DNA of 64,000 nt, from contig NZ_FXTN01000005.1 in assembly GCF_900182595.1 (NCBI RefSeq), positions 248,001 to 312,000 on the forward strand, read 5' to 3'. This DNA is from Pedobacter westerhofensis (GTDB lineage Bacteria; Bacteroidota; Bacteroidia; Sphingobacteriales; Sphingobacteriaceae). Both the position numbers and the translations under genes were made by a program. Shown one piece after another: positions 1-64,000 of this stretch. Position 1 is the first letter of the stretch. Every line of letters begins with the position of its first letter. The notes beneath the pieces are model-generated. The model saw nothing but the letters and a program-made list of their open reading frames with translations, made no database searches and was not told the DNA's origin.

Positions 1-75
1 TGCTTGTCATTTCAGGCACGCTTTTTTATGTTGTTTTTATTAACACGGCACAGCCTTAGATTAACCAAATAAAAA

Positions 76-975
76 ATGAAACCTACTTTATTAATTCTCG
101 CAGCTGGTATGGCAAGTCGCTATGGCAGTATGAAACAAATAGATGGCTTCGGACCTAACCAGGAAACGATAATTGACTATTCCATTTATGATGCCATCAA
201 AGCTGGCTTCGGAAAAGTAGTCTTTATTATTAAGGAGGAGTTCGTAGATAACTTCAAAGCTATTTTTGAACCCAAATTAAAGGGCAAAATTGAGACAGAT
301 TATGTGTTCCAGAATTTTGATCTCAAACAATACGGTATCAGTATAGAGATAGAAAGGGCAAAGCCATGGGGAACAGGACATGCGATCCTCGCAGCAAGAC
401 ATGCCATTAAAGAACCTTTTTGTGTAATCAATGCAGATGATTTTTACGGACTGGATTCTTTTGAGAAAATGGTAAACTTCCTTACAGAAGAAGTTACCGG
501 CAGTAACTACTCCATGATCGGATATGAGATCGCCAAAACGCTGTCAGATTTCGGCTCGGTATCCCGCGGGGTCTGCAAAGTGAGCCATGATGGTTACCTT
601 GAAGAAATCATTGAAAGAACAAAAGTGCTGCGCGACGGCGAAGCGGTGGTATACGAAGAAGAAGGCAAACAATATCCTTTAGCTTTAGACACACGGGTTT
701 CTATGAACTTCTGGGGCTTTACACCCGAAGTATTTAAACTGGCCGAAGAACTTTTTAAAGAATTCGCCTTGTCACATCAGGATGACCCTAAATCAGAATT
801 CTTTATCCCAATTATTGTAGAAACGCTGCTAAACTCAGAAAAAGCGGATTTCAAAGTAGTGCCTACCGACAGTAAATGGTTTGGGGTAACCTATAAAGAA
901 GACAAACCGGTAGTACAGGCCAGTATAGATGAACTGATCACAGAAGGTATTTATCCGGCAAATCTCTGGAGTTAA
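76..975 (+). CDS. Nucleotidyltransferase family protein
   Basis: 299-residue protein with the N-terminal nucleotide-binding signature of the sugar-1-phosphate nucleotidyltransferase (GalU/RmlA-like) fold: LLILAAGMASRYGSMKQ at about residues 5-21, then an INADDFYG segment near residue 120 that resembles the metal-binding aspartates of the family. Such enzymes transfer an NMP to a phosphorylated sugar or alcohol in the cytoplasm. The first loop departs from the strict GxGTR pattern, so the substrate cannot be named. No partner kinase lies downstream: the next gene is convergent, and a hairpin follows the stop codon. The true partner may lie left of the window. Fold assignment is good; substrate is unknown. 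Confidence 0.8.
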   Translation: MKPTLLILAAGMASRYGSMKQIDGFGPNQETIIDYSIYDAIKAGFGKVVFIIKEEFVDNFKAIFEPKLKGKIETDYVFQNFDLKQYGISIEIERAKPWGTGHAILAARHAIKEPFCVINADDFYGLDSFEKMVNFLTEEVTGSNYSMIGYEIAKTLSDFGSVSRGVCKVSHDGYLEEIIERTKVLRDGEAVVYEEEGKQYPLALDTRVSMNFWGFTPEVFKLAEELFKEFALSHQDDPKSEFFIPIIVETLLNSEKADFKVVPTDSKWFGVTYKEDKPVVQASIDELITEGIYPANLWS

Positions 976-991
976 ATCTAATAATCACCGC

Positions 992-1045
992 CTGAACATT
1001 CTGATTGTCTTCAGATTTGGAAACAGTCAGAATGTTCAGCTTTTA
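992..1045. terminator. Bidirectional terminator between nucleotidyltransferase and sigma factor
   Basis: A perfect 13-bp inverted repeat (992-1004 with 1027-1039, arm CTGAACATTCTGA) encloses a 22-nt loop and is followed on the plus strand by CTTTT. It lies between two convergent genes and touches the stop codon of the sigma factor gene, so it probably ends both transcripts. Confidence 0.65.
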
Positions 1046-1615
1046 AAAAAACAGGATTGCTATCGAAGCTAAATGCTTTAAGCAACCTCTCAAATGTTTA
1101 AGCGCAACAGTAATCTGATTCTCTACTGTTCTTTTCGAAATTCCCAGCCTACCTGCAATCTCCTGATTGGTCAGCTGTTCAATTCTGCTCATGCAAAATA
1201 TTTCCTGACATCTTTTTGGTAAGCTCTGCAGATAATTATAAACCTCCCTGCGCAGCTCCTGCTCTTCTATCTTATTTTCACCGGTATTGTAATCTGAAAC
1301 GTTCTGAATTTCTATACTTTCATCACCATAGATTAACGGTGATTTTGCGGCGCGCATCCTGTTATAAATCTGGTAACGGATGGCAGTAAGCATATAACTT
1401 GAAAAAGTAAGGATTTCAAGTTCACTGCGCCTGTCCCAGATATTCAGGAACACATCATGCACAACTTCTTCACTGCTCTCCTTGTCCTTAAGATATTGAT
1501 AGGCCGTTTTATATAATCGTATCCAATATCTCTTAAAAAGCTCGTTAAAGGCTGATTCATCATCCTGACGGATAGAGGCCCATAACTGCACATCACTGAT
1601 CTGAGTTTGAAACAT
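1043..1615 (-). CDS. ECF RNA polymerase sigma factor (Bacteroidota expansion type)
   Basis: 190-residue sigma-70-like protein. Region 2 spans about residues 24-90 (FNELFKRYWIRLYKTAYQYL onward, VVHDVFLNIWDRR). Region 4 spans about 125-178, with the helix-turn-helix LTNQEIAGRLGISKRTVENQ. It has the length and the hydrophobic C-terminal tail (LASIAILFF) common in sigma factors tied to SusC/SusD loci. Known role of the family: released by a FecR-type anti-sigma factor when the STN-bearing receptor senses substrate, it drives transcription of the receptor operon. The FecR gene is adjacent but divergent, with 208 bp between the starts, whereas most such sigma genes run in line with fecR. Only one sensible ATG fits region 2. 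Confidence 0.9.
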   Translation of the reverse strand: MFQTQISDVQLWASIRQDDESAFNELFKRYWIRLYKTAYQYLKDKESSEEVVHDVFLNIWDRRSELEILTFSSYMLTAIRYQIYNRMRAAKSPLIYGDESIEIQNVSDYNTGENKIEEQELRREVYNYLQSLPKRCQEIFCMSRIEQLTNQEIAGRLGISKRTVENQITVALKHLRGCLKHLASIAILFF

Positions 1616-1823
1616 ATTTGGTTAATAGTATCCTTATAAACGTTTAAAATCACCAATAGTTTCATGGCCATGCAGAATTTTATCTCTAAGGAAACTCATA
1701 TACCCTAATTAACGGTACTATGCTCATTTTAAGCATGCTGAAGAAAATAAAATATTTTCATAATGTATGTGTGTGCGGCGCCACGATTTACACTTAAGTT
1801 ATATAACCATAATATAAACCTTC

Positions 1824-2981
1824 ATGATAACCAGGGAAGAATTTCTCGATCTTTACGAAAAATGCCTGTCAGGATTATGTTCTGAGGCTGAAAGAGACCT
1901 TTTGAAATCCTATACCGATGAACTGAAGTTATCAGACGGTCAGTGGGATGAGGGTGACGGCAGCCAGGCCCAAGTATATCACCGTATCTGGGAGAAACTC
2001 CGGCAAAGCCGAAATCCTGATGTCCCCTTAAAAAAAAACAATAACCATATCTGGCTTAAAGCCGCCGCAGTCATAATTCTTGGCTCTACAGCAGTATGGG
2101 TAAGTAATCCGCTGCCCAAATCAGTCAGCCTGGTTAAACAGACAAAAATAAAGCCTGCCCCGGCACAAATTCAACCTGGCGGCAATAAAGCGCTGCTTAC
2201 ATTGGCCAACGGGTCCAGAATTATATTAACCGATGCAAAAAAAGGCATCCTGACCACACAATCCGGTGCGCAGGTAACCAAAAGCGGAGATGGAATACTC
2301 GTCTATCAACCACACACTACTGCTGAAGGCAAGTCAGCCATTGTTCCTGTGGAAATGAATATGATCAGCACCCCGCGTGGCGGCCAGTACCAGCTGGTAT
2401 TAGCCGATGGTACAAAAGTTTGGCTGAATGCAGCCTCTGTACTCAAATATCCCGCACAGTTTACCGGTAATGAACGCAGGGTAGAACTGAAGGGCGAAGC
2501 CTATTTCGAAGTGCACAAAAATCCCGCCGCGCCATTTATTGTACATACTTCCGGCCAGGAGGTCAGGGTACTGGGCACACATTTCAATATCAAAGCATAC
2601 AGTGACGAAACCCTGGTAAAAACCTCCCTGCTGCAAGGAAGGGTAGATATATCCTCCGGCGGAAAGACCACATCTCTGTTACCGGGTTTCGAAGCAATCA
2701 GCACTCAGGGCAGCACCAGGGTCATGGAGGCCGATGTACAGCAAAGTATCGCCTGGAAGAAGGGATTATTTCAGTTCAATAACGCCACCATTGAAGAAGT
2801 GATGCATCAAATCTCACGCTGGTATGATGCTGATATCGTCATTACCAAAAAACCGCTCCCGCTCCGGCAATTCACAGGAACCATTTCCCGGCAGGAGCCG
2901 ATCAATGAAATTCTTGCGATGCTCAGTTACACCGGAGTAAAGTTCAGCGTCCGGGACAAGCAGATTTTAGTACAGCCATAA
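1824..2981 (+). CDS. FecR-family anti-sigma factor
   Basis: 385-residue inner-membrane regulator. A cytoplasmic N-terminal part (1-75) would hold the sigma factor; one membrane segment lies at about 77-94 (WLKAAAVIILGSTAVWV). The periplasmic FecR domain begins near residue 180 (MISTPRGGQYQLVLADGTKV, LNAASVLKYP, GEAYFEV, VHTSGQEVRVLGTHFNIKAY), and a C-terminal DUF4974-type domain covers about 315-385. By family knowledge, the periplasmic part receives the signal from the N-terminal domain of the SusC receptor encoded just downstream (68-bp gap), and the cognate sigma factor is encoded divergently upstream. Length and order are normal for Bacteroidota. Confidence 0.92.
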   Translation: MITREEFLDLYEKCLSGLCSEAERDLLKSYTDELKLSDGQWDEGDGSQAQVYHRIWEKLRQSRNPDVPLKKNNNHIWLKAAAVIILGSTAVWVSNPLPKSVSLVKQTKIKPAPAQIQPGGNKALLTLANGSRIILTDAKKGILTTQSGAQVTKSGDGILVYQPHTTAEGKSAIVPVEMNMISTPRGGQYQLVLADGTKVWLNAASVLKYPAQFTGNERRVELKGEAYFEVHKNPAAPFIVHTSGQEVRVLGTHFNIKAYSDETLVKTSLLQGRVDISSGGKTTSLLPGFEAISTQGSTRVMEADVQQSIAWKKGLFQFNNATIEEVMHQISRWYDADIVITKKPLPLRQFTGTISRQEPINEILAMLSYTGVKFSVRDKQILVQP

Positions 2982-3049
2982 ACAAACATTAAAAACGACT
3001 AATAACTACCAATATAAATCACTAAAACCATTTACTTAAATTATTAATT

Positions 3050-6000
3050 ATGAATGATCGCTACCACAGCATTCAGATGAAATGCTTCAGAGGCTCAAAA
3101 ATACGGAGAGTCGCAGGCCTGAATCTCCTATTGATAGCTACCGTGCTCATGCAGGTGCAGGCCAAGTCCCGCCTGCAGCAGATGACGCTACACGAGAAAA
3201 ATACATCGGTCGAAACTATATTCAGGCTGATCGAAAAGCAAACCAGCTATCACCTGCTTTATGATAAACTGGATATCGCAAAAATCGGCAGTGTTTCAGT
3301 CGATATCAATGACGGAACAGTAGAACAAGCCCTGGATCAGTGTTTCAAAAACCAGCCTCTTTCCTACAAAATCTTCAATAATACGATAGTGATTAGAAAA
3401 GATGAGGCAAAACCGCTGAAAGCTGTTCAGCAGCAGCAGGTAAAAGGACAGGTAAATGATGAGGAAGGAAAACCTCTGCCGGGCGTAAGCATCAAGATCA
3501 AAAATGCCCAGGGCGGAACAACTACAGACGGCTCAGGTAAATTTGCGCTGGCTGTGCCAGACCTGAACATTACACTGGTGTTCAGCAGTATCGGTTTTAC
3601 CCCACAGGAAGTTCCCCTGGCAGGTAAAAGTACACTGACCATTGGTTTAAAATCAGAATCCAAAACGCTCAGCTCGGTTGTTGTTGTAGGTTATGGCTCT
3701 ACGCGCAAATCAGATCTGACCGGATCGGTAGTAGCTGTAAAAGCCGAAGCCCTCGCACAGCGCCCCGCTACCAACGTAGAGCAGCAGCTGTCTGGTAAGG
3801 TGTCTGGTGTGAATGTTTCCACAAACTCGGGCAGGCCAGGCGGAAATACCAATATTGTGATCCGTGGTGCCAACTCCATTAATTCCAGTAACAATCCTTT
3901 ATATGTTGTGGATGGGGTGGTCTTAAGTAACGGGGTTACCGATGTGAGTCCGATCAGTTACCTGAACCCGAATGATATCGAATCCATGAACGTACTGAAA
4001 GATGCTTCTGCAACGGCCATCTATGGTGCGCGTGGTGCCAATGGGGTAATCCTGATCACTACCAAACGCGGACAGTCTGGCGGACAGATCAATTACAACA
4101 GCTATGTCAGCATCAGTACAATGGCCCGTAAACTCGATGTACTGAACTCTGCGGAGTTTGATGCCGTAGAGGATGCTTCATACCGCAATGCTGCAAAGTA
4201 CGATCCTGTAGGGTTCGCCAGCGGAAAATATAAAGATCCCGCAGTTACCAGGAAAAACCTGCCAGGTTTATATGATGCCAACGGGAAACCGATCTATGAT
4301 ACCGACTGGCAGAAAGAAGCTACACAACACGCCTTTAGTCAGAACCAGAACTTATCATTTACCGGAGGAAATACGGAAACCACCTATGGCGTTTTTATGA
4401 ACTACGCCAACGAAGAAGGTATATTAAGACAGTCCTACCTCAAAAGATACTCCGGCCGCTTTGTGTTCGACAGCCAGATAAAACCATGGATGAAAGTTGG
4501 TGGATCACTCACCTTCAACAATGTTGAAGAAAACCGTGTAGACAACGGACAGGGCGGACTCAATGTAACCAGGATGCTCGTAGAAACCCTGCCTATTGTG
4601 CCATTAAGATATCCCGATGGCAGTTTTGGTACCAATGCGGCGTACCCTGATATGGAAGGCGGAGAAAACCCGGTTAATCTTGAACTTAACCGTCAGGACG
4701 TTTACAAAACCCAGAGCACAATCGGTAACGTTTACGCCGATATCAAACTACTGAAAGATCTGCAGTTTAAAAGTACACTCGGTATCAACGTAGTGGATCA
4801 GACCGAGAATTTTTATTCAGGAAGGTTCCTCAGACAACAAACGGCAGATGTACAGGGTGAAGCAGATATCACCGATACACGTACCAATTACTGGCAGTCG
4901 GAAAACTATTTCACCTACAACAAAAAGATCAATGACAACCATCGCCTGGACGCGGTAGTAGGTATCAGCTGGCAGCACAGTGACCGGAATACCAATAAAT
5001 CCGGTGCGCAGGGCTTTACTGACGATTTTTACCAGTACAACAATCTTGGCGTTGGAGCCGTACCGCTGGCCCCGTCATCAGGCTACGAAAAATATACTTT
5101 TAACTCATATTTCGGCCGTGTAAACTATACAATCAAAGACAGATATATGTTTACTGTAACCGATCGTTATGATGGATCATCACGATTTGGAAGTGGTTTC
5201 AAATATGGTAATTTCCCTTCAGGTGCTTTTGCATGGCGTGTATCAGAAGAGGATTTCCTGAAAGACAGCAGGGTGATCTCCAACCTGAAATTACGTACCA
5301 GTTACGGCTTAACGGGTAACTCAGAAATCGGGCAATACCGCTCGCTTTCCAGCCTTAAAAACAGTACCGCTATCTTTGGCGGAACACGGGCTTCCGGTGT
5401 AGGCATCAACAGCCTGGCCAACCCAGACCTTAAATGGGAAAAAACAGGTCAGTTTGACCTTGGATTTGAACTGGGACTGTTCCAGAACCGCATCTCTATC
5501 GAGAGTGATGTCTATTATAAGAAAACAACAAACATGCTGCTGAATGCGCCTGTACCTACGTCAAGCGGATATACCAGCATCTATAAAAACATAGGTAGTT
5601 TATCAAACAAAGGAATTGAGTTCTCTATCACTTCCGCCAATATTAAAACCCGCGATTTTAACTGGAGCACAACCTTCAATATTGCGATCAACAAAAGCAA
5701 TGTACTGGCACTGGGTGATGCCAACGATGATATCTTCCCAGACCCATACTTCCTCTCGAATACCAATATCATCCGTGTTGGCGAGCCGGTAGGATCTTTC
5801 TACGGGCTGATCCGTGAAGGTACATGGGGCACTGCAGAAGCCGCACAGGCAGCAACCTTCAATGCCAAACCAGGTGATATCAAACACAAGGATGTGAATG
5901 GTGACGGACAAATCAACGATGCCGACCGCGTAGTGCTGGGCAAGGGAACGCCAACAGGTTATGGCACCTTCTCCAATACATTTAAGTATAAGAACCTTGA

Positions 6001-6448
6001 TCTTACAGTCGACATTCAATATGCCTATGGCAATGACGTACTGAACCTGTCGCGCCACTCCGGTGAAGACCGTACAGGACAGGCCAACAGTTACGCCACC
6101 GTACTAAACGGCTGGACACCTGAAAACCAAAACACAATGATTGCTGAGAACAGGCCGTCATTAGCGGGATATACAACTACCGTAGACAGCCACATGGTTG
6201 AAGACGGTTCCTACATCCGTGGAAGAAACTTATTACTGGGATACAATTTCTCTAATGCAGTGACCAAAAAACTAAAGGTAAATAACCTGAGGTTATACGC
6301 TTCCGTGCAGAATTTCTTTCTGATCACCAAATACACCGGCTATGATCCTGAGGTAACAACTTATGCGAACAACTTTTCACAGGGTATTACCTTTTTCGAT
6401 TATCCAAAACCAAGGGTGTTTTTATTAGGCGTTAATGTAACCTTATAA
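3050..6448 (+). CDS. SusC-like TonB-dependent receptor with STN signalling domain
   Basis: 1132-residue outer-membrane active transporter. In order: a signal sequence at about 17-39 (VAGLNLLLIATVLMQVQA), an STN domain at about 50-117 that contacts FecR, a carboxypeptidase-regulatory-like beta domain at about 131-203 (VKGQVNDEEGKPLPGVSIKI), the conserved SSVVVVGYGSTRKSDLTGSV start of the plug, the plug itself (NVLKDASATAIYGARGANGV), and a 22-strand barrel to the C-terminal FLLGVNVTL. It pairs with the SusD lipoprotein 25 bp downstream to import an oligomeric substrate energised by TonB. The STN domain and adjacent sigma/FecR genes make this a self-inducing locus. No enzyme gene is present to reveal the substrate. 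Confidence 0.95.
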   Translation: MNDRYHSIQMKCFRGSKIRRVAGLNLLLIATVLMQVQAKSRLQQMTLHEKNTSVETIFRLIEKQTSYHLLYDKLDIAKIGSVSVDINDGTVEQALDQCFKNQPLSYKIFNNTIVIRKDEAKPLKAVQQQQVKGQVNDEEGKPLPGVSIKIKNAQGGTTTDGSGKFALAVPDLNITLVFSSIGFTPQEVPLAGKSTLTIGLKSESKTLSSVVVVGYGSTRKSDLTGSVVAVKAEALAQRPATNVEQQLSGKVSGVNVSTNSGRPGGNTNIVIRGANSINSSNNPLYVVDGVVLSNGVTDVSPISYLNPNDIESMNVLKDASATAIYGARGANGVILITTKRGQSGGQINYNSYVSISTMARKLDVLNSAEFDAVEDASYRNAAKYDPVGFASGKYKDPAVTRKNLPGLYDANGKPIYDTDWQKEATQHAFSQNQNLSFTGGNTETTYGVFMNYANEEGILRQSYLKRYSGRFVFDSQIKPWMKVGGSLTFNNVEENRVDNGQGGLNVTRMLVETLPIVPLRYPDGSFGTNAAYPDMEGGENPVNLELNRQDVYKTQSTIGNVYADIKLLKDLQFKSTLGINVVDQTENFYSGRFLRQQTADVQGEADITDTRTNYWQSENYFTYNKKINDNHRLDAVVGISWQHSDRNTNKSGAQGFTDDFYQYNNLGVGAVPLAPSSGYEKYTFNSYFGRVNYTIKDRYMFTVTDRYDGSSRFGSGFKYGNFPSGAFAWRVSEEDFLKDSRVISNLKLRTSYGLTGNSEIGQYRSLSSLKNSTAIFGGTRASGVGINSLANPDLKWEKTGQFDLGFELGLFQNRISIESDVYYKKTTNMLLNAPVPTSSGYTSIYKNIGSLSNKGIEFSITSANIKTRDFNWSTTFNIAINKSNVLALGDANDDIFPDPYFLSNTNIIRVGEPVGSFYGLIREGTWGTAEAAQAATFNAKPGDIKHKDVNGDGQINDADRVVLGKGTPTGYGTFSNTFKYKNLDLTVDIQYAYGNDVLNLSRHSGEDRTGQANSYATVLNGWTPENQNTMIAENRPSLAGYTTTVDSHMVEDGSYIRGRNLLLGYNFSNAVTKKLKVNNLRLYASVQNFFLITKYTGYDPEVTTYANNFSQGITFFDYPKPRVFLLGVNVTL

Positions 6449-6472
6449 TTTATTCCTTAAAATCTTACAGAC

Positions 6473-7978
6473 ATGACAAATACATCTAAACATTCTATAC
6501 CATTCCTATTCATCCTCCTGGTTCTTACAGGAACATTTACGGGATGTAAAAAATACCTCGATGAGGATAACCGTTCCAATTATACACAGGAAAATTACTT
6601 CCAGACCTCAGACCAGGCACAGGCCGCCATCAACAACCTGTATGCCAGCCTCCGCACAATTACCGACGGCACAGGCACCTATGGCGAAAGCCCGTATATG
6701 ATGCTGGAATTCCCAACAGGACTTGCCAATACCGAAGTAGGACAAAGCCAGTATAACAATACGCTGCGCACGTTATCTGCCAATGCAGATAACAACTACT
6801 TTTACGTATGGTGGGCAAATTCTTACAATGCAATAGCCAATGCCAACCTGGCCATCGAGCGTATCCCTGCAATTAATATGGATGCCACGCTTAAAAAAAG
6901 AATGCTCGGGGAAGCTGCATTTTTCAGGGCTTTCTATTATTTCCACCTGGTAAGGATATACGGGGATGTACCGCTGCTGTTGAAATCAGTTAACGCAAGT
7001 TCTCCTGAATTGTATCCCGAAAGAGCACCACAGGCAAGTGTTTATGATGCCATTGTGAGCGACCTCACAACGGCCGAAGCGTCAGGCTTACCTACTGCTG
7101 ATGTAAGCGGGAAATTAAACATCGGTGCTGTAAAATCACTTCTGGCCAGTGTTTACCTTACCATGGCAGGTTATCCCCTGCAGAAAACGGAGAACTATCA
7201 GAAAGCTGCCGATAAAGCCAATGAGGTGATCACTTCAGGTGCATACCGCCTGTTCACCACTTATGCAGACCTGCGTAACAAGGCAAACAAAAACCTGGGA
7301 GAATTTATCTTTCAAAATCAGTACCAGGTAGGGATCAACACCAGCGGTGTAGACCAGGCCTTTCTGCCAAGATCAAGAAAGATCACTAAATTTTCTGATG
7401 AAGTAGGTGCAGTAACTCCAGCTCCTGAGTTCTATAATTCTTATGAAGCGGGCGATCTTCGCGCCAAGGAGCAGCAGTTCTACTTTTCAAGTTATGTGAG
7501 TGTGCTTACCGGACAAACCGTTAGTTTCGGCAGTCAGTATATCTTCAAGTTCTTTGATACCGAAGCAGCTTCTACTGCCCAGAGTGATCTGAACTGGACG
7601 TTTATCCGTTATCCCGAAGTACTGCTGATCTACGCTGAAGCTTCAAATGAACTGGGCGGACCTACACAGGCTGCTTACAATGCAGTCAACCTGATCAGGA
7701 CCCGGGCGCAATTGCCTAACCTTAGCGGTTTGGCACAGGGCACTTTCCGCGAAGCCATCTGGAGAGAAAAATATCATGAACTGGCTTATGAGAATAAAGT
7801 ATGGTTTGACATGGTGCGTACCAGAAAAGTGTACAACCCTGTCAGCGGACAGTTTGATAATTTCACAGGACATGCCTTTCCTACAGGACCAGTGCTAACT
7901 GATAAGTATTTATTGTTTGCAATCCCAAGCAGAGAAATCAATAACAATAAAAAGCTTACACAGAATCCGGGATGGTAA
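6473..7978 (+). CDS. SusD/RagB-like nutrient-binding outer-membrane lipoprotein
   Basis: 501-residue lipoprotein with a signal peptide and lipobox LTGTFTGC, the cysteine at about residue 25, followed by KKYLDEDNRSNY as in the family. The helical TPR-like region (INNLYASLR, AEAAFFRAFYYFHLVRIYGD) and the C-terminal half (RYPEVLLIYAEASNELGG, VNLIRTRAQLP, IWREKYHELAYENKVWFDMVR) match RagB/SusD. It caps the SusC barrel on the cell surface and helps capture the substrate. It lies 25 bp after susC and is the last gene of the operon, ending before a strong terminator. Substrate is unknown. Confidence 0.94.
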   Translation: MTNTSKHSIPFLFILLVLTGTFTGCKKYLDEDNRSNYTQENYFQTSDQAQAAINNLYASLRTITDGTGTYGESPYMMLEFPTGLANTEVGQSQYNNTLRTLSANADNNYFYVWWANSYNAIANANLAIERIPAINMDATLKKRMLGEAAFFRAFYYFHLVRIYGDVPLLLKSVNASSPELYPERAPQASVYDAIVSDLTTAEASGLPTADVSGKLNIGAVKSLLASVYLTMAGYPLQKTENYQKAADKANEVITSGAYRLFTTYADLRNKANKNLGEFIFQNQYQVGINTSGVDQAFLPRSRKITKFSDEVGAVTPAPEFYNSYEAGDLRAKEQQFYFSSYVSVLTGQTVSFGSQYIFKFFDTEAASTAQSDLNWTFIRYPEVLLIYAEASNELGGPTQAAYNAVNLIRTRAQLPNLSGLAQGTFREAIWREKYHELAYENKVWFDMVRTRKVYNPVSGQFDNFTGHAFPTGPVLTDKYLLFAIPSREINNNKKLTQNPGW

Positions 7979-8033
7979 TCTCCCGGAGATAAAAATAATT
8001 ACGATCGGATACGATTGTATTTAGCAAACGATT

Positions 8034-8081
8034 ACAAACAAAAACGGCTGTATCACATGTGATACGGCCGTTTTTGTTTGT
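8034..8081. terminator. Bidirectional terminator between the two Sus loci
   Basis: Near-perfect palindrome with 24-bp arms centred at 8057/8058. One mismatch (8049 against 8066) is a G-U-type pair. The arms end in CAAAAACGGC and GCCGTTTTTG, giving a T-run after the stem on either strand. It sits between convergent susD genes and should end both transcripts. Confidence 0.85.
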
Positions 8082-8118
8082 AAACAACACTCTGTTCAGG
8101 CATTCAGATGCCTGAACC

Positions 8119-9603
8119 TTAATTATCCGTCATCAGTTTATTCAAAGACAGTTCATCTGAGGAGATCGGCCAGATATAACCTGTTTCTGTCGGTGCTTTT
8201 TGCGGAGCAGATCCTTTGGCTGGTATGGTTAGCAATAAACGGGTCAGATCCGGACCACGTAAACCTTCACCCAGGAATTCTATTCTTCTCTCTGTCAGTA
8301 AAGCATCCGTGAACGCAGCTACACTGGCGGGTGCAATAACTGTTGCTGCATCAGAACGCTGACGTACTGCATTGATTAACAATAAAGCCTGTGGATCAAT
8401 TGTATTGGTGCTGCGGACACGTGCTTCAGCAAGATTCAGTAATACTTCAGCCCATCTGATGACCGGCACATAGTCTGTATAAGGACTTGCCGTTGTGAAC
8501 TTGGCCACGAACTGTTTTTTTGCAGCCGACGTAAAGATCAATGCTCTTCTCTTGTCGGTAGCAGTCCAGCCCGGATTGGCAATAATCCCTGTTGGGTTGA
8601 GCGAAAATTCTGTAGTACCAGGAACACTGCCCGTAAAATAGAAATAAGTAGCCAGAGAATTTTGTGTTCCCGGATAATCCAGCGGACTTGCAGAGGAGGT
8701 CATCGGTAAAGAAAAAACAGATTCAGCAGTTGTGTATGGAGTTTTGAACACGGATGCAATATCTGCTACAAGATCATTAGCAACGTTGGCACTTGCTTTG
8801 AATGGTGCAACTGCGGGAACTATTTTGTTTGCCTCTGTAATCACCTCAGCATATTTCCCCATACTTAGATACACCCTTGTTTTCAGGGCAATGGCGGTAT
8901 TTTTATGTGCCCTTGTTGTATTTAATATGGCAGTACCATTTGTCGCCGGAAGATTGGTTTCAGCGAAATTCAAATCTGCCAGGATTTGTGTGTAAACCTG
9001 GTCAACGGTACTTCTTGGCAGGTCTGAAGATCCAGGGCCTGTAATACCTGTCAGCCTGAGTGGCAAGCCTGGCTTGCTTCCGTTTCCATCAGCATAGGGA
9101 CGTGCATATAACTGGAGAAGGCTGTAATAAGACAAAGCCCTGATCAGTCGTGCCTCTGCAATATACTTCTGCCCTGCAACATCCCCAACTATACTAATCC
9201 CTTTAGCAGCCATTCCGTCTAAAAAAACATTACACCTGTTAATTGTCAGATAGCCCTGTAGCCATAAGCCTTTTACAGCAGTGGAACTATTGGCCAGGTT
9301 CATGCTCCATACATCAGAAGCAGTAACGAGATTTCCTGTTTCATTGATAAAATCCTCTCCCCGGATACTTCCATAGACCACATAACGGCCACCATAAAAT
9401 GAACCGTTTTTTAATGATGCATACAGGGAATTAGCCTGACTTTCAATCCGGAAAGGCGTGTCGAATGCATTTTCTTCAGCGACTGAAGTTTTTAGTGCGG
9501 GATCGAGATATTCCCGTTTGCACGAACTTGAAAATGTAAGCGCAACACATAAAGCAGTGATATATATATTTCTTTTATTCATGATTTCTGTTTTTCTGTT
9601 CAT
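8119..9603 (-). CDS. SusD/RagB-like outer-membrane lipoprotein (second locus)
   Basis: 494 residues with a signal peptide and lipobox FSSSC (cysteine at about residue 28), then KREYLDP. Family landmarks include AEARLIRALSYYSLLQLYARPY and VIRWAEVLLNLAEARVR near the C-terminal third and LLTERRIEFLGEGLRGPDL. The gene follows its susC partner with 1 bp between the coding regions (susC stop ends at 9605, start codon begins at 9603). An internal ATG at residue 8 (9582) would also give a good signal peptide. It forms the lid of the SusCD complex; the substrate is unknown and no enzyme genes are linked. Confidence 0.92.
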   Translation of the reverse strand: MNRKTEIMNKRNIYITALCVALTFSSSCKREYLDPALKTSVAEENAFDTPFRIESQANSLYASLKNGSFYGGRYVVYGSIRGEDFINETGNLVTASDVWSMNLANSSTAVKGLWLQGYLTINRCNVFLDGMAAKGISIVGDVAGQKYIAEARLIRALSYYSLLQLYARPYADGNGSKPGLPLRLTGITGPGSSDLPRSTVDQVYTQILADLNFAETNLPATNGTAILNTTRAHKNTAIALKTRVYLSMGKYAEVITEANKIVPAVAPFKASANVANDLVADIASVFKTPYTTAESVFSLPMTSSASPLDYPGTQNSLATYFYFTGSVPGTTEFSLNPTGIIANPGWTATDKRRALIFTSAAKKQFVAKFTTASPYTDYVPVIRWAEVLLNLAEARVRSTNTIDPQALLLINAVRQRSDAATVIAPASVAAFTDALLTERRIEFLGEGLRGPDLTRLLLTIPAKGSAPQKAPTETGYIWPISSDELSLNKLMTDN

Positions 9604-9604
9604 C

Positions 9605-12600
9605 TTAAAATCCTACACTAATACCTACGGTATATGTTCTTGCATTCGGGCCAGTATTCCTGTCTGAGCCCTGACCTGAAGAACTTGTGCCATTAGAAGA
9701 TACCTCCGGGTCAGGGCCCGGATATTTGGTAATCATGGCCAGGTTTTGTGCCGCAGCATATATTCTCAGGTTACTGATATTCACCTTGCCAAGCACAGAC
9801 TGAGGGATTGTATAACCCAAACCTACATTCCTTAATTTGAGAAAGTCGCCTTTTAAAACGTTGATATCCAATGGAATAGTATTACCATAAGAAACGTTAT
9901 CCGTATAAATAGCCCTTGGGAAATCGGTAACATCACCTGGCTGTTGCCAGCGCTTTAAAACGTCGACAGCATTATTCCAGTAACGCTGGTCATGTAAACC
10001 GGCGTTTGTGCCATAGGATACATAGAAACCCAACTGATAGGTTAACATAACATTCAGATCAAATCCTTTGTACCGGAAAGTATTATCAAATCCACCATAG
10101 AATTTCGGAGTTGTATTTTTGTACATTTTAGCATCTGCACTCTGCGTAATTGCAGGAGCGGTCGCACCATTATCGAGATAAGTCCAGTTGGATTGTCCCG
10201 TTGCCACAATGTGCTGATACGTTACAGCTCTTCCAGCTCCATTTAAAAATATTCTTCTTCCTGTTGCCGGATCAACACCCGCTGTTCTTACCACGTACAG
10301 GTAACCCACGGAATAGCCAGGTGCGGTCCTGTTTACATTTTCTCCAGTCGTGGTTGTTCCTGTCGCTGTAATGATCTCGGTTAATCCATCAGCCAGCGCA
10401 GTCACCTCGTTTTTATTATAGGCAATATTAAAATTACTTGTCCAGGTAAACTGTCCCGACTGAACAGGAGTGGCATCTATGGAGAATTCTACCCCTTTGT
10501 TATACATTTTACCAACGTTTGTAGCCACAGTTGAGGGCACACCTGTTGAGGGTGCCTGTGGAACATTCAGGATCAGACCATCAATATTATTTTTATAGTA
10601 GTCAATGTCAAAATTTAATCTGTTCTTCAACACGCCAAAACTTAAGCCCAGGTCTGTTTTCTTGCTGGTTTCCCAAGTGAGGTTTTTGTTACCGGAAGCA
10701 TTAAACAAAGAGGAGGATACACCCCCGTATAAAGCAGAGTTAAAAGTTGAGAAAGTAGCATAATCCGCAATTCCGGAGATGTTACCTACTTTTCCATAAC
10801 TGCCTTTTAACTTAAAGTTGCTGAAAACAGTATTCAGTCCCGCATTATTCCAGAAATCCTCTTTCGTGATTTCCCATCCTGCAGATGCACCCCAGAATGT
10901 TCCTTTTTTCTTACCCAGCGCAGAGTATTCATCCTGTCTGACATTACCGCTCAGGAAATATTTACCAGCATAATTATAATTTAAACGGCTAAAATAAGAT
11001 AAGAGGTAATTTTCTCCGTAAATATTGCCTGTCGCATTGTTTAGGGTGAAACCTGCCTGTACAACATCATAGGCCGGATCGGTTAAGCCCTGGCGATCGA
11101 TACCATAACCGGTTACAGTAATTCTCTGCTGTTCCTGTCCCAGCAATAAGCTAAAGTTATTCTCATCAAAAGCATACTTTGCATCGGCCGTATTTGTCCA
11201 GGTCCAGCTTTTTCTTTTTCTGAAAGCGGCAATCGCTTCACCTAATACACCTTGTCCCGGACCATGTGTAGGATTATAAAACTCATCGTTATCACTGTTG
11301 ATATAGTCAATTCCATAAATTGATTTCAGGTTCAGCCATTTCAGCGGAGTAACCTGTAAATAAGCATTTGATTGGAGGTGGTCAATTTCATTGTTTTCCC
11401 TGTTTTGGGAAAGCACCTGTACAAAGTTGTAAAACCCAACCTGATTACCGGTTACGATATTATTCATTGGCCCTACAAAGGTAGCCCCGAGGTTATAACT
11501 GCCATCATTATTGTAAGGAGAAACGTTTGGTGAATTTACCAATGCCGTTCTGGCAATACCAGAAGTCCCGTAGGCTTCACCATTCAATGATCCTGAAGAA
11601 ATTGCAGCTAAATTCTTTTCATTCGAATAAGATAGTTTTCCACCTATAGTAATAAACCTGTTGATTTTACTATCGATGTTGAATAAAGCATTCATCCTTT
11701 TAAAATCATTTTTCTGATATACACCTTTCTGATTGGAATAGCCAGCTCCCATATAATACTTCGTATTTTCTGTACCTCCGGAAACATTCACATTATGGTT
11801 TTGAGAAAAGCCGGTACGGTAAGCATAATCATACCAGTTGGTATTGATCGGCTGCCCGTCTGGTCCGTTGGTGAGGACAAACTTCTGTGTTTGTGTAACG
11901 CCATTTGCAGTGACATTCATACTCCCGGGACGAATTGACTCAGCGTTTGCGATGGCTTCATTCTTATAAGCTGTGTACTCAAAGGCATCCAGCAATTCGG
12001 GTAAACGGTAGGCTTCCGACCAGCCTAGCCAGGTGTTATAGCTTACCTTAGGAATACCAGTTTTCCCTCTCTTAGTAGTTACGAAAACCACACCATTTGA
12101 AGCACGGCTTCCATAAATTGCTGTAGAAGCGGCATCTTTGGCAATGTCTATGCTTTCAATGTCATTCGGATTGATACTTGATAATGGGTTAGCTGCAGAT
12201 GCAGTCAAACCCTGGTCACCCGTAACTGCCACAATTCCGTCGATCACAAACAAAGGCTGTGAACTTAAGGAGATAGAATTCGTTCCGCGAATCCTGAAAA
12301 CTGGCGGGCTGTTTAATAATCCGGTTGCAGTGGATACCTGTACACCTGATGCACGTCCCGCCAAACCTGACTCTAAACTCTGAATGGGTTTATCAGCAAT
12401 AGCTGCGCCATTTACTGAAGCGGTACTTCCTGTGGTTTCTCCACGTTTCTGTGTACCATAACCTACTACCACGACATCACTTAACGTTTCTGCATCTGCT
12501 TTCAACGTAACATTAATCACGCGCAACCTTCCAACCTGTAAAGTTTGTGACACATAGCCCAGCGAAGAGAACTCAAGATCTTTTACATCTGCAGAAACTC

Positions 12601-12787
12601 TGATCGAATACTTACCGCTTGCATCTGTTGTGGTGGCAATTTTTGTTCCCTTTAAGCGAACTGTTGTGCCTGGGATAGGTAGATTATCATCTCCTGACAG
12701 CACCGTACCTGTAATTGTTCGATCTTGTGCCAATGCAAAATTCGCACATAGCAGCATTACGAACAAACTCTGTAAAAGTTTTTTCAT
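9605..12787 (-). CDS. SusC-like TonB-dependent receptor without STN domain
   Basis: 1060-residue outer-membrane transporter. Signal peptide 1-20 (cleavage after ANFALA), carboxypeptidase-regulatory-like domain at about 24-97 (TITGTVLSGDDNLPIPGTTV), the SDVVVVGYGTQKRGETTGS motif at about 103-121, plug (IDIAKDAASTAIYGSRASNG), and a barrel ending TYTVGISVGF. Unlike the receptor at 3050-6448, it has no STN domain and no sigma/FecR genes beside it, so it is probably controlled by another regulator or expressed constitutively. It is followed directly by its SusD. The two SusC/D pairs share architecture but little obvious detailed sequence, so they are unlikely to be a recent duplication. Confidence 0.94.
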   Translation of the reverse strand: MKKLLQSLFVMLLCANFALAQDRTITGTVLSGDDNLPIPGTTVRLKGTKIATTTDASGKYSIRVSADVKDLEFSSLGYVSQTLQVGRLRVINVTLKADAETLSDVVVVGYGTQKRGETTGSTASVNGAAIADKPIQSLESGLAGRASGVQVSTATGLLNSPPVFRIRGTNSISLSSQPLFVIDGIVAVTGDQGLTASAANPLSSINPNDIESIDIAKDAASTAIYGSRASNGVVFVTTKRGKTGIPKVSYNTWLGWSEAYRLPELLDAFEYTAYKNEAIANAESIRPGSMNVTANGVTQTQKFVLTNGPDGQPINTNWYDYAYRTGFSQNHNVNVSGGTENTKYYMGAGYSNQKGVYQKNDFKRMNALFNIDSKINRFITIGGKLSYSNEKNLAAISSGSLNGEAYGTSGIARTALVNSPNVSPYNNDGSYNLGATFVGPMNNIVTGNQVGFYNFVQVLSQNRENNEIDHLQSNAYLQVTPLKWLNLKSIYGIDYINSDNDEFYNPTHGPGQGVLGEAIAAFRKRKSWTWTNTADAKYAFDENNFSLLLGQEQQRITVTGYGIDRQGLTDPAYDVVQAGFTLNNATGNIYGENYLLSYFSRLNYNYAGKYFLSGNVRQDEYSALGKKKGTFWGASAGWEITKEDFWNNAGLNTVFSNFKLKGSYGKVGNISGIADYATFSTFNSALYGGVSSSLFNASGNKNLTWETSKKTDLGLSFGVLKNRLNFDIDYYKNNIDGLILNVPQAPSTGVPSTVATNVGKMYNKGVEFSIDATPVQSGQFTWTSNFNIAYNKNEVTALADGLTEIITATGTTTTGENVNRTAPGYSVGYLYVVRTAGVDPATGRRIFLNGAGRAVTYQHIVATGQSNWTYLDNGATAPAITQSADAKMYKNTTPKFYGGFDNTFRYKGFDLNVMLTYQLGFYVSYGTNAGLHDQRYWNNAVDVLKRWQQPGDVTDFPRAIYTDNVSYGNTIPLDINVLKGDFLKLRNVGLGYTIPQSVLGKVNISNLRIYAAAQNLAMITKYPGPDPEVSSNGTSSSGQGSDRNTGPNARTYTVGISVGF

Positions 12788-13203
12788 AAAATTGGTTTAG
12801 GAATAATTAATAGTTGATCCCAATTTAATATTAATTAGACATCACTTTAATAATCATGTGTCCAATATTTATTTTATGACATATTTCAGACAATCTAAGG
12901 GCAATAAAATATGATTATCATAATCAGAATATATAAAGGTATTATAAGATGTAATTTATCTAAATCAGATAACAGTATAGATAATAGAAATACTATTTAC
13001 ACTATCCTGAACTGTCCTGAATTTAATAATTACGATATGCATAACTGAAAAATATCTTTATTTGATACTCACATGATGCATGCACTTTAATTTTATAGTT
13101 GTAAATAGTTATCAGCGAGTCACTGCGTCAGCACTAAATTCAAGTGGGTCCGGAACAGATAGTTCTACCATATGATATGACGTTTCAGATGAATCATAAA
13201 AAA
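12788..13203. other. AT-rich non-coding region upstream of susC
   Basis: About 415 bp between the start of the second susC and the dnaK terminator. It is strongly AT-rich up to about 13080 and has no convincing open frame. It must hold the promoter and any operator of the susCD pair, but I find no exact TAnnTTTG element with a matching -33 box on the minus strand, and no strong inverted repeat. Confidence 0.5.
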
Positions 13204-13278
13204 GGGGAATAATAGTTTGCATGGCAAATTATTATTCCCCTAAATGAAAAAGGGGCATGCTAAGCAGGCCCCTTTTTC
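13204..13278 (-). terminator. Double terminator after dnaK
   Basis: Two successive hairpins. The one next to dnaK has perfect 11-bp arms (13246-13256 with 13268-13278, arm GAAAAAGGGGC) around an 11-nt loop, giving a run of five U residues on the minus transcript. A second stem of 17 bp with one mismatch (13204-13220 with 13224-13240) and an ATG loop follows. Confidence 0.8.
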
Positions 13279-13299
13279 AGTATAAAGTTTAAAAGAAAC

Positions 13300-15213
13300 T
13301 TATTTAGTTTCGTCCTTTACTTCTTCAAAATCTACATCAGTAACGTTATCGCCACCTTGTGGAGCAGATTCGCCAGCTGGCTGACCTGCAGCTCCCTCAG
13401 GAGCACCGTCCTGACCTGCTTTGTACATTTCTTCAGATGCAGCATTCCATGCAGCCTGAAGCTCTTCCTGAGCAGCATCAATATCAGCAAAGTTTCTTGC
13501 TGCATGAGCAGCCTGTAATTTTGCAAGTCCTGCTTCAATCGGTGCTTTTTTATCAGCAGAGATCTTCTCACCAAACTCTTTCAATTGTTTCTCAGTAGAG
13601 AAGATCAATGCATCAGCACTGTTGATTTTATCAGCTTCTTCTTTAGCAATTTTATCTGCATCAGCGTTAGCTTCAGCTTCTTCTTTCATTCTTTTGATTT
13701 CTTCATCAGTTAAGCCAGATGAAGCCTCAATACGAATTTTTTGCTCTTTACCAGTAGCTTTATCTTTAGCACTTACATGCAGGATACCGTTTGCATCAAT
13801 ATCAAATGCAACCTCTACCTGTGGAACACCACGTGGCGCCGGTGGAATACCATCCAGGATGAAACGGCCAATTGTACGGTTCTGAGCAGCCATTGGACGC
13901 TCTCCCTGTAAAATGTGGATCTCTACTGAAGGCTGGTTATCAGCAGCTGTAGAGAAAGTCTCAGCTTTTTTAGATGGAATAGTTGTGTTAGATTCGATTA
14001 ATTTAGTCATTACACCACCCATAGTCTCAATACCTAATGAAAGAGGAGTAACATCTAATAACAATACGTCTTTAACCTCACCAGTTAATACACCACCCTG
14101 GATTGCAGCACCAATAGCTACTACCTCATCAGGATTTACACCTTTAGAAGGTTCTTTACCAAAGAATGCTTTAACAGCATCCTGGATCGCAGGGATACGT
14201 GTAGAACCACCAACTAAGATGATCTCATCAATATCAGATGTTTTTAAACCAGCATTTTTCAATGCAGATTTACAAGGCTCAATTGTACGTTTGATCAAAT
14301 CAGCAGCCAGTTGCTCAAATTTAGCACGGCTTAAAGTTCTAACCAAGTGTTTAGGGCCGCTCGCATCAGCAGTAATATATGGTAAGTTAACTTCAGTTGA
14401 AGTTGTGCTTGATAATTCAATTTTAGCTTTCTCAGCAGCTTCTTTCAAACGTTGCAATGCCATTGGGTCCTGTGCAAGGTCCATACCATTTTCGTTTTTG
14501 AATTCTTCTGCCAACCAGTCAATAATGATGTGGTCAAAGTCGTCACCACCTAAGTGAGTATCACCGTCAGTAGATTTCACTTCAAATACGCCATCACCTA
14601 ATTCAAGTACAGAAACATCATGTGTACCACCACCGCAGTCAAACACAACAATTTTCATGTCTTTATGTGCTTTATCAAGGCCGTAAGCTAATGCAGCTGC
14701 AGTAGGCTCGTTGATAATACGTTTAACGGTTAAACCAGCGATTTCACCAGCTTCTTTGGTCGCCTGACGCTGAGCATCGTTGAAGTATGCAGGAACAGTA
14801 ATAACTGCTTCAGTAACCTCATGACCTAAAAAGTCTTCCGCAGTTTTTTTCATTTTTTGCAAGATCATTGCAGAAATTTCCTGTGGAGTGTATTTACGGT
14901 CATCGATTTCAACTCTTGGCGTGTTGTTATCTCCTTTAACTACGTTATAAGGAACACGGCCAGCTTCTTTAGAAACCTCAGCAAAGCTGCTGCCCATAAA
15001 GCGCTTAATTGAATAAATTGTTTTTGTTGGGTTAGTGATTGCCTGGCGTTTTGCAGAATCACCTACTTTACGCTCACCATTTTCTGCAAATGCAACAATG
15101 GATGGCGTTGTACGTTTACCCTCACTGTTGGCTATAACTACAGGTTCGTTACCTTCCATTACGGCTACGCAAGAGTTTGTTGTTCCTAAGTCTATACCAA
15201 TAATTTTTGACAT
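13300..15213 (-). CDS. dnaK: Hsp70 chaperone DnaK
   Basis: 637-residue cytoplasmic chaperone. It begins [21 protein letters not shown] (phosphate-1 motif), has [15 protein letters not shown] and [19 protein letters not shown] in the ATPase domain (1-380), the linker region [18 protein letters not shown], the substrate-binding domain, and a C-terminal helical lid ending with the acidic [12 protein letters not shown]. It folds client proteins with DnaJ and GrpE, using ATP. Neither dnaJ nor grpE is adjacent, so the gene is monocistronic here, with a double terminator behind it. The upstream region carries two palindromes in place of a recognisable standard promoter. Confidence 0.98.
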
Positions 15214-15272
15214 GCTATTTATCTTGTTTATGTGATGAATTCTATTTTTCTAATTCTGTTTAACAAGCAATG

Positions 15273-15284
15273 TGCCAATTGGCA
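15273..15284. promoter_or_regulatory. Palindrome TGCCAATTGGCA upstream of dnaK
   Basis: Perfect 12-bp palindrome 60-71 bp before the dnaK start; a third TGCCAA-type half-site lies directly beside it (15286-15291). Position suits an operator or promoter element, but no regulator is known to me for this motif. Confidence 0.35.
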
Positions 15285-15346
15285 TTTGGCAGGTAAACAG
15301 GCGGGTATTTTAAAAATTATGTTAAAATGTAATAAAAACGATTTAC

Positions 15347-15369
15347 AATTCTGACAGGTTGTCAGAATT
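15347..15369. promoter_or_regulatory. Inverted repeat upstream of dnaK
   Basis: Perfect inverted repeat with 10-bp arms (AATTCTGACA and TGTCAGAATT) and a 3-bp spacer, about 135 bp before dnaK and just after the methyltransferase stop codon (15396). It could be an operator for the heat-shock gene. As RNA it would also form a hairpin but lacks a T-run. It does not match the CIRCE sequence. Confidence 0.4.
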
Positions 15370-15395
15370 ACACTTACGCTTTGTCAACAAACCTG

Positions 15396-16589
15396 TTAAA
15401 GACCCAGCAGCTTTTCAAGGTGGTGATAACCAATGCCAAAGTAATCTTTGGTTTTTTTTATTTTGTCTGTTATAGCAGACTGTTTTGCTCCGGCTCCCCT
15501 CAATTTGGATCCTACAATCAGCACGTTCTTCGGGGTGTTGGCCTCAGAGATAAATTCAAAAACTTTTGTTTTATAACCAAAATATTCAAGGATCATTGCA
15601 CGGATACCATCCGTCACCATAACCGCCTGACGTTCCAGAAAGATGCCGTATCTGGTGATGAAATCAAGCGCGTTGTCAGCCTTGCCCTTTTCTATCTCCC
15701 TGCGGATCTGTTTGTGGCAGCAGGGGGCAACCACAATTAGTTCAGCACCCGCATTGATACCTTTTGCAATGGCATCATCAGTAGCCGTATCACAGGCATG
15801 CAGCGCGATCAGCAGGTCTGTTCCCTCAGCAGGATAATCTTCTATAGTTCCCTGTACAAAACTCAGTCCGCCAAAGCCAGAATCGACGGCTATCCTGTTA
15901 CAGAGATCTACCAGGTCCTGGCGGTATTCTACGCCGGTAACAGTTGCCTCCCGTTTCAGCACATTCACCAGATAATCATATAGCGCAAAAGTAAGGTATC
16001 CCTTTCCCGAGCCCATATCAGCAACCTTCCTGATCTGTGCTTCAGGAAGCTCCCTGATCAGCGGATCAAGTAAGGCCACATACTGATTAATCTGTTTATA
16101 CTTGTCCTGTGCATTTTTGAAAACCACACCGTCTTTATCGGTAATACGCAGCGCCGTCAGGTAAGGCTTTTCAACAGCAGCAATCAGCCTTGCTTTTTCT
16201 TTATCATGGCTCAGCGGCAGCGGCGTTGCCATACTTGGCTTATTCAGATTCAGGGAGTAACCCTTCAGCGGACGGTTCAGCAATACGATATCATTTGCAA
16301 CCGTAAAACAGGTACAGTTGAGGAAGCCCGACTCCAGGTAAGAAGACAGCAAACGGAGACCTTCCTCATACACATAATTCTTTACGATATCTTTTGTCTG
16401 GTACCTGTAGGTAAAAGCCAGCCGGCCTTCCCTCTTGATCAGCACCTTACGAACATATATATTCTTTAGCCCTGCCTCAGTCCCCTGGTAATTCCCAAGC
16501 GTTAATTTAACAAAGCTGCCATCGGCAACACTATCGCTAACCAGTACCTTAAACCTTTCTAATTTTTCCGGATCTGCCATTATCTCCAA
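15396..16589 (-). CDS. SAM-dependent methyltransferase (Methyltransf_32/METTL25-like)
   Basis: 397 residues. The C-terminal two-thirds carry a class I methyltransferase domain: motif I VADMGSGKGYLTFALYDYL near residues 190-208, an acidic motif II in TVTGVEYRQDLVDLCNRIA, and a LIALHACDTATDDAIAKGI stretch followed by VVAPCCHKQIRREI. The HACD and PCCHK elements are characteristic of the Methyltransf_32 family, whose eukaryotic members include METTL25/RRNAD1-like proteins. The substrate is unknown; RNA is a reasonable guess. The N-terminal 150 residues are a separate domain of unknown role. ATG at 16580 (MADPEKL) is an alternative start. It lies after the rplQ terminator and has no obvious operon partner. 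Confidence 0.82.
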   Translation of the reverse strand: MEIMADPEKLERFKVLVSDSVADGSFVKLTLGNYQGTEAGLKNIYVRKVLIKREGRLAFTYRYQTKDIVKNYVYEEGLRLLSSYLESGFLNCTCFTVANDIVLLNRPLKGYSLNLNKPSMATPLPLSHDKEKARLIAAVEKPYLTALRITDKDGVVFKNAQDKYKQINQYVALLDPLIRELPEAQIRKVADMGSGKGYLTFALYDYLVNVLKREATVTGVEYRQDLVDLCNRIAVDSGFGGLSFVQGTIEDYPAEGTDLLIALHACDTATDDAIAKGINAGAELIVVAPCCHKQIRREIEKGKADNALDFITRYGIFLERQAVMVTDGIRAMILEYFGYKTKVFEFISEANTPKNVLIVGSKLRGAGAKQSAITDKIKKTKDYFGIGYHHLEKLLGL

Positions 16590-16610
16590 ATTAAGCTTAA
16601 CAATTAATGC

Positions 16611-16645
16611 ATAAAAAAATGCCTTTCCGTATTACAGAAAGGCAT
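16611..16645 (-). terminator. Terminator of the ribosomal protein cluster after rplQ
   Basis: 9-bp perfect stem (16619-16627 with 16637-16645, arm ATGCCTTTC) with a 9-nt loop. On the minus strand it is followed by seven U residues. It closes the rpsL-to-rplQ gene series. Confidence 0.85.
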
Positions 16646-16667
16646 CTTTATGTTAGAGAATTTAAAA

Positions 16668-17228
16668 TTATTCTCCTTTATCTTCTTTTGCTTCTTCAGC
16701 AGCTGGTGCTTCAGGAGTTGCCTCTTCTGCAGCAGGAGCTTCTTCAGCAACTGGTGCTTCCTCAGCAGCAGTTTCAGCCTTCGCTGCAGGTGCGTCAGAT
16801 TTCTTAGCTTTAGTTCTGCCACGACGGGTAGTTTTCTTCTCAGCAGCTTCAGTATCTACACCATAAACTTCGTTGTAATCAACCAGTTCAATTAATGCCA
16901 TCTCAGCGTTATCACCTAAACGGTTGTTTAATTTGATAATCCTGGTATAACCACCCGGACGGTTAGCTACTTTAGCAGCTACGTCACGGAACAATTCAGT
17001 AACTGAATCTTTATCCTGTAAGTAACTAAATACGATACGACGTGAATGTGTAGTATCTAATTTAGATTTAGTGATCAGGGGCTCAACATACATACGTAAA
17101 GATTTTGCTTTAGCTAATGTAGTAGAGATCCTTTTGTGTTTGATCAGTGATGAGGCCATGTTAGCCAACATCGCTTTACGATGGGAGTCAGTTCTGCCTA
17201 AGTGGTTGTTTTTTTTACCGTGTCTCAT
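16668..17228 (-). CDS. rplQ: 50S ribosomal protein L17 with acidic Ala-rich tail
   Basis: 186 residues; the first ~125 are a standard L17 ([36 protein letters not shown]). A tail of about 55 residues follows: a basic patch [13 protein letters not shown], then Ala/Glu/Pro-rich repeats of the type EEAPAAEEA. The tail is well beyond the usual 120-130 residues of L17 and is probably disordered on the ribosome surface. It is the last gene of the alpha operon, 81 bp after rpoA. Confidence 0.97.
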
Positions 17229-17241
17229 TTTTATTTTATTG

Positions 17242-17284
17242 AGTGCATACCGTCTCTTCTGAATTAAAGAGGGAATTATGCACT
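17242..17284 (-). other. Hairpin in the rpoA-rplQ gap
   Basis: Outer stem AGTGCATA/TATGCACT (17242-17249 with 17277-17284, perfect 8 bp) and an inner CTCTT/AAGAG stem (17254-17258 with 17267-17271). There is no T-run, so it looks like an RNA processing or stability element, not a terminator. Confidence 0.45.
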
Positions 17285-17309
17285 ATTAACAATTTGTTAT
17301 TTGTTAGGC

Positions 17310-18302
17310 TTACTCTTCTTCCAGTTTGTATTTACCTAAGTTCATGCCGAAAGACAATTGTTTAGATTTTACAAGTTCCTGGATTTCAGTAAGTGATTTT
17401 TTACCGAAGTTTCTGAATTTTAACATATCAGCTACATCATAAGAAACAAGATCAGCCAATGTGCGGATATCAGCTGCTTTTAAGCAGTTTAATGCACGTA
17501 CTGAAAGATCAAGGTCAACCAGTTCAGTTTTAAGGATCTTGCGCATATGCAGGATTTCCTCATCAACTTCTTTGGTTTCTTCTTTAGCCTGAGATTCAAG
17601 AACCAGGTTCTCGTCAGAGAATAACATGAAATGTTGAATCAAAATTTTGGCCGCTTCTTTCAAAGCTTCTTCAGGATGGATTGAACCATCTGTAGCGATT
17701 TCCAAAATTAATTTTTCATAATCTGTTTTTTGTTCAACACGATAGTTTTCAATCGTGTATTTTACATTTTTCATTGGGGTAAAGATCGAATCGATAGCAA
17801 TTACACCAACAACAGCATCATTGATTTTATTTTCTTCAGCCGGAACATAACCACGTCCTTTGTTGATAGTTAATTCTACCTCCAAAGTCACTGATTTCTC
17901 CATGTTACAGATCACGAAGTCAGGATTAAGGACTTCGAAATTATTAGAGAATTTTGTTATGTCACCTGCAAGAAATTGATCCTGGCCATTAACCACAATA
18001 AAAACTTTTTCAGATTCACCTGAATCACCAGCTTTTTTGAAACGAACTTGTTTCAGGTTCAGGATAATTTCAGTCAAATCTTCTACAACACCTTTCATTG
18101 TAGAAAACTCATGTGATACACCAGAAAAACGAATACTTGTAATGGCATAACCTTCCAGGGAAGAAAGAAGAATTCTTCTTAAGGCATTACCAATTGTTAC
18201 ACCGAAACCGGGTTCTAAGGGACGAAATTCAAATATACCATCGAAATCAGTTGATTTCTGCATGATGACCTTATCGGGTTTCTGAAATGCTAAAATTGCC
18301 AT
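17310..18302 (-). CDS. rpoA: DNA-directed RNA polymerase subunit alpha
   Basis: 330 residues of normal length. The N-terminal dimerisation domain (to about 230) contains [20 protein letters not shown] and [11 protein letters not shown] flexible linker then leads to the C-terminal DNA-binding domain with [20 protein letters not shown] and [18 protein letters not shown]. It starts RNA polymerase assembly and contacts upstream promoter DNA and activators. It lies between rpsD and rplQ as in most bacteria, but a terminator-like hairpin precedes it. Confidence 0.98.
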
Positions 18303-18339
18303 TTATAATGTTTTTAGATCGTTATTAATATTTTGTAAC

Positions 18340-18372
18340 GCAAAAAATTTAGCTGCCCGCAAAGGCAGCTAA
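18340..18372 (-). terminator. Terminator-like hairpin between rpsD and rpoA
   Basis: Perfect 9-bp stem TTAGCTGCC/GGCAGCTAA (18349-18357 with 18364-18372) with a 6-nt loop. On the minus transcript the stem is followed by AAATTTTTT, so a run of six U residues follows closely. It has the form of an intrinsic terminator inside the alpha operon and may act as a partial terminator or attenuator before rpoA. Confidence 0.55.
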
Positions 18373-18384
18373 TTAAATATATTA

Positions 18385-18993
18385 TTACTTCGAGTAAAGC
18401 TCGATAATCAAGTTTTCTTTGATGTTTTCCGGAATCTCGTCACGATTAGGATAAGCTAAAAACTTTCCTGTCAGTTCAGATGCGTTCCAGTCTAACCAGT
18501 TGAATTTGTTGATTACCCTGCCTGCTACTGAATTTGTGATGCTCTCTAAAGTTTTAGATTTCTCACGTACTGCAACAACATCTCCTGCTTTTAATTGGTA
18601 AGAAGGAATGTTTACTACTTCACCGTTCACTGTTACGTGTTTATGGCTAACTAACTGGCGTGCAGCTGAACGTGTAGTCGCAATACCTAATCTATAAACT
18701 GTGTTATCTAAACGGGCTTCTAATAACTGTAATAAGTTATCACCTGTAATACCCTGACGGGAAGACGCTTTTGTAAACAAGTTACGGAACTGGCGCTCTA
18801 ATACACCATAAGTGTATTTCACTTTTTGTTTTTCCATTAACTGTACTGAATACTCAGATTGTTTACCTCTTCTTTTAGACGCACCGTGCTGTCCTGGGGG
18901 ATAATTTTTTCTGTCTAGTACTTTATCAGGGCCGAAAATTGGCTCTCTGAACTTACGCGCGATTTTGGACTTTGGTCCTGTATATCTTGCCAT
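18385..18993 (-). CDS. rpsD: 30S ribosomal protein S4
   Basis: Starts [18 protein letters not shown], the conserved S4 start, so the ATG at 18993 is chosen over an in-frame start 27 bp upstream. About 202 residues, with the S4 RNA-binding domain ([39 protein letters not shown]). It is a primary 16S rRNA binder, and in other bacteria a translational repressor of its own operon. It lacks the N-terminal cysteine cluster seen in zinc-binding S4 forms. Confidence 0.98.
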
Positions 18994-19058
18994 TGCTTTT
19001 TGTTTTAAAGTATCATGCAACCTGAAGCTGCAGACTCTTAGCTTTAAAAATTAATAAA

Positions 19059-19448
19059 TTAAACTCTTCTCTTCTTAGGAGGACGACATCCGTTGTGCGG
19101 AAGCGGCGTAATATCTTTGATCGAAGTAACTTCGATTCCTGAGATCTGTAATGTTCTGATAGCAGACTCACGACCTGATCCAGGACCTTTAACAAAAACT
19201 TCTACTTTACGCAGACCTAAGTCAAATGCTACTTTACCACAATCACTTGCAGCCTGACCTGCAGCATATGGAGTGTTCTTTTTAGAACCCTTAAATCCCA
19301 TTTTACCTGCTGAAGACCATGAAATAGTTTGACCATTGTTGTTTGTTAAGGTAACAATGATATTATTAAAAGTCGCATTGATATGTGCCTGACCAACCGG
19401 TTCAATAACAACAATACGCTTTTTGGTTACTTTTTTACTCTTAGCCAT
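19059..19448 (-). CDS. rpsK: 30S ribosomal protein S11
   Basis: 129 residues with the typical core ([55 protein letters not shown]) and C-terminal [12 protein letters not shown]. It forms the platform of the 30S subunit near the mRNA exit. It lies between rpsM and rpsD in the standard alpha-operon order. Confidence 0.98.
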
Positions 19449-19469
19449 AATTATTATTCGTTACTAATT

Positions 19470-19847
19470 TTATTTAGTAGCTTTTTTCTTGTTAGCAACT
19501 GTTTTTCTCTTGCCTTTACGTGTACGAGAATTGTTCTTAGTACGTTGTCCACGAACTGGTAAACCTTTTCTGTGACGTAATCCACGGTAACAACCGATAT
19601 CCATTAAACGTTTGATGTTTAACTGAACCTCAGAACGTAAAGCACCTTCTACTTTAACGCCGTCGTTAATGATGGTACGAATAGCTGATAACTCATCATC
19701 AGACCAATCCTGTACTTTTTTGCTAAAATCGATACCTGCCTCAGTTAATATACGCTGAGCAGTTGATCTGCCTACTCCGAAGATGTAGGTTAGTCCGATT
19801 TCGCCTCTTTTGTTTCTTGGTAAATCAATACCTGATATCCTTGCCAT
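19470..19847 (-). CDS. rpsM: 30S ribosomal protein S13
   Basis: 125 residues, starting [20 protein letters not shown] with the H2TH region [20 protein letters not shown] and a basic tail [20 protein letters not shown] that reaches the decoding area and contacts tRNA. Standard position after rpmJ, 78 bp downstream. Confidence 0.98.
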
Positions 19848-19925
19848 ATTTGTACTAAATGTTGATTATTTGACGACAGATTGAGGTAACCTGTACATTC
19901 AATCTAATCATACTTCAATAATTTA

Positions 19926-20042
19926 TTATCCCTGACGCTGCTTGAACTTCGGATTTTTCTTGTTAATTACGTAAAGTTTGCCCTTACGACGAATAATCTT
20001 GCAATCAGCACTGCGTTTTTTAATTGATGACCTAACTTTCAT
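19926..20042 (-). CDS. rpmJ: 50S ribosomal protein L36, zinc-free form
   Basis: 38-residue gene too short for many gene finders. It reads [20 protein letters not shown], continues with [18 protein letters not shown], and stops at 19926-19928. The start follows the infA stop codon directly (infA ends at 20044). The usual zinc ribbon of L36 (three Cys and one His) is lost: only Cys14 remains, and the His before KQRQG is Phe. This is the zinc-independent type. Confidence 0.95.
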
Positions 20043-20043
20043 T

Positions 20044-20262
20044 TTATTTATATCTATAAGTAATCCTGCCCTTTGATAAATCGTAAGGCGACATCTCTAA
20101 TTTAACTTTGTCCCCAGGTAATATCTTAATGTAATGCATCCTCATTTTACCTGAGATATGAGCGATAATTTCATGTCCGTTCTCCAGTTCAACTCTGAAC
20201 ATGGCATTGGATAATGCTTCTCTTATTACACCGTCTTGTTCAATCGAGGCTTGTTTAGCCAT
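20044..20262 (-). CDS. infA: Translation initiation factor IF-1
   Basis: 72 residues of the OB-fold IF-1: [59 protein letters not shown]. It blocks the ribosomal A site during initiation. It lies between map and rpmJ; a TAAATTTG -7-like element upstream may give it its own promoter. Confidence 0.98.
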
Positions 20263-20306
20263 ATAATCTTGATTTTTACTTAATTAGCTGCTATTAAACA
20301 GGGTTG

Positions 20307-20314
20307 CAAATTTA
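20307..20314 (-). promoter_or_regulatory. Possible -7 element upstream of infA
   Basis: TAAATTTG on the minus strand matches the Bacteroidota TAnnTTTG box and lies 45 bp before the infA start, in the map-infA gap. No TTG is found at the expected -33 position, so the call is weak. Confidence 0.35.
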
Positions 20315-20332
20315 AGAAAAATATTTAATTAT

Positions 20333-21118
20333 TTACCTTTTTTCTTTTAAAACTTCTTCAATCAGAGAAAAGGTCGATAAAACATCTGCCTTGCCCTTTT
20401 TTATTGCAACAGTGTGTTCAAAATGTGCCGAAGGCCGACTGTCCCTGCTTGTTACTGTCCAGCCATCAGACCAAAACTCTATATTAGCTGTACCGGCATT
20501 AATCATTGGCTCTATGGCTATTACCATACCCTCCTCTAACTTCATACCTGTACCCCGTCTACCGTAGTTTGGAACCTCTGGCTTCTCGTGGAGCTGTACG
20601 CCCACACCATGACCAACAAGCTCTCTCACCACACCGAAACCATTCTGCTCTGCCAGAGACTGCACTGCATAACCCACATCACCGAGACGTGAACCAACTA
20701 CAGCTTTATCAATAGCGCGCTTCAGACACTCCTGGGTAACATCTACCAATTTCTGGCGGTCAGGGCTGATTTCTCCGATAGAGAACGTATACGCCGAATC
20801 ACCAAAGAAATTGTTTTTGATCACACCACAATCTACAGAGATCAGATCTCCTTCCTGTATCACATACTCACCAGGAAAGCCATGAACAACCTGCTCATTG
20901 GGCGATATACAAAGTGAATAAGGAAAACCATTGTAGTTTAGAAATGCCGGTATCGCTCCGTGATCTTTTATGTAAGTCTCCGCAAGTTTGTTCAGCTGCA
21001 TCGTGGTAACTCCGGGGCCAATGATCTTCGCCACTTCTGCAAGTGTTTCAGATACCAGCATGGAACTAATTCTAATGAGCTCAACCTCCTCCGGAGACTT
21101 ATAATAGATCTTAGACAT
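20333..21118 (-). CDS. map: Type I methionine aminopeptidase
   Basis: 261 residues. It removes the initiator methionine from new proteins. The metal ligands are visible in order: the Asp pair in SVDCGVIKNNFFGDSAY, the His in LVGHGVGVQLHEKPEVPN, the Glu in GMVIAIEPMIN, and the last Glu in SAHFEHTVAIKKG. The Cys-rich N-terminal extension of eukaryotic forms is absent. The gene follows secY with a 5-bp gap, the usual spc-operon order. Confidence 0.97.
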   Translation of the reverse strand: MSKIYYKSPEEVELIRISSMLVSETLAEVAKIIGPGVTTMQLNKLAETYIKDHGAIPAFLNYNGFPYSLCISPNEQVVHGFPGEYVIQEGDLISVDCGVIKNNFFGDSAYTFSIGEISPDRQKLVDVTQECLKRAIDKAVVGSRLGDVGYAVQSLAEQNGFGVVRELVGHGVGVQLHEKPEVPNYGRRGTGMKLEEGMVIAIEPMINAGTANIEFWSDGWTVTSRDSRPSAHFEHTVAIKKGKADVLSTFSLIEEVLKEKR

Positions 21119-21123
21119 TCATA

Positions 21124-22464
21124 TTAAATTACCGCACTGCTGCCGCTTGCATTTGCAGCGGGAACACCAGTACGACCTGTAACTCTTCCGGTTTTCATTA
21201 ACCCGTCATAATGACGCATTAACAGATAACTTTCAACCTGTTGTAAAGTATCCAATACAACACCTACCAGAATCAGCAGGGATGTACCTCCATAAAAATG
21301 GGCAAACTCTGATTTAATACCGAATTTAACGGCCAGTGACGGAAGGATGGCAATGATCGCTAAGAATACAGAACCTGGAAAGGTGATCTTAGAAATTACA
21401 TCGTCAATAAAAGATGAGGTATCCAGACCAGGCTTAAGACCGGGAATGAAACCACCATTTTTCTTCATATCATCAGACATCTGTACGGGATTAACCGTAA
21501 TCGCAGTATAGAAGAATGTAAATGCAATGATTAAAAATGCAAAGGTTAAACTGTAAGCCAGTGATGTTGGATCACTGAACTGGATTAACCATGTATTTTG
21601 TAAGGTAGGGAAGAACTGTGTAAGCGTTGTTGGAATGAACATCAGTGCCTGGGCAAAGATGATAGGCATTACACCAGCAGCATTCACTTTTAATGGAATG
21701 TATTGTCTCACCCCACCAAACTGTCTGTTACCAACGATACGTTTCGCATATTGTACAGGGACCTTGCGGACACCCTGAACGATCAGGATCGTAAACATTA
21801 CCACGGCGAACAAAGCAACGATCTCCAGCACAAGTGCAATCAAGCCCCCGTCTACGATAACCCTTGAAGTGATCTCCTGATAAAGCGCCATCGGAAGACG
21901 TGCGATGATACCAACCATAATGATCAGTGACACACCATTTCCAATACCTTTATCGGTAATTTTCTCACCCAGCCACATTACAAATAATGTACCTGCCGAC
22001 AAAACGAATGTTGAAAGAACGAAGAATAAAGTAGGATCAATCAGAATAGCTTCCTTAGGAACCTGTGTTTTCACATAACCTACAGCCTGAACAGCTGTAA
22101 TTACTACCGTAAGGTATCTTGTGATCTGATTGAGTTTATTCCTGCCGCTCTCTCCTTCTTTCTGCATTTTCTGGAAGGAAGGTACAGCGATACCTAATAA
22201 CTGAACTACAATTGATGCAGAAATATATGGCATAACCCCCAGTGCAAGGATCGATACACGGGAAAATGATCCCCCGGCAAACATATCCAGCAGACCTAAG
22301 ATTCCAGATTTCTGATTATCGCCTAGGGCTGTTGCATCAACGCCTGGTAAAACAACGTGAGAAACGAACCTATAGACCAAAAGAATTACGAGCGTAAATA
22401 CGATACGCTCTCTTAATTCCTGAATTTTCCAAATATTACTTAAAGTAGTAAACAGCTTCTTCAT
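21124..22464 (-). CDS. secY: Protein translocase subunit SecY
   Basis: 446-residue membrane channel with ten predicted segments: FTLVILLVYRFVSHVVLPG first, the plug region after it, then LGVMPYISASIVVQLLGIAV. The cytoplasmic loops KVPVQYAKRIVGNRQFGG and DDMKKNGGFIPGLKPG are conserved for SecA and ribosome binding. It forms the Sec pore with SecE and SecG. It lies 3 bp after rplO, and translation is probably coupled. Confidence 0.98.
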   Translation of the reverse strand: MKKLFTTLSNIWKIQELRERIVFTLVILLVYRFVSHVVLPGVDATALGDNQKSGILGLLDMFAGGSFSRVSILALGVMPYISASIVVQLLGIAVPSFQKMQKEGESGRNKLNQITRYLTVVITAVQAVGYVKTQVPKEAILIDPTLFFVLSTFVLSAGTLFVMWLGEKITDKGIGNGVSLIIMVGIIARLPMALYQEITSRVIVDGGLIALVLEIVALFAVVMFTILIVQGVRKVPVQYAKRIVGNRQFGGVRQYIPLKVNAAGVMPIIFAQALMFIPTTLTQFFPTLQNTWLIQFSDPTSLAYSLTFAFLIIAFTFFYTAITVNPVQMSDDMKKNGGFIPGLKPGLDTSSFIDDVISKITFPGSVFLAIIAILPSLAVKFGIKSEFAHFYGGTSLLILVGVVLDTLQQVESYLLMRHYDGLMKTGRVTGRTGVPAANASGSSAVI

Positions 22465-22467
22465 TAA

Positions 22468-22914
22468 TTACAATTTTTCGATTGAGCCTCCAGCAGCTTC
22501 AATTGCTTTTTGTGCAGTTGCAGAGAAAGCATGAGCTTTAACTTCAACTTTAGATTTAACTTCACCACGTCCAAGGATTTTAACCAGGTCGTTTTTGTGT
22601 GCTAAACCGTGCTCCTGCAATGTAGCAAAATCAATTGAAGTCAAGCTGAATTTCTCAGCTAATCCTTGTAAAACATCTAAGTTTACACCTACATATTCAA
22701 CACGGTTAATTGGTTTGAAACCTACCTTAGGTACACGGCGTTGCAATGGCATCTGACCACCTTCAAAACCAATTTTGGTTTTGTGACCAGAACGTGATCC
22801 GGCACCTTTATGACCACGGGTGGAAGTACCACCACGACCAGAACCAGTACCACGACCAATTCTTTTACTGTTTTTAGTAGAACCTGATGCAGGTTTTAAA
22901 TTACTTAAGTTCAT
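22468..22914 (-). CDS. rplO: 50S ribosomal protein L15
   Basis: 148 residues with the Gly/Arg-rich N-terminal extension [20 protein letters not shown] that penetrates 23S rRNA and the C-terminal globular part ending [15 protein letters not shown]. It is preceded by a 110-bp gap that holds a consensus promoter, so rplO-secY-map-infA can probably be transcribed separately from the genes upstream. Confidence 0.98.
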
Positions 22915-22979
22915 TTTTGAAACTTATTGTGCTGCCCTTCGCTTTCACTAATCAGGGACAACGGTTAAACATATACAAA

Positions 22980-23016
22980 GGTTGCAAATGTAATATAATA
23001 TATTACACTTACAACC
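22980..23016 (-). promoter_or_regulatory. Promoter inside a palindrome, upstream of rplO
   Basis: On the minus strand a TTG (23012-23014), a 19-nt spacer and TACATTTG (22985-22992) form a full Bacteroidota-type promoter. The same DNA is an imperfect palindrome with 18-bp arms (22980-22997 with 22999-23016, two mismatches), so the promoter lies within a dyad. The gap between rpmD and rplO is one of the two longest inside the spc genes. Confidence 0.6.
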
Positions 23017-23024
23017 TCTGCGAA

Positions 23025-23204
23025 TTATATACTTTCGATGGCAACTAAGTGATTCACTTTTCTTACCATGCCAATGATAGCAGCGTTAGCCTCAACTTCT
23101 ACAGACTGGTTCATTTTTTTTAAACCTAATGCCTGCATTGTTCTTTTCTGACGTTCGCTTCTGTCAATGATACTTTTTACCTGGGTTATTCTGATCTTAG
23201 CCAT
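23025..23204 (-). CDS. rpmD: 50S ribosomal protein L30
   Basis: 59 residues, read as MAKIRITQVKSIIDRSERQK, then RTMQALGLKKMNQSVEVEAN and AAIIGMVRKVNHLVAIESI. It is too short for many ORF searches but clear from the conserved S-I-x-R-x-x-R-Q-K-x-T-x-x-A-L-G-L pattern. It starts 4 bp after the rpsE stop codon, in the standard order rpsE-rpmD-rplO. Confidence 0.95.
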   Translation of the reverse strand: MAKIRITQVKSIIDRSERQKRTMQALGLKKMNQSVEVEANAAIIGMVRKVNHLVAIESI

Positions 23205-23208
23205 GTTC

Positions 23209-23727
23209 TTATCCGTTAAAAACTTTGTTTAAATCAACACCACGTTGTTGTGCTACTGTATAAGCATCACGCATTTTTGTTAAAGCATCAACAGTTGCCT
23301 TTACCACGTTGTGAGGATTTGATGAACCTTTTGATTTTGCTAATACGTTGTGTACACCAGCACTCTCTAATACAGCGCGCATTGCACCACCAGCGATAAC
23401 TCCGGTACCTACTGCAGCTGGTTTGATCAATACAAAACCACCTGAGAATTTACCGATTTGTTCGTGAGGAACAGTACCGTTTAACAAAGGAACCTTTACA
23501 AGGTTCTTTTTAGCGTCATCGATACCTTTTGCAATTGCTTCAGTAACCTCTTTCGCTTTACCTAATCCGTAACCCACGATTCCGTTTTCATCTCCAACAA
23601 CTACGATAGCTGAGAAGCTGAAAGTACGACCACCTTTGGTCACTTTAGCAACACGTTGTATACTAACTAAACGGTCTTTTAATTCGACCTCGCTAGTCTT
23701 AACTCTTTTTATATTGATAGTTGACAT
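23209..23727 (-). CDS. rpsE: 30S ribosomal protein S5
   Basis: 172 residues: double-stranded-RNA-binding-like domain ([40 protein letters not shown]) and C-terminal domain ([40 protein letters not shown]). It takes part in translational accuracy and mRNA unwinding. Standard place between rplR and rpmD. Confidence 0.98.
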
Positions 23728-23745
23728 TCTTCTCCTATTTTCAGA

Positions 23746-24099
23746 TTAAAATACTAAACCAGCTTCGCGGGCACCTTCTGCCAACGACTTTACGCGTCCG
23801 TGGTACAAATAGCCATTTCTATCGAAAACAACTTCTTTAATGCCAGCTGCGATTGCTTTTTCAGCTACTAATTTACCTACAGCTACAGATTGCTCTGATT
23901 TATTGCCATTACCAGAAAAATCTTTTGATAATGATGACGCTGATACCAATGTGCTTCCAGTTACGTCGTTAATGATCTGCGCATAAATTCCTTTATTGCT
24001 TCTATAAACTGATAAACGTGGACGGCTTTCAGAACCGGTCAATCTTTTTCTGATTCCTTTTTTTATACGATCTCTACGAGATAATTTTTTCCCTGCCAT
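23746..24099 (-). CDS. rplR: 50S ribosomal protein L18
   Basis: 117 residues, with [40 protein letters not shown] and [20 protein letters not shown]. It binds 5S rRNA in the central protuberance together with L5. Five bases separate it from rplF. Confidence 0.98.
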
Positions 24100-24104
24100 G
24101 ATGA

Positions 24105-24662
24105 TTATTTTTTAGAAGCTGATTTACCTGCTTTTCTTCTTAACACTTCTCCTACAAACTTGATACCTTTACCTTTGTATGGTTCCGGTGCACGTAACGA
24201 GCGGATTTTCGCTGCAACCTGACCGATCAGTTGTTTGTCGATACTCTCTAAAATGATTTTAGGAGTCTGACCTTTCTCTGAAAGAGTAGTTACTGTAATC
24301 TCTACTGGCAACTGGAATACATAATGGTGGGAATATCCTAAAACAAGATCCAGGGTATTTCCTGTGTTTGTTGCGCGGTAACCCACACCAACCAACTCCT
24401 GTTGAATTTTGTAACCTTCTGTAACACCAATAACCATATTGTTAATCAATGAACGGTATAAACCGTGCAATGCTTTGTGTCTTTTTTGTTCAGTAGGACG
24501 TTGTACGTTTAAGATACCGTCTTCCTGACTAACAGTGATTTCTGAATCTACTGCTTGTTGCAATTGACCTTTAGGACCTTTTACAGTAACTAGATTTGCT
24601 TCATCTACTGTAATGGTTACACCTGCAGGGATACTAATTGGGGCTTTTCCTATTCTTGACAT
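24105..24662 (-). CDS. rplF: 50S ribosomal protein L6
   Basis: 185 residues with two L6 repeats: [20 protein letters not shown] and [20 protein letters not shown], then [20 protein letters not shown] and the C-terminal [20 protein letters not shown]. It lies near the factor-binding site of the large subunit. Confidence 0.98.
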
Positions 24663-24680
24663 TTTGTTATCCTCCTTTAA

Positions 24681-25079
24681 TTAATAAACGTGACACAAAA
24701 CTTCGCCACCAATGTTTAGTCTGGCTGCTTCTTTATCAGTCATTACTCCTTTTGAAGTAGACAAGATAGCAATACCTAAACCGTTCAATACTCTTGGCAT
24801 ATTATCAACGCCTGCATACTGCCTTAAACCTGGTTTGCTGATACGCGCCAATGTGCGGATCGCAGGGATCTTAGTTATAGGGTTGTACTTTAAAGCGATT
24901 TTAATCGTTCCCTGTACTGTGTTTTCCTCAAACTTGTAGTTGGCAATGTAACCTTTGTCAAAAAGTACTTTAGTAATTTCCTTTTTAAGATTTGATGCAG
25001 GAATTTCTACAATTCTGTGATTTGCCTTGATGGCATTTCTTACTCTTGTAAGATAATCTGCTATTGGATCTGTATTCAT
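24681..25079 (-). CDS. rpsH: 30S ribosomal protein S8
   Basis: About 132 residues, starting MNTDPIADYLTRVRNAIKAN; this ATG (25079) matches the family and is preferred to an in-frame start 39 bp upstream. C-terminal signature STSKGVMTDKEAARLNIGGE. It is a primary 16S rRNA binder, and in gamma-proteobacteria represses spc-operon translation. A structured 135-bp gap lies upstream, between rpsN and rpsH. Confidence 0.97.
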   Translation of the reverse strand: MNTDPIADYLTRVRNAIKANHRIVEIPASNLKKEITKVLFDKGYIANYKFEENTVQGTIKIALKYNPITKIPAIRTLARISKPGLRQYAGVDNMPRVLNGLGIAILSTSKGVMTDKEAARLNIGGEVLCHVY

Positions 25080-25161
25080 TTTTATTGATTTGTGATAGTG
25101 GTTTCCTTTCCGAACCATTCGGAGCGACCTTCCATCGGTTAATTTTCTTGTTAAACGTATA

Positions 25162-25201
25162 ACGTTAGCAGCATGCGCCTCTCCGGCGCAGCAACTAACG
25201 T
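25162..25201 (-). other. Two-part hairpin in the rpsN-rpsH gap
   Basis: Outer perfect stem ACGTTAG/CTAACGT (25162-25168 with 25195-25201), inner perfect stem GCGCC/GGCGC (25175-25179 with 25185-25189), and an asymmetric internal loop of 6 and 5 nt between them. There is no T-run. The shape resembles a protein-binding site on the mRNA upstream of the S8 gene, but S8 binding is only a guess. Confidence 0.45.
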
Positions 25202-25214
25202 AAAACGATTTTTC

Positions 25215-25484
25215 TTACCAGCTTGCTTTGGTAACTCCAGGAATTTTTCCTGCTAAAGCCATCTCACGGAATGTAACCCTTGAGATACCAAAAGTACGCA
25301 TGTAACCGCGTGGACGGCCAGTTAATTTACAACGGTTGTGTAAACGCACCGGTGACGAGTTTTTTGGTAACTTGTCCAGTCCTTCGAAATCACCTGCAGC
25401 TTTAAGTTCTGCACGTTTGTCTGCATATTTAGCAACCAATTTCTGGCGCTTAACTTCGCGAGCTTTTACTCCTTCTTTTGCCAT
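25215..25484 (-). CDS. rpsN: 30S ribosomal protein S14 (long, zinc-free form)
   Basis: 89 residues. The conserved C-terminal half is [20 protein letters not shown] followed by [20 protein letters not shown]. It has a single Cys in that region instead of the CxxC pairs of the short zinc form, so it is the zinc-independent type. Its start codon overlaps the rplE stop by one base. Confidence 0.97.
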
Positions 25485-26056
25485 TATTGCTCTGTATTAG
25501 GTGTTTGATTTTTAAATGGTAACCCGAATTGTTTTAACAATTCCAATGCCTCAACATCAGTTGTAGCAGAAGTTACAAAGGTAATATCCATTCCTAAAAT
25601 CTTAGAGATTTTATCAATGTTGATCTCAGGGAAGATGATTTGCTCAGTAATACCCAATGTGTAGTTACCTTTTCCATCAAATCCTTTATCGTTAATACCT
25701 TTGAAGTCACGGATACGCGGCAAAGCTACGGAAATTAAACGATCTAAAAACTCAAACATGTTGTTATCGCGTAAAGTTACACGTACACCTACCGGCATAC
25801 CTTTACGTAATTTGAAGTTTGAGATATCTTTTTTAGATTTTGCACCTACTGCCTGCTGACCAGAAATCGTGCTCATCTCTAAAATAGAGCTGTCCATGAT
25901 CTTTTTGTCAGTTACAGAGAAACGTCCAACACCCTGGTTGATTGCAATTTTCTCTAATTTAGGAACCTGCATTACGCTTTTGTAATTGAACTTGCTTTTC
26001 AGGGCAGGAACAACTTCCTCTTTGTATTTAGTCTTTAATCTTGGTATGTAAGTCAT
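25484..26056 (-). CDS. rplE: 50S ribosomal protein L5
   Basis: 190 residues, with [40 protein letters not shown] and [20 protein letters not shown]. It binds 5S rRNA and touches P-site tRNA. It shares single-base start/stop overlaps with rplX before it and rpsN after it, which points to coupled translation. Confidence 0.98.
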
Positions 26057-26397
26057 TATTTGATCTCCTCTCCTGATTTTTTAGATACCCTAACTAATTT
26101 CCCATCAGCATTAAGCTTTCTGCCAACACGCGTAGTTTTTCCAGTTTTTGGATCAATTAACGCAACGTTAGAAATATGAAGAGCAGCCTCTTTTTTAATG
26201 ATACCACCGTTTGGAGTAGCAGCATTTGGTTTTGTATGTTTAGATACAAGGTTCACACCTTCTACCAGAATTCTACTTTTAGTAATCAATACTGAAAGTA
26301 CTTTACCTTCCTGGCCTTTTGAATCACCAGCGATAACCTTTACTAAATCTCCTTTACGGATTTTTATCTTTGGTTGAACAGTTACTTTATTTTTCAT
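26056..26397 (-). CDS. rplX: 50S ribosomal protein L24
   Basis: 113 residues: KOW motif [20 protein letters not shown] at about 11-30, then [10 protein letters not shown] and [19 protein letters not shown]. It starts large-subunit assembly near the exit tunnel. One base separates it from rplN. Confidence 0.98.
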
Positions 26398-26398
26398 A

Positions 26399-26767
26399 TT
26401 ATAATACCTCCGGTGCTAATGATACAATTTTCATGAATTGTTTTTCACGCAGTTCTCTCGCTACCGGGCCAAAAATACGTGTACCACGCGGCTCATCTTG
26501 TGCATTCAATAATACTGCTGCGTTATCGTCGAAACGAATGTAAGAACCATCTTTACGTCTGATCTCTTTCTTTGTCCTTACCACAACTGCTTTCGAAACT
26601 GTTCCTTTTTTAATGTTTCCTGAAGGAAGTGCGCTTTTAACGGTAACAACGATTTTGTCACCAATTGACGCGTACCGTTTTCCGGTTCCACCAAGTACAC
26701 GAATTACGAGTACCTGTTTTGCGCCGCTATTGTCGGCTACGTTTAGTCTTGATTCCTGTTGTACCAT
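26399..26767 (-). CDS. rplN: 50S ribosomal protein L14
   Basis: 122 residues, starting [20 protein letters not shown], with [20 protein letters not shown] and [20 protein letters not shown]; full family length. It contributes to the subunit interface. It lies in line between rpsQ and rplX. Confidence 0.98.
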
Positions 26768-26768
26768 G

Positions 26769-27023
26769 TTATTTAGCCCTCTCTAAAATTTCCACTAATC
26801 TCCAGTTCTTGTTCTTACTCAGCGGACGAGTCTCCATGATCAGTACTGTATCACCAATACCGCAATCGTTTTTCTCGTCATGAGCCATAAATTTGGTAGT
26901 TTTCTTAACAAACTTACCATAGATCGGGTGTTTCACTTTACGCTCTACAGCAACAACAACAGATTTATCCATTTTATTGCTTACCACCAACCCGGTTCTT
27001 GTTTTTCTTAATTGTCTTTCCAT
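26769..27023 (-). CDS. rpsQ: 30S ribosomal protein S17
   Basis: The ATG at 27023 ([20 protein letters not shown]) is chosen because it matches the family and does not overlap rpmC; an upstream in-frame ATG (27050) would overlap it. About 84 residues with [20 protein letters not shown] and [22 protein letters not shown]-fold 16S rRNA binder. Confidence 0.96.
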
Positions 27024-27036
27024 TTCGACTCTAAAG

Positions 27037-27246
27037 TTATTTAGTTTCACTAGCTGACGCCGCTTTACGCTTTGTCATTTCAGTATTTAATCGGGCGATG
27101 TCTTTTCTTACCTTAGTGATACGGGTAGGATTCTCTATAGCCGATATTGTATGCGCAAATTTCAACTTAACCAAGTTTTCTTTTTCTTCTGCAATCCTGA
27201 CTACTAGTTCTTCTTGTGAAAGCCCTGTGATTTCTGAGTTCTTCAT
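27037..27246 (-). CDS. rpmC: 50S ribosomal protein L29
   Basis: 69 residues, a two-helix L29: [60 protein letters not shown]. It lies at the exit tunnel near SRP and trigger-factor docking sites. It is separated from rplP by 73 bp with no evident signal. Confidence 0.97.
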
Positions 27247-27319
27247 TTTATTAATTTTTATGTTCTGGGTCTAGCGGTTATAATAACAAGTTACTTACAA
27301 CATTGACCCCAAAACTTCT

Positions 27320-27742
27320 TTATGCCTCTACGTAATCTCTACGTACTACAAATTTTGTTTGGATAGGTAATTTCTGAGCTGCTAAACGCATTGCTTCTTT
27401 AGCGATTTCTAAAGATACGCCTTCAGCTTCAAAAATGATACGTCCCGGTCTTACAACTGCAACCCAGTATTCAGGAGCACCTTTACCTTTACCCATACGT
27501 ACTTCGGCTGGTTTCTTAGTTACCGGTTTGTCCGGGAATATTCTAATCCACACCTGGCCTTCACGTTTCATGAAACGAGTTACCGCAATACGGGCTGCCT
27601 CTATCTGACGACTGGTAATCCATGTCGCCTCTAAAGATTTAATCCCGAAAGACCCGAATGACAGTTCAGCACCACGTGTTGCTAAACCTTTCATTCTGCC
27701 CTTTTGCATCTTTCTGAACTTCGTTCTTTTTGGCTGTAACAT
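27320..27742 (-). CDS. rplP: 50S ribosomal protein L16
   Basis: 140 residues, starting [20 protein letters not shown], with [40 protein letters not shown] and [20 protein letters not shown]. It organises the A-site region of 23S rRNA. The Arg in [18 protein letters not shown] is at the position hydroxylated in some bacteria. Confidence 0.98.
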
Positions 27743-27780
27743 CTTATTTTAATATTATCGTTAAACGATCTGTTGACTAA

Positions 27781-28653
27781 TTATTTACGAGGACCTCTGT
27801 TTGCAGGATTTCCGCCTCTGTTATCTCTACCTGGACCGCCCTGACCCGGACCACCCTGACCTGGACCTCTTCCGCCACGACCGGCACCGCCTTTATTGTC
27901 GTTTCTTCTGTCGCCACCGCCACGGTTGTCTCTGTCTCTGCCGCCACCTGCACCAAAGTTACCTTCAGGTCTGCCACCTTTACCAGGAGCATTGCTTGTT
28001 GCACCAATGTTTGGAGAAAGATCACGTTTACCGTAAACCTCACCTTTACAGATCCATACTTTAACACCGATCTTACCGTAAGTAGTCAATGCCTCAGCTA
28101 ATGCATAGTCAATATCAGCACGGAAAGTATGCAAAGGAATTCTTCCTTCTTTATACTGCTCGTTACGAGCCATCTCTGCTCCGCCTAAACGACCTGAAGT
28201 CATTATCTTGATACCTTCAGCTCCCATACGCATTGTTGATGCGATTGTCGACTTCATGGCTCTACGGAAAGAGATCCTTGCCTCTAATTGTTTTGCTACA
28301 CCTTCTGCTACCAGTTGTGCATCAAGCTCAGGACGTTTGATCTCAAAAATGTTGATTTGAATCTCCTTTTTTGTAAGTTGTTTCAATTCTTCTTTGATCT
28401 TGTCAACCTCAGCTCCTGCTTTTCCGATAACGATTCCCGGACGGGCAGTGTGGATAGTTACAGTGATACGTTTTAACGTACGCTCGATAACTACTTTAGC
28501 TACTCCTCCTTTTGCGATACGCACAGAAAGGTATTTTCTTATTTTTTCGTCCTCAACTAATTTGTCAGCATAGTTGTTGCCACCGAACCAGTTAGAATCC
28601 CAACCTCTGATGATTCCCAACCTTGCTCCTATTGGATTTGCTTTTTGTCCCAT
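27781..28653 (-). CDS. rpsC: 30S ribosomal protein S3 with Gly/Arg-rich C-terminal tail
   Basis: 290 residues, against about 210-240 in most bacteria. Residues 1-210 are standard S3: [22 protein letters not shown] domain with [20 protein letters not shown], and [20 protein letters not shown]. From about residue 215 a tail of about 75 residues follows, rich in Gly, Arg, Asp, Asn and Pro, with repeats such as RDNRGGG and [11 protein letters not shown]. It looks like an RGG-type disordered segment at the mRNA entry side. An open frame on another frame across this tail is a by-product of its GC-rich repeats. Confidence 0.97.
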
Positions 28654-28658
28654 TTCTA

Positions 28659-29021
28659 CTAATTAGTTTGAGTTTCAACGTTTTTACTATCTACTACCAA
28701 AGTTACGTGGTTACTACGTTTACGTATTCTGTATCCACGGCCTTGAGGTGCTGGTCTCAGTCTTTTCAACTGACGGCCGCCACCAACCATTATAGTTTTC
28801 ACGTATAACTGGTTTTCTTCAGGGCGAGAACCTTCATTTTTAGTTTCCCAGTTTTTGATGGCTGACAACAAAAGTTTCTCAACTCTGATTGCCGCATCTT
28901 TATTGGTGAATTTTAAAATATGTAATGCTTTCTCAACACGCTCACCTCTGATAAGATCTACAACCAAACGCATCTTACGTGGTGAGGTTGGACAATTGTT
29001 TAATTTCGCTACTGCTTCCAT
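28659..29021 (-). CDS. rplV: 50S ribosomal protein L22
   Basis: 120 residues with [40 protein letters not shown] and [20 protein letters not shown], the loop that lines the exit tunnel. Wild-type-looking hairpin with no duplication or deletion of the kind tied to macrolide resistance. Confidence 0.98.
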
Positions 29022-29028
29022 CTCTTAA

Positions 29029-29295
29029 TTATTTTTTCTTTTCAGAGTGACCCCTAAATGTTCTGGTTGGAGCAAACTCTCCCAGCTTGTGACCAACCAT
29101 GTTTTCTGTTACGTATACCGGTATAAATTTGTTACCGTTATGAACTGCAAATGTATGATTCACGAAATCTGGTGAAATCATTGATCTGCGAGACCAAGTT
29201 TTAATGACAGACTTTTTGCCTGATTCATTCATAGAGACTACTTTCTTCTCTACGTTATGGTCGATGTAAGGTCCTTTTTTAATCGAACGTGCCAT
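29029..29295 (-). CDS. rpsS: 30S ribosomal protein S19
   Basis: 88 residues, [60 protein letters not shown]. It lies in the 30S head beside S13. Its start codon shares one base with the rplB stop. Confidence 0.98.
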
Positions 29296-30119
29296 TATTT
29301 CTTCCTTTTCTCTATGATGAAACGATTTGAGTATTTTTTAAGCGAACGGGTCTTAAAGCCTTTAGAATATAAACCATTCCTTGAGCGTGGCTGACCTCCT
29401 GATGAGCGACCCTCACCACCACCCATTGGGTGATCGACTGGGTTCATCGCTACCGGACGGGTTCTAGGACGACGTCCTAACCAACGTTTACGACCTGCTT
29501 TACCTAATACTTCATTTGCGTGATCCGAATTGGAAACTGCTCCTATTGTTGCTAAACAGGTAGTTAAAATTGATCTAACCTCACCTGAAGGCATTTTCAC
29601 AGTTGCATATTTACCATCACGTGCTGCTAATTGAGCATAAGCACCTGCACTACGTGCCAGTTGTGCTCCACGTCCTGGTTGAATTTCAATGTTGTGTACA
29701 ATTGAACCTAACGGAATGTTAGCTAATTTTAAAGTATTTCCAACTTCTGGAGTTGCTGTATCTCCCGATACTACTTTTTGCCCTACTTGCAATCCTTCCG
29801 GTGCAATGATATAACGCTTCTCACCATCTGCATAATGTAATAATGCGATGCGTGCTGTACGGTTTGGATCGTATTCAACAGTAGCTACTGTTGCAGGAAT
29901 ATCAAACTTATCACGTTTGAAATCAATCAAACGGTAAGATTTCTTGTGACCACCACCCATGTAGCGCATAGTCATTTTTCCTGTATTGTTACGTCCACCG
30001 GATTTCTTAGAAGAAACAACCAATGATTTTTCGGGCTTGGTTGCTGTAATCTCCGAGAAATCAGCCCCAACTCTAAAGCGGGTTCCCGGAGTGACTGGTT
30101 TAAATTTTCTTAAGCCCAT
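29295..30119 (-). CDS. rplB: 50S ribosomal protein L2
   Basis: 274 residues of normal length, with [40 protein letters not shown] and the conserved C-terminal region [20 protein letters not shown] including the His needed for peptidyl transfer and subunit joining. Confidence 0.98.
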
Positions 30120-30142
30120 AGTTATAAATAATTCAATTCTTA

Positions 30143-30433
30143 TTAAATATTCGCGTAATAATCAATTGTTTCGCCTGCTGCCAGGGTTACAATCGCCTTT
30201 TTATATTTCGGGCTACGTCCCGTTACCAAACCACCTTTTGTATTTCTTGATTTTAATTTTCCGTTCACAACCATTGTGTTGATCGCAAGAACATTAACAC
30301 CATACATTTTTTCGATAGCTTGTTTAATCTGCAGCTTGTTTGCTTTGTGCTCTACTTTAAAAGTGAAGCGGCTGGACTTCTCTGTAAGAGCAGAAGCTTT
30401 TTCTGTTAGTATTGGTTTCTTTAAAAATTCCAT
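30143..30433 (-). CDS. rplW: 50S ribosomal protein L23
   Basis: Starts [20 protein letters not shown] at 30433; an earlier in-frame start (30457) would overlap rplD. About 96 residues with [20 protein letters not shown] and [17 protein letters not shown]. It is a trigger factor and SRP docking site at the tunnel exit. Confidence 0.97.
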
Positions 30434-30434
30434 A

Positions 30435-31064
30435 TTACTTGGCAAATGCCTCCTCAATTGTTTTAACAGTATTTGCAGTCAACAAAAGTTTACCACAGTT
30501 TAATACATCATATGTATTCAACTGATCAGCGGTAATCACTTTCACTTTCTGAATGTTTCTGCTTGATAAATAGATATTGTTATCTTGAACAGGTAAAACC
30601 AACAAAGTTTTTTGACCAGTTAAGCTTAAAGCGTTAACAAGGTTCAAGTAATTTTTAGTTTTAACCGTGTCAAAAGTAAAATCTTCCAAAACAAGGATAT
30701 TGTTGTCCTGAGCTTTGTATGACAACGCAGATTTACGTGCCAGTGATTTTAATTTTTTATTCAGTTTGAAACTGTAATCACGTGGTTGAGGACCGAATAC
30801 ACGACCACCACCATTAAACAATGGAGATTTGATACTACCCGCACGGGCACCACCAGTTCCTTTTTGTTTGTACAACTTACGTGTTGAACCCGCGATTTCG
30901 TTACGTTGCTTAGATTTGTGAGTACCCTGACGTTGGTTAGCCAAATACTGTTTAACATCTAAATAAATTGCGTGATCGCTAGGTGTTACACCAAATACCG
31001 ACTCAGGAAGTTGCACCTTGGCACCTGTCTCTTTTCCTGAAATGTTTACTACATTAACTTCCAT
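30435..31064 (-). CDS. rplD: 50S ribosomal protein L4
   Basis: 209 residues with [40 protein letters not shown], and [20 protein letters not shown], the tunnel-lining loop. In E. coli, L4 represses its own S10 operon; no equivalent leader could be recognised here beyond an untranslated region of about 70 nt before rplC. Confidence 0.98.
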
Positions 31065-31068
31065 CTGC

Positions 31069-31686
31069 TTACTTGTCTAAGATTACGTAAGAACCTTTAG
31101 CTCCTGGAATGGAACCACTAACTACAACAAGATTTTGATCAGCATAAACTTTCAAAACCTGTAAGTTCTGAATCTTTACTCTGTCTCCACCCATTCTTCC
31201 TGCCATACGCATTCCTTTGAATACACGTGCAGGATACGAAGCAGCACCCAATGAACCCGGAGCACGCATTCTGTTATGCTGTCCGTGAGTTTGACCACCA
31301 ACACCACCAAATCCGTGGCGTTTCACAACACCCTGGAAACCTTTACCTTTTGAAGTACCTACAACATCAATAAAATCGCCTTCAGCAAAAATGTTTACCG
31401 TTACAGTATCACCTAAACTAAGTGATTCTTCAAACGGCTCAAATTCTACCAATTTACGTTTTGGAGTTGTGTTTGCTTTCGCAAAGTGGCCTTTAAGAGG
31501 CTGGGTTGTGTTCTTCGCTTTAGCTTCATCGAAGCCTAACTGTACTGAAACGTAACCGTCTTTCTCTTCGGTCTTAACCTGTGTAACTACACAAGGCCCA
31601 GCTTCGATCACCGTACATGGAATGTTTTTTCCATCGGCGTCGAAAATGCTGGTCATTCCTACTTTTTTTCCAATAATACCTGACAT
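31069..31686 (-). CDS. rplC: 50S ribosomal protein L3
   Basis: 205 residues: [80 protein letters not shown]. It is the first gene of its transcription unit here because an opposite-strand gene separates it from rpsJ. A consensus promoter lies 78-108 bp upstream. Confidence 0.98.
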
Positions 31687-32012
31687 TTTCTTTTTTTAAT
31701 TTAACACCCATCGTAGCAGTAGGGCTTCGTTCAAGGTGGATACACTTTCCCGTTAAGGGAGGGCAAAAATAGGAAAGAAATCTTAATTTTCAAATAGTTA
31801 GCGTATTATTTTTTCAAATAAATGCTATTATTTTTTAACAATTTGCAGAAAATGCAGTTAAAGCCAGTTTTAACGTACATGCTTGTGAATCAAAGCGATC
31901 TATTTTTTTTTGCACGACTGGTAATCAGGAGGAAACTACATGATGATGTGCGGACTGAACTTAGTGTAGTATATTTAAAATATCATTGCTAAATTCGTAC
32001 AAACAATCATTT
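31687..32012. other. Divergent intergenic region between rplC and the membrane-protein gene
   Basis: About 326 bp, AT-rich, with no coding frame. It holds the rplC promoter on the minus strand (31764-31794) and must hold the promoter of the plus-strand gene. I see no exact TAnnTTTG box for the latter; the closest is TAAATTCG at about 31990. Confidence 0.5.
31764..31794 (-). promoter_or_regulatory. Consensus promoter for the rplC (S10) transcription unit
   Basis: On the minus strand TTTG (31791-31794), a 19-nt spacer, and TATTTTTG (31764-31771) match the Bacteroidota -33/-7 consensus (TTTG and TAnnTTTG). The start of transcription would be near 31757, leaving a leader of about 70 nt before the rplC start at 31686. 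Confidence 0.7.
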
Positions 32013-32654
32013 ATGAACAAACTTATCTTATCTCTTCTCAGCTTCCTGATGATCAGCTTCGCGGTTGCCGGACAAGTTGCAGTGCCAGACACAGCAGCAA
32101 CAGCGGTTGGCACACCTAAAGTCCAGATCATTGACAACAGCCTGAAAGGCCAGTACCAGTCTCTCCTTTACCGCTCAAAGAGCTATTACGGCGCAAAACT
32201 GATTGTTCCGGGCCGGCTTACCGCTTTTTATAATAGTGTCGCCGATTCGATCAGAAAAGAGCGTGCAGGCAGCAGAACGGCCCAGAGTAAGATAAATGCC
32301 CAGGCTAAAACTATTGACACACTGAATGGCCAGATCAAAGCTAAAGAAGACGCCCTGGAGTCATCTAACTCAAAATCAGACGACATCACCTTTTTAGGCA
32401 TATCATTCAGCAAATCAACTTATAACACTATTGTCTGGTCAATCATCACTGTACTGGCGCTGGGCCTGATATTCGTCATCAGCAGATCTGCAAAAAACAT
32501 ACATGAGGCCAGATACAGGTCTGAACTTTATGAAGAGATTTCAAAAGAATACCAAACTTACAAGACCAAGTCTAACGAGAAAGAAAAGAAACTGGCCAGG
32601 GAACTGCAGGATGAGCGGAACAAACTCGAAGAATACAAGAATAAGGGTATCTAA
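32013..32654 (+). CDS. Small exported or membrane-anchored coiled-coil protein of unknown function
   Basis: I do not recognise the family. From the ATG at 32013 the protein has 213 residues: signal peptide 1-20 (MNKLILSLLSFLMISFAVAG), a region up to about 75, a first heptad-like helix at about 76-118, a membrane segment at about 138-157 (NTIVWSIITVLALGLIFVIS), and a highly charged helix at 165-211. The charged C-terminal part after the membrane segment is presumably cytoplasmic. An in-frame start at 31986 would add nine residues before the signal peptide and is less likely. The gene is alone on the plus strand, set into the ribosomal cluster between rpsJ and rplC, and ends at a strong terminator shared with rpsJ. 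Confidence 0.75.
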   Translation: MNKLILSLLSFLMISFAVAGQVAVPDTAATAVGTPKVQIIDNSLKGQYQSLLYRSKSYYGAKLIVPGRLTAFYNSVADSIRKERAGSRTAQSKINAQAKTIDTLNGQIKAKEDALESSNSKSDDITFLGISFSKSTYNTIVWSIITVLALGLIFVISRSAKNIHEARYRSELYEEISKEYQTYKTKSNEKEKKLARELQDERNKLEEYKNKGI

Positions 32655-32666
32655 TACAATATCATA

Positions 32667-32714
32667 GTTAAACAGAAAAGGCCTCCGGAAATCCGGAGGC
32701 CTTTTCTGTTTAAC
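32667..32714. terminator. Bidirectional terminator between rpsJ and the inserted gene
   Basis: Perfect inverted repeat with 23-bp arms (32667-32689 with 32692-32714) and a 2-nt loop; the core is GGCCTCCGGA, flanked by AAAA and TTTT on either side. It ends the rpsL-rpsG-fusA-rpsJ transcript on the minus strand and the membrane-protein gene on the plus strand, so rpsJ and rplC are in different transcription units. Confidence 0.9.
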
Positions 32715-32726
32715 GTAAAAAACTAA

Positions 32727-33032
32727 TTATACTTTGATTTCTACTTCAACACCGCTAGGTAATTCAAGTTTCATCAGCGCATCAACAGTTTTAGAGTTAG
32801 AGCTATAAATATCTAACAAACGTTTGTAAGCACATAATTGAAATTGCTCACGTGCTTTTTTGTTCACGTGTGGTGAACGCAAAACTGTGAAGATTTTCTT
32901 TTCTGTTGGCAACGGAATTGGTCCGCTAACCACTGCACCTGTAGGTTTAACAGTCTTAACGATTTTCTCAGCAGATTTATCTACCAAGTTGTAATCGTAA
33001 GATTTTAACTTAATTCTGATTCTTTGGCTCAT
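32727..33032 (-). CDS. rpsJ: 30S ribosomal protein S10
   Basis: 101 residues: [60 protein letters not shown]. It is also the transcription factor NusE. It is the last gene of the str unit here, whereas it normally heads the S10 operon with rplC next. Confidence 0.98.
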
Positions 33033-33046
33033 GATATTTGTGTTAA

Positions 33047-33080
33047 GGCTGCCTGTTAGAGCTATTAATAACAGGCGGCC
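33047..33080 (-). other. Hairpin in the fusA-rpsJ gap
   Basis: 12-bp stem with one mismatch (33047-33058 with 33069-33080; core GCCTGTTA/TAACAGGC) and a 10-nt loop. There is no T-run on the minus strand, so it is more likely a processing or stability element than a terminator. Confidence 0.4.
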
Positions 33081-33097
33081 GGTTTAATTTTATACTA

Positions 33098-35212
33098 CTA
33101 GTCGATAGATTTGATTCTGCCTTTTGATTTGGCAATAACTTCATCCTGTACGTTTCTTGGAGCCGGATCATAGTGATCAAATTCCATTGTAGAAGTCGCA
33201 CGGCCTGAAGTGATCGTACGCAGTTGCGTAACATAACCAAACATTTCAGAAAGAGGCACAGTAGCTTTGATCACTTGTGATCCGTTACGTGTATCCATTC
33301 CTAAAAGCTGACCACGACGACGGTTCATGTCACCGATTACATCACCCATGTTTTCTTCAGGAGTAAGGATTTCGATTTTCATGATTGGCTCCATCAATAC
33401 CGGGTTACATTTAGGCAACGCTTCACGGTAAGCCATTTTAGCTGCTAATTCGAATGACAAAGCATCTGAATCGACTGCGTGGAATGAACCATCAATTAAG
33501 CGAACTTTCATGTCAGGAAGCGGGTAACCAGCTAATACGCCGTTAGACATAGATGCTGCGAATCCTTTTTCAACTGAAGGGATAAACTCACGTGGAATAG
33601 ATCCACCTGTGATTTCGTTTACAAACTGTAAACCACCTTTTTCCCAGTCAGCATCAATTGGAGAAATCACAACCTGGATGTCTGCAAATTTACCACGACC
33701 ACCTGATTGTTTTTTATAAGTCTCACGGTGTTGTACTGTTCCGTTGATTGCTTCTTTATAAGCTACCTGCGGAGCACCCTGATTTACTTCAACTTTAAAC
33801 TCACGTTTTAAACGGTCGATCAGGATATCCAGGTGAAGCTCACCCATACCAGAGATTACAGTCTGACCAGTTTCCTCGTCAGTTTGAACCCTGAATGTAG
33901 GATCTTCTTCAGCAAGTTTAGATAATCCCATACCTAACTTATCGATATCAGCCTGAGTTTTAGGCTCAATAGCTAAACCAATAACCGGCTCAGGGAAGTT
34001 CATTGACTCCAGAACAATCGGGTTTTTCTCTTCGCAAAGTGTATCACCTGTTTTGATATCCTTGAAACCTACTACCGCAGCAATATCACCAGCTCCAACA
34101 TTTGGAATAGGGTTTTGCTTGTTAGCATGCATCTGGAAGATACGGGAGATACGCTCTTTGTTTTCAGAACGTGCATTGTAAATGTATGAACCTGCTTCTA
34201 AGTTACCCGAGTAAACACGGATAAAGCAAAGACGGCCTACGAAAGGATCCGTTGCAATTTTAAATGCTAAAGCTGCAAAAGGCTCTTTTTCACTTGGTTT
34301 ACGCAATACTTCTTCGCCTGTATCAGGGTTGGTACCTACGATACCTTCTGAGTCCATTGGTGAAGGCAATAATTCCATCACATAGTCAAGCATGGTCTGT
34401 ACACCTTTGTTTTTGAAAGATGAACCACAAACCATTGGTACGATTGTAGCGTCCAATACTGCTTTACGCAATGCATCAAGAATTTCACGCTCAGTGATTG
34501 AGTTTGGATCTTCAAAGAATTTCTCCATCAAAGACTCATCATAATCAGCAACAGATTCCAGTAATTTCTCTCTCCACTCAGCAACCTCATCGATCATATC
34601 GTCAGGAATTGGCACTTCAGTAAAGGTCATACCTTTATCATGCTCATTCCAAACGATACCACGGTTGTTAATTAAATCAACAACACCAGTAAAGTTATCT
34701 TCAGCACCGATTGGTAACTGCAATGGAACAGCGTTACTGCCTAACATGCTTTTAACCTGTCCAACAACTTTTAAGAAATCTGCACCAGAACGGTCCATTT
34801 TATTTACGAAGCCGATACGGGCAACGTTATAGTTGTTAGCCAGACGCCAGTTAGTTTCTGACTGAGGCTCAACACCATCAACTGCAGAAAATAAGAACAC
34901 CAAACCATCAAGTACACGCAGTGAACGGTTTACCTCTACGGTAAAATCCACGTGACCCGGTGTATCAATGATGTTAATATGGTAATCTTGTCCTCTGTAT
35001 TTCCAGCCTACTGTTGTAGCAGCAGAAGTAATGGTAATACCACGTTCCTGCTCCTGTGCCATCCAGTCCATCGTAGCTGCACCTTCGTGCACTTCTCCGA
35101 TTTTGTGACTTACACCAGCATAATAAAGGATACGCTCTGTTGTAGTAGTCTTACCAGCATCAATGTGCGCAGCAATACCGATGTTTCTTGTATATCTTAA
35201 GTCTCTTGACAT
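33098..35212 (-). CDS. fusA: Translation elongation factor G
   Basis: 704 residues, full-length EF-G. GTPase motifs [19 protein letters not shown] (P-loop), RGITITSAA (switch I), [12 protein letters not shown] (switch II), [10 protein letters not shown]; then domains II-V with [20 protein letters not shown] and C-terminal [20 protein letters not shown]. It drives ribosome translocation. It stands in the standard rpsL-rpsG-fusA order, 17 bp after rpsG. Confidence 0.98.
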
Positions 35213-35228
35213 CTTATGATTTCAATAA

Positions 35229-35696
35229 TTAAAAACGGAAATGTGAGAACGCTTTGTTGGCTTCAGCCATTTTGTGCGTATCTTCTTTCTTTTTAACAGC
35301 AGCACCTTCACCTTTAGCAGCTGAAACGATTTCTCCTGCCAATTTTTCTTTCATGGTTTTTTCACCACGTCTGCGTGCAAATGAAATTAACCATTTCATG
35401 CCTAAAGCAATCTTACGGTCCGGACGAACTTCTGTAGGAACCTGGAAGTTAGCACCACCAACACGGCGTGATTTAACCTCCACTGCAGGCATTACATTTG
35501 TTAAAGCACGTTTCCATACTTCTAAACCGTTCTCACCAGCTTTTTTCTCAGCTAATTCTACTGCATCATAAAAAATAGAGTAAGCAATGGATTTTTTTCC
35601 ATCGTACATCATATTGTTTACAAACCTCGTCACCTGAACATCGTTAAATTTCGGATCAGGAAGGATAATTCTCTTTTTTGGTTTTGACTTTCTCAT
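35229..35696 (-). CDS. rpsG: 30S ribosomal protein S7
   Basis: 155 residues, [60 protein letters not shown], ending NKAFSHFRF. It organises the 30S head and, in E. coli, represses translation of the str operon. Confidence 0.98.
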
Positions 35697-35712
35697 TTTC
35701 TGTTCCTCCTAA

Positions 35713-36126
35713 TTATTTCTTTTTACCTTTTGTTGGTGCGGCAGCTACCTGACCTGGTTTTGGACGTTTAGTACCATATTTTGAACGACGTTGGTTACGA
35801 CCAGCAACACCTGAAGTATCTAAAGCTCCACGGATGATGTGATAACGTACTCCTGGTAAATCTTTAACACGACCACCACGGATCAATACGATAGAGTGCT
35901 CCTGTAAGTTGTGACCTTCTCCAGGAATATAAGCGTTAACTTCTTTTCCATTGGTCAAACGTACACGCGCTACTTTACGCATTGCTGAGTTTGGTTTTTT
36001 AGGGGTAGTGGTATATACACGTGTACATACACCTCTTCGCTGTGGACAACTGTCCAACGCCGGAGACTTACTCTTGAACTCCAGTGCTACTCTACCTTTT
36101 CTAACTAATTGTTGAATGGTTGGCAT
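35713..36126 (-). CDS. rpsL: 30S ribosomal protein S12
   Basis: 137 residues: [60 protein letters not shown], plus a C-terminal basic tail. The Lys residues in TPKKPNS and RVKDLPG (positions 43 and 88 in E. coli numbering) are wild type, so no streptomycin-resistance change is visible. First gene of the str unit, 55 bp downstream of a promoter. Confidence 0.98.
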
Positions 36127-36180
36127 TGCTATTTGTTTTTATTGTTGTTATTTAAAACTTTACCCCTCAATAAGGGACTG

Positions 36181-36211
36181 CAAAGGTAAGACAATACATT
36201 TTATAAATCAA
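36181..36211 (-). promoter_or_regulatory. Promoter of the rpsL-rpsG-fusA-rpsJ unit
   Basis: On the minus strand CTTG/TTG (36209-36211), a 20-nt spacer and TACCTTTG (36181-36188) match the Bacteroidota promoter. It gives a leader of about 48 nt before rpsL. Confidence 0.6.
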
Positions 36212-36226
36212 GTGGTTAACAGAGAT

Positions 36227-36448
36227 TTAATGAAAAGTATTCAAATAAAGCTTCTCTACCTTTTTCCTGGCCCAGTCTGTTTTCCTTAAAAAGGTAAGGC
36301 TCGACTTTAAACTGGGATCATTATTGAAACAGGCAATCCTGATCAGTTTGCCCAGTTCAGGCCAGCCATAATGCCAAACCAGTTGTTTCAGAATAAACTC
36401 CAGGGTTTTGCCATGTAAGGGGTTGTTGGCTTGCTTTTCTTCTGTCAT
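36227..36448 (-). CDS. VF530-family (DUF2132) small protein
   Basis: 73 residues. [20 protein letters not shown] and [20 protein letters not shown] and [12 protein letters not shown] match the VF530 family, small helical proteins named after a Vibrio fischeri protein, for which DNA binding has been proposed from structure. The true role is unknown. It lies just upstream of the str promoter on the same strand but ends before it, so it is probably transcribed on its own. Confidence 0.85.
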
Positions 36449-36511
36449 AGTGTTTTTGCTGCCGCAAAGATAAGAAGAACAGGAGATTTATTGTGTCTTT
36501 GTTTATACGCT

Positions 36512-36739
36512 GTTCGTACACTGGTTTGGAACGCTACGGTCTCCGGCCGTTTTCGTTCCGTTTTAGTTCCGTACCATCTATACCCCTTCATTACTGCAAC
36601 AATACCGCAACTATACTCAGGGGGTATAGTTGCGGTATTGTTGCAGTATGGTTGCAGTATCCATGGGGTATACATGGTACGGAACTGATACGGATCGGAA
36701 ACGTTGAAATAACGGTACTGGTACGACCAGTATACGAAC
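36512..36739. repeat. Long imperfect inverted repeat (cruciform-forming)
   Basis: Nested arms share one centre at about 36620. The inner arms are a perfect 25 bp (36592-36616 with 36624-36648, 7-nt loop). Next, 36566-36586 pairs with 36665-36685 (21 bp, one mismatch, including GTTCCGTACCAT/ATGGTACGGAAC). The outermost arms pair 36512-36524 with 36727-36739 (12 of 13, GTTCGTACACTGG). The right half carries about 15 extra bases between the inner and middle arms. It could be a decayed non-autonomous mobile element, an intergenic palindromic repeat, or a structured RNA. Confidence 0.8.
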
Positions 36740-36778
36740 AAAGCACGAATATGCCCCTGATATCTATCGATTATTCAC

Positions 36779-36786
36779 TAGGTTTG
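36779..36786 (+). promoter_or_regulatory. Possible -7 element for the DUF2027 gene
   Basis: TAGGTTTG matches TAnnTTTG and lies 39 bp before the start at 36825. There is no clear TTG 19-20 nt further upstream. Confidence 0.35.
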
Positions 36787-36824
36787 TATTACACAGAAAA
36801 TATACTCTGCTAAAACATATAGTT

Positions 36825-37460
36825 ATGAACTTGAATTTAGGTGATTTTGTTCGTTTTGTAGACGAAAATATAGAAGGTACAATTACCCGTATCATTGATA
36901 AAGACACTATAGGTGTTACTGATGCCAATGATTTTGAGATCCCTGTGCTTGCTTCAAAGGTAACACTGGTACACGGGGATATTCCGGACGACAATACAGT
37001 AGTGAGCAACAGACAGGCAGTTGCCGCTCCGGTAGCAGAATTTAAAAAAGAAGGCGTTTACTTAGGCCTGGTAGCTGATCAGCACAGCGCTGTGGTAGCC
37101 CATTTTCACCTGATCAACGAAACATCGTTCCAGCTGCTGGCCAGCATGACCACTGAAAAGGGAGGAACCTACAAAGGTGAGTTTGCTGCACTGATTCCGG
37201 CAAACACTACCAAAAAGATTTATTCTGCCAACATGGGCGATATTCAGTTGTGGCCAAAGTTTAACATCGAAGTATTGTTTTCTACTGCTGCAAACGTTGA
37301 ACCGCCGGCTCCGCTGGTATACAGTGAAAACATTAAAGGTAAAGACCTTTCTGTAGCTAAAGTAGAAATCGTATTGCTGAAACAGAAAGGATGGCTGATC
37401 AGACTGGATGAGCCCGCGCCTGTTCTGGATATGCAGAAACTAAAAGAGAAATTCCAGTAA
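36825..37460 (+). CDS. DUF2027-domain protein lacking a C-terminal Smr domain
   Basis: 211 residues. The N-terminal LNLGDFVRFVDENIEGTITR, VTDANDFEIPVLASKVTLVH resembles the start of Bacteroidota DUF2027 proteins, and the middle (VYLGLVADQHSAVVAHFHLI, LQLWPKFNIEVLF-like region near 140) fits the second half of that domain. Family members known to me usually continue into a C-terminal Smr endonuclease-like domain and reach 300-350 residues. This one stops after KLKEKFQ, and no Smr-like frame follows before the convergent peptidase gene. It is either a short family branch or an old truncation. Function is unknown. Confidence 0.7.
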   Translation: MNLNLGDFVRFVDENIEGTITRIIDKDTIGVTDANDFEIPVLASKVTLVHGDIPDDNTVVSNRQAVAAPVAEFKKEGVYLGLVADQHSAVVAHFHLINETSFQLLASMTTEKGGTYKGEFAALIPANTTKKIYSANMGDIQLWPKFNIEVLFSTAANVEPPAPLVYSENIKGKDLSVAKVEIVLLKQKGWLIRLDEPAPVLDMQKLKEKFQ

Positions 37461-37475
37461 GCCGGAATTTCTCTT
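37444..37475. terminator. Bidirectional terminator overlapping the DUF2027 stop codon
   Basis: Perfect 12-bp arms AAGAGAAATTCC/GGAATTTCTCTT (37444-37455 with 37464-37475) with an 8-nt loop that contains the stop codon region. It separates convergent genes. Confidence 0.55.
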
Positions 37476-37503
37476 AATATCACTCAAAGCCTTAATCCTG
37501 GAT

Positions 37504-39495
37504 TTATTTCTTCCAGGTATTATTGCTCTCATCTGAATCAGGAAGTACATGCTCCGGGTCTAATACCACAGACACCACTTCTTCAGTAGTAGCATAGTTC
37601 ACTGTCCAGCTTTTGTTTCTCATCCAAACGTCTACCGGTATTTTGACGATATCGGTTTTACCGCTTTCAGTTTTCACCTGCAGGATTACCGGCATCGGCA
37701 TTTTCTCCAGATTAGTGATCACGATATCGTATCCCTCCGTTTTTCCGTCTTTTTTCGACGCGGTTACAGAAGTAACAGCCTGATCAGTTTTCCAGTTTTC
37801 CATAAACCAGCCTCTCCAGAACCAGGCAAGGTCTTCACCGCCACCGTTTTCCATAGAGCGGAAGAAATCAAATGGCGTAGGATGTTTAAACGACCACTGC
37901 TTGATATAATTCTTAAAGGCGTAGTCAAAGCGGTCTGTGCCCAGTACATAATTACGCAGGATATTTAAACCCCAGGCCGGTTTACTATACAGGTTTACAC
38001 CAATGTTTTTCTCAACCATAGCATCAGGAGTAAGCATGATATATTCCCTGTCTGGCTGCGCCATATACTTGGCAGCCTTATGCAGGTCGTCAGCACCGTC
38101 CTTGTATTCGCCATTGTTAAATGCTGCAGAAGACAGGCCATTGATAAAAGTATTAAATCCTTCATCCATCCAGCCATACTTGCGCTCGTTGCTGCCCACA
38201 ATCATCGGGAACCAGCTGTGTCCAAACTCATGGTCAATTACGCCCCAAGCCTGTCCTTTTTTAGCTTTCCATCCGCAGAAAACAATTCCCGGATATTCCA
38301 TACCGCTGATATTGGCAGCGATGTTTACAGCCATAGGATAAGGGTATTCAAACCATTTACCTGAATAATGCTCAATAGCGCCCTTTACATATTCTACTCC
38401 CCTGCCGTAGCTGTCGGCATCATTACTTTCTACCGGCTGCGCAGATACGGCCAGAGATTTCTTGCCGCTTGGCAGGTTAATCCTTGCGGCATCCAGCACA
38501 AACGCTTTGGAAGAAGACCAGGCGATATCCCTGGTGTTGCTCATCCTGAATTTCCAGGTAAGCTTATCTTTTGCCGGGCGCGATTTAGGATCAAGCACTT
38601 CTTCCGCAGAGCGGATGCTAACCGTTTTGTCGCTCAGCTTTGCTGCGTTCCAGCGTTTCAGCTGCTCGGCAGTAAATACCTCCTGCGGGTTTAATAATTC
38701 TCCGGATCCCATCAGGATGTGGTTTGCAGGGGTAGTCACACTGTAGTTAACGTCGCCATATTCACAGTAGAACTCAGCAGCACCCCAGTAAGGAAGGGTA
38801 TTCCAGCCCAGCACATCATCATATACACATAACCTCGGGAACCATTGTGCAATCGTATAGATCTCGCCATTTTTTGTTGTCAAATGCCCCATACGGTCTG
38901 ATCCATTGATCGGGATCACAAAAGAGAAGTCCATTTTAATCGTAATCACATCACCTGAAGCACCCAGAGGCTGATCTAAACGGATCTGCATACGGGTATC
39001 TTCTGTGATCGAAGTAAATTTAACCGGAACGGCTTTTTTAGAAACCGTAAGGCCGCTGATTTTATAACCGCCATTTACTTTTTCTCCGCGGGCGCCATAA
39101 CGGCTTCCCAGTTTGATCAGGGAATTACCTCTTGAATTCTTATCAAAAAGATTCTGGTCCAGCTGCAGCCAGATGTAAGGCAACTGGTCAGGGCTGTTGT
39201 TCTTATAAGTAATAGTTACTGTACCGCTAACGGTATTGGTCTGGTCATCCAGGTTGGCTGCGATCGTGTAATCGGCACGGTTCTGCCAGTATTTAGATCC
39301 GGGATATCCGCTGGCGGAACGGAATTCATTGCCATTTTGAGTGTAAAACAGCGGACTGAAAGCCGCATGAGGATCGTAATTTCCGGCAGTTGCCGCCGGG
39401 GCCTGCTGTGCGCGGGCGCTGATACCAAATGCAAAAAACACTGCCAAAAGGAGTGCTCTCTGAATAAAGAGGTTATTCATTAATTTAGGGTTCAT
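37504..39495 (-). CDS. M1-family zinc metallopeptidase, secreted
   Basis: 663 residues with a signal peptide in the first ~30 residues ([17 protein letters not shown]). The catalytic motif is HEFGHSW at 422-428, with the third zinc ligand Glu445 in WMDEGFNTF (HExxH-x18-E). The GMEYPGIVF loop just before it corresponds to the GxMEN exopeptidase motif of the family, altered in its last positions. Members remove N-terminal residues from peptides; the modified loop leaves specificity open. It is probably periplasmic or surface-exposed, and part of protein turnover. It stands alone, with a shared terminator behind it. Confidence 0.9.
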
Positions 39496-39638
39496 CTGAT
39501 TATGTTTTGTTTTTAGTTTAGATGGAGCTTTGAAGATCCAAACAATTATTGTCTGCCTGCTTAATAATTATTTGAATAATGTCGGGTGATGTGTTCCGGA
39601 ACGCCAGTTCGTATTGCCGGGGCTTTTCTCCGGCCATA

Positions 39639-40373
39639 CTAATTCTTTCCGGTAGGTACCGGAGATAATTTTCTGCCTTCGGGTGGTAATTTCAACCAGG
39701 TTTGATAAGCCTGTGCAATATAGAAATCATAGTTAAAAGGACGCTCACTTTTTACCCGGGCAACAGAAGGCCTGTATAAATTGATAAAATCTTTTAGTTC
39801 CTGCCCCTGCAGCTTGATCAGTCCGCTCACATGTTCCTCATTAAAATACTGGTTGATTTCTGTCTCATAAAAAGAGGCTTCCTCCAGGCGTTTTACTTTT
39901 GCACGCTCACGCTTGTCCTTTCCTGAACCAAAAGCCAGTCCCACGCCACCGGCACGCTGAATGTTTTTTGTTGGCGCAATACCAGACACACGGCTAAAAC
40001 CGGGTGCATTCGGATCTTTCAGCTGCAGGTCGTTAGACAACCTGGCCCCTTTTACATCCACCTGTTTCAGGTTGGTAGACTGTGATGGCAAATAGATCGT
40101 TTTTGCCTGCATATTGGTCAGGTAAAGCGTATCGGTATGATAACCCGGCAACGAAAACTCCAGCAGGTCGCCCTTGTTTGCCGTGATGGTGAACTGTCCG
40201 GCAGCACCGGTTAACACAACCTTCTGGTTGTTCAGGTTTCTTACTGTTACCTTTTGCAAAGGGAAACTTTTGTTTTCATAGTCAAAAACCCCACCGCTGA
40301 TCCCGGTCTGGGCAATCGTGTATAGTGGTATCGTAAGCAGCATTACGATAAATAACCTCTTAAGCATCTCCAT
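39639..40373 (-). CDS. Exported protein with carboxypeptidase-regulatory-like domain
   Basis: 244 residues with a signal peptide (LKRLFIVMLLTIPLYTIAQ); ATG at 40367 is an alternative start. Residues 25-100 form a beta-sandwich of the carboxypeptidase-regulatory-like type (GGVFDYENKSFPLQKVTVRN, GQFTITANKGDLLEFSLPGY), common as an N-terminal module of Bacteroidota receptors but here alone. The C-terminal half is helical and basic, with a GGVGLAFGSGKDKRERAKVK segment, and is not recognised. The role is unknown; a periplasmic or outer-membrane-associated protein is likely. A perfect 8-bp palindrome lies 32-49 bp upstream. Confidence 0.75.
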   Translation of the reverse strand: MEMLKRLFIVMLLTIPLYTIAQTGISGGVFDYENKSFPLQKVTVRNLNNQKVVLTGAAGQFTITANKGDLLEFSLPGYHTDTLYLTNMQAKTIYLPSQSTNLKQVDVKGARLSNDLQLKDPNAPGFSRVSGIAPTKNIQRAGGVGLAFGSGKDKRERAKVKRLEEASFYETEINQYFNEEHVSGLIKLQGQELKDFINLYRPSVARVKSERPFNYDFYIAQAYQTWLKLPPEGRKLSPVPTGKN

Positions 40374-40404
40374 TTTAGTATATTCTCTTTTTCAGGTAAT
40401 GAAC

Positions 40405-40433
40405 GCTGCATGAACATGCAGCATCCAAATATA
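40405..40433 (-). promoter_or_regulatory. Palindrome and -7-like box upstream of the regulatory-domain protein
   Basis: GCTGCATG-AA-CATGCAGC (40405-40422) is a perfect inverted repeat. On the minus strand it directly follows TATATTTG (40426-40433), a match to TAnnTTTG, so it would lie at the expected transcription start. The -33 box is not found at normal spacing. Confidence 0.35.
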
Positions 40434-40489
40434 ATTCAGTTTCTTAGTCTGTGTTCTATTTTAACAAATATTAACAGGTAATAGTTTCT

Positions 40490-40837
40490 TTATTTCAACA
40501 AATCGCTGTATTGTATTTCATCAAAGCTAATCAGGACCGCTTTCCCGTCACGTTCAACTACCGGGCGCTTAATAGCACTGTTGTTTTCAAGCAGCACTGC
40601 AATAGCTGAGGCTTCATCCTTTACACTGTTTTGCTGTGCTTCTGACAGCTTTTTCCAGGTGGTGCCCTTTTTATTCAGCACCTTCTCCCAGCCAAAAGCC
40701 GCACACCACTCCTGCAGTTTTTCTGCTGTGATACCCTGCTTTTTAAAATCATGGAACTCATATTCAAAACCATGGTCACTCAGCCATGTTCTTGCCTTTT
40801 TTACCGTATTACAATTGGGTATTCCGTAAACTGTCAT
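40490..40837 (-). CDS. ArsC/Spx/YffB-like thioredoxin-fold protein
   Basis: 115 residues starting MTVYGIPNCNTVKKARTWLS, with FHDFKKQGITAEKLQEWCAA, AIAVLLENNSAIKRPVVERD and the C-terminal IDEIQ-like end. Single N-terminal Cys9 in the position of the ArsC catalytic cysteine; this arrangement is typical of the YffB branch, where true arsenate reductase activity is unproven. It is not near arsenic genes. The family also contains Spx-type regulators, but the Spx CxxC is missing. Confidence 0.88.
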   Translation of the reverse strand: MTVYGIPNCNTVKKARTWLSDHGFEYEFHDFKKQGITAEKLQEWCAAFGWEKVLNKKGTTWKKLSEAQQNSVKDEASAIAVLLENNSAIKRPVVERDGKAVLISFDEIQYSDLLK

Positions 40838-40947
40838 ATATTAGAATAAAGGCCTAAAGCTAGGTATATTTCCTTATTCGTCACATTTTTTTAGCCATTC
40901 ATCACATTTTATCAGAATGAATCAAAATCCAGCGTAGTATTGTACCG

Positions 40948-42444
40948 ATGAACATAAAAGATTTAAACAAAATAGAATTCTGGGCAGCAAGTTTTATCTA
41001 TGGCTGCGCCGTGCTGATGCTCATTTCCAATGGCTCCAGTGCATATACCGAGGTACCCAAAGAATTTAAGGATGCTTACATAGAATATAGCTATCTGTCA
41101 AATTACTTCCTTCCGGAACTTTTCCGCTACTCTATCCTCTATTTTAGTTTCCTGATGCTCAATTTCTGCTGCCTGCCGCCGCTATACAGAAAAGTAGACA
41201 TCGGTTTCAATACCGCAATATTATTAGCAACCTATCTGATCTCCGGTCTCGTGATCAGTATTACACGAACCTATACTCAGACTTATCTCTTATCTCAGTA
41301 TCCTGATATTGATGATGCCTATACCCAGATCTTTTTTAAAGGCTTTACCTACTCCGCCTGGCTGGTACTGCTGATCTGTATCTATGTTGCGCTAAAAAAA
41401 CTGCTGATCTATTTCACCGATAATAAGGAAGACAGCACACAGCACCGGATGAAACTGGAGATTGTCTTTGGAATGGCCTTCTGGTTTGTAGGAGTATTGC
41501 TCTGGCTGGCCGCGGGGGTCGGTTTTGATGTGATCATCTGCTGGACAATGGTGGTGATCGCCGGGATATTCACGACAATCTATTCTATATACTATATTAT
41601 TCCAACTGTCAGTTCAGTGGTTAACCCCTCCCGCACTTTTTACGGAAAGATCACCATCATTGCATTCCTAACTGGCATTCCTGTGGGCTTGGTTGGTGCG
41701 CTGATTGGCAGCAGAGGTGAATTGTTTATCATCATTAACCTTTTCCATATCCCGGCGCAACTGGCCATCAGCGCTCCCCTGGCCTGGTATATTTACAGGA
41801 ACAGAAATGCAACCGAACAGGAGATCTTCACCCTCAAAAAAGAACTGGGCAAGTCTGATGCCTCATTGGGCTTCCTTAAATCCCAGATCAACCCACATTT
41901 CCTGTTTAATGCCCTGAATACCCTATACGGTACAGCGCTGCAGGAAAATGCTGAGCGCACCGGCGAGGGTATCCAGAAACTGGGGGATATGATGCGGTTT
42001 ATGTTGCAGGAGAACATGCAGGATAAAATATCCCTCAGCAGGGATATTGACTACCTGAATAACTATATTGCCCTGCAAAAACTGAGAACATCCCTCTCTG
42101 TAGATATCATCATCAGTACGGAGATTGAGGAAGACTTTTCATCCCTCCAGATTGCACCTATGCTGCTGATTCCGTTTGTGGAAAACGCTTTCAAACACGG
42201 CATCAGCCTGCAGTCGCCCTCACATATCAAAGTTACGCTCCAGACCAAAGGCCACACCCTGTACTTTGATGTCAACAACAGTATTCATCTCAAAGCCGAT
42301 GGTGATCCCGAGAAACTGCAGAGCGGCATCGGACTGCCAAATGTGAAACAGCGGCTGGAGCTTTTATATCCTAAAAAACATGAATTGATCATCAGGGAAA
42401 GTGCAAAAGAGTTTTTCGTACATTTAACGCTGAATTTAGCTTAA
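40948..42444 (+). CDS. LytS-type membrane sensor histidine kinase
   Basis: 498 residues. The N-terminal ~285 residues hold about eight hydrophobic segments (for example LFRYSILYFSFLMLNFCCLP, ILLATYLISGLVISI, MAFWFVGVLLWLAAGVGFDV). The His_kinase domain follows, with LKSQINPHFLFNALNTLYGT and phospho-acceptor His317, then a GHKL ATPase with IAPMLLIPFVENAFKHGISL and GIGLPNVKQRLELLY. It phosphorylates the LytTR regulator encoded 3 bp downstream. The sensed signal is unknown; the membrane part does not match a named input domain that I recognise. Confidence 0.92.
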   Translation: MNIKDLNKIEFWAASFIYGCAVLMLISNGSSAYTEVPKEFKDAYIEYSYLSNYFLPELFRYSILYFSFLMLNFCCLPPLYRKVDIGFNTAILLATYLISGLVISITRTYTQTYLLSQYPDIDDAYTQIFFKGFTYSAWLVLLICIYVALKKLLIYFTDNKEDSTQHRMKLEIVFGMAFWFVGVLLWLAAGVGFDVIICWTMVVIAGIFTTIYSIYYIIPTVSSVVNPSRTFYGKITIIAFLTGIPVGLVGALIGSRGELFIIINLFHIPAQLAISAPLAWYIYRNRNATEQEIFTLKKELGKSDASLGFLKSQINPHFLFNALNTLYGTALQENAERTGEGIQKLGDMMRFMLQENMQDKISLSRDIDYLNNYIALQKLRTSLSVDIIISTEIEEDFSSLQIAPMLLIPFVENAFKHGISLQSPSHIKVTLQTKGHTLYFDVNNSIHLKADGDPEKLQSGIGLPNVKQRLELLYPKKHELIIRESAKEFFVHLTLNLA

Positions 42445-42447
42445 AAA

Positions 42448-43134
42448 ATGATTGCTATCGCTATAGATGATGAACCCATTGCCCTGGATATTGTAAAATC
42501 CCATGCCTCCAAAGTCCCCTTTATCACACTGGAGGCGGTTTTCACCAATGCCTTTGAAGCGATAGCCCATCTGCAGCAGCATCAGGTAGACCTCATATTT
42601 CTTGATATCAAGATGCCTGACATCAGCGGAATTGATTTCCTCGGCAGCCTGAGCAATCCCCCACTGGTGATTTTTACTACGGCCTATGCAGAGCATGCTG
42701 TAAAAGGTTTCGAACTGAATGCGCTCGACTATCTGCTGAAACCTTTCTCCCTGTCAAGATTTCTGAAGGCCTGCAATAAGGCGGAAGAACTATACAGTCT
42801 CCGAAAAAAGTCGGGCGGAATTGTCTCAGCTCCAGAACACTTTTTTATTAAGGACGGTTATGAACAGGTGAAGGTTATCGTAGATCATATCCTGTATATC
42901 GAAGCAGCCGGAAATTACACACTCATTCATCTGAACAACAATTCCTCGCTGAGCACCCGGATGCCGATCGGCGATATGCAGCTTTTACTTCCTGTCCGGA
43001 GGTTTGTGAGGACACACCGCGCATTTATCGTGGCGAAAAACGCCGTTACCCGGTTCGACAAAAACCAGATCCGGATCGGGGACAAGATTATTCCCGTAGG
43101 CTCTACCTATGCACAATGTTTACAGGAATTTTAA
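42448..43134 (+). CDS. LytTR-family response regulator
   Basis: 228 residues. Receiver domain 1-~120 with acidic pocket IDDEP at 6-10 and phospho-acceptor Asp53 (LIFLDIKMPDISG), the Thr/Lys switch residues in FTTAYAEHAVKGFE and LLKPFS. A LytTR DNA-binding domain covers about 130-228 (YIEAAGNYTLIHLNNNSSLS, PVRRFVRTHRAFIVAKNAVT). It binds promoter direct repeats when phosphorylated by the kinase encoded just upstream. The targets cannot be read from this window. Confidence 0.94.
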   Translation: MIAIAIDDEPIALDIVKSHASKVPFITLEAVFTNAFEAIAHLQQHQVDLIFLDIKMPDISGIDFLGSLSNPPLVIFTTAYAEHAVKGFELNALDYLLKPFSLSRFLKACNKAEELYSLRKKSGGIVSAPEHFFIKDGYEQVKVIVDHILYIEAAGNYTLIHLNNNSSLSTRMPIGDMQLLLPVRRFVRTHRAFIVAKNAVTRFDKNQIRIGDKIIPVGSTYAQCLQEF

Positions 43135-43322
43135 TATCGATGCTTTATTCAGGGAAAAAAATTTAAGGCTTCCTGAATAGAATCAGACGCAAAAGACACA
43201 TCGAATTTGAAAAATTACCCACTGATATGTGTAGGAGAACTTTTTATCAGTATTATTGTCACATGTTTTAATCATCTTAGAACACGAATGGTTTTTTTTA
43301 CCAGGCAATTTTAACCTATTAT

Positions 43323-46300
43323 ATGTTCAAATTCACGTTTAGACAACAGGTGGTATTCGGCTTTACGCTATCACTTCTATTTGTTCTCATTTCTGCAATC
43401 ACTTCCTACATCAGCATCAAATCGATGAACGATGACTCGTCCTGGGAAAGCCACACTTATGATGTGATTGACCACGCCCAGAATCTGGAAGTGAGGATAC
43501 TGAATGCCGAAACAGGCTTAAGGGGTTTTATTTTAACACAGCGTACCCAGTACCTCAATCCCTACAACGAGAATGCAAATAAAATTTTCCCGCTCGTGAA
43601 AGAATTACAGCACCTAACTGTGGATAATGTGGAGCAGCAGGCGCGACTGGACTCCCTGGAAATTTATTCAGGTCAGAAACTCCGGGATATGCAGGAGATC
43701 CTCAGGGCTAATGCTTCCCTCGGACGAGAAGGCGCTATACAAAAAGTGCTGACCGATAAAGGCAAACTGTATAAAGACCAGATGCTCAAGATCAACAACG
43801 AGGTGATCCAGGCAGAGACGAAACTTTTGACGATCAGGAAAGCAAAAAGAGTTGCCAGCGGAGAGCGGTCCACGATCGTCGTCTTACTGAGTTCTGTGAT
43901 CATCCTGGGCCTTGTGCTTTATCTATCTAGTTTTATCAAGCGTACTTTCAATGAACAAAAGCTCACAGAAATAAAAATTCGTGAAAACAACGAGGAACTG
44001 GCAAAAGTTTCCTTTGAAAACGAACAGAAAAACTGGATGCTGTCTGGCGCTTCAGTGGTGAACGAATCACTCCGTGGCGAACAGGAACTGGATCAACTAT
44101 GTACACATGTCATTACCGATATGTGTAACTATGTGAAAGCACCTGTGGGCGCTATGTACCTGTTTAATCCTAAAACAGAAAAGCTGGAGCTTACCGGGAC
44201 CTATGCTTTTGAAATTAAAAAAGGTGTCAATACGGAAATTGCGCTGGGTGAAGGAATTGTAGGACAGGTAGCAGTTGAAAAACGGATCAGACAGATGCAC
44301 GACCTGCCAAAAGACTATATCAAAGTAACCTCGGGCCTTGGCAGTACAACACCCCAATCACTTATCGTTATGCCTGTTCAGTTTGAAGATGAGATGATCG
44401 CAGTAATAGAAATGGCACTCAGTGTAGCGCCTACCCCGCTGCAGGTGAATTTCTTTGAAAGAATTACAACAAATATCGGCGTTGCCATCAACCGTACACA
44501 GGCAAGGGAAAAACTGCGCGACCTGTTCCTGCAAACACAGCAGCAGGCAGAAGAACTGGAAAGCCAGCAGGAAGAACTGCGCACCACCAACGAAGAACTG
44601 CTCCATAAATCTGAAGAACTGCAGGCATCAGAAGAAGAACTGCGGGTACAGCAGGAGGAACTGCGCGAGACCAATGCCGAACTGGAGGAAAAAGCCAGTC
44701 AGCTTGAAGAACGCAATGCCCTGGTAAATGAAGCGCGTGAGGCCATGAGCCTCAAAGCCGCAGAACTGGAAGTATCCAGCAAATATAAATCGGAGTTTCT
44801 GGCCAATATGAGCCATGAGCTGCGCACTCCGCTCAACAGTATCCTGATCCTGGCAAGGATCTTAAAGGAAAACAGACCTGAGAACCTGAACGAAGAACAA
44901 CTGAAATATGCCGGGGTGATACACAATGCCGGTAATGACCTGCTCACGCTGATCAATGATATCCTGGATCTGTCGAAAATAGAATCAGGAAAAGTGGAGC
45001 TGGACATTGAGTTGATAAGGCCACAGGAGATCCGGCAGAATATGGAATCGTTGTTTACAGAAGTTGCTAAAAGTAAGAAGATCACTTTTAAAAGCCTGCT
45101 GGATGATGGTGTGGCAGAAAGAATGACCACCGACCTCTCAAAGGTAGAACAGATTGTAAAAAACCTCTTGTCAAATGCTTTTAAGTTTACCCCTGAACAG
45201 GGAGAGATTACACTGAAAATCAGCACTGCTGCAGAAGACATTTCCTATTATTCTGAACAGTTAAAGACTAGCACACAGCAAATCCTGTCATTTAGCGTAC
45301 GCGACTCAGGAATAGGGATACCTGAAGACAAGCAGAAACTCATATTTGAGGCTTTTAAACAGGCTGACGGAACGACAAGCAGAAAATACGGCGGAACAGG
45401 CCTTGGATTATCCATCAGTAAAGAACTTGCCAATATACTTGGCGGAGAGATCCAGGTAGAAAGCGAGCCGGAACAAGGCAGCTGTTTTACACTTTATCTT
45501 CCAGTATCACATGCGCAGGGCAATTTAAACGAAGAACAGGAAGCAAATTTACATCCCGGACCGGTGGTAAAACCACTGATACCTGAGCCTGTGCTGGTAC
45601 CGGTGAATAAAAACCGCAAACAGACATTGCTGATCGTGGAAGACGATCTTGTATTTGCTGATGTGCTCAAAGACTACGCGAAGGAAAAAGGGTTTGACCC
45701 GATTCTTGCCCATAGCGGTGATACCGGATTACAAATGGCGATTGATGAACTTCCTGATGCAATTATTCTGGACATTATGCTGCCAGTGATGGATGGATGG
45801 GGTATTTTGAAGCGGCTTAAATCAAACGCATTAACAAAACATATACCGGTACATATGATGTCGGCCGGCGAAGTAAAGGGAGAGCGCGCACTGAGAGAAG
45901 GTGCAATCGGCTTCCTGAAAAAACCAATTGAAAAGGATGAACTGGACAATGCCTTTGCTGTGATCAACCGGGGCAATATTGCCTACGATTTTAAGACCGT
46001 TCTGGTGATTGAGGATCATGAACTGCAGAGCCTGGTGGTGAAAGAGCAGCTTGCAGGAAAGGGCATCGAAGTAGCTCAGGCATTTACGGGCCAGGATGCA
46101 CTGGATATATTGGCTGAGCGTGCATTTGACTGCATTATCCTCGATTTGAACCTGCCGGATATTTCCGGATTTGACCTGCTGGATAAAATCAAGACCCAGG
46201 AAAAATTCGCACACGTCCCGGTCATCATCAATACGGCAATGGAGCTCGACCAGGATAAGATTGCCCATATCATGAAGTACTCAGAAGCCATGGTGCTGAA

Positions 46301-46805
46301 ATCGAATAAGTCGAACGACAGGCTGATCGATGAAGTAAGCCTGTTTATGAATAAGCTCAATAAACAGGGAGAATCCAGGCCTGCTGCAGGTGGAAATCCA
46401 AAATCCAAAACCGTATCCACGATTGAAAAAGCATTGAAAGATAAAACTATCCTGATCACGGATGATGACATGCGGAATATCTTTGCCCTCTCCAGTGCCC
46501 TGCAGGTTTACGACATCAAAATTGTGATTGCCAATAACGGCAGGCAGGCCCTGGAGAAACTGGAAGAAGAAAATGAGATCGACCTGGTGTTGATGGATAT
46601 CATGATGCCCGAAATGGACGGTTATGAGGCCATGACACGTATCCGCGGGATAAAGAAATATAATAAATTACCAATCATCGCTTTAACAGCAAAAGCAATG
46701 AAAAACGACCGTGAGAAATGTATTGAGGCAGGGGCGAATGACTATATCGCCAAACCGGTGGATATTGACCAGCTACTGTCTATGTTAAGGGTGTGGCTGA
46801 GCTGA
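43323..46805 (+). CDS. Hybrid histidine kinase: CHASE3, GAF, HisKA, HATPase and three receivers
   Basis: 1160 residues. Order: TM1 at about 10-30; periplasmic CHASE3-type domain about 38-180 (LNAETGLRGFILTQRTQYLN); TM2 about 187-207; GAF domain about 245-395; a long coiled coil about 395-490 of EEL repeats (EELESQQEELRTTNEELLHK); HisKA with His498 in MSHELRTPLN; HATPase to about 730 (IVKNLLSNAFKFTP, GIGIPEDKQKLIFEAFKQAD, GGTGLGLSISKELA). Three receiver domains follow with acceptors Asp817, Asp941 and Asp1092. CheR lies 1 bp downstream. The architecture resembles large signal integrators linked to CheR/CheB in Bacteroidota; input and output are unknown. Confidence 0.95.
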   Translation: MFKFTFRQQVVFGFTLSLLFVLISAITSYISIKSMNDDSSWESHTYDVIDHAQNLEVRILNAETGLRGFILTQRTQYLNPYNENANKIFPLVKELQHLTVDNVEQQARLDSLEIYSGQKLRDMQEILRANASLGREGAIQKVLTDKGKLYKDQMLKINNEVIQAETKLLTIRKAKRVASGERSTIVVLLSSVIILGLVLYLSSFIKRTFNEQKLTEIKIRENNEELAKVSFENEQKNWMLSGASVVNESLRGEQELDQLCTHVITDMCNYVKAPVGAMYLFNPKTEKLELTGTYAFEIKKGVNTEIALGEGIVGQVAVEKRIRQMHDLPKDYIKVTSGLGSTTPQSLIVMPVQFEDEMIAVIEMALSVAPTPLQVNFFERITTNIGVAINRTQAREKLRDLFLQTQQQAEELESQQEELRTTNEELLHKSEELQASEEELRVQQEELRETNAELEEKASQLEERNALVNEAREAMSLKAAELEVSSKYKSEFLANMSHELRTPLNSILILARILKENRPENLNEEQLKYAGVIHNAGNDLLTLINDILDLSKIESGKVELDIELIRPQEIRQNMESLFTEVAKSKKITFKSLLDDGVAERMTTDLSKVEQIVKNLLSNAFKFTPEQGEITLKISTAAEDISYYSEQLKTSTQQILSFSVRDSGIGIPEDKQKLIFEAFKQADGTTSRKYGGTGLGLSISKELANILGGEIQVESEPEQGSCFTLYLPVSHAQGNLNEEQEANLHPGPVVKPLIPEPVLVPVNKNRKQTLLIVEDDLVFADVLKDYAKEKGFDPILAHSGDTGLQMAIDELPDAIILDIMLPVMDGWGILKRLKSNALTKHIPVHMMSAGEVKGERALREGAIGFLKKPIEKDELDNAFAVINRGNIAYDFKTVLVIEDHELQSLVVKEQLAGKGIEVAQAFTGQDALDILAERAFDCIILDLNLPDISGFDLLDKIKTQEKFAHVPVIINTAMELDQDKIAHIMKYSEAMVLKSNKSNDRLIDEVSLFMNKLNKQGESRPAAGGNPKSKTVSTIEKALKDKTILITDDDMRNIFALSSALQVYDIKIVIANNGRQALEKLEEENEIDLVLMDIMMPEMDGYEAMTRIRGIKKYNKLPIIALTAKAMKNDREKCIEAGANDYIAKPVDIDQLLSMLRVWLS

Positions 46806-46806
46806 T

Positions 46807-47646
46807 ATGACAAAGATACCCGATCATAATACGCAGGAACTGATCAGTTTTGATCAACTGAAAGATTTAACAGTATTCATCAGGAACATCCATGGATTCG
46901 ATTTCGGTGATTATTCTGCTGCTTCGCTCAAAAGAAGAGTGACGAGGATTATGCAATTGCAAAAACTAAGTCTTTTCGATTTACGTACATTGCTGACAAA
47001 CGACCTGGATTACTTTGAATCTTTTCTGATTGAGGTGACAGTAAATGTGACCGAGATGTTCAGAGATCCTCTTTTTTACAAGTCTTTAGCGACAAATGTG
47101 ATCCCCTATCTCCAGTCTTATCAACGGATAAAGGTCTGGAATGCAGGATGCTCTACAGGCGAGGAACTGTACTCTTTCGCCATTTTATTTGCGGAGCAGA
47201 AATTATATGACAGGAGTTTTTTTTATGGTACAGACATCAATGCAGATGTTTTGGAATTCGCCAAAAATGGGATTTACGATTTGCAGAAGATGAAACAATA
47301 TTCCGAAAACTACCAGAAAACAGGGGCACTGCATACCTTGTCTGATTATTATACGGCACGATACGAAGCCGCAACAATGAATCATTCCCTGAAAAAGAAC
47401 GTTCTGTTTTCTGCACACAATCTGGCTTCAGACGGCGTTTTCAACGAGTTCCAGCTGATTTCCTGCCGCAACGTGCTGATTTACTTTAATACTGCCCTGC
47501 AGGAGAGGGTCATCGACCTGTTTTATCATAGCCTGGCCAATTTCGGGTTCCTTTGCCTGGGTTCTAAAGAAACGCTCAGAAGTGCCGAGATCGGCCGCTT
47601 CAAGATTATCGATCAAAAAAATAATATATACCAAAAAATAGCTTAA
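46807..47646 (+). CDS. CheR-type glutamate methyltransferase
   Basis: 279 residues. N-terminal helical CheR_N domain (FDQLKDLTVFIRNIHGFDFG, ASLKRRVTRIMQLQKLSLFD) and a SAM-binding domain with RIKVWNAGCSTGEELYSFAI, FYGTDINADVLEFAKNGIY, and FQLISCRNVLIYFNTALQER. The methyl donor is SAM and the usual target is a Glu of a chemoreceptor-like coiled coil; here the long EEL-rich coiled coil of the kinase upstream is a possible target, which is inference. It starts 1 bp after the kinase stop. The usual partner, a CheB methylesterase, is not encoded here. Confidence 0.93.
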   Translation: MTKIPDHNTQELISFDQLKDLTVFIRNIHGFDFGDYSAASLKRRVTRIMQLQKLSLFDLRTLLTNDLDYFESFLIEVTVNVTEMFRDPLFYKSLATNVIPYLQSYQRIKVWNAGCSTGEELYSFAILFAEQKLYDRSFFYGTDINADVLEFAKNGIYDLQKMKQYSENYQKTGALHTLSDYYTARYEAATMNHSLKKNVLFSAHNLASDGVFNEFQLISCRNVLIYFNTALQERVIDLFYHSLANFGFLCLGSKETLRSAEIGRFKIIDQKNNIYQKIA

Positions 47647-47677
47647 CCTTCCCTGACTTGGAAGCCACACAGGAACT

Positions 47678-49267
47678 ATGGAAAAGATTAATATCCTTAT
47701 TGTAGATGACAGACCGGAAAATATTATCGCCCTGGAGGCTTTACTGGAAAGAGATGACGTAAACCTAATCTCCACTACATTACCCAATGAGGCTTTACGG
47801 ATGGCATGGGAAATGGACATTGCTATTGCGCTCGTTGATGTCCAGATGCCGGAAATGGACGGTTTTGAGCTGGTTGAAATCTTAAAAAGCAATCCAAGGA
47901 CAAAAGATATCCTGGTGATCTTTGTGACCGCCATTTCTACGGATGCAAAATATGCCGTAAAAGGCCTGAATACCGGGGCAGTCGATTATCTCTATAAACC
48001 ACTCAACCCTTATGTTACTTCTGCGAAGGTAGATTCCTTTATCCAGTTTGTGCGTACACAGCGGGATATTGTAAAAAAGAACAAAGAACTGGAGTCTTAT
48101 CAGAAAGAACTGATCAAGGCTAAAGATCTTGCAGAACAAGGCAAAAAAATCAAGGAGAACTTTCTGGCCAATATGAGCCACGAGATCCGTACCCCGATCA
48201 ACGGGATTATCGGTATCACCAACTTCCTTGAAAAGACAGAACTGGACGCAGAACAGCGGGAAATGATTGAACTGCTGGAGATCTCCTCCAATTCACTGCT
48301 CGGCGTGATCAATGACATCCTGGACCTGTCCAAAATCGAGGCAGGAAAGTTCAAGATCAACAGGGCATCTACAGACGTCGTAATGATCTGTCATGCGGTA
48401 GTGAACCTGCTCCGTATCAGGGCAAAGGAAAAGAACCTGGAGCTGATTACGCTTTTTGACGACGACCTGCCCAGGAATATCCTGGCAGACTCGCTGCGCA
48501 TGAACCAGATCCTGATGAACCTGATCGGGAATGCCATTAAATTTACGAACTCTGGCAGCGTAACCTTAAAGGTAGAGATTGCCGACAGAAAAGGAAATAA
48601 TGTAAGATTGAAATTCTCGGTGAAAGACACAGGAATTGGTATCCCCGCGAATAAAATTGATAAAATATTTGAAACCTTTGAACAGGCAGACGACAATACT
48701 ACCCTCAACTTTGGTGGTACCGGCTTGGGCTTGTCCATCGTAAGAAACCTGGCACAGCTAAAAGGCGGCGAGCTTACCGTAACCAGCGAAGAAAATAAGG
48801 GCAGTACCTTCTCCTTTATCAACTGGTATGAAGTACTGGAAACCCAGCCGGAAAATGTGCGCAGGGCACCTGAAAAACTTTCTGCCTTTGACAACGTCAG
48901 GATTCTCGTAGCCGAAGACAATCCTATCAATAAGTTTTTAATTGTGAAAGTTCTGAAGGGCTGGAATATCATCGCTGATGTGGTAGAAAATGGTAAAGAG
49001 GCCCTGGATAAACTGGCGGAGAATGATTATGACCTGATCCTGATGGATACCTTTATGCCTGTAATGAACGGGCTGGAAGCAACCAAACTAATCAGGGAAG
49101 GATATGTTGAAGGCAAAAAAGATATTCCTGTGATTACTTTCTCTGCGGCCGTAATGGAGAATGATAAAAAAGCCGCTATCGATGCAGGTGCTGATGATGT
49201 CCTGAGCAAGCCATTTGAACTGGCCATATTACACCAGAAAATCGTTCATTATACAGAAAAGAAGTAA
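47678..49267 (+). CDS. Hybrid kinase: receiver, HisKA, HATPase, receiver
   Basis: 529-residue soluble protein without membrane segments. N-terminal receiver with Asp54 (IALVDVQMPEMDGFELV), a short coiled coil about 125-158, HisKA with His168 in MSHEIRTPIN, HATPase (NQILMNLIGNAIKFTNSGSV, GIGIPANKIDKIFETFEQAD, GGTGLGLSIVRNLA), and a second receiver about 400-529 with Asp457 (LILMDTFMPVMNGLEATKLI). It lies 31 bp after cheR, and probably relays phosphate from the upstream kinase. It has no DNA-binding output domain. The end of the gene is 3 bp from the convergent pth. Confidence 0.93.
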   Translation: MEKINILIVDDRPENIIALEALLERDDVNLISTTLPNEALRMAWEMDIAIALVDVQMPEMDGFELVEILKSNPRTKDILVIFVTAISTDAKYAVKGLNTGAVDYLYKPLNPYVTSAKVDSFIQFVRTQRDIVKKNKELESYQKELIKAKDLAEQGKKIKENFLANMSHEIRTPINGIIGITNFLEKTELDAEQREMIELLEISSNSLLGVINDILDLSKIEAGKFKINRASTDVVMICHAVVNLLRIRAKEKNLELITLFDDDLPRNILADSLRMNQILMNLIGNAIKFTNSGSVTLKVEIADRKGNNVRLKFSVKDTGIGIPANKIDKIFETFEQADDNTTLNFGGTGLGLSIVRNLAQLKGGELTVTSEENKGSTFSFINWYEVLETQPENVRRAPEKLSAFDNVRILVAEDNPINKFLIVKVLKGWNIIADVVENGKEALDKLAENDYDLILMDTFMPVMNGLEATKLIREGYVEGKKDIPVITFSAAVMENDKKAAIDAGADDVLSKPFELAILHQKIVHYTEKK

Positions 49268-49270
49268 CGT

Positions 49271-49831
49271 TTATTTATTGAAGGCCGTCATCGTTTGTGC
49301 CGGCCCAACGGTCACAAAGCTTTTGATCAGTTCCACGCTCCTGTCAATAAGGGCAGGAAGTTCCGGCTGTTCGTCTTTATCAAAAGGCCCTAGTACATAA
49401 TCGGCCTGGCGGCCTTTTGCAAAATTATCGCTGATGCCAAAGCGCAGGCGCGGATAAGCCTGGCCACCACAGATGGCCTCAATGCTTTTCAGTCCGTTAT
49501 GCCCGGCGCTGCTCCCCTGCAGCTTCAGCCTCAGCTTGCCCAGCGGAAGTGCAAGATCATCTACAATCACGAGCACGTTCTCCAGCGGGATATTCAGGTC
49601 ATGCATCCAGTAGTTCACCGCCTTGCCGCTTAGGTTCATAAACGTGGTGGGTTTAATCACATGCAGCTTTCTGCCTTTAAAAGAAACTTCTGAGTAATAC
49701 GCCAGCCGAAGGTTAGCGTATGAACCATCCAATTGTTTTACCAGTTCATCGGCGATATTGAAACCTATATTATGTCTTGTATTGGCATATTCAGGCCCGA
49801 TATTTCCCAGACCAACGATTATATATTTCAT
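49271..49831 (-). CDS. pth: Peptidyl-tRNA hydrolase
   Basis: Start chosen at the ATG 49831 (MKYIIVGLGNIGPEYANTRH); about 186 residues. Catalytic His in NTRHNIGFNIADEL, FMNLSGKAVNYWMHDLNI, and the Asp in VLVIVDDLALPLGKLRLKLQ, with GSSAGHNGLKSIEAICGGQA. It recycles tRNA from peptidyl-tRNA lost by ribosomes. It runs in line with rplY upstream (a common pair), but a terminator lies between the two. Confidence 0.97.
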   Translation of the reverse strand: MKYIIVGLGNIGPEYANTRHNIGFNIADELVKQLDGSYANLRLAYYSEVSFKGRKLHVIKPTTFMNLSGKAVNYWMHDLNIPLENVLVIVDDLALPLGKLRLKLQGSSAGHNGLKSIEAICGGQAYPRLRFGISDNFAKGRQADYVLGPFDKDEQPELPALIDRSVELIKSFVTVGPAQTMTAFNK

Positions 49832-49853
49832 CCCCAAAGATAATAGTTTGACA

Positions 49854-49884
49854 TAAAAAAAGCGGCACTGAATTCAGTGCCGCT
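49854..49884 (-). terminator. Terminator after rplY
   Basis: Perfect 24-bp palindrome with 12-bp arms AGCGGCACTGAA/TTCAGTGCCGCT (49861-49884), followed on the minus strand by seven U residues. It separates rplY from pth. Confidence 0.85.
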
Positions 49885-49908
49885 CTTAATTTACTGACAG
49901 GGGTCAGC

Positions 49909-50487
49909 TTATTTTTTACCAGCTTGTTGTTCAGCTTGTTTCAATGCTCTTGACATTCCTACAGAAACGATTGTATCTTCAGGAGTGTTAGTTACAGTGT
50001 AGTCACCTTTTGCAAGGTCACGTACGCGGAACAGGTTACCTACTTCAAGTTTAGAAATGCTCACTTCAACTACCTGCGGCATATCTTTCGGGAAAGATTT
50101 TACACGCAGTTTACGTAATTTCTGAACCAGTTTACCACCCATTTTAACACCTGGAGAAGTACCAGCTAATTTAATAGGGATCTCCATAACGATTTCTTTG
50201 TCGTCAAACAACTGAAGAAAATCTACGTGCATCAACACGTCAGTTAATGGGTGAAATTGTAACTCTTTTATGATTGCTTTGGTTTTTGTACCATTGATAT
50301 CAATTTCTAAAAAGTTGGCTTCAGGAGTGTAAATAGCATCCTTTAAATCAGTAATTACTACAGCAAAATGTGCTTGTTCTTTACCACCATACAATACTGC
50401 AGGAACTTTACCTTCATAGCGAAGCTCTTTAGCATCGCGTTTCCCTACGTTCTCTCTTGGAGAACCGCTAATTGCGATTGTTTTCAT
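49909..50487 (-). CDS. rplY: 50S ribosomal protein L25/general stress protein Ctc
   Basis: 192 residues, the long form: an L25 5S-rRNA-binding domain at 1-~92 (GKRDAKELRYEGKVPAVLYG) and a TL5/CTC C-terminal beta domain about 95-185 (IPIKLAGTSPGVKMGGKLVQ, LEVGNLFRVRDL). It follows prs, a frequent neighbour in Bacteroidota. The 97-bp gap to prs shows no signal. Confidence 0.95.
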   Translation of the reverse strand: MKTIAISGSPRENVGKRDAKELRYEGKVPAVLYGGKEQAHFAVVITDLKDAIYTPEANFLEIDINGTKTKAIIKELQFHPLTDVLMHVDFLQLFDDKEIVMEIPIKLAGTSPGVKMGGKLVQKLRKLRVKSFPKDMPQVVEVSISKLEVGNLFRVRDLAKGDYTVTNTPEDTIVSVGMSRALKQAEQQAGKK

Positions 50488-50584
50488 TTTTCTATTTGTT
50501 TTAATTATGATGAATCTGCCATGTTTAATTTGCTTTTTTCAAGCTGCATGCGCATGGCGGCTTCATTTTATTTATTTATTGTTA

Positions 50585-51529
50585 TTAATCTATTTTAAAC
50601 AGGTCACTAATTGATCCGTGCTCATTTACATTGGCAATCGCCTTTGCAAACAGTTCGGCAGTACTGAGTACCCTGATTTTTGAACTTTCCTGTTTCAATG
50701 GAATTGAATCGGTTACGATCAGTTCCGTCAGCACAGAATTTTCAACCGTTTCATACGCTTTACCTGATAATACAGGGTGCGTACAAACCGCTCTCACACT
50801 CTTTGCTCCCTTTTCCATGATCAGTGCTGCTGCTTTAGCCAAAGTACCTGCAGTATCGCAGATATCATCGATCAGCACAATGTCCATTCCTGTAACATCA
50901 CCAATGATCGACATTGATTCGATCTCATTGGCACGTTTACGGCGTTTATCACAGATCACCACCTCTGCATTAAAGAACTTTGCAAAAGTACGTGCCCTGT
51001 ATGAACCGCCCATATCCGGAGATGCAATGGTCAGGTTTTCCAGCTTCAGGCTCTTGATATACGGAACAAAAATGATTGAGCCATCAAGGTGGTCTACCGG
51101 GATATCAAAAAATCCCTGTATCTGGGCTGCATGCAGGTCCATCGTCATAATGCGGTGGATACCGGCAGATTTAAGCAGGTTGGCTACCAGTTTTGCACCA
51201 ATCGCCTGGCGGGGCCTGTCTTTCCTGTCTTGTCTCGCCAAACCGTAATAAGGAACAATAGCAGTAATATAATGGGCTGAAGCTCTTTTTGCGGCATCAA
51301 TCATCAGGAGCAATTCCATCAGATTGTCTGAAGGCTGGTAAGTAGACTGAATGAGGAAAACGTCACATCCTCTTACAGATTCATCATAGGCCGGCTGAAA
51401 TTCACCATCACTAAACCTGTTTATAGAAACACTACCAAGAGGCCTGCCGTAGCTTTCGGCGATCTTGAGGGCTAATGCTTTTGTACCGGTTCCGGCAAAA
51501 AGTTTAACGGGATTAAATTGCAGTGGCAT
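50585..51529 (-). CDS. prs: Ribose-phosphate pyrophosphokinase
   Basis: 314 residues: makes PRPP from ribose-5-phosphate and ATP for nucleotides, His and Trp. Motifs: KLFAGTGTKALALKIAESYG, VSINRFSDGEFQPAYDESVR, metal/ATP site MTMDLHAAQIQGFFDIPVDH, flexible-loop VVICDKRRKRANEIES, and the PRPP-binding DIVLIDDICDTAGTLAKAAA. Class I enzyme by these motifs. A terminator separates it from the tRNA-Gln gene upstream. Confidence 0.97.
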   Translation of the reverse strand: MPLQFNPVKLFAGTGTKALALKIAESYGRPLGSVSINRFSDGEFQPAYDESVRGCDVFLIQSTYQPSDNLMELLLMIDAAKRASAHYITAIVPYYGLARQDRKDRPRQAIGAKLVANLLKSAGIHRIMTMDLHAAQIQGFFDIPVDHLDGSIIFVPYIKSLKLENLTIASPDMGGSYRARTFAKFFNAEVVICDKRRKRANEIESMSIIGDVTGMDIVLIDDICDTAGTLAKAAALIMEKGAKSVRAVCTHPVLSGKAYETVENSVLTELIVTDSIPLKQESSKIRVLSTAELFAKAIANVNEHGSISDLFKID

Positions 51530-51553
51530 GATTAGACGGGTATCAATGCTGGG

Positions 51554-51593
51554 TTAAAAAAAATCGGATTGCGTATTTTACCTCACAATCCGA
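51554..51593 (-). terminator. Terminator between tRNA-Gln and prs
   Basis: 8-bp perfect stem TCGGATTG/CAATCCGA (51564-51571 with 51586-51593) with a 14-nt loop and eight or nine U residues after it on the minus strand. Confidence 0.65.
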
Positions 51594-51603
51594 ATATGTT
51601 TAG

Positions 51604-51674
51604 TTGCCCGACCAGGATTCGAACCTAGACAAACGGTACCAAAAACCGTTGTACTACCTTTATACTATCGGGCA
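51604..51674 (-). tRNA. tRNA-Gln (anticodon UUG)
   Basis: 71-nt cloverleaf on the minus strand. The acceptor stem is TGCCCGA/TCGGGCA, with the U1-A72 pair typical of tRNA-Gln. The anticodon stem is ACGGT/ACCGT around loop TTTTGGT, giving anticodon TTG. The T arm contains GGTTCGAATCC. Discriminator A; the CCA end is not encoded. It is preceded by a consensus promoter and followed by a terminator, so it is an independent unit. Confidence 0.93.
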
Positions 51675-51716
51675 ATCTTCCAACAAATCAACAAAGGGTT
51701 GCTTTGAAATGGAATG

Positions 51717-51747
51717 CAAATCTACGCAGATTTTTCATATTTGCAAA
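51717..51747 (-). promoter_or_regulatory. Consensus promoter of tRNA-Gln
   Basis: On the minus strand TTTG (51744-51747), a 19-nt spacer and TAGATTTG (51717-51724) match the Bacteroidota promoter exactly. The start would be about 36 nt before the mature tRNA. Confidence 0.7.
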
Positions 51748-51812
51748 TCCTCATGCAAAAAAATTGAAAATAATTGTAAAAACGCCTTTCAAGGCTATCT
51801 AACGCGTTATTT

Positions 51813-51844
51813 TTTGTTAAACTAAAATAATGTGTGTATTTATG
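51813..51844 (+). promoter_or_regulatory. Possible promoter of the DUF2723 gene
   Basis: TTTG (51813-51816), a 20-nt spacer and TATTTATG (51837-51844), one base off TAnnTTTG, 62 bp before the start at 51906. Confidence 0.4.
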
Positions 51845-51905
51845 TCAATCTTAATGATTATTTTCGGCTGCATTTTTATAGCAAAAAATTAGACAACAAA
51901 TTCAA

Positions 51906-54900
51906 ATGAACTACTCAAAAATTAATAACATTACGGGATGGCTGTGTTTCATCATTGCCAGCTTTACCTATATACTCACTTTAGAGCCCTCAGTTAGTTT
52001 CTGGGATTGCGGCGAGTTTATAGCCTCTGCCTTTAAAATGCAGGTAGTGCACCAGCCTGGTGCTCCTTTGTTCTTAATGATACAACGCTTTTTCTCGATT
52101 TTCGCCTTTGGTGATATACATAAGATTGCCTACTTCATGAATGTGGGCTCTGCCCTGGCAAGTGCGGCCACAATATTATTCCTGTTCTGGACCATCACGG
52201 CACTCGCCAAGAAGATGATCCCAAAACGCAATGAAGATTTAACGATGGGCGACACGATCACGATCATGGGCGCAGGTGTAGTCGGCGCACTGGCCTACAC
52301 CTACTCTGACAGTTTCTGGTTCTCTGCAGTAGAGTCTGAGGTGTATGCCCTTTCTTCCCTGTTTACCGCTATTGTATTCTGGGGCATATTGAAATGGGAA
52401 TCACATGCCGATGAGCCGCGTGCCGACAGGTGGCTGTTGTTTATTGCCTATATCATGGGATTATCCATCGGTATCCACTTACTGAACTTACTGACAATTC
52501 CGGCAATTGCTTTTGTATACTATTTCAAAAAAGAAAAAAACCCTACAAACGTAGGCATCTTCAAAACCTTTGCCGTAGGTATCCTGATCCTTGCCTTTGT
52601 GCAGTATGGTATTATCCAGTATGTAGTATCCTTTGGTGCATATTTCGATTTGTTCTTTGTGAACACTTTAGGAATGGGCTTTGGAACAGGAGTGGTGTTT
52701 TTCGCCATCCTGCTGATTGCCGGTTTTACCTGGGGTATCCGTTATTCAATCAAAACGCAGAAAAAGATTTTAAACCTGGCACTGCTGTCTACGGTGCTGA
52801 TCGTTTTCGGCTATTGTTCTTTCGCCATGATCATCATCAGGGCTAAAGCCAATCCAAACCTGAACAACAGTAATCCTGACAATGCTTTCTCATTCCTCAG
52901 TTACCTGAACAGGGAACAATACGGAGACAGGCCATTGTTATTTGGCCCGAATTACAACTCTGAAAAAGTAAGCCTTACGGAAGGAAAAAACATCTACAGA
53001 AAAGGTGATACCAAATATGAAGTTGCCGGTAAAAAAACCGATTACGAATATGACAGGACTACACCTTTCCCAAGGATGTACAGTGATGAGCCAAGGCACG
53101 TAGAAGAGTACAAAACCCTGATGGGCTTTGACGACAGTCATTTCCCGGGCTTGTTCGACAATATCAATTACCTGTTCAAGTACCAGATCGGCAATATGTA
53201 CATGCGTTACTTCATGTGGAATTTTGTTGGCCGCCAGAATGATGATCAGGGCGCAGGTATATACCAGGGCCAGTTCCTGAGCGGTGTAAAGCCGATCGAT
53301 GCCATGATGCTGGGCGACCAGTCGCACCTTCCTCCATCTATCGTTGAAAGCAGCGCATATAACCGCTTCTTCTTTCTTCCTTTGATCATTGGGTTACTTG
53401 GCGCAATATGGCACTTTAAACGCAACCAGAAAGATGCCGGAATCGTTGGTTTGCTGTTCTTCTTTACAGGTTTGGCCATTGTGCTTTACCTGAACCAGAA
53501 ACCGCTTGAACCAAGGGAGAGGGATTATGCCTATGCAGGTTCGTTCTATGCCTTTGCGATATGGATCGGCTTTGGTGTTTTTGCGATAAAAGACTGGGTA
53601 TTCAAAAAGATCACCGGCCAGAATGCTGCGGTTGCGGCCACAGTAATCTGTTTACTGGGCGCTCCGGTAATTATGGGCGCACAGGGCTGGGATGACCACG
53701 ACCGTTCTTCTAAACTGGTAGCGCACGATATTGCTGTGGATTACCTGGAGTCATGTGCTCCAAATGCGATCCTCTTTACTTATGGTGACAATGATACCTA
53801 TCCCCTTTGGTACATCCAGGAAGTGGAAAACGTAAGACCTGACGTACGTCTGGTTAACCTGAGCTTATTTGACACCGACTGGTACATTGATGGTATGAAG
53901 CGCAAGCAGAATGAATCCGAACCGCTTCCGATCAGCATGAAACCTTCGCAGTATGTACAGGGCGTAAGGGATGTGATGTATTACCAGGATTATAAAATTG
54001 CCGGTGCTGTAGAGCTGAAAAACATCCTTGATGTGCTGCTTTCTGATGATGATGCCGACAAAATCCCGTTGCAAAATGGCACCAAGGAAAACTTTATTCC
54101 TACCAAGAACTTTAAGATGACCATCAATCCGCTGGACGTGGTAAAGACAGGAACAGTAACTGCGGCAGATTCTGCAAAGATCACTCCGGTTATGCAGTGG
54201 ACCTTCAACAAGAACTACGTAACCAAAGGTACCCTGGCGATGCTGGACATCCTGGCCAACAACAACTGGAAGAGACCTATTTATTTTGCAAGTACAGTAC
54301 CTTCAGATCAATTCAACGGTTTGGACAACTATCTTTATACAGAAGGACTGGCCATGCGCCTGCTGCCCCTTAAAATCGATACTGCAGCCGGAAGAAATGA
54401 GCTGGTAAATACAGATATCCTGTACCGCAATATGTACAACAAATTCAAATGGGGAAATGTAAAGGAGTCAAAATATCTTGACCCTCAGTCTTCAGATGAT
54501 ATCTCGATCTTCAACAATGTATTCAATACAACCATCAGCGGACTGATTAAAGAAGGAAAAATCGCTGATGCCAAAAAGGTAGTTACCCGCTATTTTGAGG
54601 TGATGCCTGATAAATTCTATGGAATGCGCTCCATGATGGGCACATACTTCCTTGCAGAAAACCTGTATACCCTGGGAGATACCCAGCGTGCAAACAGCCT
54701 GATGTCAAAATCAGCTGAGTACATCCAGAAAGAGCTGACGTACCTGGCAGATGTATCCCAAAGCAGGAACAGGTTTATCGGCGGACAGAACGTACAGCTC
54801 GGACTGCAGTTCCTGAACCAGATGGTAAAAACTGCCACCGAGCAGAAACAAACCAAACTGGCACAGCAGCTATCGCAACAATTCCAGGGTCTGGAAGCCC

Positions 54901-54938
54901 GGTTCTCACCATACTTCTCTCAGCAGCCACAACAGTAG
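51906..54938 (+). CDS. DUF2723 membrane protein (GT117-type glycosyltransferase)
   Basis: 1010 residues. N-terminal part with roughly ten or more membrane segments, beginning GWLCFIIASFTYILTLEPSV, then the family signature FWDCGEFIASAFKMQVVHQP, similar in layout to the acidic loop of PMT-type C-family glycosyltransferases that use lipid-linked sugar donors. From about residue 600 the chain is soluble (LESCAPNAILFTYGDNDTYP, WYIQEVENVRPDVRLVNLSL), and the last ~120 residues look like helical repeats. A role in surface or periplasmic glycosylation is inferred from the family. It is monocistronic, with its own terminator. Confidence 0.85.
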   Translation: MNYSKINNITGWLCFIIASFTYILTLEPSVSFWDCGEFIASAFKMQVVHQPGAPLFLMIQRFFSIFAFGDIHKIAYFMNVGSALASAATILFLFWTITALAKKMIPKRNEDLTMGDTITIMGAGVVGALAYTYSDSFWFSAVESEVYALSSLFTAIVFWGILKWESHADEPRADRWLLFIAYIMGLSIGIHLLNLLTIPAIAFVYYFKKEKNPTNVGIFKTFAVGILILAFVQYGIIQYVVSFGAYFDLFFVNTLGMGFGTGVVFFAILLIAGFTWGIRYSIKTQKKILNLALLSTVLIVFGYCSFAMIIIRAKANPNLNNSNPDNAFSFLSYLNREQYGDRPLLFGPNYNSEKVSLTEGKNIYRKGDTKYEVAGKKTDYEYDRTTPFPRMYSDEPRHVEEYKTLMGFDDSHFPGLFDNINYLFKYQIGNMYMRYFMWNFVGRQNDDQGAGIYQGQFLSGVKPIDAMMLGDQSHLPPSIVESSAYNRFFFLPLIIGLLGAIWHFKRNQKDAGIVGLLFFFTGLAIVLYLNQKPLEPRERDYAYAGSFYAFAIWIGFGVFAIKDWVFKKITGQNAAVAATVICLLGAPVIMGAQGWDDHDRSSKLVAHDIAVDYLESCAPNAILFTYGDNDTYPLWYIQEVENVRPDVRLVNLSLFDTDWYIDGMKRKQNESEPLPISMKPSQYVQGVRDVMYYQDYKIAGAVELKNILDVLLSDDDADKIPLQNGTKENFIPTKNFKMTINPLDVVKTGTVTAADSAKITPVMQWTFNKNYVTKGTLAMLDILANNNWKRPIYFASTVPSDQFNGLDNYLYTEGLAMRLLPLKIDTAAGRNELVNTDILYRNMYNKFKWGNVKESKYLDPQSSDDISIFNNVFNTTISGLIKEGKIADAKKVVTRYFEVMPDKFYGMRSMMGTYFLAENLYTLGDTQRANSLMSKSAEYIQKELTYLADVSQSRNRFIGGQNVQLGLQFLNQMVKTATEQKQTKLAQQLSQQFQGLEARFSPYFSQQPQQ

Positions 54939-54960
54939 GCTGGAGAAAACATAGGGCATA

Positions 54961-54999
54961 AAAAAGCGGCCTGCAATTTGATTTGCAGGCCGTTTTTTT
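54961..54999 (+). terminator. Terminator after the DUF2723 gene
   Basis: 10-bp perfect stem CGGCCTGCAA/TTGCAGGCCG (54967-54976 with 54983-54992), 6-nt loop, then seven T residues. The A-run on the left lets it work on both strands. Confidence 0.85.
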
Positions 55000-55131
55000 A
55001 TGCCTTATGTTGCTTGAGTAGGGAATGTTGATTTAGTAAAGGGTGTTGTTTCAGTATGCGATGTGCATTAATAAAGCATCCTGCTATATACTCCCAGTTT
55101 AGAATATCCCCCGGATCACCCCTTCCAGAAT

Positions 55132-55203
55132 AAAAGTGATGCTGATTTCAATGCCTTCTGCTGCGTTTCAGCAGCAGGCAGCATTGAAATCAACATCACT
55201 TTT
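55132..55203 (-). terminator. Long hairpin overlapping the accA stop codon
   Basis: Arms 55132-55141 with 55194-55203 (10 bp) and 55143-55154 with 55181-55192 (12 bp) are perfect apart from one mismatch between them; a further CTGCTG/CAGCAG stem closes the top. On the minus strand the stem ends in UUUUAUU. The first bases of the stem overlap the accA stop codon (55202-55204). Confidence 0.7.
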
Positions 55204-56164
55204 ATTCATTCACCACACCCATTGAGCAGAATTTCTCAATCCGTGTAGCAATCATTTTATCTGTTTTCTCTTTACCAAGCTCCTTCAGATCCTGCAGGAT
55301 CTGCGCTTTTAAGGTTTCGCCCATTGCAGCAGGATTCTGATGTGCACCTCCAAGTGGTTCTTTGATGATACCGTCAATCAGCTGATTTTTGTACATATCA
55401 GTTGAAGTCAGCTTTAAGCACTCTGCTGCTCTCTCCTTGTAATCCCAGCTGCGCCAAAGGATAGACGAGCAGGACTCAGGTGAGATCACTGAATACCAGG
55501 TATGCTCAAGCATATATACCTTATCACCGATACCGATACCCAATGCACCACCAGATGCACCTTCACCTACGATGAAACAAACGATAGGCACCTTTAAGAC
55601 CGACATTTCCAGCAGGTTTCTCGCGATAGCTTCGCCCTGTCCGCGTTCTTCTGCTTCAATACCCGGGTAAGCACCCATGGTATCAATAAAAGAGATGACC
55701 GGCTTATTGAACTTTTCAGCCAGGCGCATCAGGCGCAGCGCCTTACGGTAACCTTCGGGATTAGCCATTCCAAAATTGCGATACTGGCGTTCCTTTGTAT
55801 TTTTACCTTTCTGATGGCCGATGATCATTACAGACTGGCCGCCGATGGTAGCAAAGCCACCAATGATAGCTTTATCATCTCCTACGGTACGGTCGCCGTG
55901 CAGTTCAATAAAATCATCACAGATCATGCTGATATAATCCAGTGTTTGCGGCCGCTCAGGGTGGCGCGACAACTGAACTTCCTGCCAGCCGGTCAGATTG
56001 GTGTATAATGCGTTCTGAGTTTTGGATAATTTATCCTCCAGCTCTATTAGTGTAGCAGACATATCTACTTTTGTTTTATCAGCAACCTGTTTAACCTTTT
56101 CAATTTGCTGCATCAGTTCAGCAATAGGTTTTTCAAAATCAAATGACGTTTTTATCTGTTCCAT
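55202..56164 (-). CDS. accA: Acetyl-CoA carboxylase carboxyltransferase subunit alpha
   Basis: 320 residues. A helical N-terminal region ([20 protein letters not shown]) and a carboxyltransferase fold with [60 protein letters not shown] and [20 protein letters not shown]. With AccD it moves the carboxyl group from biotin to acetyl-CoA, the first step of fatty acid synthesis. It lies 53 bp after the MFS gene on the same strand with only a weak hairpin between, so some read-through from the sugar operon is possible. Confidence 0.97.
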
Positions 56165-56217
56165 AAGTGGGCGGTAAAAATAGGTAAAAAATCACAAATT
56201 CGTCTAATTTGGTTATT

Positions 56218-57567
56218 TTATTTGTCCTGTCCGTTTTGTATGTAAAGAACAGATACAGCGCCCAGGATCATGAATATTCCGGCCAGGACAATCGCATAGA
56301 TCGCCTCGCCATGATAAAATTCCTTCACGATCAGCCCGCCGAACAAACCATTTACGATCTGCGGCATTGTGATAAAGAAGTTAAAAATCCCCATATACAC
56401 ACCCATTTTGCGGGCAGGAATAGCTCCGGATAAGATCGCATAAGGCATAGAGAGGATACTGCCCCAGGCCAGGCCAATACCAATCATCGAAAAAATCAGA
56501 TGGTCAGGATTAGAGATAAAGTAAATAGATAACAGCCCCGCTCCCCCTGCGATCAGCGAAAAAGCATGTGCAATCTTCTTGCTCGTTGCCCTGGCTATAG
56601 CTGGCAGGATCAGTGCATACAGTGCCGAAACCCCATTATAGATACCAAACAAAAATGCCACCCAGTTACCTGCATCCGCAAATTTCACAGAAGAAGTATC
56701 TCCCGGAAGCACTTTATAAATATGCTGTGCAATGGCAGGCGTAGTAAACACCCACATCGAGAACAGGGCAAACCAGGAGAAAAACTGTACCAGTCCCAGC
56801 TGCTTCATGGTTAAAGGCATATTGGAGAAATCCGTAAGGATGGAAAGCACGCCCTTTTGTTCTTCAGTTTCCGGCTCCGCGGCATGGTATAAGGCCATTT
56901 CTTCCGGCGGATATTCTTTGGTATTCAATACTGTCCACAAAATCGTAAGCAGTAAAATTGCCGCACCGGCATAAAAAGAGTAAATTACATTATGAGGCAC
57001 CTGCCCTGCTGCCGCTACTTTGGAAGCACCAAGGTACTCAGAAAAGATGTATGGCAGCCATGATCCCGAGATTGCACCTGCACCAATCAGGAAAGTCTGC
57101 ATAGAGAACCCAAAGCTCCTTTGCTCTTCCGGCAGTTTGTCCCCCACCAGTGCCCTGAAGGGTTCCATCGCTACGTTGATCGAAGCATCCATGATCATCA
57201 GCATCCCTGCACCAATAATAATCGGGGGAAGAAAACTGGCCATTGCACCGGCATTGGGCATCAGGATCAGCGCAATTGCTGTCAGGATTGCCCCCACAAG
57301 AAAATAGGGGCGCCTTCTGCCAAAGCGGTTCCAGGTACGGTCACTGTAATAGCCGATGATTGGCTGTACAATCATTCCCGTCAGCGGTGCTGCCAGCCAG
57401 AACAGGGAAAGATGTTCCACATCGGCACCAAAGGTTTGCAGGATCCTCGAAGCATTGCCATTTTGCAGGGCAAAACCAAACTGTATACCAAAAAATCCGG
57501 CACTCATGTTAAAGATCTGCAGGCTGGATAATTTTGGTTTGGCGGCAATCACTTTATTTTCTTGCAT
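56218..57567 (-). CDS. MFS sugar transporter (maltose-type, SLC45-like)
   Basis: 449 residues with about twelve membrane segments. LSSLQIFNMSAGFFGIQFGF begins TM1; the A-loop is GYYSDRTWNRFGRRRPYFLV with the RxGRRRP signature shared with sucrose/maltose carriers of the GPH and SLC45 groups; MDASINVAMEPFRALVGDKL follows. It lies last in the maltodextrin operon, 32 bp after the GH13 amylase gene, so import of maltose or short dextrins across the inner membrane is the likely role. Confidence 0.88.
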   Translation of the reverse strand: MQENKVIAAKPKLSSLQIFNMSAGFFGIQFGFALQNGNASRILQTFGADVEHLSLFWLAAPLTGMIVQPIIGYYSDRTWNRFGRRRPYFLVGAILTAIALILMPNAGAMASFLPPIIIGAGMLMIMDASINVAMEPFRALVGDKLPEEQRSFGFSMQTFLIGAGAISGSWLPYIFSEYLGASKVAAAGQVPHNVIYSFYAGAAILLLTILWTVLNTKEYPPEEMALYHAAEPETEEQKGVLSILTDFSNMPLTMKQLGLVQFFSWFALFSMWVFTTPAIAQHIYKVLPGDTSSVKFADAGNWVAFLFGIYNGVSALYALILPAIARATSKKIAHAFSLIAGGAGLLSIYFISNPDHLIFSMIGIGLAWGSILSMPYAILSGAIPARKMGVYMGIFNFFITMPQIVNGLFGGLIVKEFYHGEAIYAIVLAGIFMILGAVSVLYIQNGQDK

Positions 57568-57598
57568 ATCAGGTTTTATTGGTTTTAGGCACCAGCAC

Positions 57599-59359
57599 TT
57601 AGAAAACTAAGATCTGTGCAGTCATTGGCAATACCCATACAGGTATGGTATTATCTTGAATATCGTTTATTTTTAAATCCGACAGCTCATCATGAACCGC
57701 ATGTACCGGCTTGCCCTGCAAAACATCAGCAGGAACATGCAGCTGGCATTCCATTCTGTAATGGCGGTCAAAATTGACCAGGATCAGCAAGCGCTGGTTA
57801 GCTGTATAGCGTATATAGCCATACATTCTCTTATTCATATTTCCGGCAACCGGGATCTCCCACAGCTTGCCTTTGGCAACAGCTTCTGAAGAACCTGCCA
57901 GCCGTAAAAGTTTTACGTAGTAATCCCGCAGCGCTTTTTGTTCCGTACCAAGGCCGGCACCATCAAAGGCCCCCCTGTTCATCCATTTCTGATGTTCCGG
58001 GACGCCCCAGTAGTCAAAGATCGACGTACGGTTGTCCTCGCCGCCAAATCCTTCAGCTCCGCGTGCAGGCTCGCCCACTTCCTGACCAGAATAGGTCATT
58101 ACCGGTCCGCCGGATAAAGTTGCCGAAACTACCATCGCAGGCAATGCCAGTTCTGCCCTTCCGGCAAAACCGCCGGAGGCAATACGCTCTTCATCATGGT
58201 TTTCCAGGAAACGCAGCATATGATCGCCAAAGCCCGCACTTTCATGCTGCCAAACGCGGCGGATATCATTGACGTCGGCATTGTCTTCGCTCCTGATCAG
58301 TCTTTTGAGCCCGTCATATAAACCTACCTTGTCATACAGGTAATCAAACTTGCCTGCAGTAAGAAAGGAGTTGTATTTTGAGGGATCATAGGCCTCGCCG
58401 ATAAAGACCAGCTCAGGATTGATTTTTTTTACTTCCGGGATCACCCAGCCCCAGAAGGCTAAGGGAACCATTTCTGCCATATCACAGCGGAAACCATCCA
58501 CACCTTTTCGCGTCCAGAAGGATAAGATATCACGCATTTTTGTCCATACTCCCGGTATAGGATCAAAATGTTCTTTCTCCTGATCGAGATAATCTATACC
58601 ATAATTCAGCTTCACGGTTTCATACCAGTCGTCCACAGAAGGGTGTTCCGAAAAAACATTATTCCCTGTGGCCTTTGCCGGTGATTCAACATAGTGATGT
58701 TGCTGCAAAGCGATCAATGGTGTTTGGTGGCCTGATCTTGGTCCCGGGACAACAAAATCCTTTCCGGGAACATAGTAATAATCATTCCCGGCGCTAAAGG
58801 CCAGATGCACATCATCGCCTTCGCCAAAGTCTTTAACACCGGCAGGCTTCATGCGCGATTGATATTCACGGGCCACATGGTTAGGCACAAAGTCGATAAT
58901 CACCTTAAGGCCTTTTGCATGCGTCCTTTTGATCAGCGCCTCAAATTCTGCCATCCTGTTTTTTACATCGGTAGCCAGGTCCGGGTCTATATCATAATAA
59001 TCCCTTACTGCGTAGGGCGATCCGGCCCTGCCTTTAACCACATTGGCATTATTTGCCGGAAGCCCGGCGTCACTATAGTCTGTCAGGGTTCCGTGCGAGA
59101 TTACCCCGGTAAACCACACATGCGTAGTTCCCAGTTCCTTAATGCCCTCCAGCGCACGGTCGCTGATATCCTCAAACTTACCGCTGCCGTTCTGTTCAAT
59201 TGTTCCGTAAGGAACATTATTTTATTGCTTATTGCCAAATAACCTTGGCAGAAGCTGGTAGATCATTAGTTTATTATTCTTTTCCTGTGCCATACCTGCA
59301 TCCATAATTCCTGTAACCAGTACTATAATTAAGACAGCTGTGCGGCAAGGGACCTTCAT
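57599..59359 (-). pseudogene. GH13 alpha-amylase interrupted by an in-frame stop at codon 46
   Basis: The frame runs from an ATG at 59359 (overlapping the GH65 stop as ATGA) with a signal-like N-terminus (MKVPCRTAVLIIVLVTGIMD) and GH13 start KLMIYQLLPRLFGNKQ. It then meets TAA at 59222-59224, and resumes in the same frame with NNVPYGTIEQNGSGKFEDIS and a full (beta/alpha)8 domain. Catalytic residues, numbered from 59359: Asp293 (GFRCDMAE), Glu322 (FIGEAYDP) and Asp389 (ENHDEERI). The part after the stop is intact to the end. The first start after the stop in an unbroken frame (GTG 59119) would lose the first beta strand. It may be a nonsense mutation or a sequencing error. Confidence 0.85.
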
Positions 59360-61677
59360 ACGGCCATCCCTTTCCAGGCAATTACCGTTTCACCTGCCGG
59401 CACACTGTGCAATTGGTTAAAGATATTAATGTCCATCATTGTTTTCGCAGGATTCACGATAGTAATGTCATCGCGCGTCACTTTTATTTTGAGTTGTACA
59501 CCGCGGAAACCGATGTTAAAAGAGAACGAATTCCACTGCTCCGGCAGAAAAGGGCTGAATGAAAGCTGGTTATTGCGCACGCGCATTCCTGCAAATCCTT
59601 CAACAATACTCATCCATGTACCCGCCATGGAAGTGATGTGCAGCCCGTCTTCAGTATCATTGTTATAATCATCCAGGTCTAAACGTGAGGTACGCAGGTA
59701 AAACTCATACGCTTTTTCACCATCGTTCAGCTTTGCTGCCAGAATACTGTGCACACAGGGTGATAAAGAGCTTTCGTGTACCGTGCGGGATTCATAGAAA
59801 TCAAAATTCCTGCGCAGCGACTCCATGTCATAGTCGTCTTCAAAGAAATACATGCCCTGTAAAACATCTGCCTGTTTGATAAAGCACGAACGCAGTATCC
59901 TGTCCCAGCTCCATTTCTGATTGATCGGGCGCTGTGATGCAGGCAGCTCGCTTACCAGTGTTTGTTCCTTATCCAGGAAACCGTCCTGCTGCAGAAAAAT
60001 TCCCTTTTCCTCATCATACGGAAGATAGATATTTTCAGATACCGCTTTCCAGTCGGCAAACTCCTGTGCTTCCTCTAAGTTTACTTTCCCCGCGATCTCC
60101 TGGTATCTTGCAGGATCTTCTGCTTTCACAATCTCCGTTGCTTCTACCGCATATTTTAAACACCATGCTGCGAGTGTGCTGGTATACCAGTTATTGTTTA
60201 CGTTGTTCTCATATTCATTTGGCCCGGTTACGCCGAGCATGACATACTGCTGTCTGGCTTCGCTCCAGTTTACCCTTTGTTTCCAGAACCTGGCAATGCC
60301 GATGAGTACTTCCAGTCCGTATTCTTTAAGGTAGCTCTGGTCTCCCGTGTACCGGATATAATTAAAAATCGCAAAAGCAATTGCCCCGTTACGGTGGATC
60401 TCCTCAAATGTGATCTCCCATTCATTGTGGCACTCTTCGCCGTTCATAGTTACCATAGGGTACAATGCCGCACCTTTATCAAATCCCAGTTTCTGCGCAT
60501 TCTCAATGGCTTTTTCCAGGTGTTTATATCTGTAGACAAGCAGGTTCTTTGAAACTTCCTGCGGGGCTGTAGACAGATAAAAAGGAATACAATAAGCTTC
60601 CGTATCCCAATACGTAGAACCCCCGTACTTTTCGCCGGTAAATCCTTTGGGGCCAATATTTAAACGGGCATCCTTACCTGTATAAGTCTGGTTTAGCTGG
60701 AAGATATTAAAGCGTATGGCCTGCTGTGCAGCCACATCACCTTCAATGATAATATCACCTTCCTCCCATTTGGTAGCCCATGCAGCAGCCTGTTCTTCAA
60801 GCAATGCTGTAAAACCTTTTAGTACAGCAGCCTCCAGCACAGCGGTTGCGCTGGTTGTTAATTCCGCAGAATCATAGTTCTGTGAAGAAAGGTTAGTGGC
60901 TATCTTATAGATATCAACAGCTTCGCCGGCAGTTAAGTCAACAGCTGTCAGCTCGGCCAGATATTTATCCTTTACAGCAGTGTCTGCACTAAGCTGCGAC
61001 TGGCCCGCTTTGGTAAAAACCAAAGTTTTAACTCCGGTAACTACATCAAAATCAGTTTTTTTCGTACGCATAGTCAGGTACGAGCCGCTGTCATTCTGCG
61101 TCCTGCCAACTTCATCCCAGAATTTTTCGTCATAGTTGGAGTCCTGGTTTTTCACATCCCCGTCAATGAAAGATGTAAGTTCTAGTTTCCCGGAGAAGTT
61201 AAGTGCAGTAAGCTGGTAGTGCAGCGCTGCAATCTCATCATTCGCAATGCTGAAAAATCTTTTAGCAGTTACACTGATCTGTTTGCCTGATGCCAGTTCT
61301 GCATTAAAACTACGTTCCAGGTAACCTTCTTTCATATTCAGGATACGCTTAAAACCTGTCACCTTGCACAAGTTCAGGTCCAGCTCTTCGCCATCAAGGC
61401 GAATGCCAAGGCCCATCCAGTTTGCTGCGTTAAGCACTTTCGCAAAGTACTCGGGATAGCCGTTTTTCCACCAGCCTACCCTGGTTTTATCAGGATAGTA
61501 AACACCTGCAACATAATTTCCCTGCAGGGTATCGCCAGAATAACTTTCTTCAAAGTTTGCGCGCTGTCCCATGCGCCCGTTGCCCAGGCTAAACAGGCTT
61601 TCTGATATTTTATTTAGATGAGGATCAAAACCTTCCTCTATAATATTCCACTCTTCTGCTTGTATGTAATTCTTCAT
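59356..61677 (-). CDS. GH65 glycoside phosphorylase (maltose phosphorylase type)
   Basis: About 773 residues from the ATG at 61677 (MKNYIQAEEWNIIEEGFDPH). N-terminal beta-sandwich with ESLFSLGNGRMGQRANFEES; (alpha/alpha)6 catalytic domain with the general acid Glu488 in VTGPNEYENNVNNNWYTST, a position and motif that match maltose phosphorylases. The phosphate-binding His-Ser pair is seen in YESRTVHESSLSPCVHSILA. The reaction is maltose plus phosphate to glucose plus beta-glucose-1-phosphate in the cytoplasm. The next gene upstream, pgmB, makes the follow-up enzyme and ends 7 bp before, which supports the maltose (or at least alpha-glucobiose) assignment. Confidence 0.93.
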   Translation of the reverse strand: MKNYIQAEEWNIIEEGFDPHLNKISESLFSLGNGRMGQRANFEESYSGDTLQGNYVAGVYYPDKTRVGWWKNGYPEYFAKVLNAANWMGLGIRLDGEELDLNLCKVTGFKRILNMKEGYLERSFNAELASGKQISVTAKRFFSIANDEIAALHYQLTALNFSGKLELTSFIDGDVKNQDSNYDEKFWDEVGRTQNDSGSYLTMRTKKTDFDVVTGVKTLVFTKAGQSQLSADTAVKDKYLAELTAVDLTAGEAVDIYKIATNLSSQNYDSAELTTSATAVLEAAVLKGFTALLEEQAAAWATKWEEGDIIIEGDVAAQQAIRFNIFQLNQTYTGKDARLNIGPKGFTGEKYGGSTYWDTEAYCIPFYLSTAPQEVSKNLLVYRYKHLEKAIENAQKLGFDKGAALYPMVTMNGEECHNEWEITFEEIHRNGAIAFAIFNYIRYTGDQSYLKEYGLEVLIGIARFWKQRVNWSEARQQYVMLGVTGPNEYENNVNNNWYTSTLAAWCLKYAVEATEIVKAEDPARYQEIAGKVNLEEAQEFADWKAVSENIYLPYDEEKGIFLQQDGFLDKEQTLVSELPASQRPINQKWSWDRILRSCFIKQADVLQGMYFFEDDYDMESLRRNFDFYESRTVHESSLSPCVHSILAAKLNDGEKAYEFYLRTSRLDLDDYNNDTEDGLHITSMAGTWMSIVEGFAGMRVRNNQLSFSPFLPEQWNSFSFNIGFRGVQLKIKVTRDDITIVNPAKTMMDINIFNQLHSVPAGETVIAWKGMAV

Positions 61678-61683
61678 CAGCAA

Positions 61684-62358
61684 TTAGTTTTTATTCTTTT
61701 GCACTACCAGATCAATCAGCTGCTGTACAGATACGGCCGACAAATCTTTTACCCATATATCTGCGCCCGGCAGGTTCTTTTCCTCGCCTACGCCAACCAC
61801 AGTCATTTTTGCCGCAATAGCAGCTTCTACACCTGCAGAGGCATCTTCAAAAACGATGCAATTTTCTGCAGCTGCTTTTAAAAGCTCTGCACCTTTTACA
61901 AATACTTCAGGATCAGGTTTTGAGGTAGTTACCGCATTACCATCCACGATCGCATCAAAAAAATGCGTAAGATTTGTGCGTTCAAGGATCAGCCCGGAGT
62001 TTTTGCTTGCAGAGCCCAGGGCAATCTTAATTCCCTTTGCGTGTAAAGCCTGCAGCAATTCCAGTGAGCCCGGCAGTACTTCAGCAGCAGACATCTTACT
62101 GATCATATCCACATACCATGTATTTTTTAATGTGGCGAGTTCTTCTTTCTCTTCATTGTTTTTTTGTACACCGCCCCAGTCTAATATTTTGTCCAGGGAG
62201 CGCATACGGTTTACCCCTTTGAGCTGTTCATTTTGCTCATGGCTAAAGTCAAAACCCAGGGAATTGGCCAGTTTTTTCCAGGCCTGGTAGTGATACACAG
62301 CTGTATCTACCAATACCCCATCCAGGTCAAAAATGCATGCTATCGTCGTATCTTCCAT
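61684..62358 (-). CDS. pgmB: Beta-phosphoglucomutase
   Basis: 224-residue HAD hydrolase-fold mutase. DxD motif FDLDGVLVD with nucleophile Asp11 and acid/base Asp13; cap domain with EQLKGVNRMRSLDKIL, typical of beta-PGM (KLKGVSR-like) and absent from phosphatases; motif II LGSASKNSG; Lys in VTTSKPDPEVFVKGAELL; CIVFEDASAGVEAAIAAKMT. It converts beta-glucose-1-phosphate to glucose-6-phosphate. It lies between GH13 and GH65 genes. Confidence 0.95.
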   Translation of the reverse strand: MEDTTIACIFDLDGVLVDTAVYHYQAWKKLANSLGFDFSHEQNEQLKGVNRMRSLDKILDWGGVQKNNEEKEELATLKNTWYVDMISKMSAAEVLPGSLELLQALHAKGIKIALGSASKNSGLILERTNLTHFFDAIVDGNAVTTSKPDPEVFVKGAELLKAAAENCIVFEDASAGVEAAIAAKMTVVGVGEEKNLPGADIWVKDLSAVSVQQLIDLVVQKNKN

Positions 62359-62372
62359 CAGTATCTATATTT

Positions 62373-64000
62373 TTAGTTCAGTTCCAGTACCAGCGTTGTT
62401 TGTGCCGGCACAGCAATCTCTGTATTTGTTTTCAGTTTCTCTCCGCTGATCACATTGCTCAGTGAGGTTGTATTTTTCATTTGACCAGCAAACCTGGCAG
62501 TTTTCAGCGTTTTTGCTTTATCCTCTGCGTTCAAAATTACCATTACGCTTTTAGTTCCTGCATCCGTTGTTCTGAAATACACATATATACCGTCTTCCGG
62601 TACATACTGGATCAGTTTGCCGGACTGCAGGGCAGGGCTTTGCTGGCGGAAATGCGCCAGTTTGCTTACATAATTGAAGGCTTCATTTTCCTGTGGGGTA
62701 CGGCCTGCGGCAGTAAATTTACTCATTTTATCTCCTGCCCATCCGCCGGGGAAATCAGACCTTACCAATCCGTCAGGATCAGAAAAGTTTTTCATTAAAA
62801 TCTCTGTACCGTAATACAGCTGCGGTACACCGCGCATCGTCAGCAGTAAGGCTATACCCGATTTGTATTTATTGATATCCTCTTTGATCAGGGAGTAAAA
62901 ACGGCTCATATCATGGTTATCCAAAAAGATCGCGTTGCGGTTGGCATCCTGGTAAAGGAAATCCTGAGATAGAACAGTATACAACCTGAAAATACCGTCT
63001 GTCCAGCCGGATTTACCATTCAGTGCTTCATAAAACGTATTTTTGAGCATGTTGTCTGTCACGCCTGGAAGCTGTGTATCAAGTCCCCTGCTTACGGTAT
63101 TACCCTGTGTAAAATAAGCCTGTGAGGCTACAGAGTTTACCAGTGTTTCGCCAAAGATAGACAGATGTGGAAACTCAGCTTTCAGCTTTGTAGCCCAGTC
63201 GGCCATATAAGCCGGTTCATTGTAAGGATAAGTATCCAGTCTCAGTCCGTCGATACCGGCATATTCGATCCACCAGATATGGTTTTGTGTCAGGTAATTC
63301 TGCACATAGGGGTTTCTTTCATTCAGGTCTGGCATGGTAGGTACAAACCAGCCGTCCAGCATTTTCTTCCTGTCGCCTTCCGCAGCATGAGGGTCCATTA
63401 CAGGCTCATCGCGATAGCTGCTTTGTGTGTATACCGGCCATTGGTTCACCCAGTCTTTCATTGGCAGGTCTTTAAAGATCCAGTGACCTGTGCCGATGTG
63501 GTTATGCACGATATCTTTGATGATTTTTAAGCCATTTGCGTGTGCTTTTTCTACGTAAGCTTTAAATAAGGCATTGGTTCCGTAACGCGGATCAATCTGA
63601 TAATGATCCGTTACAGCATAGCCGTGATAAGAAGCCTTTGGCATATCATTTTCTACCTCCGGTGTCATCCACAGCGTAGTTACGCCCAGGTCTTTGAAAT
63701 AATCCAGGTGGTTCATCACACCCTGTATATCTCCGCCATGGCGGTAATACATCGAGTCGCGGTTGAGCGTTTGTTCTGCCAGTCCTTTCACTTTATCGTT
63801 AGATGGATCGCCGTTTGCAAAGCGGTCTGGCATCAGCAGATAGATCAGGTCTTTATTGGTTACGCCCTGGATGCGGGATGGAGAGGCATCTCTGTTTTTC
63901 AGCTCATAGCTGTAATCGAATTTCTTTTTGCCGTTTTCCATAAAGGAGATCGGGAATTTGCCTGCTTTCGCAGCGGCGGATATCTCCAGGTCGATGAAGA
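62373..64000 (-). CDS. GH13 cyclomaltodextrinase/neopullulanase-like enzyme (5' end cut off)
   Basis: The frame is open to the window edge: residues FIDLEISAAAKAGKFPISFM precede the first internal ATG at 63941, so the true start lies beyond 64000. The visible start fits the end of a cyclomaltodextrinase N-terminal beta domain, followed by the GH13 barrel (DLIYLLMPDRFANGDPSNDK, MYYRHGGDIQGVMNHLDYFK). The catalytic residues are Asp in GIDGLRLDTYPYNE, Glu in LSIFGETLVNS and Asp in FLDNHDMSRF, and the C-terminal beta domain ends TTLVLELN. It resembles SusA-type neopullulanases, which cut imported dextrins in the periplasm. First known gene of the operon in the window. Confidence 0.92.
   Translation of the reverse strand, partial: FIDLEISAAAKAGKFPISFMENGKKKFDYSYELKNRDASPSRIQGVTNKDLIYLLMPDRFANGDPSNDKVKGLAEQTLNRDSMYYRHGGDIQGVMNHLDYFKDLGVTTLWMTPEVENDMPKASYHGYAVTDHYQIDPRYGTNALFKAYVEKAHANGLKIIKDIVHNHIGTGHWIFKDLPMKDWVNQWPVYTQSSYRDEPVMDPHAAEGDRKKMLDGWFVPTMPDLNERNPYVQNYLTQNHIWWIEYAGIDGLRLDTYPYNEPAYMADWATKLKAEFPHLSIFGETLVNSVASQAYFTQGNTVSRGLDTQLPGVTDNMLKNTFYEALNGKSGWTDGIFRLYTVLSQDFLYQDANRNAIFLDNHDMSRFYSLIKEDINKYKSGIALLLTMRGVPQLYYGTEILMKNFSDPDGLVRSDFPGGWAGDKMSKFTAAGRTPQENEAFNYVSKLAHFRQQSPALQSGKLIQYVPEDGIYVYFRTTDAGTKSVMVILNAEDKAKTLKTARFAGQMKNTTSLSNVISGEKLKTNTEIAVPAQTTLVLELN

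Follow-up and report, generated by a model that had tools for sequence, protein, structure and literature searches.

A private in-frame TAA in an operonic GH13 gene of Pedobacter westerhofensis, probably a recent nonsense mutation

The DNA analyzed here, referred to as the window, is a stretch of 64,000 nucleotides from Pedobacter westerhofensis. Its minus strand carries an operon that encodes, in order, a GH13 enzyme with a cyclomaltodextrinase C-terminal domain, a beta-phosphoglucomutase (beta-PGM), a GH65 enzyme, a GH13 enzyme whose gene is interrupted, and an MFS/GPH-type sugar symporter. The gene order is identical in the sister genome G116. The operon is best read as a maltose/starch operon, with the interrupted GH13 protein as an accessory enzyme. 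The genes surrounding the interrupted frame are as follows.

62373-63941, minus strand: second GH13 enzyme, with a cyclomaltodextrinase C-terminal domain; no interior stop
61684-62358, minus strand: beta-phosphoglucomutase gene; no interior stop
59356-61683, minus strand: GH65 glycosyl hydrolase/phosphorylase gene; no interior stop, its own stop overlapping the ATG of the interrupted GH13 gene as ATGA
56218-57567, minus strand: MFS/GPH-type sugar symporter gene, adjoining the interrupted GH13 gene downstream; no interior stop

The open frame of the second GH13 gene (620 aa) runs beyond its ATG at 63941 and beyond the window edge. The interrupted gene itself is divided as follows.

57599-59359, minus strand: GH13 alpha-amylase-family frame with one interruption; 586 codons plus the final stop
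59225-59359, minus strand: upstream remnant of 45 codons, with a signal-peptide-like N-terminus (judged by eye) and beta-1 of the barrel
59222-59224, minus strand: in-frame TAA, codon 46; a sense codon in all 109 related loci and glutamine in the 15 closest
57599-59119, minus strand: downstream open frame of 506 aa from the first internal start, a GTG; begins inside beta-2 of the predicted model

The initial annotation had described an in-frame TAA at codon 46 of an otherwise intact GH13 gene, and this is borne out: the triplet at 59224-59222 is the sole interior stop between the ATG at 59359 and the end of the frame at 57599. The same annotation had taken the upstream ATG as the original start. 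The ATG overlaps the TGA of the GH65 gene as ATGA, and the GTATGA joint between the two genes is also present in the sister genomes G116 and G035. Because this overlap is kept in two sister genomes, the ATG at 59359 very probably served as the start in the ancestor as well. The first in-frame ATG, GTG, or TTG on the 3' side of the TAA is the GTG at 59119, codon 81 of the frame.

Assignment to GH13, with the catalytic triad kept, was likewise sustained. The downstream fragment matches PF00128 with an E-value of 1.5e-20 (74.3 bits), and the protein read through the stop matches profile positions 1-356 with an E-value of 1.9e-24 (87.2 bits); both scores lie above the curated cut-off of 22 bits that defines a family match. 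The frame contains FRCD at 290, GEAY at 321, and ENHDE at 386, which we take to be the motifs around the GH13 catalytic triad. The Asp/Glu/Asp residues themselves, D293, E322, and D389, are invariant in an alignment of 37 sequences. The N-terminus of the frame has, by eye, the look of a signal peptide, and the enzyme is probably exported.

A comparison with the orthologous gene in relatives, which the initial annotation had proposed as a check, shows that codon 46 encodes an amino acid in every one of the 109 related loci. These loci comprise 29 whole-genome loci and 80 named contigs, with some genomes counted twice. The comparison used stop-free segments, and codon 46 was aligned in every one of them; none of the 109 therefore has a stop there, as expected for a nonsense pseudogene, whose stop is absent from orthologues. 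The 15 closest whole-genome loci (L010-L024) have CAA or CAG, both encoding glutamine, and more distant relatives have Thr, Ala, Ser, Gln, Asn, Gly, Glu, or Pro. The TAA is a single C-to-T transition away from the glutamine codon of the close relatives. Since all related loci have a sense codon, and the closest have glutamine, the TAA is derived and seen only in this genome; on the basis of these alignments, it is private and young. A family-wide search with the read-through protein gave matches in 225 of 399 genomes, and no stop other than that of the window itself was found among the matches listed.

The downstream 506 residues find a match at E<=1e-100 in 109 of 145 genus genomes (own included); in each of the other 108, the frame is free of stops and, at 582-644 aa, long enough to span codon 46. 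At this cut-off, which would miss more diverged copies, 36 of the 145 genomes lack a match; among the 132 genomes with completeness of 90% or more and contamination of 5% or less, the number is 26. The 36 genomes without a match suggest that loss of this GH13 gene is probably tolerated.

The stop also forms the end of a short repeat.

59222-59235, minus strand: two adjacent copies of GCAATAA, a perfect 7-base tandem in which the stop closes the second copy

Perfect 7-base tandems occur at seven separate places in the window (13 start positions), this pair included. The pair was possibly made by local template switching, but it more likely arose by chance. Template switching from the neighboring heptamer would need three transitions relative to the nearest sister, or two relative to P. 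hartonius. The differences in the tandem other than the nonsense change are third-position CAG/CAA changes, which vary among relatives, so an ordinary point change suffices, and template switching was set aside.

The remainder of the frame was examined for signs of decay. It matches the 586-residue frame of the sister genome end to end and contains neither a second stop nor another lesion, and amino-acid change is without clear excess. Nonsynonymous distances alone were used, because many genes have synonymous distances close to saturation or past it. The dN on the branch leading to the interrupted gene is 0.039, as compared to 0.045 on the sister branch, a ratio of 0.87. The corresponding ratios are 0.86 for the other GH13 gene, 0.62 for GH65, 0.63 for beta-PGM, and 0.60 for the symporter. 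At 246 alignment columns that are invariant in 29 other Pedobacter copies, the interrupted frame has no changes of its own; counted in this way, each of the two nearest relatives has 2 changes, 11 of the 29 copies have none, and no copy has more than 6. Neither measure supports an old decay of the gene. If the loss is real, these distances indicate that it is very recent.

The structural consequence of truncation was assessed with a predicted model of the GH13 protein, which has a barrel fold (mean pLDDT 77, pTM 0.82). A Foldseek comparison with solved GH13-type structures gives strong E-values, with 14-19% identity among the 50 matches listed. The earliest strand of the model, beta-1, spans residues 32-36, and beta-2 spans residues 80-83. 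Codon 46 lies in coil behind beta-1 (pLDDT about 72 in that block), and codon 81, the GTG, falls within beta-2. A product started at this GTG would therefore lack beta-1 and alpha-1 of the model, and with them the signal-peptide-like N-terminus, in agreement with the earlier statement that the downstream fragment is missing the first strand of the barrel. With the TAA placed after beta-1 and the first internal start in beta-2, the model predicts a complete barrel only upon read-through.

These features bear on whether the interrupted gene might still provide an enzyme. Restart of translation on the 3' side of the TAA could in principle give a working shorter protein, as the GTG at 59119 opens 506 codons. 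This protein would begin inside beta-2 and lack beta-1, alpha-1, and the signal-peptide-like N-terminus, and a dozen or more residues that are invariant in 37 sequences lie on the 5' side of the GTG (Y34, Q35, R39, G42, N43, G52, N57, G58, G60, K61, D64, and A69). We regard a functional restart as exceedingly improbable. Nearly as improbable is reading of the TAA by a near-cognate tRNA at useful levels, which would give a down-regulated full-length enzyme. Such read-through would be compatible with the position of codon 46, which lies in coil after beta-1 of the model and is occupied by eight residue types in relatives, so that a wide choice of inserted residues might be functional. Constraint on the sequence past the TAA would also fit read-through, but the youth of the mutation accounts for it. 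A hairpin on the 3' side of the stop (z -1.99; 7 of 200 shuffled sequences fold equally well) would likewise be in line with recoding, and the 83-base stretch from this genome has the lowest folding energy among the 14 sequences compared. However, a local hairpin occurs at the matching place in 8 of 13 relatives that have no stop, so the structure is not stop-specific, and it was given no weight in either direction. Belinky et al. 2021 argued that many in-frame bacterial stops are read through, and kept only stops occurring at the same position in two or more genomes (PMC7918605). The suspected read-through stops of that study share with the GH13 gene purifying selection around the stop, but theirs are shared by at least two genomes, whereas the GH13 TAA is found in one genome only and in none of the 109 related loci.

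The decoding machinery was surveyed genome-wide. A search with RF00005, in which 150 of 354 first-look candidates were scored, found 53 tRNAs, and none has the UUA anticodon of a suppressor tRNA that would mark a recoded stop. Anticodons were read by ARAGORN for 52 of them, and that of the last, Cys(GCA), was taken from the covariance alignment. This last tRNA-like gene (G000:C17:64562-64631, L177) scores 42.2 bits and was not reported by ARAGORN, which did report two other Cys tRNAs. The only tRNA-Gln among the 53, with anticodon TTG, lies in the window at 51604-51674 on the minus strand, some 7.5 kb away from codon 46 of the interrupted gene. Two further points count against useful read-through: the genome has a release factor 1 match above cut-off and without stops, and TAA terminates 46 of 52 window genes. 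A second release-factor match, below cut-off, may be RF2. No interior stop is found in 56 SusC-type matches across the genome (56 of 156 first-look candidates scored; two lie in the window). With no UUA anticodon among the 53 tRNAs and with stop-free SusC-type matches, there is no sign that TAA has a sense meaning throughout the genome, and a suppressor tRNA or changed genetic code was rejected. A tolerated leaky allele, read at a low level by tRNA-Gln(UUG) or another near-cognate tRNA at a permissive loop so that the enzyme is dialed down rather than lost, would likewise be a very improbable outcome.

A wrong base is a more serious concern, although we consider it unlikely. By this account, the TAA was introduced during sequencing or assembly of the draft genome, and the living strain has an intact GH13 gene. 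The draft is in 40 contigs with a contamination estimate of 3.12%, the TAA is one base off the codon of the relatives, and the rest of the frame is undamaged; the absence of a second lesion fits an error as well as it fits a young loss. The surroundings were compared gene by gene with two sister genomes. This comparison was limited to frames of 100 codons or more that do not overlap one another and that match at 50% identity or higher, which retained 52 of 61 G116 frames and 54 of 64 G035 frames. Any stop 5 residues or fewer from the end of a match was ignored, and smaller lesions, or lesions in genes without a counterpart, would be missed. Only the interrupted GH13 gene contains an interior stop, whether the comparison is with the 52 G116 counterparts (17,037 aligned codons) or with the 54 G035 counterparts (17,608 aligned codons). 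Coverage of the sister's frame is 85% or more for all 52 G116 matches; in the G035 comparison, it falls below 85% for two short frames, neither of which contains a stop. No stop is present in 14 other amylase match rows of the genome, as in the SusC-type matches. In addition, the change is a substitution and not a homopolymer indel. The assembly thus looks clean where examined, and a substitution error at the TAA is unlikely.

These data suggest that a recent, private nonsense mutation, a C-to-T change in a glutamine codon, probably truncated an operonic and probably exported GH13 enzyme after 45 residues. Two observations weigh against this interpretation: the picture would be identical if the base had been misread or misassembled, or if the mutation had arisen in culture, and the dN ratio of 0.87 is somewhat above those of the GH65, beta-PGM, and symporter genes, yet it is near that of the other GH13 gene. 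The initial annotation had offered three readings of the stop. The first, that the operon is losing one amylase, is favored by the relatives, with the loss very recent; read-through finds no positive support; and a wrong base is a less likely alternative.

By the proposed route, the C-to-T transition in glutamine codon 46 would have created the TAA, ending the GH13 product after 45 residues. The truncated peptide would be expected to be inactive, and restart at the internal GTG would yield neither a working barrel nor export. The remaining operon would likely still work via the other GH13 enzyme, the GH65 enzyme, the beta-PGM, and the symporter, and the interrupted gene would be expected to decay or revert.

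Like private bacterial nonsense pseudogenes, this accessory gene is intact apart from a single in-frame stop, which is absent from the relatives examined. Nothing notable separates it from that class, except that it is very young and without a second lesion. Its Pfam match, triad motifs, and modeled barrel fold place it with the GH13 alpha-amylase family (PF00128), as does its operon with a GH65 enzyme, a beta-PGM, a second GH13 enzyme, and a sugar symporter. It differs from that family in being truncated after beta-1 and in the low identity of its listed Foldseek matches. Nonsense loss of one gene is an ordinary event in bacteria. The GH13 gene should be annotated as interrupted in this genome, and the strain may make less use of starch or maltodextrin. 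Provided that the base is correct, the locus shows cleanly how a gene looks just as it is being lost, when the rest of its sites still seem to be under constraint.

Two further observations concern the surrounding DNA. The symporter gene (56218-57567, minus strand) begins about 30 bases past the interrupted GH13 gene; given this spacing, the early stop may reduce symporter expression through polarity. Elsewhere in the window, positions 16671-36126 hold mostly minus-strand genes, most of which have much lower dN and dS relative to the sister genome than their surroundings. This block may be a ribosomal-protein cluster.
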